Below, piece by piece: positions 1-64,000 of a stretch of DNA of 64,000 nt. The position numbers and the translations under genes were made by a program. The stretch spans positions 17,378,957-17,442,956 of the forward strand of contig JAZAYU010000004.1 of assembly GCA_038501625.1 (NCBI GenBank). Reading direction: 5' to 3'. Source of the DNA: Corbicula japonica. Lineage: Eukaryota; Mollusca; Bivalvia; Venerida; Cyrenidae. Each line of letters starts with the position of its first letter. Position 1 is the first letter of the stretch. The notes beneath the pieces were generated by a model. It saw nothing but the letters and a program-made list of their open reading frames with translations. It made no database searches and was not told the DNA's origin.

Positions 1-291
1 TAACTTTAAAAAAAAAGCTACCCAAGGACAATATTCAAATCACATCATGGAAATATTTATAATTTTGAAACTACTATTGCCAAACAACTCTATACGCCTT
101 TCACATCCTAGGGACATAAATATTTGTAGGTGAGTTATAGGTGTTGTTGGTAATGATGTTGTGTATAGCTTAGAGTGAGACTTTTTGGTAATGATTGAGG
201 GAATGGCTAAGAAGAAGACAATTTGTTTCATGAAAAAAAGCTGAAACCTTAACCCCCCCCCCCCTTAACTGCTTTAACTTCTCCATGTTCT

Positions 292-440
292 CCAAGTTGC
301 AACCAGTGTAGATCCAGATCAGTGCACACCGATATGGATCTACACTGGTTACCACTTGGTCAGAAATAAATCAATATATCTATAAGCGAACAGTGTAGAT
401 GAGACAGCATCAAGTTGCTACACTGTTCACCCATGGATAA
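292..440 (+). mobile_element. TTAA-class MITE, truncated copy
   Basis: Paired hairpin modules GTGTAGATCCAGATCAG / ATGGATCTACACTGG are present; both terminal CCCTTTACTCC repeats are missing. Lies in the intron after FOXK exon 7. Confidence 0.7.
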
Positions 441-489
441 CAGCCACATTTCATAGAGTAAAGGGTAAATTTGAAAATCAAATGTTTAC

Positions 490-19871
<19,382 letters not shown>

Positions 19872-20462
19872 TTACATCAAGATTTTACCCACAATGCAAT
19901 ACTTTTTGTCTACAGTCTGTTTCAACATTTTTGTTACGCCCTGCAGGAAAATGAATATTTGTTTGTAATATTTATAATTTTTCAAAAATAATACGCAAGT
20001 GTATGCTGTTAATCCATTTCTTTAACTTAATTACTACAGCACGCGATAGCCGTGCATTTTTTACCGAGACGTTTCTTAAAACAGACTATATCATAGACGG
20101 TGACAGAATTCAATAATATTTACTATTTGCTGCGGAAAAAATAGGTTAGAATAAAAATAGCAATAAAAAGTCGGTCTTCAATATTGATAAGTCGGTGATT
20201 CAGATTGTATTGAGTATTCACTCATGATTTTATAATATTTCTGATTTGCTTTAACTTCTGCAATAATTAGAGTTAAAGTACATTCTTAGATACCCCACCC
20301 TACTAAATCGCACACATACTTGTTCAGGCTTAATTAAGTTAATATAGCTCCAATTATTTTTTTAATAGATTGGAAATGGAATCGAGGAATGAAAAAAAAA
20401 AACTCAAGTGAACATTTAAATCAATCAGTAGCAAACACACACACAAAAAAAAGAAGCGAGAG

Positions 20463-20573
<111 letters not shown>

Positions 20574-21284
20574 TATGTATAACAATAATGAAACAACTCC
20601 ACTTAAGTTCCGTCTGCTTCTTATTTGAGCGAGCATGTACTGGTTGCCATTGTGTTATATAACTCTAACCCACCCACCAACTACAATTGAATAATGTATG
20701 CGAATTCCTAAAATAAATGTCTCGAAAGTCAGTGTCAACCCAAATGGTCCGGTAATCGATTATACTTACCAGGACCAGAATCTGCAGGAGCAAAACAAAA
20801 CTGATAAAAGTCGCTACTTATATTAATTAAAGCTTCATTTTCAAGATTTGCCTAAACAATCAATTCAACGCCACCGAACGAGTAAACACCAAAACATGCA
20901 GAACGCACTATTGAATATTAAGCAAATATGACGAATTCAGCATTTTTTTTATTTATTTGTACAACAGAACACGTGTAGCATTTCATCGGTATTAAAACCA
21001 TTTGACTGCTTGTCACCATTTAGGTGCACTGTTTATATGAATTTTCAGAGAAATAACTTTAGATTTGTTTATTATTCTAAAATAGCACTTACCAAGAAGG
21101 TATCCGGTATTTAATAACAAGATATTAGCTTAACATTCAATGCGTTTTCTCACTTCTTATTTTCGTGAGAATTTGGATCTTAAACTCAAATACATTATTA
21201 TTATGTTTGTTATTCAACATTTTAATCTGAAAAAAAATCTTAAAAGATGTTTATTTTTCACCGATATGCCAAGTGAATGAAAAC

Positions 21285-21293
21285 AACAACAAC

Positions 21294-21326
<33 letters not shown>

Positions 21327-21340
21327 CATCATCATCATCC
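21285..21340. repeat. Compound AAC/AAT/ATC microsatellite
   Basis: AAC repeats run into about twelve AAT repeats, then ATC repeats, in the intergenic stretch. Confidence 0.95.
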
Positions 21341-22651
21341 TTGATTATGATTATTATGTTAATCCCTACTTATATTAAATTGTTCAGAAATTTTCCAACG
21401 TAGAATTAAGCTTAAACTGGCTACTTTGTCCATAAAAAGCAGGATACGAAGTTGTGTAACACGCTTATATACCTGCTGCTAATCACATGTATATGAAAAT
21501 TTTATCGAAATCAAGTGTTCGTAATCAACAAAAATTTAGAACAAATGTTTATGTTGATTTATGAAAATTCTGGAAATAAATATGTAGACGGGTGCAGTAC
21601 CAGTGTAGACATTGAGTTCCGCTCGGCCCGGTGCTGAGAGGCCTGGACAGTGATATTCATTTGCAAAGTCAATCAAACCCTGTCTGCAATCTTTTTATAT
21701 CCAGCAAATAAGTTTTTATAACAATAGCATCTGTGTCATTCATTTTTTCGGATATGCAAAGATAGGCCAAGCTTGAAATTATGTATACCGGATTGTTTTA
21801 AAATAATTTAAAGTTCATCAATTAAAACTCGATTTTTGTTAGATAATACCATGTTGCTCTATTATCCATGCAAACACTATTTCCGCTTCCGTGCTTTGAG
21901 CTATTAAAAAGACATTAAAAGAGTTTAACATGTTGCCATGTTGTTTAATGTTATCCTTTAAACCTAAATGAGAAAGGCGTTTACTAGCAACTTTTGAATT
22001 TATGTTCTGAAAATCAGTCTGGCCATTACTTTATAAGCCCTAGATGCATTGCTATGAAAAATCAGTTTTTATTAGTACTGAATAGAAACTTCTTCCTAAC
22101 GGTGTTCTGAATGTTTAATCCTTAAACTCATTACTGCCTTTGGCATTCTGGCCATTTTTCACTGCGGTGATAAGCACGTTATGGGATAGGTATCAAGGTC
22201 CACAAGCAGTATTATCAGTTACGCCCTTTGATGGTCGTTGGGCACGATAGTTACGTATATGTTAATGCAATAATGGTACTTCTAAAACAACGATTATTTT
22301 AATATTTCGACCAGCTATAAGATGGGTGGTTTCATTATCTTAGACAATACATATTTGGATATTGTTCAATCACACATAATAAATATTTCCTGATTTAATT
22401 TTTTTTGCATGTGGTGTCCTCTGTGGAGTATCCCCTGTCAAAATTCTCTTCTGTCTATGAATTTCGCTCATGATTACTTCATTTAGCGCAAATCCAATCT
22501 TTAATGAGGGGACCATACGCCGCCAAAGCCGCTGACCACGGAATAGTATTAATCTGAAAAAGCAGTTAAGTTTCCATGTTCACACCATCGTTTGAGATGA
22601 ATTGAAATTGTACTGTTTAATGGTTACAAATATTGATTTGCGCTCCACCCT

Positions 22652-22737
22652 GGGCTGAAGGTTATGAAATACAGCAAGGAAACCAGTCTAAAATCTCAAG
22701 CATCTGATTGGCTGAAATGGCGACTATAACTTTGGAC
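22652..22737. mobile_element. Palindromic fold-back MITE, left half only
   Basis: One arm, GGGCTGAAGGTTATGAAAT to GGCTGAAATGGCGAC, then unrelated DNA. It lies about 275 bp upstream of the CFAP52 X-box. Loss of the other arm fits hairpin-induced deletion. Confidence 0.75.
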
Positions 22738-23012
22738 ACAGTGGTCTATATATTATATGCGGCATGAGTAGTATTATACATTTACATTACTGTCCATGAA
22801 CAGACACAATCAAACCGAGCCTGAATATTTTCAGTTTCTTCGTTTACATTGGCTTTCAATGTTCTTTAATTTTTTTTTATTGTTGATAATACATGGTGTA
22901 TTGTGTTATATCTATTGTCCAGCTTTGTGAAAAGCTGGAGCTTGTTGAACTGTTTTTTACGTCAGTAACCTCCCTTAGATTTAGCAGGTGGCGTTGTTGG
23001 GTCGCCATGATT

Positions 23013-23027
23013 GTTACCGATAGCAAC
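23013..23027 (+). promoter_or_regulatory. X-box, RFX binding site of CFAP52
   Basis: GTTACC-GAT-AGCAAC matches the RFX consensus GTNRCC-N(0-3)-RGYAAC at every constrained base. It lies 83 bp before the CFAP52 ATG, the position typical of ciliary-gene X-boxes. An ATG at 23007 opens an 8-codon frame through it; transcription probably starts downstream. Confidence 0.85.
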
Positions 23028-23109
23028 CAGTAAATTTCGAAGTCGTGAAGCTGTGTTAGTTCTACCAGGAGGTTTTGTTCACATTTTATACCTCCTTAGA
23101 AAGAAAAAG

Positions 23110-26100
23110 ATGGATAAGCAACAACAGGAAGAAGCATATGAAGTTCCAAGATTAGATCTAGAGTCTGTTATTGGATTTAATGGTAAAATGTCTTTTTTAT
23201 TTTAAAAATACACCTTGTTTGGATACTCACCAAATTTGATTGCCGTATTGTCGCAGAGCATCGCCAGCATGCCTACCAACAGGGTTTTCATCAGGATCTT
23301 ACCATCTTGAAACATATTTAAGATTTAAAAGATACATATGAGTAGAAATATTGTTTGATGTTGAAATCAACAATTCAACATTGAATAAAACTTAATTTAT
23401 ATAAAAAAATCGCACTGCAAGGAGGCATGTTCAACTATGATTGGGTAGAATCTAGTTTGGCAGACCCCGGTATTCGAAACAAATAGACCAGCGGCGTTTG
23501 AGCAAGAAGAGTGGGTGTGTGGGGGCAGTAGCCCCCATTTAAACTCTATATACTTGAAATTTGTTTGACACACAAGGATACCAATGAATTTTCTCATAAG
23601 CAATGCTCTTTAGAGTTAGGGTCTGCTTAACAAGATGTGTTCCCCACGATTTTATATCATATCTTTGTAAAGAATTATATAGTATTGTAAATATAATATT
23701 AAGGTTTTAGCAGAATTGCTGATCAAACATATTATGGTTGAGCCTATCAAATATATCATTGTTAGATGAATGTTCATTGATACGAGAGTTTGATGCCTCT
23801 CACTTTCATAAATAACTTTAAATAGACTTTTTAGTAATAGTTAGAAAGTAGTGCTGTATGGTATAATATGTCAGACTGTCCTGTTGATAGTAATATGAAG
23901 TCCAAGTATTGTAGGGTTCGAGGGTGAATGACTACAAATATTTGTATCTACAGTGGTGTGGGGCAAGTCTGCACATTGCCAAACTCTGCGCACCAGATTT
24001 GCATGTTAACAAAAAAACTGATATAATAAGAACCAACTGCAAACAGTGTTTTTTGTCAAGAAATAAGGCAATTTTTGAAAATTCTGATGGGTACATCTTG
24101 CTATTAACTGTCTTGTAAGTAAATAACTACTCTAAAGAGCCAGAATGATCAAATAAATTTAATTTATATACCTCCCCACTCCAAATCTTCCACATTTTGA
24201 CAGCTGTTATCCAAATAAATGTTTGTTATTTATACTGACCTTTCACTTAATATTCTTTTCAAAGGTTGGCAGCTTTGGAGAGTGGTAAATTTTAACAGAA
24301 ACAAAAAAAATGATATTAAACATAGGCATGAGCAGAGTTGGGCAACAATTTTTACATCATGTAAACACAGGTGTGCTTTCAGTATGACATCATTTTAAAG
24401 CCTTATAAGAAAATTAATGCACACAAATGACAACAAACCAATTCCTGAATGGATACAGTTTCTTTCCGGTAGGCAACTACCTTTAGATACTGAATGTGTT
24501 ATACACCACAGAGCTTTTATGATAGGTGCGCAGACTTGCCCCACACCACTGTATGTAACTTTTTTTTACAGAATTATATGCACTGACACCTTTTGAACGT
24601 GAAACACTATCTAAGTAAAAATAATGAATAGATTATTGGCCAGAAAGCCAGTTTTCAATTGTACTTGGTCTTCATGATTCTCTTATTTCTTCCATTCAGT
24701 ATCTAGTGCATTTTAAGATCTCTTAAACAGTTGTCTAGTTTTTCTATATGTATTGTTCCATTTTATATCCATTTTTTACCTGATCAAAATTATGTCTTCC
24801 ACTCATTCATCAGATATATTTCTGTCTTTATATTTAAGGCACAGTAACAGGAGGCTTAAAGGTTCATCCAGACAGACAACACATCATCTATCCTCTAGGT
24901 TGTGCTGTGGTCATAGAAGACATAAGTGGACATGGAAAGCCCTGTCTTCTCTGGGGACATACAGATTATGTCACATGTATTGCTATTTCAAACAAGAATG
25001 GAGATCTAATTGCATCAGGACAGAAAACCTACATGGGGTTCAAGGTATATATTTGTGGCAATGTGATCCAAAAAACTCACAATACATTTATTAGAAATTT
25101 TATTTTTGTTTCCTGATTTTAGATTTTTTAAGTTAATTATGTTTTACACTGGTTGCACATGCAATGAAATACATATAATTATATGTAGTAAAGGGTTACC
25201 ATTATCACCTTAAGTCTTGGGAGTTAAAAATAATTTATTTTTTTGTGTCCCAATATTAAGGGTTGCAAAAAATATAAGTGGGTATTGTTGATTTGTATGC
25301 ATGCCCAGTAATGTCTAAAGACATGGACATATGGATTGACTGTTATATGTTGTAGTAGAATTCTTACTTTTAATATGAAATCAAACAATTTTGTTATTTT
25401 TTATTATTTTGTCTACAGTTTGTAGAATAAAACCATTGACTTTTTTCTCAAAACTTGTTGACTTCAAACCTTTGTCTGTCATTGGAAAGACACTCACCTT
25501 AGGCTGTTATCTATACCTGCATAATCAGTCTAGCAAGTTATTGACAATAAGCAGATAAAAGAACAAGAGTGAAATACTTTGAATACCGCCTGGTATACAG
25601 TTATTTAAAATGAAAACGATAGCCGTTAATAATACAGAGGAGCGTAAGTAAAGAAAAGTAGGGTACATTAATACTTTATATACTTTTCTTTCTCTCAACA
25701 TCAAAAACATGGTTCGACAATTACCAAGTGCATATCTCATGTCCCAAAATTTAGGAATGTGAAAATAACATTTTTCAAAGTGTCCCAAAACTAAGGGACA
25801 TTGAAAAATACTGATCCTTTAATTGTCCCAAAATTTAGTGACACAAAAATAAATAATTTTCATGAAAAATAAGGGTTTCCAATATTAAGGGTGTCCCCAG
25901 ACTGGGGGTGATTACGGTATATTGTGTTTTGGCTCTATTTTGTTTCATCATCTGCTTTCTTTTTCTTGCAGGCAGCAGCAATAGTGTGGGACTACAGATC
26001 ACAAAAACCTCTCTACAGACTAGAATTACATAAAGTGAACATTCAGGCTCTAGTTTTCTCACCAAATGATTTGTACCTAGCGTCTCTAGGTGGATGTGAT

Positions 26101-29100
26101 GATGGCAGGTTAGTAGAATTGCTGATCAGTATGGTTATTAATTAAAATTTACAAAGTGATGCATTATTCCAGATTGTTAGTTTTCATTATTTAGTTTTTC
26201 TTAATTTTGTCATAGTAATACTCTGAAACACAGAGAAAAAAATGTTGTTGTTACTTAAACTTTTCAAGTACACTGATGTGTAATAGCATCAAAGGATGAT
26301 AGATTATTTAAAAAGTGACTAGAAATTGCAAAGCAATATTAACATATTAGTTCGATTAATGTCATTTGGAATTTTGAGGATGGATTTTAAATGGCATACA
26401 CAATGCCACTACACGTATTAGTTTTTTTGCAGAGTATTATCAGTGCTGACTGATAATCAGTGTTGTTGATGATGTTGTTTCAGTATATCTATACATTCAT
26501 TACAAAATAACAGCTAAAGGGTCATATTCAGTCATAAAAGCCTGCACATTCTGCAAGTAATACTGTCATATGTATACTGACATAGTGATATTAAACGAAT
26601 GCAAAAAGAAGATGTAAAAAATTACACAATACTCAGTGAATTAATTGCATATCTTCCGTTGATTAAATATTATTATAAAACTAAGTTGTAATATAATTTA
26701 TAATGTTATTTCAGTGTGGTTATTTGGGACATGAAGAATGGTCAGCCAATCTGTGGATCCCCAGCTCAAGTGGAGAGTGCTGGAAACACGTTGTGTATCA
26801 GCTTCTCCAACACTCGAGATGACATCTTTGTTACAGGAGGAGAGTAAGTTCTTAGGACCCATGCATCTAGCTTCTTCCAGGAGTTCCATTTGACCCAAGA
26901 GTTGACCTTTGACTTGAAATTTCCATAAAGCCTCATTTTGACCCCTACAATTTTAGCTGAAGGCTTATTTTTTCCTTAAATTAGGGTTATTTTGAATATT
27001 AATTGGCTGAATCCCATGATAATGATGAAAATGAACCTTTAGATTCAGCAGCTAGTGGAACCTCTGCTCTCCGCTTCTGCCTCATGGTCCATTGTTCTTC
27101 ATTCCCAGGGCCCCATCAAACCTACGTTGTCTCTTTTCATTGGACCCATTTATTTTAATTTGTTCCTTCAAATACTGGTCTTTCTAGGGCTAACCAGCCT
27201 GTAAGTACCTTTATCTAAGTCCTTTCAAGCTCTTTCCTGAACCCATCAACATTGGTGTTTTTATTATTATATTAACAGTGGGTCTTCATGGGACCCATTA
27301 ACCTTAGCTGTGCGCAAGATCCATTGTTGTTAGCCGTTTTCTTCTATCAGCATTTTCCGAGACTTTTCAATACAAGCTTGTCATTTCAAAACCAGTTATT
27401 ACCATGGGGAGTCTTGGAACATCCACACAGCTGCTGCTGTTTACGATCAATCTCAAGTCTTGCCAAGTTGCTTTCCAGGGGGAGTCTCAGCATTACATGT
27501 ATAAGATGCAACTGCAGCTCTTAACTCAAGCCTTGCTAAGTTGCTTTGACCCTCCAACTCAAGCGAGAACCTTCAGCTTTTTCCTGCCAGAGAAGCTCTT
27601 TCCTTGCAACCTTAGCCCTTAGACCCTGCTCTGTCAGATCCTATCAGCCTTGGGTCATCCATCAAACTTGTGTTTTCTGGTTGTTGCAACATGGTTGGAA
27701 TGAAAAAAAGTTATTTTCTTGTGTAATAAGGATATTGATTTTAATTATTCTGTAATCATTTTTATTGCAAATACTTTAAAATGTTATTAATATCTTTATC
27801 CCCAAGTTTCATATCATACATTAACTTTCATTGACATTTTTAAGAATTTAAAAAAGCCAACAAATTGAGTCTTTCACTGACATATATTATACAGGTCAAC
27901 ATTGAGAGTCTGGGAACTTGATGTAGAAAACCGAAAGATCAGACCATCAGAGGTGGACATGGGACAGATCAAGAGACGAGTAGAATGTATATCGGTATGT
28001 CATTGTTTTCATCTGAAGTTGCACAACTATAACACAATTGTTAACAGACAAATTTACCAGTAAGAAGCTCAGAGACACCTACTTGAAACAATTTACTGAT
28101 AGTGTGTTCAACTGCTGTACTGCTTTATCTACTAAAATAGGCATAGCATTAAAACAAAACTGTTGACTTTTCAGTCTATGACCAGAGAATACTTTTATCT
28201 AACAATTAGGCAGTGGTTTGTATATTCTCTGCACAAAACAGACATGAAGAATTGTCTTTAACCCCTTACTCCATACACATGTTCTATCACATATGTGAAC
28301 AGTGTAGATCCAGATCAGATGGCACATCTGTTCTGTTTGATCAGGATCAACACTTCACTTCTTGATCAGAAATAACCTTATATAAAAGGGGAACATTGTA
28401 GATCCAGATCTGATGACATGAATGTGCATATCTGTGGGGTAATAGTTTAATAGTGAAATTGTATACAGAAGTGAATAGTCATATATTTTTTCCCTTACAG
28501 ATGGACGACTCCAATCCAAACAGCCCTTTCTTCTTCTGCGGTACTTCCACTGGAGATATACTAGCAATCAACATGAAAACCAAACGCTTCCAGTACAAAG
28601 CTCCAGAGAAAAATAACTTTGAAAATGGAGTTACAGCTCTTGCTCATCTTAAGAACAGCAACTTCCTTGTTGGAACAGGCTGTGGAAAACTGTATGAGCT
28701 CAAGTTTCCTCTACCAAGTGACAACAAGAAACCAACTAAACCAAAAGAAGTCCGGTAAGTTGTGTAGAGGTGGATAAGTTATTCTACTTTTAGGGGTTTT
28801 AATTGATGCAGATTCTTGCATTTTTTTAAGCAAATTTGGATTTTTCCACTTTTGACACTACATGAATCTGGGATCATTTTGTTGTAGGCATAGTAGAAAT
28901 TCAGAAAAATGTTAAAATTTTGCAAGAAAACTGAAAAAAAAATTGTTAATTGTATTTAAAATATGAAATGTAAATATAAATTTGACCCAATAAAATAAAC
29001 TCGAATGAAGTTTCAGTAATGTTGTAAGTAGTTAATTCTGTTGTTTGTTGAAAATTGGAGCATGTAAGTTGTTAGATATTAGCAGTGTGACAGGTTTGCT

Positions 29101-32100
29101 ATTAACTGTCTGTTGATGACTGGCACTTTTTTGTTGTCAAAGGGGCAGTGTGACTGGTTTTGTTATTTGTTGTCAGTAAAATAGTGTGACTAGTTTTGTA
29201 ATTGGTTGTCAGAGGAGCAGTGTGATAGGTATTGTTATTTTGTCATAGGAGCAGTGTGCCTTTTGTTATTGGTTGTCAGATGAACAGCGCAACTGTTAGT
29301 GTTATTGGTTGTCACAGGAGCAGTGTTTTTTTGTCATTGGTTGTTCGTTGAAGCTGAAGGATGTATTGTTTGGAGTTGTCAGTGTAACTGTTTGACATCG
29401 ATTGCTATAAATTATTCATGCAAGTATTTCTGTTGGTTGTCAGGTGCTGGCAGGATGAAACAGTGAAGAGTAACAGAGATGCTGCCATCACATCAATAGC
29501 TTTAAGAGGAGCTGGACACCAGGTGACTGTTATTTTCTTAATTATGTAAAATAAGCTTTTATCTTCTATTTATAGTTATCATTTAATGTCATTACAAGGT
29601 AAATGCTTTGCATGATAATATTCCTGCAGAGTGAGTGATGACCAGAGGAGTGAAGTTGGGTATTAACTATTAATGTCTAATACCATACTTGTACAACAGT
29701 TTTGTTAATTTTTCCATGTAAATGTATTAAGAGTACCATTATTCTATTAATGAGCACTCACTTTGCCATTTAGTTTTTTTGGTTCCATGATAGTGAATAA
29801 TACAAAGGTCATAATTGGGGTAAACATTTTCACCTCTTCATAATCTTAACACTTAACTGTAATAGAGTTACTCTGTACAATAGATAAACCTTTATTGTGT
29901 GGGCACATTCATGCCGTCTGATCAGAATGTACACTGTTCACATTTAGATTCATTAGGTCATTTCTGACCAACATGCGACCAGTCCAGATCCAAATCAGAC
30001 AGCACAGATGTGCCAGCTTATCTAGATCTACACTGGTTGCACAGGCATTTAAGGTGGATGGACACGTTGCTCAGCCAGTTCTGACGTCAAAAATTAAATA
30101 TTGTTTAAATCTTATGAAATTTTGCCCTTTATTGAAATATGCAAAATATTTCCACTTGCCGACGACGGTTATTGAAACACAACGCCATCTATCGAGGCAC
30201 CCTGAGGCACCATCCACCTTAAACATGTAGATATGAGGAGTAAAAGGTTAAATCTTGATTACAATTGATTCTTGTTTAGCTGGGTTCATAAAACTTAAGA
30301 CAAGTGTCAGTGAAGCATCATGATCTCTTGATATTTTAACAGATTAGGTTTTAACAGTGAAAAGGTGGTCAAATACATAATGAATAAAAAAATAAATAAT
30401 TATTTGACATGTATTTCAGTTCTTTGTGGGCACTGCCAATGCTAGAATGTACAAGTTCAGTTACGAGAGTACCAATAAGTCTGGCGTACCATCATTTGAT
30501 AGCTGCGAACTCACCAAAACCTGCCACTCAAGCAGAGTTAATGACGTCATCTTTCCCCCGTAAGTAACAAGTAACTGTTTATATTTGAAAAATAGTAAAA
30601 AGAATTAAAACATATCAATGCATATTTTCACCCTGTGCTCTGTAGATACTTTTTAAATCCTATCAAATGCAGTCACTTTAATAAATTAATTTACAAATAT
30701 CAAAAAAGAAAGGTTGAAAAGATCTAATCTCTTTAAATCTTATATGTTAATATAAACTTTACTCCATAAATATGGTTTTCATCACATTAATGACAATTGT
30801 AGATCCAGATCAGCATGCACATCTGTACAGTCTGATCTGGATCTACACTGTTTGCTTCTTGGCTGGAAATGGTCATACAAATCTTGAAGTGTGCAGTGAA
30901 GGTCCTGATTAGACTGCACAGATGTGCAGGTTGGTCTGGATCTGCTCTGTTTGCCTATGGAATAACAATCATATTCAATGGAGTAAATGATTAATGTTAG
31001 ATGTAGTTAAATATTACGACATTTGACAACAATCATCTATTTTTGGTTTCAGTGGTACCTCCGATATCATTCTCACCTGTCAGAAGGAACAGATTCGTAT
31101 CTGGGCTTTAAAGACTATGAAGGAGTTGAAGAGACATATAGTACCTAACATGACCTGTAATGCTATTGCACTTGCTTGTAATGGACAAGCTATTGTTTCA
31201 GGTAACATAGTATAATAAACTTGTTGGATCTTACCCATCAATGGTTTTGTACAGAACAAATGTATGCACGAATGAGCCAATTCATTTTATATTAACTCCT
31301 GTTAAAGCATCATGATTATTCCTGAAAGATTAATTTGTGTGAATTTTTTTGAGCAACCAGGGTAGATCCAGATCAGTCTGCACATCCAGACAGTCTAATT
31401 AGGATATTAACTGTTCACTTCTTAGTCAGATAAATTATATTCTAATCTTAAAGTGAACAGTGTAGATCCAATCAGACTTGAAGAATGTGCAAACTGATCT
31501 GGAGCTAAACTGGTCACCAACTGTATATAAGTGGTACCCATGGAGTAAAGGGTAATATATATATATTGAAATTCCAAGCAATGATTTAACCATTTATTAT
31601 AAAAAAAAAATTCAAGTGTCCATGCATCATTGTTTTACATTTTAATTAGTGGGTTGATTTCAGATATGAAATATTGTTTATTGAAGTCATCGTTACAAAT
31701 TTGGTGTTGATTTCCATAAAATTACATGATATGTGGATTATGGTAAACATTGACAATATGTAAATATAATATCAGACATATTAGGGCCCTCCTCTAAAAT
31801 ATGGTCATTGCATAATTGAATAATATACACAGCCTCCTTTTGCACATACTGCATAATATAAATGATGTTTATAGCTTTTGTTGAAGATATTTCATTACTG
31901 ATATATTTTTGGCTATCTGAATCATATCCCTAAGAAATAAATATTTCAAAGAATGCAACTAAAATAATGAATTCACAGTATATATCCTTGCCATGTGGTA
32001 AGACGATACATTAACATATGCTGTGTTCCTTTCAGCCTGGGACGATGGAATTATCCGTGTGTTTGGTTTCAACGGTAAGGCTGGCAACGACCTTGTGCTG

Positions 32101-33586
32101 AGGAAAGCTATCAGTGCTGCCCACAACAAAGGTGTTACTGCAGTAGCCTGTACCCAGAATGCCTCATACTGCTCACCAGGTCAGTGGGACTTCAAGATCG
32201 TCTCCGGGGGAGGTGAAGGTCAGGTTAGGATCTGGAGTTTCAGATATGATGGTCACGGAGATCCAAGTTATCAGCTGCTGGACACTCTGAAGGAACACAA
32301 GGGATCTGTGTCTGATATCAAGATCCGGAAGGATGACAGAGAGTGTGTGTCTGCCAGTACTGACGGAACTTGTATCATCTGGAACTTAGAGTAAGTCACC
32401 TTGTTTCATATATATGGGTTTTATTACATGTGCAAACAATGTAGATTAAGATCAGCTGGTGCATCTGTGCTGTCTGATCAAGATCTACATGGTTTGCTTG
32501 GTTGTTTGTGAATCATAATGCAAAAAGTGTAGATCCTGATCAGATGGCAGAAATGTGCCAACTGATCTGGATCTACACTGTTTGCCCTTGGATAACTGCC
32601 ATATCCCATGGAGTAAAGGGTTAACAAAGCAGATCAATTAACTTTTAAAGAGTTACATTGTATACTCGTTCACCGATTTAATTTAGTTTTCCTTTTCTGT
32701 TTTAAATATAATATATATGTTTTTAAATATAATACGATTACTTCTGCTAAAGAATAAGAGGTAGTTTATGTTCAATTATTGCTCATTATAAAATATATTT
32801 TTGGAACTTCAGTTTCTCAGAGTTGGAATTGTTAAAATATTTGTGAAGTTTAACATTTTGATGTGTTTGGTGATCTCATGTTATTCGCTGTTTCAGGAAG
32901 CGTTCAAGAAGTCAGATAGTATTTGCTAACACCCTTTTCAAGTGTGTGTCCTACAACAAAGATGAGAATCAAATCTTTACGAGTGGAACTGACAGGAAGA
33001 TTGGCTACTGGGAATGCTACGATGGGTCACAGATCCGAGATCTGGAGGGCTCCAAGACGGGAGCTGTTAACGCTATGGATCTGTCGCCTGATGGAGACTA
33101 CTTTGTTACCGGTGGTGATGACAAACTGTTGAAGGTGTGTCTAGGTGTTAGAAAACAAACATAAAATATATCATTTAAAATTTATTGGAGTTATAAGTTT
33201 GTTTTTATTGTTTCTTACAAAATAATTATCTGGGCCACAATTATTTGTATGATTTTTTTTAAAATTAAGTTAGTTTATACATACAATTTAAACTACCTAA
33301 TGCATGAATATTTGTAAACCATATTGTCACGTGCAAAAATGATACAAGTACTGTTGAAATACAAAGCAGATATACTGTTAATGCACTAAGGCAATGAAAA
33401 TTGTGTTTTATAAACTGGATATGGTGTTGTATGTTACAGGTGTGGACTTATAACCAAGGTGAGGTAGTAGCAGTCGGTACTGGACACAGCGCCACCATCA
33501 CACGTATAAAGATCTGCCCACAGCAGAAATTCATCACCAGTGTCAGCGAGGATGGTGCCATTCTCGTCTGGAAATTCCCATTCTAA
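23110..33586 (+). CDS. CFAP52: Cilia- and flagella-associated protein 52 (WD40 microtubule inner protein)
   Basis: Twelve exons join with no frame break to 668 codons plus TAA: 23110-23182, 24839-25044, 25972-26108, 26715-26843, 27895-27994, 28501-28754, 29444-29522, 30420-30559, 31053-31201, 32036-32390, 32897-33134, 33440-33586. Matches to the vertebrate CFAP52/WDR16 pattern include VIGFNG near the N-terminus, ASGQ-T-MGFK, FSPNDLYLASLGG, ASTDGTCIIWNLE, SGTDRKIGYWE and the C-terminal SEDGAILVWKFPF. The protein is made of WD40 repeats, read as two beta-propellers by family knowledge. CFAP52 lies inside the doublet microtubules of motile cilia. An X-box 83 bp before the ATG fits control by RFX factors. 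The 668 residues slightly exceed the roughly 620 of vertebrates. Exon 3 begins at a GCAGGCAGCAGCA stretch, so NAG-type acceptor wobble of a few alanines is possible. Introns hold many MITEs. Confidence 0.96.
23951..24551. mobile_element. Tc1/mariner-type MITE in CFAP52 intron 1
   Basis: TA duplications at 23949-23950 and 24552-24553 flank a perfect TIR of 22 bp beginning CAGTGGTGTGGGGCAAGTCT. 601 bp long with no transposase frame. The CAGTG start plus TA target fits Tc1/mariner. Confidence 0.83.
25045..27894 (+). other. CFAP52 introns 2-4
   Basis: Outside exons 3 and 4 this is AT-rich. Segments at 25240-25910 contain repeated short phrases such as TCCCAAAATTTAGGGAC (a diffuse inverted repeat). 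The 27030-27660 stretch is less AT-rich but has no convincing coding frame. Confidence 0.55.
28259..28445 (+). mobile_element. TTAA-class MITE in CFAP52 intron 5
   Basis: Left end TTAACCCCTTACTCCATA is clear. The second module is truncated, about 50 bp before the exon 6 acceptor. Confidence 0.72.
29050..29345 (+). repeat. Degenerate minisatellite in CFAP52 intron 6 resembling the exon 7 acceptor
   Basis: About seven irregular units of TTATTGGTTGTCAGAGGAGC followed by AGTGTGAC-type sequence. The true exon 7 acceptor 100 bp downstream reads TGTTGGTTGTCAG, the same string as in the array. Confidence 0.65.
29880..30250 (+). mobile_element. TTAA-class MITE interrupted by a second TTAA element
   Basis: Hairpin modules lie at 29895-30045, then the 166-bp insertion at 30053-30218, then the right end ATGAGGAGTAAAAGGTTAA. 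In CFAP52 intron 7. Confidence 0.78.
30053..30218. mobile_element. 166-bp TTAA-flanked MITE nested in the previous element
   Basis: TTAA at 30049-30052 and 30219-30222 flanks ends GGTGGATGG and CCATCCACC (9-bp perfect TIR). The target duplication and the clean interruption of an older repeat support a real insertion of piggyBac type. Confidence 0.82.
30760..30992 (+). mobile_element. TTAA-class MITE in CFAP52 intron 8
   Basis: TTTACTCCATAAATATGG at the left and AATGGAGTAAATGATTAA at the right enclose two full hairpin modules and the linker. Confidence 0.76.
31345..31554 (+). mobile_element. TTAA-class MITE in CFAP52 intron 9
   Basis: Two diverged modules with ATGGAGTAAAGGGTAA at the right end; the left end is eroded. 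Confidence 0.72.
32405..32624 (+). mobile_element. TTAA-class MITE in CFAP52 intron 10
   Basis: Starts about 15 bp after the exon 10 donor and ends CATGGAGTAAAGGGTTAA. Both modules are well kept. Confidence 0.76.
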
Positions 33587-34364
33587 TATCTTGTTAGTTA
33601 ACATTTTGAATATGTGAACTTGTATTTTATGAGGATCTAGGCAAACAGTAGATGGCCTCGGCATGGTAGAAGATCAGGCTAGTTTCTAAAATGCTTTCCA
33701 AACAGTCCCTCTCTTACCTGTGTACACCAACACCATCAGTTAAAATTTCTTCACAGTTTGTTGGGAAAGCCTTTTATGAACTGATGTTGAACCTACCTGA
33801 GCAAACTTGTGTGTCAAAGTTAACTAGATATACAATGTATAAAAATGCCTGAAATGTTCTGTTATATATTTGTACTTTTGCATTTTGTGTATAGCGTTCA
33901 GGCAAAAATCAGTTTTTCATCATTATCTGAGATATTATTATTAAAGTAAATATGTTTTTATTCTGTGATATAATTTATTAGATCTATCTATACATGGATA
34001 AAGATTTACACAACTTTTTAAATAGCATGCATGAATGTAAAGACTGATATTTATATTGAAGAAACAAAATACAAGAACTGAATCAGATATGATTTGGACT
34101 CCAGAAAATGTTCTTGACAAGCAATAGAAAGATGACAGTAGACAGTCATATAAATGTCCTTTGTTTTATTTTGAAATTTTAAATGTCTTTGTAAGTGTGA
34201 ATGCGTTCTAAGAGTTATATAGAGCAGAGTGCAATGGAACTTGCAATGAAGCAACAGTTTGGTCAGTTGATGAATTCCAGAACAATTAATGATAGCCAGA
34301 TTGAGTTTTGGATTTAACATGTTATCAACTCGAATGACATGACAAGCACTTTCCCTATTAAACC

Positions 34365-34554
34365 TTTCCTCCACATCTGCACCTTCGTGGTGCAAGTAAA
34401 TAGTGTAAATCCAGATCAGCTGGCACATCTGTGCCATCTGATCAAGTTCTACACTGTTCATTTTCGTATTCATTAGGTTATTTCTCACAAAAAAGCAAAC
34501 ATTGCAGAACCTGATCAGACAGCACCAATGCAATAAAAGGAGTAAAAAGGTTAA
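34365..34554 (+). mobile_element. TTAA-class MITE downstream of CFAP52
   Basis: Right end GGAGTAAAAAGGTTAA; first module full (GTGTAAATCCAGATCAGC), second module shortened. Confidence 0.72.
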
Positions 34555-34755
34555 TAAAGATGAACACTGATCAGAGATTATAGAAAGCACCGAAAATAAA
34601 CCTGCTCTTGTTCAGATCATAAGCTGTATGAATTGATTTATGTTATTACACATATATTTAAACTGCATTTTTTTTAATTTACATGGTATAAATGAATTTG
34701 TGAAACTTAAAATAAATATCTATTTCATAAACAAATTTGTGTTGTTAATAAGTTA

Positions 34756-35940
34756 ACCCTTTACTAGATATATACGCATTTTTACGCATGTGCGACCAGT
34801 CTGATCAGGATCTGCACTGGTCGCATTTTGGTCAGAAATAACCTAATGAATCAAAAAGCGAACATTAAAGATCCTGATCAGACGGCACGGATGTGCCAGC
34901 TGATCTGGATTTAAAGGGGCAACAGGACTATATAAACCTCAAGATGGCGCAAGGGCAGCCTTTTCTATAATTTTATGCATGTTACACATCAAGGAGCCCT
35001 TTTTTCAAAATTTGAAAAAACTACTGAACAAATTATTGTGAAAATTTTCACAAATGTACATTGTAAGCTTTTTAAACATTTCATCTAAAAATTTAAGTGA
35101 AATATTAATTATAAAGGTGACTCTCAGAAAAAGTTTAAACCTGTCAGACAGAAAATTTTGAATTTGAATTTCCCAGGAGGTGTGTCTAACTGATAAAACA
35201 CTGTGTTTGTAAACACAAGCACGTGCTAATGTTTAGATTCAGCAGCAAGAAAGCATGTATAATAAGACTGAATCTTAATCTCACAGTTATGAAATGTTAA
35301 TGTGTCTGTTTCCTAAATTATTTCCTTTGCAACAGAATCTGTCATTCATAATAATGTTTCCTTTCATAATATCATAAATAAATCAACACATATAGTTTTC
35401 TATAAAGAATCTGCAAAAGTTTAAAAGTTTCCCTCCGTTTTTCAAAGACAGAACAATAGCCTGGTATCAGTAAGAAAACCAGATTTCTTCTACTTCAAAG
35501 GTTACAACAGGATTGCAAATTAATTTTGTGACATTATCTTTTTATGTTGTGATAAAAGAAACATTCCTGGCTAAAGTTATGAATGAAATATTTAGTGTTG
35601 GACTGCTTGTATTTTACGACAAATAGTAAAATATGAGTTTAAATTATAGAACACAAAAACAAAAAAGAGAGGAATTATTCCAACATATAAAGAAATTCAA
35701 AGGAACCCTGAAAGGAACAATAGAAGTTCATAATCAGTGCAAAGGGAGTCTTCATTCTATCGTCTGCTGTAATGCAGTGACTCACTCTCTACAGGCTATT
35801 TTTACTACAGTTAATTATAACTGGCAGATAGCTTGTATGTAAAGCCACACCAAAAATACTCGCTGCCGAGGCAGCGAATGTTGCCCCTTTAAACTGTTCG
35901 CCCTAGCAATAAAGGTGTCTTTGTACAGGAAAGGGTTAAC
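34756..35940 (+). mobile_element. TTAA-class MITE split by a 974-bp TTAA insertion
   Basis: Left part starts TTAACCCTTTACTAGATATA at 34753 and runs to GCTGATCTGGAT. The right part resumes after 35892 with ACTGTTCGCCC and ends GGAAAGGGTTAA. Removing the insertion restores normal module spacing. Confidence 0.82.
34915..35888. mobile_element. 974-bp nested TTAA-flanked transposon
   Basis: TTAA duplications at 34911-34914 and 35889-35892 flank ends AGGGGCAACA and TGTTGCCCCT (10-bp TIR). A second hairpin, CTCGCTGCCGAGGCAGCGA, lies just inside the right end. The 69-codon open frame at 35633-35842 looks like nothing known and lies in this AT-rich interior, so it is not called a gene. Likely a non-autonomous piggyBac-like element. 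Confidence 0.82.
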
Positions 35941-38064
35941 ATATAATCCTAATGTGAATGGTGATCTGTTGATATTTTTCATGACCAAGTCATGCTCGAC
36001 CTTTGGTCTGGCATGATTTTGTTTACATACCCAATTCGAAATAAGGAGCTACAGATTGCATACTGTTATAATATTTCAAATATATTTTGCATCTCCAGCT
36101 TTTATGACTCGAGATTATAAAACGGAGAACAATCTCAGCCCTTGGCAATGAAATTGAGAGTCTCATAAGACCAATGGGAAATTCGAGATCAGAGACTGGT
36201 TTCCATTTTCACGTTACACATGATAACAAAAATCTTGGGAGTTGGGTTGTGGGGGGAGGGGTAGAATATGAACACATTATGAAGCTGTATGACATCATGG
36301 GGTATAGTCCAGACAGCAGTGTGGTGGTATGAATTAAAAATTGTTCCAAACAAACATCTCATGGTCAGCTTAGAAGCTTAGAGGCAAAGAGTCTGCCTAC
36401 AGGACTTATTCTGCTGTCTTTTGTTGAACCAGCAGCTACAGTATGTTTACCAGCTGCATGTTTACACTTAGTCAAGAATTAGGTAAGTAAAATACTTTAA
36501 TGAAATGTGTCGAATAATGCAGAGGCTGGCTCTTGAAATAGAGGCGACACTAAAATAAACACTAGTTTTACTTAGCCTTAGAAGAATGCTGTGATAACTC
36601 AGCTAGACAAAAAACAATGAATTGAATTCAATCTAGACTGTTAATGACATTGTGTCTGAACTATGAAGAGTAATTCATCTCTACAAAGTTATGGTGTTGT
36701 TTGGACTAAAAATGGCACACTGTTGAAACTTGAAGCATGACCATCTATTGGGACTGCACATGGAACTGTCTGCATGAAGTATGGTACCCATAATGCCTCA
36801 AGAGTGCAGCTGATTAAGAATCTGTTTTCAGGATTATGGTACTACTATTGCACATGCCATTATTACAATGGAGGATAACTTTAAGAACTGAGAATGACAG
36901 TTGTTTAGGACTGAGAATAGGATTGTATTGGAGTCTGGGCAGAACAATCTTTATGAAATCAGTTAGGCAAACTCCTTGACTGAGCACAACATGCATTAGA
37001 AGTCTAACCAGTGTGCTTACTTTGACTTTGTATTTCTTTTAGATGTGACTGGCGAAGGCAAATTACTGCAAAAATTTCTTGAAGAACCAATAATAGGTGT
37101 GAACATGGCGCTGTTTTAGGCTTCAGCATGACATTCCACAGGACTGAGAACAAAACTTTAGTCTAAAGACTTAGTATGACACTCAAAAAGAATGAGCATG
37201 GCACTTATGTTATAGGCTTGAACATGAAACTACATATAAGCAGAAGCATGGCACATTATAAGGACTATGTTCAAAAAGTTACTCTTCCATGCAAAGCATA
37301 TTTTTGAATTTCCGATTTTTCTGCAATAAAAATGGAACTTTAAGCCTATTTATTAAATTATTTTTTATATATGACCTTCCAAAATTGGTGCATAAAAGTT
37401 TTACATGAATACTAAAGCATATCTGGCTTTCATAGGCTTTAATTTTCATGATACAAGATACAAAACAAGTCATGATAATAAATAGTATAAAATTAATTAT
37501 TGTAGAACTATTATGTCATAGTTTATACTGAACATCAGTAATCTGTCTACACTGCACAATGCTGACATTATAATCATTACCTGTACATCAAACCTGCAGT
37601 TTACTGACAATCAACATATTGCCATGAATCACATATCATCTGTGTTTCAGAAAACACTTTACAAACAATGAAGTTTTACTTTATATATTAAAATACCACT
37701 CATCTGCAATCTAAGGCTAAAACAATTATTATTAACACTGCATGGAATAAATTTGTTTAAAATTTTAAAGCCCTCAAAACAAAATCATCAAAGTTTGCTT
37801 TCAAGATAAATTAATTCAATCCATTGTAATGTCTTGAACTTAATTTATCTGTAGTGCATAACAGTAAGCATTTTATTGTCTGACAGTCATCTTGTTGTAA
37901 ATTTTCGTGCAATTTATTTCCATAAACTTACCAGAAATATTGGGTGACTATCAAGGATCTCACACAGTTTATTCCCAGTCATTAAATAAACTGTTCTGTC
38001 TTGATAAATGACCATGACTTACAAATAAACAGAATACACTTGCATATACCAGCTTATATGCCTT

Positions 38065-38262
38065 TTATCACATTATCACAGTGAAGATCCAGATCAGTTG
38101 TGCTGTCTATTAAATCAGGATCCACAGTGTTTGCTTCTTGGTCAGAAATAACGTAGTAAATCTAAAAGCAAAAGTGTAGATCCTGACCAGATTGCAGCTG
38201 ATCTGGATCTACACTGGTTACCCATGGAATAAAAGCTATACCATATGGAGTAAAGGTTTAAG
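38065..38262 (+). mobile_element. TTAA-class MITE 3' of CHMP6
   Basis: Two modules with TTGCTTCTTGGTCAGAAATAACG linker (23 bp abbreviated in meaning to the usual CAGAAATAAC core). Right end ATATGGAGTAAAGG. Confidence 0.72.
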
Positions 38263-38401
38263 GGAGCTTACTTGTCAATAGATAAACATACAAGATGAGA
38301 AGTGCAGTGTAAATCAACTCTCTGATAGTCTGACACATACGTGTTCACAACCCAGAAATTGTAAAGCTTACTCTGACATTGTTATTATTGCAGATATTTC
38401 A

Positions 38402-38539
38402 GGGCTGGAGGTTATAAAACTGAGATTGGAAACCAGTCTCAAATCTCAAGCATCTGATTGGCTGAAATGGCGAGTGGTGGTTACAATGAGATACATGAGA
38501 TTTGAGAATGGTTTCCATGCTTAGTTTTATAACCTTGGG
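38402..38539. mobile_element. Palindromic fold-back MITE 3' of CHMP6
   Basis: Left arm complete; the centre is altered to GGCGAGTGGTGG and the right arm is partly decayed. Ends 99 bp from the CHMP6 stop codon, so it may lie in the 3' UTR. Confidence 0.76.
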
Positions 38540-38637
38540 AACTGGACAACTGTTATTCTGGTGTGAATTAAACACAGTTTCCAAGTCTAATTATCACAGT
38601 ATCTGATAGCAGATCCTCATGCACTGTGTCGGTCTCC

Positions 38638-40643
38638 TCAGCTTGCCAACATGGCTTCTGCTTTCTTCTTTTCTTTCTTGGCTTTCTGTTTCTCTGTAAT
38701 GGAATCAATCAATCAACTCAAACAGATCAGTCAAGCCAAACAGCTTCCAAAATGGTAATATATCAATAATATGGTGCATTACTCCAAGGTTTATAATCTA
38801 TACTGATTTCAAAATCTTAAAAAATCATTTTTGTGTCAGTAAAAAAAGAGTAAGAGACTGACTGAACTTCACCAGGTCCCAGAAATATCATTTCACTTAT
38901 TTTAAATTTTCAATGATATTAACCCTTCCCTACATATATACACCTTGTTGGCATGGGCAAACAGTGTAGATCCACATCTGCCGGCACACCTGTGCGATCT
39001 GATCAGGATCTACACCATTTGCTTTTTTATTAAATTATTTCTAACCAAAAAGCAAACAGTGCAGATCTTGATCAGACAGCATGTGTATATAAAGAGTGAA
39101 GTGTTTAAGGCTTGTATTACTAAATGGGAGACAGGAAAGTAGCTATGCCTCTTATACCTGCTGGTTCCTCTCCTGGTACTTCTGGCAACACTGGTTCCTC
39201 CTCACCTTCTACTGCTGGCAGTGATTGCTGAAAATAAGTCAAAATAAAATTTCTTCAATGTGTCTTAATTAGACAGGTTCCTACACCTTGACAAGCAGAC
39301 TTATGCACACCTGTGTTTACTCCAACAACATCATAAATATAAACTGTTAATACAGTTAGGCTTGTTTGATCACATTTTGCAAATTTACAAAAACCATTTA
39401 TCCAAAAAATATTTTTACTAACATAAGAAAATTAACCAGACTATTTTACTGGTCAGCATTTAATTTTACTTAAGGTAAGAACGTCTATCATTTCCTTTAT
39501 TAGACATGCTGAAGAATGAGACAAACCTTTATGATATCGTTGAGCTCAGAGAGAACATCCTCCTCATCTTCCTGTGTAAGGCTTCCTGACAATAACTCAT
39601 CAATCTCCTGTAAAACAACCACAGCATTGTTGTTCCGAGTCATAACACTAGAAAATGATTTTTAAGGGCATGTCTCTCCTATTATATTGTCATAGGTAAG
39701 ATTATTACTTAGAATTCTAACACGACTTGACGTTTTTCCCATTGAATTTGCTGTGAATTATTACACGATAATTCACCGCGCATGGGCATGGCGATAATTC
39801 ACCGGAAGCTATTGATTATTTCTTAAATAATTTGTGTGGACTTGAGAAAAAATTTGATAAACATTCAAAATGAAAAGGGGACATAACAACAAAACATTCT
39901 GATTCTTTATAAGAAAAAATTAGTGTGGAACAGCAGCCAATCATCCTGTCAAGACTATGTGTCAAACTGTTCTTCAGAGCTTGACACCAAAAACAATAGG
40001 GGGTTATCCACTCACAGGGATAAATCATCTTGTGAAGTTGGAAGAAATTGTCAAAAGGTTTTTTTGAGATATCAATTTGATTCTGGCTGTCTCTTTATGT
40101 TTCCAATCATCCTGTGAAGTTTGGTGACTCTTTAGTGATGCCCAAAAAAGAGGTGTCATCTACTCAATGAGTGCAATAGTTCTGTGAGAATTCTGGGACA
40201 AAGGTTTCTTTAAGTATTGAGCAGAAAAGGATCTGACCTTAATGGCTCCTGGTACCTTGAACTTTGACCCTGTGATCTCAAAAACAATAGGAGTTATCTA
40301 GTTTTGTAGTCCACTATTCGATTCTTAGTTCTTTACTTTCTTGTTAATATTACCTGTTGATATTCTATGTTCTCTCTTGTTTCATCCATGATCTTCTCTA
40401 CAGTCTCTATTGAGAACATCTGGAAAATATCATACACAGTAGTGATACAAGTCAATAGTTTGTAGCAGCTTTACTATAAATTACAGAAGATGATATTATA
40501 ATTATTGTAATGCATAAAAAAATAACATAAGGTTTGAATCGATAATTGATTGTCAGGCCTGCCAAAAATTCTTCATTAAATATCTGGAGATTTTGTCTGA
40601 ATATTCCAATGGTAACGATGATGATGATGATGATGATAACGAC

Positions 40644-40676
<33 letters not shown>

Positions 40677-43600
40677 ATTGTTGTTTCTTGCAGCTATTAA
40701 CTATGACTCTGATTTAACACAAGAGGGCCATAATGGCCCTATATCGCTCACCTGAGTACAAAAGTACTCTCTGCTTGTGGTTTCAGACAAGAAGATTTTT
40801 AAAGTTTTGCCTATACAAGTCTATGTAAAATGAAGTGACCCCTGGGGCGGGGCAAATTTTGACCCCAGGAAAATAATTTGAACAATCTTTGTAGAGTTCC
40901 AATAGAGGATGATAAATGCCAAATATCTAAGCTCTAGGCCTTGTGGTTTCAGACAAGAAGATTTTTAAAGTTTTGCCTATACAAGTCTATATAAAATGAA
41001 GTGACCCCTGGGGCGGGGCCAATTTTGACCCCAGGGAAATCATTTGAACAATCTTTGTAGAGTTCCACTAGAGAGTGCTAAATGCCAAATATCTAAGCTC
41101 TAGGCCTTGTGGTTTCAGACAAGAAGATTTTTAAAGTTTTTCCTATATAAGTCTATGTAAAATGAAGTGACCCCTGGGGTGGGGCCAATTTTGACCCCAG
41201 GGATATAATTTGAACAATCTTTGTAGAGTTCCACTAGAGGATGCTAAATGCCAAATATCTAAGCCGTAGGCCTTGTGGTTTCAGACAAGAAGATTTTTAA
41301 AGTTTTTCCTATACAAGTCTTTATAAAATGAAGTGACCCCTGGGGCGGGGCCAATTTAGACCCCTGGGAAATAATTTGAACAATCTTTGTAGAGTTCCAC
41401 TAGAGGATGCTAAATGCCAAATATCTAAGCTCTAGGCCTTGTGGTTTCAGACAAGAAGATTTTTAAAGTTTTACCTATATAAGTCTATGTAAAATGAAGT
41501 GACCCCTGGGGCGGGGCCAATTTTGACCCCAGGGAAATTATTTGAACAATCATTGTAGAGTTCCACTAGAGGGTGCTAAATGCCAAATATCTAAACTCTA
41601 GGCCTTGTGGTTTTAGACAAGAAGATTTTTAAAGTTTTTCCTATACAAGTCTTTAAAAAATGAAGTGACCCCTGGGGCGGGGCCAATTTAGACCCGTGGG
41701 GAATAATTTGAACAATCTTTGTAGAGTTCCACTAGAGGATGCTAAATGCCAAATATCTAAGCTCTAGGCCTTGTGGTTTCAGACAAGAAGATTTTTAAAG
41801 TTTTTCCTATACAAGTCTTTAAAAAATGAAGTGACCCCTGGGGCGGGGCCAATTTAGACCCGTGGGGAATAATTTGAACAATCTTTGTAGAGTTCCACTA
41901 GAGGATGCTAAATGCCAAATATCTAAGCTCTAGGCCTTGTGGTTTCAGACAAGAAGATTTTTAAAGTTTTTCCTATATAAGTCTATGCAAAATGAAGTGA
42001 CCCCTGGGGCGGGGCCAATTTTGACCCCAGGGAAATCATTTGAACAATCTTTGTAGAGTTCCACTAGAGGTTTCAAAATGCCAAATATCTAAGCTCTAGG
42101 CCTTGTGGTTTCTGACAAGAAGATTTTTAAAGTTTTTCCTATATAAGTCTATGCAAAATGAAGTGACCCCTGGGGCGGGGCCAATTTTGACCCCAGGGGA
42201 ATAATTTGAACAATCTTTGTAGAGTTCCACTAGAGGATGCTAAATGCCAAATATCTAAGCTCTAGGCCTTGTGGTTTCAGACAAGAAGATTTTTAAAGTT
42301 TTGCCTATATAAGTCTATGTAAAATGAAGTGACCCCTGGGGCGGGGCCAATTTTGACCCCAGGGAAATAATTTGAACAAACTTTGTAGAGTTCCACTAGA
42401 GGATGCTAAATGCCAAATATCTAAGCTCTAGGCCTTGTGGTTTCAGACAAGAAGATTTTTAAAGTTTTTCCTATATAAGTATATGTAAAATGAAGTGACC
42501 CCTGGGGCGGGGCCAATTTTGACCCCAGGGAAATAATTTGAACAAACTTTGTAGATTTCCACTAGAGGATACTAAATGCCAAATATCTAAGCTCTAGGTC
42601 TTGTGGTTTCAGACAAGAAGATTTTTAAAGTTTTTCCTTTCGGTTGCCATGGCAACCAGAGTTCTGCATGGAATTGATTTCTTTGAACAACTTTGGAAGA
42701 GCTTCATGCAAGGAACATCCGTGGCAAGTTTCTTCAAAATTGGCCAAGCCGTTTCAGAGAAGAAGTCGTTTGAAGAAAAAGTTGACGACGGACGGACGTA
42801 CGCACGGACGACGGACATCAGGCGATCACAAAAGCTCACCATGAGCACTTTGTGCTCAGGTGAGCTAAAAACAGATGATGATAACGATGATATTTTTATC
42901 ATATTCTTCTTTATAATTAATTTCTCCAAAAAGTTTTATACATGTATATCTATTTGGCTGTTTTTGCTAGAAACGGTAAAAGAACTTGTTGAAATATGAC
43001 CTGTATATATTTTATTGTTCATATTTTAACTTTCTGTTAAACCTGTTAAGAACTGTTTCAACAATATTAGAATGAACATGCAATAAAAATAGATGAAGGG
43101 ATCAGTAACACCGAGCTCCCTGTTTAGTTTATGATACATGGTTTTTGTATAGTAGTGCGAGAGGCACAAAGGCAGCATGTCACTGACCACGTCCTTGTAT
43201 AAACAATACAATAAACAAGAAATGTCCAACTGTGCATTACCATAGTCTATTATTAAAACATGTACAATACACAGATATATTTTTATCGCTAATAAAAATT
43301 TTAAGGCAAATGTTTCTTTTCAGAATAAAGTGGCAGCTAAGTGTAACAGAAGTCCTTACCTTGTGTAGCTGTTTGAGTGATTCATTTCCAGCCTGAAGGC
43401 CTTTCAGCACCTGTGCTTCTATCTGGGCAAACTCAAGGTCATGAACCTAAATTACATGTATATTCCATTAGATGAAGGCATTTATGCGTGTTCAACAATA
43501 TTCTTATACAAGTAGAATTTGGTATTCAAGCAGTAATATGCGGTCTCCCTATTAAGCAATCGGCTTATTAAATTTTGTTAGTGTCTTTAATTAAAATAAA

Positions 43601-46600
43601 CAGGCCAATAAGGTCTGTAAAAGCTACCTAGATCAGGTACATTTAATACACCGCAGTACCCAGTTTCAGAACCCTGGACACATATACTGTGGTATCATTT
43701 AATTTAGTGGGGAACAATTTTTGTGCAAAAGCCCAAAATGATATATTTGCGCAGGGGATAAATTTGCCTAACTGTGTTCACTGTTAAGACATGGTGTGGT
43801 TTTGCTGGGCTTTAAATTCGCACATTAGCTCTAGCACGAAATACGCCAACTTTAAACCTGCATGAAATATAATGATACCACAGTAGTTAACTGAGTTAAA
43901 TGTTTTAAGTAGAAAATTATGTTTGAAGCACCTGATAAAGTAGTTTCCAGGGTTCTACACATATTTTAATCCAAAAAATAAATTGCATGTGGGCTGTTAT
44001 TATCCAGTCAACTACCCTCTTATTAACAACGTTTAACAATCGTATTGCATTTAAATTTATGTAACTTGCAGATTGGCACAGTTTCAGTTTCAAGATTGAA
44101 ACAAAGTATTTGGGTAATTAGCGACGGATGCCTAAAATCACACATGATATATCATATGTGTCTACATGACATTTTATTGTTGAAAGGTTGTATTTGTATA
44201 ATATTGCTGTAAGAAAGTTCTCTAGTACAAACCATTCTATCAATATTCTCAAGCTGCCCATCTAACTTCTCTATCTGGGTTTCCCCAAATTTCTTGTGAC
44301 GAAGCAAACGCTTTGCTTTTCTGCAAAATATTAGAGAAAAAAAATTTACAATCTAAATATATGGTGTATTCTCAGAATGTATACACCTGTGTAAAAATAA
44401 GTGTTTGAAAATTGATTGTTACACCTTACACCAAAAGCCCAGATCAAAATGGTATCTGAGAACTATGTTAGAAGCATCATGGTAACACAGAAAAGTTCAA
44501 CATGCCTCTCTGAACAATATGCTGGAAGAAAAAAGCCCATGTCACTCTGAGCATTATGCTAGAACAGGAAAGCCCTGCATGCCTCTTGCAGGGTAATTCT
44601 GTAAGGGAAAAGCTCCACATGTTGTAACTTTAAATGTATTATGTAAAACATCAAGCTATGGCCACACTTCAGTAGTAAAGGTCATAAATATCACTTTTTA
44701 TTGTCTTATTGTATACATTTTTATTGGTTATTGACTTATTTGATTATTAAAATGTTTGCAAATTAAACAAATTGGTATTTTTAAGACTACATAACCGATG
44801 CAAAGCTCCTTTATTATTAAATAACAACTTAAAAGTATCACAATTATTTTCACATACTCTTTGTTGCCTTCTTTCAACAGTTTTCTGGCTGTCTCTCTCT
44901 CATTTTCCATCTGCACTGTAATTTTCTTTTGGAGTTGCTTTAAGTTATCTCTCTGGTGCTTCAGTTCCTGAAGAAAAGTAACTGAGGTCAGTTACCTCTT
45001 AGTTTCCATAACAAAACAATTCTAAACTTAATGAACATCAAATTTTCAAACCTCAAATTTCCATCTAGACAGCTTGAAAAAAATGCATTCTGCAGGATGA
45101 TGGAGCAGTGGTTATTGATGAAAAGTATTTCATAGTTCATGAAACTGAAGCTTGTATATAAAAATTAGTATATTTGTAATGTTTCAATCATTCATGGATA
45201 CAACTTTTATTTCATCAGCAACCAGAGTAGATCCAAATCATACTGCACATCTGTGCAGTCTAAGCTTTTAGACTCACCAGATTATTTCTGACTAAGAAGT
45301 GAACAGTGTAGATTCTGATTTGACTGCACATATTTACTCGGTGATATCTGAGTGGATCTACACCGGTTCCTTCTTGGCCAGAAATAACCCAATGACTCTA
45401 AAAGCGAACTTTAGATCCTGATCATGCCATGGATATGCCAGCTGATATGAATCTACTCTCTCCACCCATGGGATTACAGCCAAATCTCACAGGGTAAAGG
45501 GTTAAACCTGCATTATATGTATTTAACATTATTAAATTATTAATTTATTATGTATTTAACATTATCAAGTTATTAATTTATTAAGTGGAATAAAAAAACC
45601 CAGCCAAAAACAAAATATGAGCATGAAATATATAACATAATATATTTCTGGTTTCTTGCATAACAGTACCATTACAAGCAACATATGTGTTGTTTGAAGA
45701 ATGCCGTGGTTTTGTAGTAGATTTCATTTTAGGCAGCATCAGTAGCTCACTTGGTACAGCTTCAGCCAGAGGTAGGATGAAGAGTTCTGGTCTAGGCTAC
45801 TCTTTCCAGACACCAAAATTGCCTAAATGGTGTTGTCAGCAGAATGAACAACTTTTGGAGCTCCTTTGAGACGCATTGACTGGGGTATTGGACTAGAACC
45901 TGGGCTGTCTATTGTTGACATTAATTAGCAAAATAAATTGGAAATGTCTAGCATTCCCTATTCCTGTATATCCATCCTTATTCTTATCAGGTGGTCTGGG
46001 TAGCTCAACTGGTAGTGTATCAGCACAGTATGCTGGAGGTTCAAGATTAGAGTCCTGGCCGAGGCTACTCTTTCCACCCCAAAACTGTCACAATTGAATA
46101 ATAATACATGTAGTCATTTACAAATGTTCTTGTAATGTGTCAATCAAATGGCATGACATGGATATATTACAGTGCATACTAATTTCCTGACCTTTTGAAA
46201 ATTCTCATAAGACTGTCTATGTCTGGTTACCTGACCTCTTGCCTAATGTTCTAATACTGTATGAGTCCGTGAGGTGCTGGACCTCAAGCTTATGTTAATT
46301 AGAAAGTATAATATTATGCCAGTGAATAAAAAATGTAAAAGAAAATTCACATTTTAGCCTTTCAGGTACAAAAATTATTCATAAGAATATAATTATTATT
46401 ATATCATGGCAGATCTGGGTTGTAAAGAGTAGCCAAACAGAATTCAAACATTGGACCTCCGGCATACAGTGCCGACCCTCTACCAATAAAACTACCAAGG
46501 CTGCTGGTAAGAAGTCTACTACAATATGTTCTAAAGAACTGGATTTAATTCAATTTTATACATAAATAAGGTTAACAAGTTTAGCACTAACCAATATGGC

Positions 46601-46663
46601 CTTGTCTTGCTCTGTGACTCTGGATTCTTTTTTGGTCTCCTTTTTACCAAATAAATTCCCCAT
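38638..46663 (-). CDS. CHMP6: Charged multivesicular body protein 6 (ESCRT-III, Vps20)
   Basis: Eight exons join in frame to 209 residues: 46663-46592, 44967-44858, 44320-44233, 43446-43360, 40419-40354, 39607-39527, 39227-39158, 38693-38638 (TGA). The N-terminus MGNLFG is the N-myristoylation signal typical of CHMP6, followed by RVTEQDKAIL and a long charged helical region. VLPEVPGEEP at 181-190 resembles the MIM2 motif that binds the VPS4 MIT domain. The tail is Lys/Ala rich and ends in AMLAS. Family knowledge: links ESCRT-II (VPS25) to ESCRT-III and seeds CHMP4 filaments at endosomes. The family is usually about 200 residues, so this looks complete. Exon 3 uses a weaker donor, GTTTGT, as does exon 6. 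The gene points away from PIGX and converges on CFAP52. Intron 4 holds HINE-like element D. Confidence 0.96.
38921..39112 (+). mobile_element. TTAA-class MITE in CHMP6 intron 7
   Basis: Starts TTAACCCTTCCCTACATATA; second module truncated after GATCAGACAGCATG. Ends about 45 bp from CHMP6 exon 7. Confidence 0.72.
40616..40677. repeat. (GAT)n microsatellite at the 5' flank of element D
   Basis: Interrupted GAT repeats. A similar GATGATGATAACGATGAT stretch follows the other end of element D, so D inserted into or beside microsatellite DNA. Confidence 0.93.
40715..42867 (+). mobile_element. HINE/pearl-like element D, about 12 x 165-bp core, in CHMP6 intron 4
   Basis: Starts AACACAAGAG with hairpin GGGCCA-TAA-TGGCCC. 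Sub-terminal GCTCACCTGAG (40746-40756) is complementary to CTCAGGTGAGC (42855-42865) in the 3' hairpin. About twelve units of 162-170 bp begin TTGTGGTTTCAGACAAG (40778 to 42601) and include CCCTGGGGCGGGGCC. A unique segment at 42640-42785 holds a perfect RFX-type palindrome, followed by the GGAC tract. ATG-type microsatellite DNA lies on both sides (40616-40677 and 42875-42890). Confidence 0.82.
42643..42656. promoter_or_regulatory. Perfect palindromic X-box carried by element D
   Basis: GTTGCCATGGCAAC equals the canonical RFX palindrome (GTTGCC-N2-GGCAAC). It lies in the unique 3' segment of element D, 2.3 kb inside CHMP6 intron 4 from exon 5. Use in vivo is unknown. Confidence 0.6.
43685..43885. 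mobile_element. 201-bp TIR MITE in CHMP6 intron 3
   Basis: Ends TACTGTGGTATCATT and AATGATACCACAGTA are perfect inverse copies. The interior carries GCAAAAGCCCAAAATGATAT, shared with diverged copies at 53339 and 50235. Confidence 0.8.
45215..45505 (+). mobile_element. TTAA-class MITE, expanded copy with three half-modules, in CHMP6 intron 1
   Basis: Modules appear at 45225-45270, 45300-45370 and 45405-45470, so a hairpin module has been duplicated. The right end is CAGGGTAAAGGGTTAA. Confidence 0.7.
45733..45860 (+). mobile_element. tRNA-derived SINE fragment in CHMP6 intron 1
   Basis: Box A-like TAGCTCACTTGGTACAG, then a degenerate middle and GCTACTCTTTCCAGACACC, the same tail as the next copy. 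Confidence 0.6.
45988..46090 (+). mobile_element. tRNA-derived SINE, best copy
   Basis: Box A TAGCTCAACTGGTAG and box B-like GGTTCAAGATTAGAGTCC, spaced as in a tRNA gene, then GGCTACTCTTTCCACCCC. It does not fold into an intact tRNA by eye, so a SINE head is preferred. Confidence 0.65.
46425..46503 (-). mobile_element. tRNA-derived SINE, inverted copy
   Basis: Reverse strand reads CCTTGGTAGTTTTATTGGTAG (box A region) and GGTCCAATGTTTGAATTC (box B region), ending GGCTACTCT like the two forward copies. Confidence 0.6.
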
Positions 46664-46791
46664 CTTTACCGGCTGTCGCTAATTGACAACAAGAAAATCG
46701 TTATGAGTTACTTTTCTTATACAATTCGTAAGCTTTCAATGTGAGTGAAATTAAATGTCTTTATTCAACGATTAGTCAAATTGTTTTTGAT

Positions 46792-46818
46792 TTGTTGTTG
46801 TTGTTGTTGTTGTTGTTA
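46792..46818. repeat. (TTG)9 tract in the CHMP6 5' flank
   Basis: TTG repeats lying 20 bp from the target duplication of the 7.9 kb transposon. Confidence 0.93.
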
Positions 46819-46822
46819 TTCT

Positions 46823-46832
46823 TAACCGGAAG
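46823..46832 (+). promoter_or_regulatory. ETS-type site in the CHMP6/PIGX bidirectional promoter
   Basis: AACCGGAAGT lies 160 bp upstream of the CHMP6 ATG. ETS sites are common in divergent housekeeping promoters. The 7.9 kb transposon inserted 15 bp away, separating it from PIGX. Confidence 0.5.
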
Positions 46833-46846
46833 TTTGTGTAAGGAAC

Positions 46847-47870
46847 CGGTAGGTATAAAATACGCAATGGAAAAATGGACCGCAATGGAAACAAAATACG
46901 CAATGGAAATAGAAAATATTTATTTTGTGTAAATATATGTTTTTATTAGAATTTATAACACAGATTGAATATTATATCAACCAAACACATGTTATTTTTA
47001 ATTTAAACCAAGTGTCCAAGTTTCAGATTCGTAAATATTAATGAAATACCTTAATAATTCTTGCGCAATGGAAATTCCTGTGGACGCAATGGAAATGAAG
47101 ATCGTGATTTTATTGCTATTCTCTAATATTTGAATGAAAATTGACTTGTAAATGATGTTTTAATAATATTTCATCGGTCATAAACATGAAATATTTTTTT
47201 AATAATGTCTTAGTGCTCAGTTTTCCAGTATATATGAAATAATCCTAAAAAATCGTGCGCAATGGAAATTCACGTGTACGCAATTGAAATAAAAAATATT
47301 TATTTTGTGTAAATATTTGTTTTTATAAGAATTTATAACAAAGATTGAATATTATAACAACCAAACATATTATTTTTTATTTAAACCAAGTGTCCAGGTT
47401 TCAGATTCGTAAATATTAATGAAATACCTTAATAATTCTTGCGCAATGGAAATTCCTGTGGACGCAATGGAAATGAAGATCGTGATTTTATTGCTATTCT
47501 CTAATATTTGAATGAAACTTGACTTATAAATGATGTTTCAATAATATTTCATCGGCCATAAACATGAAATATTTTTAAAATAATGTCTTAGTGTTCAGGT
47601 TTCCAATATATATGAAATAATCCTCAAAAATCGTGCGCAATGGAAATTCACGTGTACGCAATTGAAATAAAAGTTCGTTTTAATTGATATTTGGTTGCCT
47701 TTTGTAAGATTTAACAACAATTATTGAATTTGTTATCAATCAAAAACCTTTTTGTAAACGTTTAGTCAAGTGTCCAAGTTTTATAATAGGAAATGATATT
47801 GAAAAACATATGATAAATCTTGCGCAATGTAAATTCCCGTGCACGCAATGGAAATGAATACCGTGTTTTA
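46847..47870 (+). repeat. Left terminal inverted repeat with CGCAATGGAAAT arrays
   Basis: Contains about 13 copies of CGCAATGGAAAT or one-mismatch variants, near 46864, 46881, 46898, 47064, 47083, 47259, 47279, 47442, 47462, 47635, 47656, 47823 and 47844. Most come as direct-repeat pairs about 20 bp apart, close to two helical turns. The sequence between pairs is AT-rich and repeats with a period of about 378 bp (47064 to 47442, 47259 to 47635). Confidence 0.86.
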
Positions 47871-48182
47871 CGGGCATACTCGAGAACTTCTTTGAAAATA
47901 TTTAACATTTCCCAATTCAATCACCTCTCCCATTCCCCAAAATTACTGTTCCCAACAACAAACAGTGCCGTTTCCTTATTGACAAAAGAGTTTTTCGCAA
48001 GAAATGACGTACAAAAATAATTTCCATTGACAGGCAGTCAATGGATCGGCAATAAGTTAATTCTGACATGACATTTACATCACTAAAAGCTTTCCTTCGT
48101 TATATTGTGTGTTGTGCAGTGTGATATAATATCAAGTAACTTTAAAGAACTCTGTGTGATAACGAAGACATTAATTGTTATA

Positions 48183-48254
48183 ATGCCACGAAAACGCAGG
48201 TTCCCGTGTGGTTCGTGCCAGAAGAAATGTGTGGACGTTTGTCTTCTCTGTGAG
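48183..48254 (+). CDS. Small Cys-rich first exon inside the long-TIR transposon
   Basis: A 24-codon open stretch starts with ATG and ends exactly at GAG followed by the strong donor GTAAGT. It begins MPRKRRFPCG and has Cys at 9, 12, 16, 20 and 23 (C-x2-C-x3-C-x3-C-x2-C), suggesting a zinc-binding head. It lies about 300 bp inside the left TIR, in the same orientation as the decayed transposase frame 2.4 kb downstream. It is best read as the N-terminal exon of the element's own protein. No acceptor or second exon could be assigned, so this is a partial model. Confidence 0.45.
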
Positions 48255-50632
48255 GTAAGTAATGTTTCACAAGTCTTTTAATCTAATATAGCATTTTGAC
48301 ATAGTAGCTGAGCTTATTACTCTAACGTTTAACTTTATCTAAATTAACGGATAAGTTAATGCATTCACCCAGATTGGGTTACATATATCAGAACATTTTT
48401 TTAATATATCAAATTAATATAAATCTGTAGAAAAAGGACCACGTAGAAGAAGGATCACAATTCGTTTGTCGCATTTACTTTAATTATTACTTTAACTATA
48501 TGTAATTTTACCAACATGACTGTGTCAATTTACTTGTGGACATCAGATTTTTAGAAGGGCCTTTTAGCCAAAAGTTTGTCCAGTGCAATACCAGTAGCAC
48601 ACATATGACACGTTAATGCCAATACACCATTGCATTTCACACCTATGCGTCTTTGTTCCCACCAGGGGTCCGAGATTACTGGCAGATTAGGAAAGATAAA
48701 AGAATTTGCTACCACAAAATTAATTATAAAAAGGAACCGTTTGTGATAATGTATAATTTTGTAGATAACTAAGGGTCCCTTTATTTATTATAATGAGGAT
48801 TTGGTAGATAATGGTTTGAAAGTAAATGAATTTAACTAACAATTATCAGGGGTGAAGGCAGGATTTAATATTTGGGCGGCGCAAATTTTGTAACATAATT
48901 TTATTATTGAAGATATAAATCATCGAATTTAAGGGTTTCATTAAAATCACTTGTTTTGTTCTTGCATGTCACATTCGCAATGAATAATTAATAAATAACG
49001 ATATATCTGTGTCAGTATCTGATTTCATTATGTTTCTATTGTTCATAATTTAAGGGCCCACTACACTCCTCCTTGCACGTTCGTCGTCATAACGGAAAAA
49101 ATTATAAAAATCTCAATAGCGAAAAAGTGCTGTTCAATGAATTGTGTTGTGATTGTTTCGAACAAAACGCTTAAACTTTTTAATGTAAAAGTTAATTACA
49201 TTTGTTTGTTCTAGATTATTTAGTTGCTTATTTAAATTGTATTGTTATCTGTTTTTTTGGGAAATGAAAATCACATAAAATAGTAATGCATAATCCCAGA
49301 AGCTTAATCCTATTATGTATTTTAAGGGGTCTAGCTATAAAGTGCTATTATATAAAATATGGAAAACATGCTGAAACTGCATATATGTGATATCAAACTT
49401 GAATTTGGGTATGAAAATTGGAATGGTTAATTGACACAGTTTTATATATCTTCATTCAATTTTATATATTTCACTGATTCATCATTAGCTGTCTTGCAGA
49501 TACATAAAACATATAAATCGGGTTCTTTTAACAATTATTGATAAATTGAGTGTTTGAATTTATTGTATTAAGGCAAGAGGGCGCGGCTTGCTAGCTTCGT
49601 TTTCAAAAGGGCGGAGCTTAAAAGGGGCATTTATCGTTTTATTTAGACATCGTAACTGGACAGCCCCCTAACTGATATCCTGCTAAGCTGTTTATTGGAC
49701 CCTGATAGTTGATATGTCTAAGGGCGTTCACAGATAATGGATTAGATAAGAAACCTTACGAAATATTTTGATAAGACCTATTATGGAAATATCATACAGT
49801 TGTTAGTTTATTTTATCAGACATTTTTGTACCAAAACCCTTTTTTTTCTTAAGGGTGTTTTATTTTTTATATAAATACACTTAAAACCAATGTTCTAACT
49901 ACATCGATCAAAAAACAATGAGACATGAATTTTCGTTTACGGAGAATATAACAACAATTTTGTGACTTTTGGTTTTACTTATTCATTAAATGTCAAGTGT
50001 TTTCTAAACGCGTGAACAGAATTTAATAAATGTTTCATACAAACAAGTGAAAATGATGTAACTTATAATATTTCAAGTTTGAAGTGTATATCCCGAATCC
50101 TTGCTGAGAAATTAAAAAATATGACTGGTGTAGTTAGAACATTGTAAAGTGTAAATTAGTTTAGAATATTTGTATCCTGAACAGAATGAAATGTGATTCT
50201 CAATAAACTCATTTATCTCACTGTTTTCACGAGTGATATCTTTATGTTTCGCAGGAAAGATTTTCGCGCTAAAGTTATAATCACGCATTTTTGCGCCACT
50301 TTATATTTCTAGCTCAAAATGTGATGTGTGCAATTTTATGTAGTGTATATTTTTGCGCATTTACCATGCGCGAAACTTCGTCCCACGCGAAATATGATGT
50401 TACCACGGCGGTGTAGTATTCTATAATATATACATTTACATAAATTTATATAGAAACGTCAGAATAATTATAATATCAACATAATTCGTGCTGTGCAAAT
50501 TAGTTCCCCAATTACAAAGTTATATACCGATATACTTCCAATAGAATGTTTGACAATGAAACCTACCTCGGTCTATCTCTCTTTAATAAGTTTTGTAGCT
50601 TGTATAATAAAGCGAAACAATGAATATTGCAC
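48255..50632. other. Interior of the 7.9 kb transposon
   Basis: Between the Cys-rich exon and the decayed frame the sequence is AT-rich with no coding stretch I can defend, apart from the MITE-like piece at 50235-50430. The missing transposase core would be expected here and is absent or unrecognisable. Confidence 0.5.
50235..50430. mobile_element. Diverged relative of the same MITE
   Basis: Reverse complement begins TACTACACCGCCGTGGTAAC and contains TTTCGCGTGGGACGAAG-type sequence resembling the 53339 copy. The opposite end is less clear. Confidence 0.45.
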
Positions 50633-52902
50633 AGAGAAGATGACAGCAGGAAAAAGGAATTACATACCTCTAGAACCACAGCCGCTCGATTCACATATTC
50701 TGGTAATACACCCGATGTATCAGACTTTGAAAGCCTCTCCGAAAGGTGCACAACACTTTAAAAGACGGGTGACATGGTTTGGAAATATACCAGACAGTTT
50801 CGCATACTTACCGGACAATGTTGGCATTGGTTGAATATATTGTTCGACACCCGAGTTGAACGCCTGAAACAATTCATAGCCAACAAAGATAATAATATCA
50901 CAGACAAGAAATTCCAACCATACTTTGAAAATAAACTGAATCACACCTTCTAGTCAGCCATGTCATTGAGCCGTCGCGAAAAAATCGCATTAACACAAAA
51001 TTGAACGAACAACAATAGCGAAAGCGCTAACCATATTCTTAAAACTTTGAAGTCGACGGACATACCTAAATTTATTGAACTATTGTACGAGGTGATCAAC
51101 GGAGAAAAAAATCGAACGATGTCGCGCAATAAGAAACAAGAGCCGTCAGAGACGGGTTATGCTCCCCAACGCCGCTTTGTCACAAATACTTTTTTGTTAG
51201 AACAGGAAGAATTTGTAAGAAAGATATTGTATTTGAAAGTTTCCTTTACGATTCAAACAGAAAGCATTTTACAATATTGTACAAAAATAAGACAAAAAAA
51301 ATGAGAAATTTCAAAGGGCACTAACTCAAAAATGAATAAAGCAAGAGTTATGGTTCTTGTGCATTGCACTGCTCTGCATTGAGATCATTCTACTTATGAA
51401 GTTTCAAGTTCAGAAACTTTTATACTTTGTGAGATATGCACCAGATAAAACTAAGTAAGAGAAATTTCAAAGGGAAATAAATAAAAAATCAATAAAGCAA
51501 GATTTATGGTTCTTGTGCACTGCACTGCGCCTCATTGAGATCTATCTACTTATGAAGTTTCAACTTCCTAACTCTTATACTTTGTGAGATATGCCCCGGA
51601 CAAAAAGTAAGTATGGTAAATTTCAAAGGGCATTAACTCTATAATGAATAAAGCAAGAGTTATGGTTCTTGTGCACTGCACTGCTCCTCAACGAATTCAT
51701 TCTACTTATGAAGTTTCAAGTTCATAACTCTTATACTTTGTGTGATATGCCCTGGACAAAAAATAAGTAAGAGAAATTTCAAAGGGCAATAAATCAAAAA
51801 TCAATAAAAGCAAGAGTTATGGTTCTTATGCACTGCACTGCTCATCATTGAGATCTATCTACTTATGAAGTTTCAACTTCATAACTCTTATACTTTGTGA
51901 GATATGCCCCGGACAAAAAGTAAGTATGAAAAATTTCAAAGGGCAATAACTCAAAAATGAATAAAGCAAGAGTTATGGTTCTTGTGCACTGCACTGCTCC
52001 TCCCTGAGATCTATCTAGTTATGAAGGTTCAACTTCATAACTCTTATACTTTATGAGATATGCCCAAGACAAAAAGTAAGTATGAGAAATTTGAAAGGGC
52101 AATAACTCAAAAATGAATAAAGCAAGAGTTATGGTTCTTATGCACTGCACTACTCCTCATTGAGATCTATCTACTTATGAAGTTTCAACTTCATAACTCT
52201 TATACTTTGTGAAATATGCCCCGGACAAAAAGTAAGTATGAGAAATTTCAAAGGGCAATAACTCAAAAATGAATAAAGCAAGAGTTATGGTTCTTGTGCA
52301 CTGCACTGCTCCTCATTGAGATCTATCTACTTATGAAGTTTCAACTTCATAACTCTTATACTTTGTGAGATATGCCCCGGACAAAAAGTAAGTATGAGAA
52401 ATTTCAAAGGGCAATAACTCAAAAATGAATAAAGCAAGAGTTATGGTTCTTGTGCACTGCACTGCTCCTCATTGAGATCTATCTACTTATGAAGTTTCAA
52501 CTTCATAACTCTTAGACTTTGGGAGATATGCCCCGGACAAAAAGTAAGTATGAGAAATTTCAAAGGGCAATAACTCAAAAATGAATAAAGCAAGAGTTAT
52601 AGTTCTTGTGCACTGCACTGCTCCTCAACGAGATCTAACTACCTATGAAGTTTAGTCTTGATACCTCTCATAGTTTTTGTGTAATTGTCCGGACAATATT
52701 ATGACGGACGGACGGACGAACGAACGGACGAACGAACGGACGGACGAACAGGACGGACGGACGGACAAAGCGACAACTATATGCTCCCCCGAATTTCGGG
52801 GGGAGCATAATAAAGGCAACTATAAACTGGCGCCGGATTTTGCTCATCATCTGATAGACATATACGCGTGGTCAAATTTAACTGAACAACAACGAGAATC
52901 TT
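50633..52902 (+). pseudogene. Decayed transposase-like reading frame interrupted by element E
   Basis: From about 50633 (after an acceptor-like TTGCACAG) one frame stays coding-like for about 165 codons but carries three internal stops: TAA near 50758, TAG near 50951 and TGA near 51002. Recognisable pieces include CWHWLNILFDTRVERLK, TNNNSESANHILK and DIPKFIELLYEVINGEK. A TNN-xES-xNH-xLK block followed by a conserved helix recalls the C-terminal part of Mutator-like transposases; that is recognition from memory, not a search. The frame is cut at 51135 by element E and resumes in the same frame after 52809 with KLAPDFAHHLIDIYAW, ending near 52902. The N-terminal catalytic part was not found, so the copy appears dead. 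Confidence 0.5.
51135..52810 (+). mobile_element. HINE/pearl-like element E, about 9 x 156-bp core, nested in the 7.9 kb transposon
   Basis: Starts AACAAGAG, then hairpin CCGTC-AGA-GACGG. TTATGCTCCCC (51157-51167) is complementary to GGGGAGCATAA (52800-52810). The core has about nine 156-bp units with GAGTTATGGTTCTTGTGCAC, then a long GGACGGACGAAC tract and the hairpin CTCCCCCGAATTTCGGGGGGAG. The insertion splits the decayed transposase-like frame, so it came after the host transposon. Confidence 0.82.
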
Positions 52903-53338
52903 AAGAAAAAAGTTTCGCGAGGATAAAGGACGACAAAACAGTGGAATTTTAATTTCAAGTAATGACGCCAGACCTTTAATGAAATAGATGAAAGGGGAAC
53001 TTTGAAAGAAACCGAACACGACAAATATGAAAATACTGCAGGCTCGGTTTGATTGAGCCTGTTCATGAACAGTAATGGGAATGCATATTACTACCCACGC
53101 CGCCTAGCCCCGGGTTGAGCGCAACTCAGTAATTGCACCATTAAATAGTACAATTTCGATGCATACCAGAACATTAATGAAAACTCCAACGGCCGGGAAA
53201 AAACCCAAAGCAGGTTAAAAGAGAAAGAGCAGAACGTTCAACTACGCCAATAAAAAAGGCAAAACGACAATTATAGACACAGTCGGATGGACGACCATTA
53301 TGGTCGGACCTGGACCTTAAATAGGTCCCGACTATCTA

Positions 53339-53445
53339 TACTGTAGCATCATTTGATTTCGCGGAGACGAATTTCCGCGCAAAACCCGAAAATAACATAT
53401 TCGCGGGGGAATGAATTCGCGCAACTGTGTTTTCCTTTAAAGAGA
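53339..53445. mobile_element. Half copy of the TACTGTGGTATCATT MITE inside the long-TIR transposon
   Basis: Starts TACTGTAGCATCATTTGATT and runs through CGCGCAAAACCCGAAAAT, parallel to the copy at 43685; the right end is missing. CpG dinucleotides are better preserved, suggesting a younger or different subfamily. Confidence 0.6.
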
Positions 53446-53564
53446 CCCTGTTAAATGGTTTAATTTCTCTGGTGTTGAATTTGGTCCTTAAATAGGCGCA
53501 GACATATGAAATAAGACTGTTGTTTTACAAATGTATGTATTCTTTATTATAGTTTTGTTTGTTT

Positions 53565-54760
53565 GCATTCGTCAATCGTGATTTCTTTTTCATTGCGTAC
53601 ATGTCCATTTCCATTGCGTAGTCTTCAAACATATTTTTTATTCATTGAGGTGTTATAAGTTATAATTGTACGAATAATTTCTTTGATTATTTATAAGAGT
53701 ACCGCCCTTAAGCTTATGCATGTGTTCATTTGCATTTACGAACACAAAGTTAGTTGAAGATCGTGATTTTCATTTTCCATTGCGTACATGAAAATTTCCA
53801 TTGCGCACGAAATATCTACACAATCGGATGGGCGATCATTATTACAATGATCGGACCTGGTCCTTAAATAGGCCTCGACATATGAAATAAGACTGCTTTT
53901 TTTTTTTTACAAATTTATGTATTCTTTATTACAGTTTTGTTTGTTTGCACTCGTCAATCGTGATTTCTTTTTCATTGCGTACATGTGCATTTCCATTGCG
54001 TAGTCTTGAAACATATTTTTATTCCAGTTATAAGTAATAATTGAACGAATAATTTCTTTGATTATTTATAAGACTAACGCCCTGAAGCTTATGCATGTGT
54101 TCATTTGCATTTGCGAACACAAAGTTAGTTGAAGATCGTGATTTTCATTTTCCATTGCGTACATGAAAATTTCCATTGCGCACGAAATATCTACACAACC
54201 GCGGTCTTCAAATAAGCCTCAAAATTGAATGTGATTTTTATGAAAATTTATTCAATTTATAAAGGTACTCCTTTAATTATATTATAACTAGAACGTGTGA
54301 TTAATCCTACATGCATTCAAAATAGTGCAGAAATAAGTTTTACATTTCCATTTCGTACACGTAACCTTCCATTTGGCGATATTCTAAAACCGTCAATCTA
54401 CTAAAGGTATTTCGTTTCATGTTCGATTACAGTTTCATTTCTTAACTAAATAAATTTTACTGAGCAATTGCAAACTAATACAATTAAAAAGCAAAATATC
54501 CTAGATGTACATTTCCATTGCGCGCACGTGAATTTCCATTGCGCAGCGTTTAAAGTAGGTATTTTAATAATATTGACGAATGGAAAACCCGGACACCTAG
54601 CTAATATTAAAAATATAATGTTCTTGATTATAAAATATTCAATCAGTGTTATTTATTCATATAAAACAAACATATTTACAAAAAATACTTTTTTTAATTT
54701 CCATTGCGTATTTTGTTTCCATTGCGGTCCATTTTTCCATTGCGTATTTTATACCTACCC
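53565..54760 (-). repeat. Right terminal inverted repeat with ATTTCCATTGCG arrays
   Basis: Mirror image of the left arm. ATTTCCATTGCG or close variants recur, often paired, near 53591-53625, 53768-53800, 53966-54000, 54150-54182, 54508-54545 and 54693-54745. A longer unit beginning with GGTCCTTAAATAGG repeats at about 53478 and 53862. The outer 60 bp match the left end almost perfectly, while inner blocks have diverged and changed in number. Confidence 0.85.
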
Positions 54761-54819
54761 TAAGGAACGATAACTGCGAAGATTGTTTTTTCACGTCCGC
54801 GTGCAATTGCACGCGAAAC

Positions 54820-57800
54820 ATGTGGATACAGTTTGTTGTTTACTTGTTTGTTGTGATTGGAACCTTTGCAGATATAAAGCATCCAAAACTGAATAGGTCG
54901 TTGAAAAAGCACGGTTTTCACAGGTACGATAACAACACAGGAGCATGGATTCCAGGCAATGAAGTAGATCTATTTTGTTTTTCTTATTTTCCAACTAGAT
55001 CTATGAATGTGGTCCCAACTATTTGTGCGCAACACGGGCTTTATATATACGATGGTCGCCCTTCGCGCACAACCCAGTTACTATTCAAATCAATGCAGAA
55101 AATTTTCCTTCTACAGTGGCGTAGTTACTATAAGGCCATGTAGACTTGGGCCTACCAGTTGAACAAGAAAATGACATTTCAAAAGTCCCATAAATTACAA
55201 TAAAAACAGGAACGGGGTTGGGAAAATACAGAGTTCGAGCCGTTTGGTCGAATCAAGTGTGTCTTTTGAGCATTTTGCTATTTTTCCACTTATTCTGGGC
55301 TTGCCTCCTAGACCCCTTACAAAAGGGCAACTGCCCCTTGGAACCTTGTTTGGGCCTACAATTTGAAAAAAGCTGGCTACGCCCCTGTCCTATGTCCATA
55401 TGCCAGCGATAAGAATCATGGTCGCAACTTTTGACGACTTCAAATAGTTTTTTAAACCTTATATATCTTTAAAAAAATTACATACCTGAAAACCTAATTC
55501 CAGTTAGAATCAATATATATGTGATACTTTTTAAGAAACTTTTTCATTCATTATGTAAAAGACTTAAAAACCTCTACACATGTCAACAGTTTTTATGTTA
55601 GACCACTTAAAGTCTACCTGACTGTAGATTATCGATTTATAAAAGGGACGCTTTCATTGGTTATCACATTAAAATCAACATGTACCTGGCATAAACAATA
55701 GTAAGTTTAAAAGTGTTATTTGTGGAATAGTTTTTATTTTATTTATATTTTATAGACTATATTAATTTTATTAGGCCAGAGAAAATAAATTATTAGATTC
55801 TCATCCGGATTTTGGGAAAAAAAGCGGTGGGTGGACACTTTTTAATTTTTATTTTTTATCAACAAAGTACCTGATAACAACTTACAAAAGTAGCAGTTTG
55901 GTGCCTATTCTTGCTTGAAAAGCCATACCATTCTTTAAAAGTGACACAATCACTTTTGGTAAGCTTTGAAATGATGAACATTTTATTTTATTGGTGTCGG
56001 CAATGTTTTTTTCCATATCCGGGATGGTCTAAAACCTGTTCTGTCCAAATTAGAATATGTTTTGATTTTTTTACCAATAAATTTTTTTGGGGCGGGTGGT
56101 TTTGGACAGGGGCGGCGGGGATGAGAATCTAAAATATTTTTTTCTATTGCCTTATTTATAACAACAAATGAACATAGCAGTGCTGAATTTTTCAAATGGC
56201 AGTGAAAAAAATGGGAATTTAAAGCAGTGCGATTTCCACCACAGTTTTGATCATAACTGCTTGAGACGTAAAGGTAAGACATCTATAAAAAGTCAGTATG
56301 ATAATGGGTCTGTGCTTGCAGTCAAATTATTGAGACTAAATGTGGTACCAGCTATGTTGTCTATTTTGGGTGTCAAAATAAACCACTTCCCAATCAAATA
56401 AATCCAAAATTATAAATTACAATATTCAGTTCAATGTTTTCTCTAGGGCCAACCAGTTTTATTTTGTTTTTAAGATTATTTTATATTACTAGGAGTAACC
56501 TTAAGCCAGTGTACAGCCCTCTCTGAACTTCATCAGACAGCTCTCTCAATGTAGAAGGATAGAAAACTACAAAATGTAGACTGCCTACAATAAACATTTT
56601 GATAAGATTCATAAACAACATTTAAAAGACAAACAAATTTATTAGCAGGCTAGTGGCTAGTCTAGTGAAAAAGCTCTTGAGACCGTGTTTATAACATTTA
56701 GGATTTAGGTACCTATTTAACATTTAGGATTTAGGTACCTATTTTGTAGGCCAATAAAATAAAAACGAGATGGTGAAGTGCTTTGATTGTTTCATTATTT
56801 GATTCTATACAAATTGCAGATAATTTTTATGTATAACAGTTATTTTACTGCATTAAACACACATAAAAATCACAGATAAAAACTTGCTTAATTTTTGCAG
56901 CTTGGAAATATGTGCATTTCCAAAGCTGGGTGGCACTTCAAAAAAGTCAACTTCTAAATTATAAAGTGTTAGAAATAAATTCCAAATATAATACGTGTTT
57001 TCCTGTTCAGGTATGGTGTCCTTTTAACTATTAGCCTTTATGTCACAAAATTTTACAATCTTTGAAAGAAATGGAGATTTAATTTAGCGCGTACTATGTT
57101 TGATTTTCGAAAACGAGGAACACTTTCTTAAATACCTAATTTCTCGAGTTAAGCGTGGTAAATGTTTTTAAAAACTCTTGATGTCTTAATGGATGGACTT
57201 ATTAATGAAAACAACAAAATCCCAATCAGCGAAATTCAATAGTTACATGTATTACATTCTATTGTGCTATTTCTTAACATTCTATGAAAATGCAACTAAT
57301 GAAGTCCTAAGTAAAATGATGTAGACTGTGCAGTATCTGGGGCAGCATCCACCAAAAAAATTTTCCACTCTAACTTTAGCAATACATATATGCAATCTTC
57401 ACCAAACTTTCTAAAAACGTTTATGGCCAAAATATCTCAGTCAGGTTTGTAAACAAAGGAGATTTGCTCAAGTAGCTCTTGAGTTATGGCTTTTTAATGC
57501 TAGAAATTGGCCAGACATTAGCACTAACTTGGAAAATGTTTATCCAGTACTCACTATTTTGTTCAGAATGTTTATGAGATTAAGATTTCTACACATTTGA
57601 TATCCAGCCACATGCCCTTAAGCTGCCCACATTTTTCCAAATTTCTTCTTCTTTAAAGGCATATTTTGTTGCAGGCTTGTTTTATCATGTGCTTTGGTTT
57701 TCTTATAGTTGTGCAGGCTTTCGATAAAGAAGATTTTGTGCTACTAAGGTCATGGATGGAACTTTATGAATAGTTATATGTTCACATATTATAAATGCAT

Positions 57801-60800
57801 ACAGTCTGACAGTGCCTTACTTTAAATGTAATGTTTTATTTACTGGCTATACTATCAAGTAGAAAATAAAAGGTTAATTTATCTTTGAATAATTTGTACA
57901 GGGATCTTGAAACAGTTTTGTCTCTGCCAGTGACTGTTTTACCAGATGTTGCTACAGGTGAATGTTTCCTCCTGTTCACAGAGACCATACCATCAGGAGC
58001 ATATGTTGATCCCTACCAGCTGAACTCACTGAGACCCTATGGTGGACCAGATGTAAGTTTATCAGATGTAAGTTTTTGCTTACATCATCATCAGGGCTGA
58101 TAGTTATAAAACTGAGATTGGAAACCAGTCTCAAATCTCAAGAATCTGATTGGCTGAAATGACGACTGGTCGCCATTTCAGCCAATCAGATGCTTGAGAT
58201 TTGAGACTGGTTTCCATGCTCAGCTTTATAACCTTGTGCACAGAAGGCAATGCAGGAAAGTTTGTTTAACCCTTTACTCCATATTATTCTATGCATGTGT
58301 GACCAGTGTAGATCCAGATCAGCCAGCACATCTGTGCCATCTGACCTCGATCTGCACTTGTAGCGTCTGGGTCAGAAATAACAAAATGAATGAAACAGCA
58401 AACAGTGTAGATCCTGATCAGGTGGCATGGATGTGCCAACTGATCTGGATCTACACTGTTTGCACATGTGATAAAAGGCATATATATGGAGTAAAGGGTT
58501 AAGATGATTATTCCAGATATTGCTTTTACAGTATCCCTATTAATGTTCATTTCTTCATGATGATGTAGAGTAGATCAAATCATTTTAAGCTTGTCTGTTT
58601 CAAATGAGCTAATGGCATAGCTTCCATTTGCCTGGGTTGTCTTTTGTTATTGTGTTATTTTTTTGTTAACTTTTTAGTCAATCACCATTGGAGATGAAGC
58701 TTTCAAACTTAGCACAGTTGTAACAACAGAGACAAGTTTCATAACTCTTGATGAGTATTTGTAATATTTATTTATACCCCTTGTAACCGTTAAAGATTTA
58801 GCTTTGAAACTTCTCATGATGACCAGTTTTACTACATGTAACATGAATGTTACCATTAAAGCTGCTAGTTTCAAATTAAGCATTTTAAAATTGCAGAACC
58901 TCTCACTTAGATTTAAATAAACAATTGGACAATCAGCTGAAATAATCCTGTTAATCCTTGTCACCTAGATAATTATGGTGTTTATCATTTGGGGCTCACC
59001 ATGAGTAAATGTGTCTTTGGTAATATTTTTTTTTACATTTTAGTTGTTTCTATATTTGAAAAGAATTTACATTTATCTATTATTTTCTCCTAATTAATTG
59101 CATATTTTGTTACAATTTGGACAATAAAGTTTTATTTTTACCAAGCAATGTCATCTGCTCAACTTTATGACATCCTTGCAAGAATTGACATCAACTGTCT
59201 AAAGTCAAATTTTCCAGTGACTCACCCCATTTATTATCATCAGAAAAACAGTAATTGATTCAGCTTAATTCTTTTGATCCTCAGACAGTTATATTGGGGG
59301 AGGTGGACATTGAGAAGCCAGAATTTGCTGCCACAGAGTTAATGGTTCTTGTGTATGGGAACTTGAGCTGGAGTGAAGAAGACACCCTGACGAGTGGCTT
59401 TACCCTGCCCGTACACCTGAGATACCATGCTGTAGCCCATGGAAACAACTATGCCACTGTCAGATTTACACACCCAGAGATTGCTATTAGATGTAGCAAT
59501 TTGAAACTAGGGACGATACATTCTGGTAATGGTATTCTTAACAGAATTACTTGTATAACAGCATTAGAATTATGCCTGACCCTGACCAAGTGTAAAGTTT
59601 AGAATTCATTTGTTAAGGTTACTGTATGTTGTGGGGCTCTTAAGTTGTAGATTTAAGTTTTCTAAATCATGTTTAGGTATGGATCTCTTTAAAGCGGTGA
59701 AGGGGAATTTAAATACCTAGATCTATAGCCAACCCACAAAATCCATGCACATTCATACCTGATAATAACAATGATTTAGTTTAATGTTTTGCTGTAAAAA
59801 CTGGGATTATTGGTAATGAAGACTGCAGACACATCAAAATATTTTAGCCTTTATTCAACACTTTGTCTCAGTGTTGTACTTTTCATTTGGAAAGAAAGCT
59901 TTTTGACACCAAAATAAAGCAGGAAAGTAGCATGAGTGCAGAGCAGATTTCAGATGTCACTTACTCTGCAAATGCTTAAAGATAGTGGTTCATAAAGCAA
60001 CTTTGACTTGGATCATCATCAAGTTAATTTGCTTGGTAGCATTTTTAGCCAACCTATTCAAATGTAGGCAAATAAGCTACTGTAAAACACATGGTCTGTT
60101 TAAACTATGCTGAAAATAGCCCAATACAATATACTAATTAGTAATTACAAATTGTATTGTAGTAATGTGAGAAGCTTACTTTATGCCCACTTAAGGATGC
60201 AGCATTAGGAGTTAAAAATTTACTCCATGGTTATCTTGGCTTATATCCTATGTGTGAACAGTGTAGATCCAGATCAGCATGCACATCTGTGCTATCTGAT
60301 CAAGATTTAAGCTGTATGTTTTTAGATTAAGTAGAATATGTTTTACCTAGAAGTGAAAAGTGTAGCCAGATCAGATTGCACAGAATGATATGGCTGTACA
60401 CTGGTCACCCATAGTATAAAACTGTATCCATGCAATGAAGAGTTAATGATTTTCTTTATCTGTAGGATATCATGGCAACACTGTAAAACAGAAAACTCAG
60501 TGGTGTGACAGCAGTAGCAAAGTTCTTTGTGACTGGACAGTGATACATTATGAAACTGTAAGTATTTACGAACAAAGTCAAAAGAATTGTTTTCTTCATC
60601 TTAATTTGCCTTAGAGCCTTGCCTAATGGCGGTATATTGCTAAAGAAAAATTGAAACCAGGAGCTTGGGTTTAAGCAGATTCATAAGGTTTTAGCTGTTA
60701 CAGTGTTGTGTTGTTCTCGTCTCTTTTATTTACCAACATAATCTGAGCAAATTCTTGTTCATTGTTTCTGTTGGATTGTTTGTATTAAATTTTATCTGTA

Positions 60801-63066
60801 AGATTGGAATAGAACATTTTAAATGTTTATAACCTGGTTATTTGATTGCTGAATGTTGTTTTGGTGCAAAGGCAGACATCTGATTAGTTTAATTTCTAGG
60901 CCATTACTATGACAAGTATGTGGAATTATAATAAAACTTTCCACAAATGATCCCCACAGCATGGTGATGTGTCATACACAAAAGCCATGTCAGTGTCTTA
61001 AAGGTCAAGTTCTCTATTATCAAAAATAGATAATTGCTGAAAACATAATGTCTGAGCAATAACTCTGACCTGTATGATGGGATTGCAATGAAATTTACCA
61101 AAATAATCACCACAGTTAGTATGAAAATATTTCTGTCACTGATAAATAATTAAGGCTATTTTTAAATGTGTCAACTACAGCCCACTGCACCTGGAGTAAT
61201 TTAAAAGCATCTGCTATGGAAAGTTTTGGTTTCCATAGTATTTTCTCTGTCATCGTTCAAGTTGAGAATGTTTTGTCTACTGATCTATGATGAATTGATA
61301 GTGATGTGTAGATGGTAGGTATTCTTGGATGTCAGTGAGAATGCAGGTCTCTTGTAGCTGTTGAGCACTTCCTTCCCTGGATAGTTACAGTTCACACACC
61401 TCCATAGACAGTGACTGACCTCACAGATCATAAGTTAGTGAGGTTGTAGATTCAAAATAGTCTTAAAGAAGTGGGTGAGAACACTTTTTTAAATTGTCAG
61501 TGAGCACATGTCCTTATAAAGTCAGAAAGCACACATCCTTAAAGAATCAGACACTGAGCACATGTCCTCAAACAGTGAGCACACATCCTCAGACACTAAG
61601 TACACATGTCCTCAGAGAGTGAGCACACATTCTCAGACAGGGAGCACACAGACAGTAAGCATGCACATCCTCAGACAATAAGTTCACAAGTCATGTTCTC
61701 AAACAGTGAGCATACATGTCCTCAGACAGTGAGCACACAGCAAACATGTCCTCAGACAGTGAGCACACACATCCTCAGACACTGAGCACATTTTGTAAAA
61801 CAGTGAGCATATATGTTGTCAAACAGTGAGTAAACATGTCCTGAGACAGTAAGCACACATTTCGTCTGACAGTGAGCATACATGTTATCAGAATTGGGGT
61901 GCACATGTCCTGTTTATTCTTCAGATTTTGAGAAATGTCAGTCTAACGGTTCCTGTTGATTCTTCAGTTTGACAGAGATGTATTTCTAACGGTTCCTGTT
62001 TATTCTTCAGGTTGACATAGATGTCAGTCTAATTGTTCCTGTTTATTCTTCAGGTTGACAGAGATGTCTTTCTAACTGTTCCTGTTTATTCTTCAGGTTA
62101 TCAGAGATGTCAGTCTAACTGATCCTGTTTATTCTTCAGGTTGACAGAGATGTCTTTTTAACTGTTCCTGTTGATTCTTCAGTTTGACAGAGATGTATTT
62201 CTCACTGTTCCTGTTTATTCTTCAGGTTGACAGATATGTCTTTTTAACTGTTCCTGTTTATTCTTCAGGTTGACAGAGATGTCTTTCTAACTGTTCCTGT
62301 TTATTTTTCAGGTTGACAGTGATGTATGTCTAACTTTAATGTCAGTCTAACTGTTTCTGTTTATTCTTCAGTTTGACAGAGATGTCATTCTTCAGGTTGA
62401 CAGAGATGTCAGTCTAACAGTTCCTGTTTATTCTTCAGGTTATCAGAGATGTCAGTCTAACTGTTCCTGTTTATTCTTCAGGTTGACAGAGATGTCTTTC
62501 TAACTGTTCCATATTAGTCTACAGGTTGACAGAGATGTCAGTCTAATTGTTCCTGTTTATTCTTCAGGTTGACAGAGATGTCAGTCTAACAGTTCTGTTT
62601 ATTCTTCAGGTTGACAGAGATGTCAGTCTAACTGTTCCTGTTTATTCTTCAGGTTGACAGAGTTGACAGTGATGTCTTTCTAACTGTTCCTGTTTACTCT
62701 TCAGGTTGACAGAGATGTCATTCTAAATGTCTGTCTGTGTAATGTTACCTGTTTATCCATTAGGTAACAGTACCTGTTTATCCATCAGGTAGACAGAGAT
62801 GTCAGTCATACTGTACCTGTTTATCCTTCAGGTTGACAGAGATCTCAGTCTAACTGTACCTGTTTATTCTTTATGTTGACAGAGATGCCAGTATTTCTGT
62901 ATGCTTTATTCTTCAGGTTGACAGAGATGTCTGTCTAACTGTACCTGTCGGAGAAACAGATCAGATGAGATTTGTTGTCATAGTTACTGTAATGACCACA
63001 CTTGCTGCATGTCTCACTTTAGTGTTAAAAACACTCTCTGTTCAACCAAAGATCAAAACATGTTAA
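54820..63066 (+). CDS. PIGX: Phosphatidylinositol-glycan biosynthesis class X protein
   Basis: Five exons join in frame to 245 residues: 54820-54923, 57902-58052, 59285-59525, 60466-60557, 62917-63066 (TAA). Residues 1-17 (MWIQFVVYLFVVIGTFA) form a signal peptide. GFHRDL (32-37) spans the exon 1/2 junction and matches vertebrate PIGX; SGAYVDPYQL, LPVHLRYH (126-133), LCDW and TVPVG follow. A C-terminal membrane span lies at about 213-233 with a short basic tail, giving a type I ER membrane protein. Family knowledge: PIGX binds and stabilises PIGM, which adds the first mannose to GPI precursors. Sequons occur at N25 and N111. Exon 1 also reads on into the intron without a stop until 55143, but the GFHR/D junction and GTACGA donor support splicing. 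Exon 2 has tandem donors. Exon 5 follows a long array of copies of its own acceptor. Confidence 0.94.
55114..55387. mobile_element. hAT-like MITE in PIGX intron 1
   Basis: CAGTGGCGTAGTTAC at 55114 mirrors GGCTACGCCCCTG ending at 55387. CAG-GGCGTAGC ends are typical of hAT elements. The flanking 8-mers share only TCCT, so the duplication is degraded or misplaced. TTGGGCCTAC occurs near both ends. Confidence 0.62.
55388..57901 (+). other. PIGX intron 1, remainder
   Basis: Beyond the TIR element at 55791-56133 there is a 27-bp tandem duplication (TTTAGGATTTAGGTACCTAT, 56695-56745). Nothing else is recognised. Confidence 0.55.
55791..56133. mobile_element. Short TIR element in PIGX intron 1
   Basis: TTAGATTCTCATCC near 55793 is exactly inverse to GGATGAGAATCTAA near 56118. 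About 340 bp; interior AT-rich with G-rich tracts near both ends. Class unknown. Confidence 0.55.
58053..58072 (+). other. Tandem alternative 5' splice sites of PIGX exon 2
   Basis: CAGATGTAAGTTT occurs twice, with donors at 58053 and 58068. Using the second adds 15 in-frame bases (VSLSD). Both match the donor consensus equally; the first was used in the model. Confidence 0.7.
58094..58240. mobile_element. Palindromic fold-back MITE in PIGX intron 2
   Basis: Full hairpin starting only about 40 bp after the exon 2 donor, centred on CGACTGGTCGCC. Transcribed in the PIGX pre-mRNA it could form a stem of about 70 bp. Confidence 0.8.
58266..58502 (+). mobile_element. TTAA-class MITE, best full-length copy, in PIGX intron 2
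   Basis: TTAA at 58266-58269 and 58499-58502 flanks CCCTTTACTCCATA and its inverse TATGGAGTAAAGGG. Inside are two hairpin modules (GTGTAGATCCAGATCAG with CTGATCTGGATCTACAC type arms) joined by a CAGAAATAAC linker. This copy defines the family: 229 bp, TTAA target site and CCC-starting TIR, as in piggyBac-derived MITEs. Confidence 0.85.
58987..59233. mobile_element. Diverged TIR MITE in PIGX intron 2
   Basis: Ends ATTTGGGGCTCACC and GACTCACCCCATTT. The internal run TTTATGACATCC...ATTGACATCAACTGTC aligns with the copy at 63371-63630, showing one family. It ends about 50 bp before exon 3. Confidence 0.62.
60225..60446 (+). mobile_element. TTAA-class MITE in PIGX intron 3
   Basis: TTTACTCCATGG at the left and AATGAAGAGTTAA at the right; second module diverged. 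It ends about 20 bp before the exon 4 acceptor, so it supplies part of the polypyrimidine neighbourhood. Confidence 0.74.
60558..61499 (+). other. PIGX intron 4, 5' part
   Basis: No repeat, RNA gene or coding frame recognised before the minisatellites begin. Confidence 0.55.
61500..61905 (+). repeat. Degenerate minisatellite, unit near 22 bp
   Basis: Recurring CAGTGAGCACACATGTCCTC with insertions and deletions, about 15 copies. Lies immediately upstream of the 43-bp array in PIGX intron 4. Confidence 0.75.
61918..62916 (+). repeat. 43-bp minisatellite of PIGX exon 5 acceptor-junction copies
   Basis: About 22 units of GTTGACAGAGATGTCAGTCT followed by AACTGTTCCTGTTTATTCTTCAG. Each unit combines the last part of the intron (polypyrimidine tract plus CAG) with the first 30 or so bases of exon 5. 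The last real copy, at 62904-62947, is the genuine acceptor and exon start. Units nearest the exon are the most degraded (TTTATG instead of TTCAG near 62870). No convincing 5' donor lies inside a unit. Confidence 0.9.
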
Positions 63067-64000
63067 TTAGAATGAAAAGTGACAGTGGCCACACAATGGC
63101 CTCACAAAATGCCTGTGAACAACCCTGGGAGTTTTACAGATGTTTACCAAAGATGTTAACAACCTTGTTTGTTTCTCGTTGTTGATGCAGACACTAAATA
63201 CTTTAGATGATGAACTTACAATGATAATGATGAACTTAATAAGAAATAAAATGAAAACAATAATCTACCCATTCAGAGGATTGTAGTAACATTGTTATTA
63301 AAGCTGCCTTTTCACAGTTCAAGGTGGAATACTTCAGTGCCTCACATGTGGTTAATATTGATTGTACCACTATATGGGGTACGTCACGGGAAAAGGTACC
63401 TTCGGTCATTTTTAGTGATATTTTAGATTTTACTAAATTTAGAAACAACCTGCAACTATAAATCAATTTTTATAACTTAAATGTGATTTTGTTACACATT
63501 TTGACAATAAAATGGTATTTTTACTGCTAAATGTATAATAAATAATGTCGTCTTTTCAAATTTATGACGTCATTTCAAAGATTGACGTCAACTGTCCGAA
63601 GGTACCTTTTCCCGTGGCGCGCCCCATATAATACCAATAAATGACTGAACAGGAGCACATTTCACTTAGTTTGAACTAATCAGTGTATTTTAGGATCTGT
63701 TGCCAAGTTTACTGCTATATACTGTTCTCTAGTAAGTTGAATGTGTAAGAATATTACATCACATTTACTTTGTTCACAGGATTTCTGCAGTTTACATAAA
63801 AAATTTGATATATTTAAAAACACTTAATATTTTCATTCTTATACATGAATGGGCACCTTTGAGAGAATGATGATGTTTTTTAGGCTATCTCTGTAAATGT
63901 GCATTCCTTTATTTATGATTTTTGTGGCTGTTGAACATCTTTCAGTGTATTAAACTTGTTTTATCTGCCTATGATTTGCTTATGCTTTCTTGGTATGTTA
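63067..64000. other. PIGX 3' region
   Basis: AATAAA at about 63244 is a possible polyadenylation signal 180 bp after the stop. A MITE follows at 63371-63630; the rest is AT-rich without features. Confidence 0.5.
63371..63630. mobile_element. 260-bp TIR MITE downstream of PIGX
   Basis: 35-bp terminal repeats with three mismatches, left end TATATGGGGTACGTCACGGG, right end inverse of TATATGGGGCGCGCCACGGG. The interior has GACGTCA motifs (CRE-like) at about 63573 and 63586. It lies 305 bp after the PIGX stop codon. Confidence 0.82.

Follow-up and report, generated by a model that had tools for sequence, protein, structure and literature searches.

Among the closest described systems is a minisatellite with multiple splice donor sites in an interferon-induced transcript (Turri, Cuin and Porter 1995, NAR 23:1854). 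In the potato RdRp gene, a piece spanning an intron-exon boundary was duplicated in tandem and made a new intron, which RNA reads confirm (Ma et al. 2016, PMC4974935). Internal tandem repeats in human segmental duplications, with units of 30 bp on average, lie in some cases at exon-intron boundaries and alter splicing, according to the available passages of PMC2812944. The locus considered here, intron 4 of the PIGX gene of the clam Corbicula japonica, carries a 43-bp minisatellite made of copies of the intron's own 3' junction.

The interferon-induced transcript is reportedly human 6-16 (IFI6/G1P3), which agrees with papers citing that study. Both the IFI6 minisatellite and the clam array supply many splice sites of one kind. 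In IFI6, to judge by the title of the report, these are donors and a transcript was examined, whereas in the clam they are acceptors with a branch motif and pyrimidine tract and are predicted from DNA. The duplicated piece in potato, as presented in the accessible part of that report, resembles the clam unit in that both hold a branch site, a pyrimidine tract, a CAG and the beginning of an exon, with splice signals passed on by the original junction. However, the potato case is one duplication that gave a real new intron, while the clam has about 23 extra copies within an existing intron, again seen in DNA only. The human repeats are likewise minisatellites, some of them at exon-intron boundaries; the available passages report 27 intron modifications, with about four repeats on average, and mention no acceptor ladder. 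The earlier note on this DNA had not seen such a structure described. The multi-donor minisatellite and the boundary duplication are close precedents in print, although a limited literature search, which does not establish absence from print, brought up no ladder of acceptors as long as this one.

The gene model was assembled within the window (the whole 64,000-nt stretch of DNA that was analysed) from five exons picked by eye on the + strand, and all four introns are GT-AG. Exon 1 (54820-54923) supplies the ATG and a hydrophobic N-terminus and is followed by exon 2 (57902-58052) and by exon 3 (59285-59525), which was placed by alignment as well as by the gene model and includes the LPVHLRYH region. 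Exon 4 (60466-60557) ends at the donor ACT/GTAAGT (60557/60558). The last coding exon, exon 5 (62917-63066), opens with VDRDVCLTVPVG and contains the hydrophobic segment FVVIVTVMTTLAACLTLVL and the stop. Donor 60557 and acceptor 62916/62917 are consistent with this model, which gives 245 residues and one stop. The product matches positions 1-210 of the 211-position PF08320 (PIG-X/PBN1) profile (E 9.3e-32; 111 bits, cut-off 23) and has a C-terminal membrane anchor at residues 215-233 (mean hydropathy 2.56), as befits a PIG-X/PBN1 gene. In a protein search that 3 of 345 candidates passed, the top match was a PIGX-like protein of Mercenaria mercenaria (52% identity over 86%). AATAAA and ATTAAA words are present from 63245 onward, such words being common in A+T-rich DNA. 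One PIGX homologue, P0003, is longer by 19 residues (alignment columns 200-218) precisely where exons 4 and 5 meet and the array lies, an insertion that could stem from an upstream acceptor or an additional exon in that species.

The array was delimited by TRF at 61908-62948 on the + strand (period 43, 24.1 copies, 78% matches), and its head-to-tail units fall within the range of about 10-100 bp that is typical of minisatellites. Each unit is a module of intron end and exon start, and the last copy straddles the PIGX intron 4/exon 5 junction, extending 32 nt into exon 5. The 23-mer TTCTTCAGGTTGACAGAGATGTC has 22 matches with at most 3 mismatches in the whole window, the real junction counted, as against none in 100 shuffles; all 22 are on the + strand and inside the array. 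Parsing by hand gave 23 acceptor cores upstream of the real junction (61913 to 62904, + strand), of which 21 read CAG, one TAG (62763) and one a dead TAT (62874), so the AG is kept in 22 of 23. These 22 copies, here called live, thus carry the splice signal of the adjacent junction, which is itself the last copy. Both the count of about 22 decoy 3' splice sites and the derivation of the repeat from the PIGX intron 4/exon 5 junction, as put forward in the earlier note, are therefore borne out, the latter by the position of the array and the gene model. A simple false duplication in the assembly is ruled out, since 23 of the 24 43-nt units are distinct; the copy number is as assembled. A foreign satellite origin was also rejected, the exact 23-mer being absent from IMG/VR, although a viral collection is a weak test.

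Acceptors and branch sites were scored with matrices of generic frequencies, not derived from this species. On this scale 9 of the 23 upstream copies score at least 12, against 1 of 3,561 AGs at window positions 100-61,900, and 15 copies score at least 10, against 23 of the same 3,561. The real exon 5 acceptor scores 10.8 with the generic matrix; 11 of the 23 copies lie above it and three equal it to one decimal. The three other acceptors of PIGX score 8.1-9.9 and have TTAAT at 16-24 nt. Weak tracts occur in the live copies at 62395, 62763 and 62788, which reach only 3.3-7.1. Many units have a second AG (GACAG) 8 nt past the core AG, 17 of which score at least 8 in the array and two at least 10 (62379 and 62882). 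When 12 tandem arrays were compared, the 43-bp array had 17 AGs of at least 10 on the + strand (17 rather than 15 because these two second AGs are included), while the other 11 arrays together had none on the + strand and four on the - strand.

Sixteen of the 22 live copies have a branch-site-like YTAAY at 20-21 nt upstream of the AG, which is an exact CTAAC in 12; in 13 of the 16 no AG intervenes between motif and acceptor. This branch motif lies in the exon-derived half of the copy before (..TCTAACTGT..). By motif, then, most units are predicted to be complete 3' splice-site modules. The real exon 5 acceptor has no YTAAY at this distance, because the preceding copy reads AGTATTTCTG there and CTAAC is lost; its best candidate, TTGAC, lies at 37 nt and is separated from it by intervening AGs. 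The description of near-perfect acceptors ahead of the real one thus stands, most copies being strong by motif and nearly half outscoring the real site.

When exons 1-4 are joined to the 22 live acceptors, the products have 207-239 residues and none reaches the membrane anchor. Exactly 15 residues are added before the stop at 13 acceptors and 11-43 at the other nine, which agrees with the earlier expectation of about 15 residues, a stop and loss of the anchor. Since exon 5, the last coding exon, is likely terminal, these early stops would fall in the final exon, and there only weak nonsense-mediated decay is generally expected. The penultimate copy (62863-62904, + strand, 42 nt), in which CAG has become TAT at 62872-62874, is the sole one that would continue in frame through exon 5 to the normal end (259 residues). 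This single dead copy reflects one event and could be due to chance. Eight nt past the dead TAT and 34 nt before the real site, AG 62882 stands behind the CTAAC and tract of that copy and scores 11.0 as against 10.8; its use would truncate the protein, as would that of three other AGs from 62848 to 62891. The idea that the dead neighbour shields the true site is unneeded, because AG 62882 is still present at that score.

The repeated part of the exon comprises 32 nt, which encode VDRDVCLTVP plus the greater part of the V that follows. VPVG, which is identical in 4 of 4 aligned proteins, Mercenaria mercenaria included, spans the end of the repeat, with VPV inside or at its edge and G just beyond. 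This identity marks the exon as the old part, from which the array was copied. Upstream, the exon-like GTACCTGT is found at 62770, 62813 and 62856 only, that is, in copies adjoining the exon, while those farther away mostly read GTTCCTG, a pattern that fits growth of the array in the direction away from the exon. CCTGT is present at both array ends and is a possible slippage seed. Segments of 120 nt compared at offsets of 86, 215 and 342 bp are identical at 112, 112 and 115 positions, and such near-identical blocks may be a sign of later exchange.

We propose that 43 bp at the PIGX intron 4/exon 5 junction, comprising the intron end and the initial 32 nt of the exon, were tandemly duplicated as a seed, and that the array then expanded into the intron through slippage and unequal exchange. 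Since the exon part reads TCTAACTGTACCTG, every duplication would have put CTAAC and extra pyrimidines before the next CAG, and most units would therefore be complete acceptors by motif. The array would be maintained by drift. If the decoys were used according to their scores PIGX would be badly impaired, so preference for the true site must depend on a factor that the scores do not capture; probably a terminal exon, with exonic enhancers and polyadenylation, defines the nearest acceptor, and the true site would still be selected often enough. Some transcripts would use upstream copies and encode PIGX without its membrane anchor; by motif, use of array copies by the spliceosome is likely. We infer slippage, leaky use and rescue by exon definition from the sequence, homology, reading frames and motif scores, and give this reading as a whole, a junction-seeded and drift-kept minisatellite with some mis-splicing, a probability of roughly 0.6.

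The main competitor, which we hold to be possible but distinctly less probable, shares this origin and makes the ladder silent: terminal-exon definition would ensure that the last acceptor is almost always chosen, with no measurable product of the copies. The gene still encodes the full PIG-X domain with its anchor, which requires use of the true site, and the polyadenylation-like words from 63245 fit a terminal exon. Silence is harder to reconcile with the 11 decoys and the nearby AG 62882 that outscore the real site, and with the branch motif that 16 of the 22 live decoys possess and the real site lacks.

An unlikely extension of the leaky reading is a length-variable ladder, in which copy-number alleles would differ in how much PIGX is anchored, how much is truncated and soluble and how much carries a frame-neutral 12-nt micro-exon, and would thereby tune GPI-anchor synthesis through the copied junction. 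A selected regulatory device, with copy number or decoy choice setting the balance between anchored and soluble PIGX, also seems improbable. Retention of the AG in 22 of 23 copies, the same type of truncated protein from all 22 and the weak decay generally expected for a stop in the terminal exon would suit such a device, but recent duplicates would appear alive in any case, and the splice columns of the array are not distinctly conserved. Among the 23 upstream modules, mean column variability is 0.09 in the pyrimidine tract, 0.04 in YAG, 0.20 in the branch region and 0.14 in the remaining columns, mostly of the exon part; in a permutation test splice-motif columns were not significantly more conserved than others (p 0.14; YAG p 0.07), which leaves the proposal of a splice-regulation device unsupported. 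We know of no role for soluble PIGX.

The earlier note had further held that degradation is greatest in the copies closest to the real exon and that this could reflect selection to protect the true site. Identity was measured over 27 nt against a consensus typed by hand and averages 24.0 in the first three copies, 25.7 in the next 15 and 22.0 in the last four; copy 62693 (26/27) belongs to none of these groups. The last mean is lowered by the partial copy 62752 (15/27), the other three having 24, 25 and 24. Over the 23 copies there is no trend of identity with position (Spearman -0.10, p 0.64), and the correlation with distance from the nearer array edge is 0.35 (p 0.10). The lower identity beside the exon thus amounts to a weak array-edge effect at most. 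Neither degradation towards the exon nor protection of the true site is upheld, given the lack of trend, the 11 of 23 decoys that score above the real site and the score of AG 62882 (11.0).

A copy acceptor could also be paired with the donor-like GAT/GTCAGT of its own unit, 12 nt into the exon part, which would add a frame-neutral insert of four residues (VDRD-like) from a nested intron or micro-exon and keep the anchor. [AG]AT/GTCAGT stands exactly 12 nt past the acceptor in 9 of the 23 upstream copies (the real exon has GTCTGT), all nine hold the frame to the normal stop, and the remaining introns would be 116-980 nt. We nevertheless regard this as very improbable, because these donors score only 4.3-5.2, against 5.3-8.4 for PIGX's own, and exons of 12 nt are in general hard to define. 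As a parallel, the potato intron that arose from a boundary-crossing duplication recruited its donor from the exonic part, according to the accessible part of PMC4974935.

Concealment of the decoys by RNA structure that leaves the real site open was rejected: a 291-nt piece of the array does fold better than 200 of 200 shuffles (z -3.2), and by eye CAGG (once UAGG) is stem-paired with CCUG in 14 of 23 copies, but the real site folds as well (-10.5 kcal/mol), 22 of the 23 copies are more accessible than it is, and a shuffled unit repeated six times in tandem folds as low in 54 of 150 cases.

The same intron holds a degenerate minisatellite of 21-25 bp just upstream of the 43-bp array (61498-61900, + strand, TRF), with no detectable relation to the 43-bp unit (local score 14, shuffle mean 15.9). 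It contains 10 donor-like sites (ACA/GTRAG or AGA/GTRAG) that score 5.1-6.8 on a generic matrix, three of which reach 5.3, the lower end of the range of PIGX's own four donors (5.3-8.4). This donor ladder is real but unremarkable, as the GTs at 61315 and 61475, in the same intron but outside both arrays, score higher; a nested splice from its sites to the acceptor ladder would be possible. After PIGX lies a MITE-like inverted repeat (63371-63630; 41-nt arms, 88% complementary), with a diverged relative, identified by eye, in PIGX intron 2 at about 59040-59235. An 18-bp-period tandem unit, AAAATACGCAATGGAAA, occurs on opposite strands at 46857-46909 and, just upstream of PIGX exon 1, at 54698-54750. 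Tandem arrays of 145-166 bp are located at 5526-6640, 7662-9435, 40774-42638 and 51301-52653, the first and last of which have two AGs of at least 10 each on the minus strand. ORFs at 15240-19871 (-) resemble the forkhead and FHA parts of what is presumably a FOXK-like gene, and those at 28417-32394 (+) a WD40 gene which we take to be like CFAP52.

The clam locus offers a natural experiment on acceptor choice, with 22 similar 3' modules in cis before an obligatory site and many of them better than that site by motif. Their usage in RNA would show how much the branch motif and exon definition count relative to distance and order. More generally, a minisatellite that arises at a splice junction can replicate splicing signals automatically.
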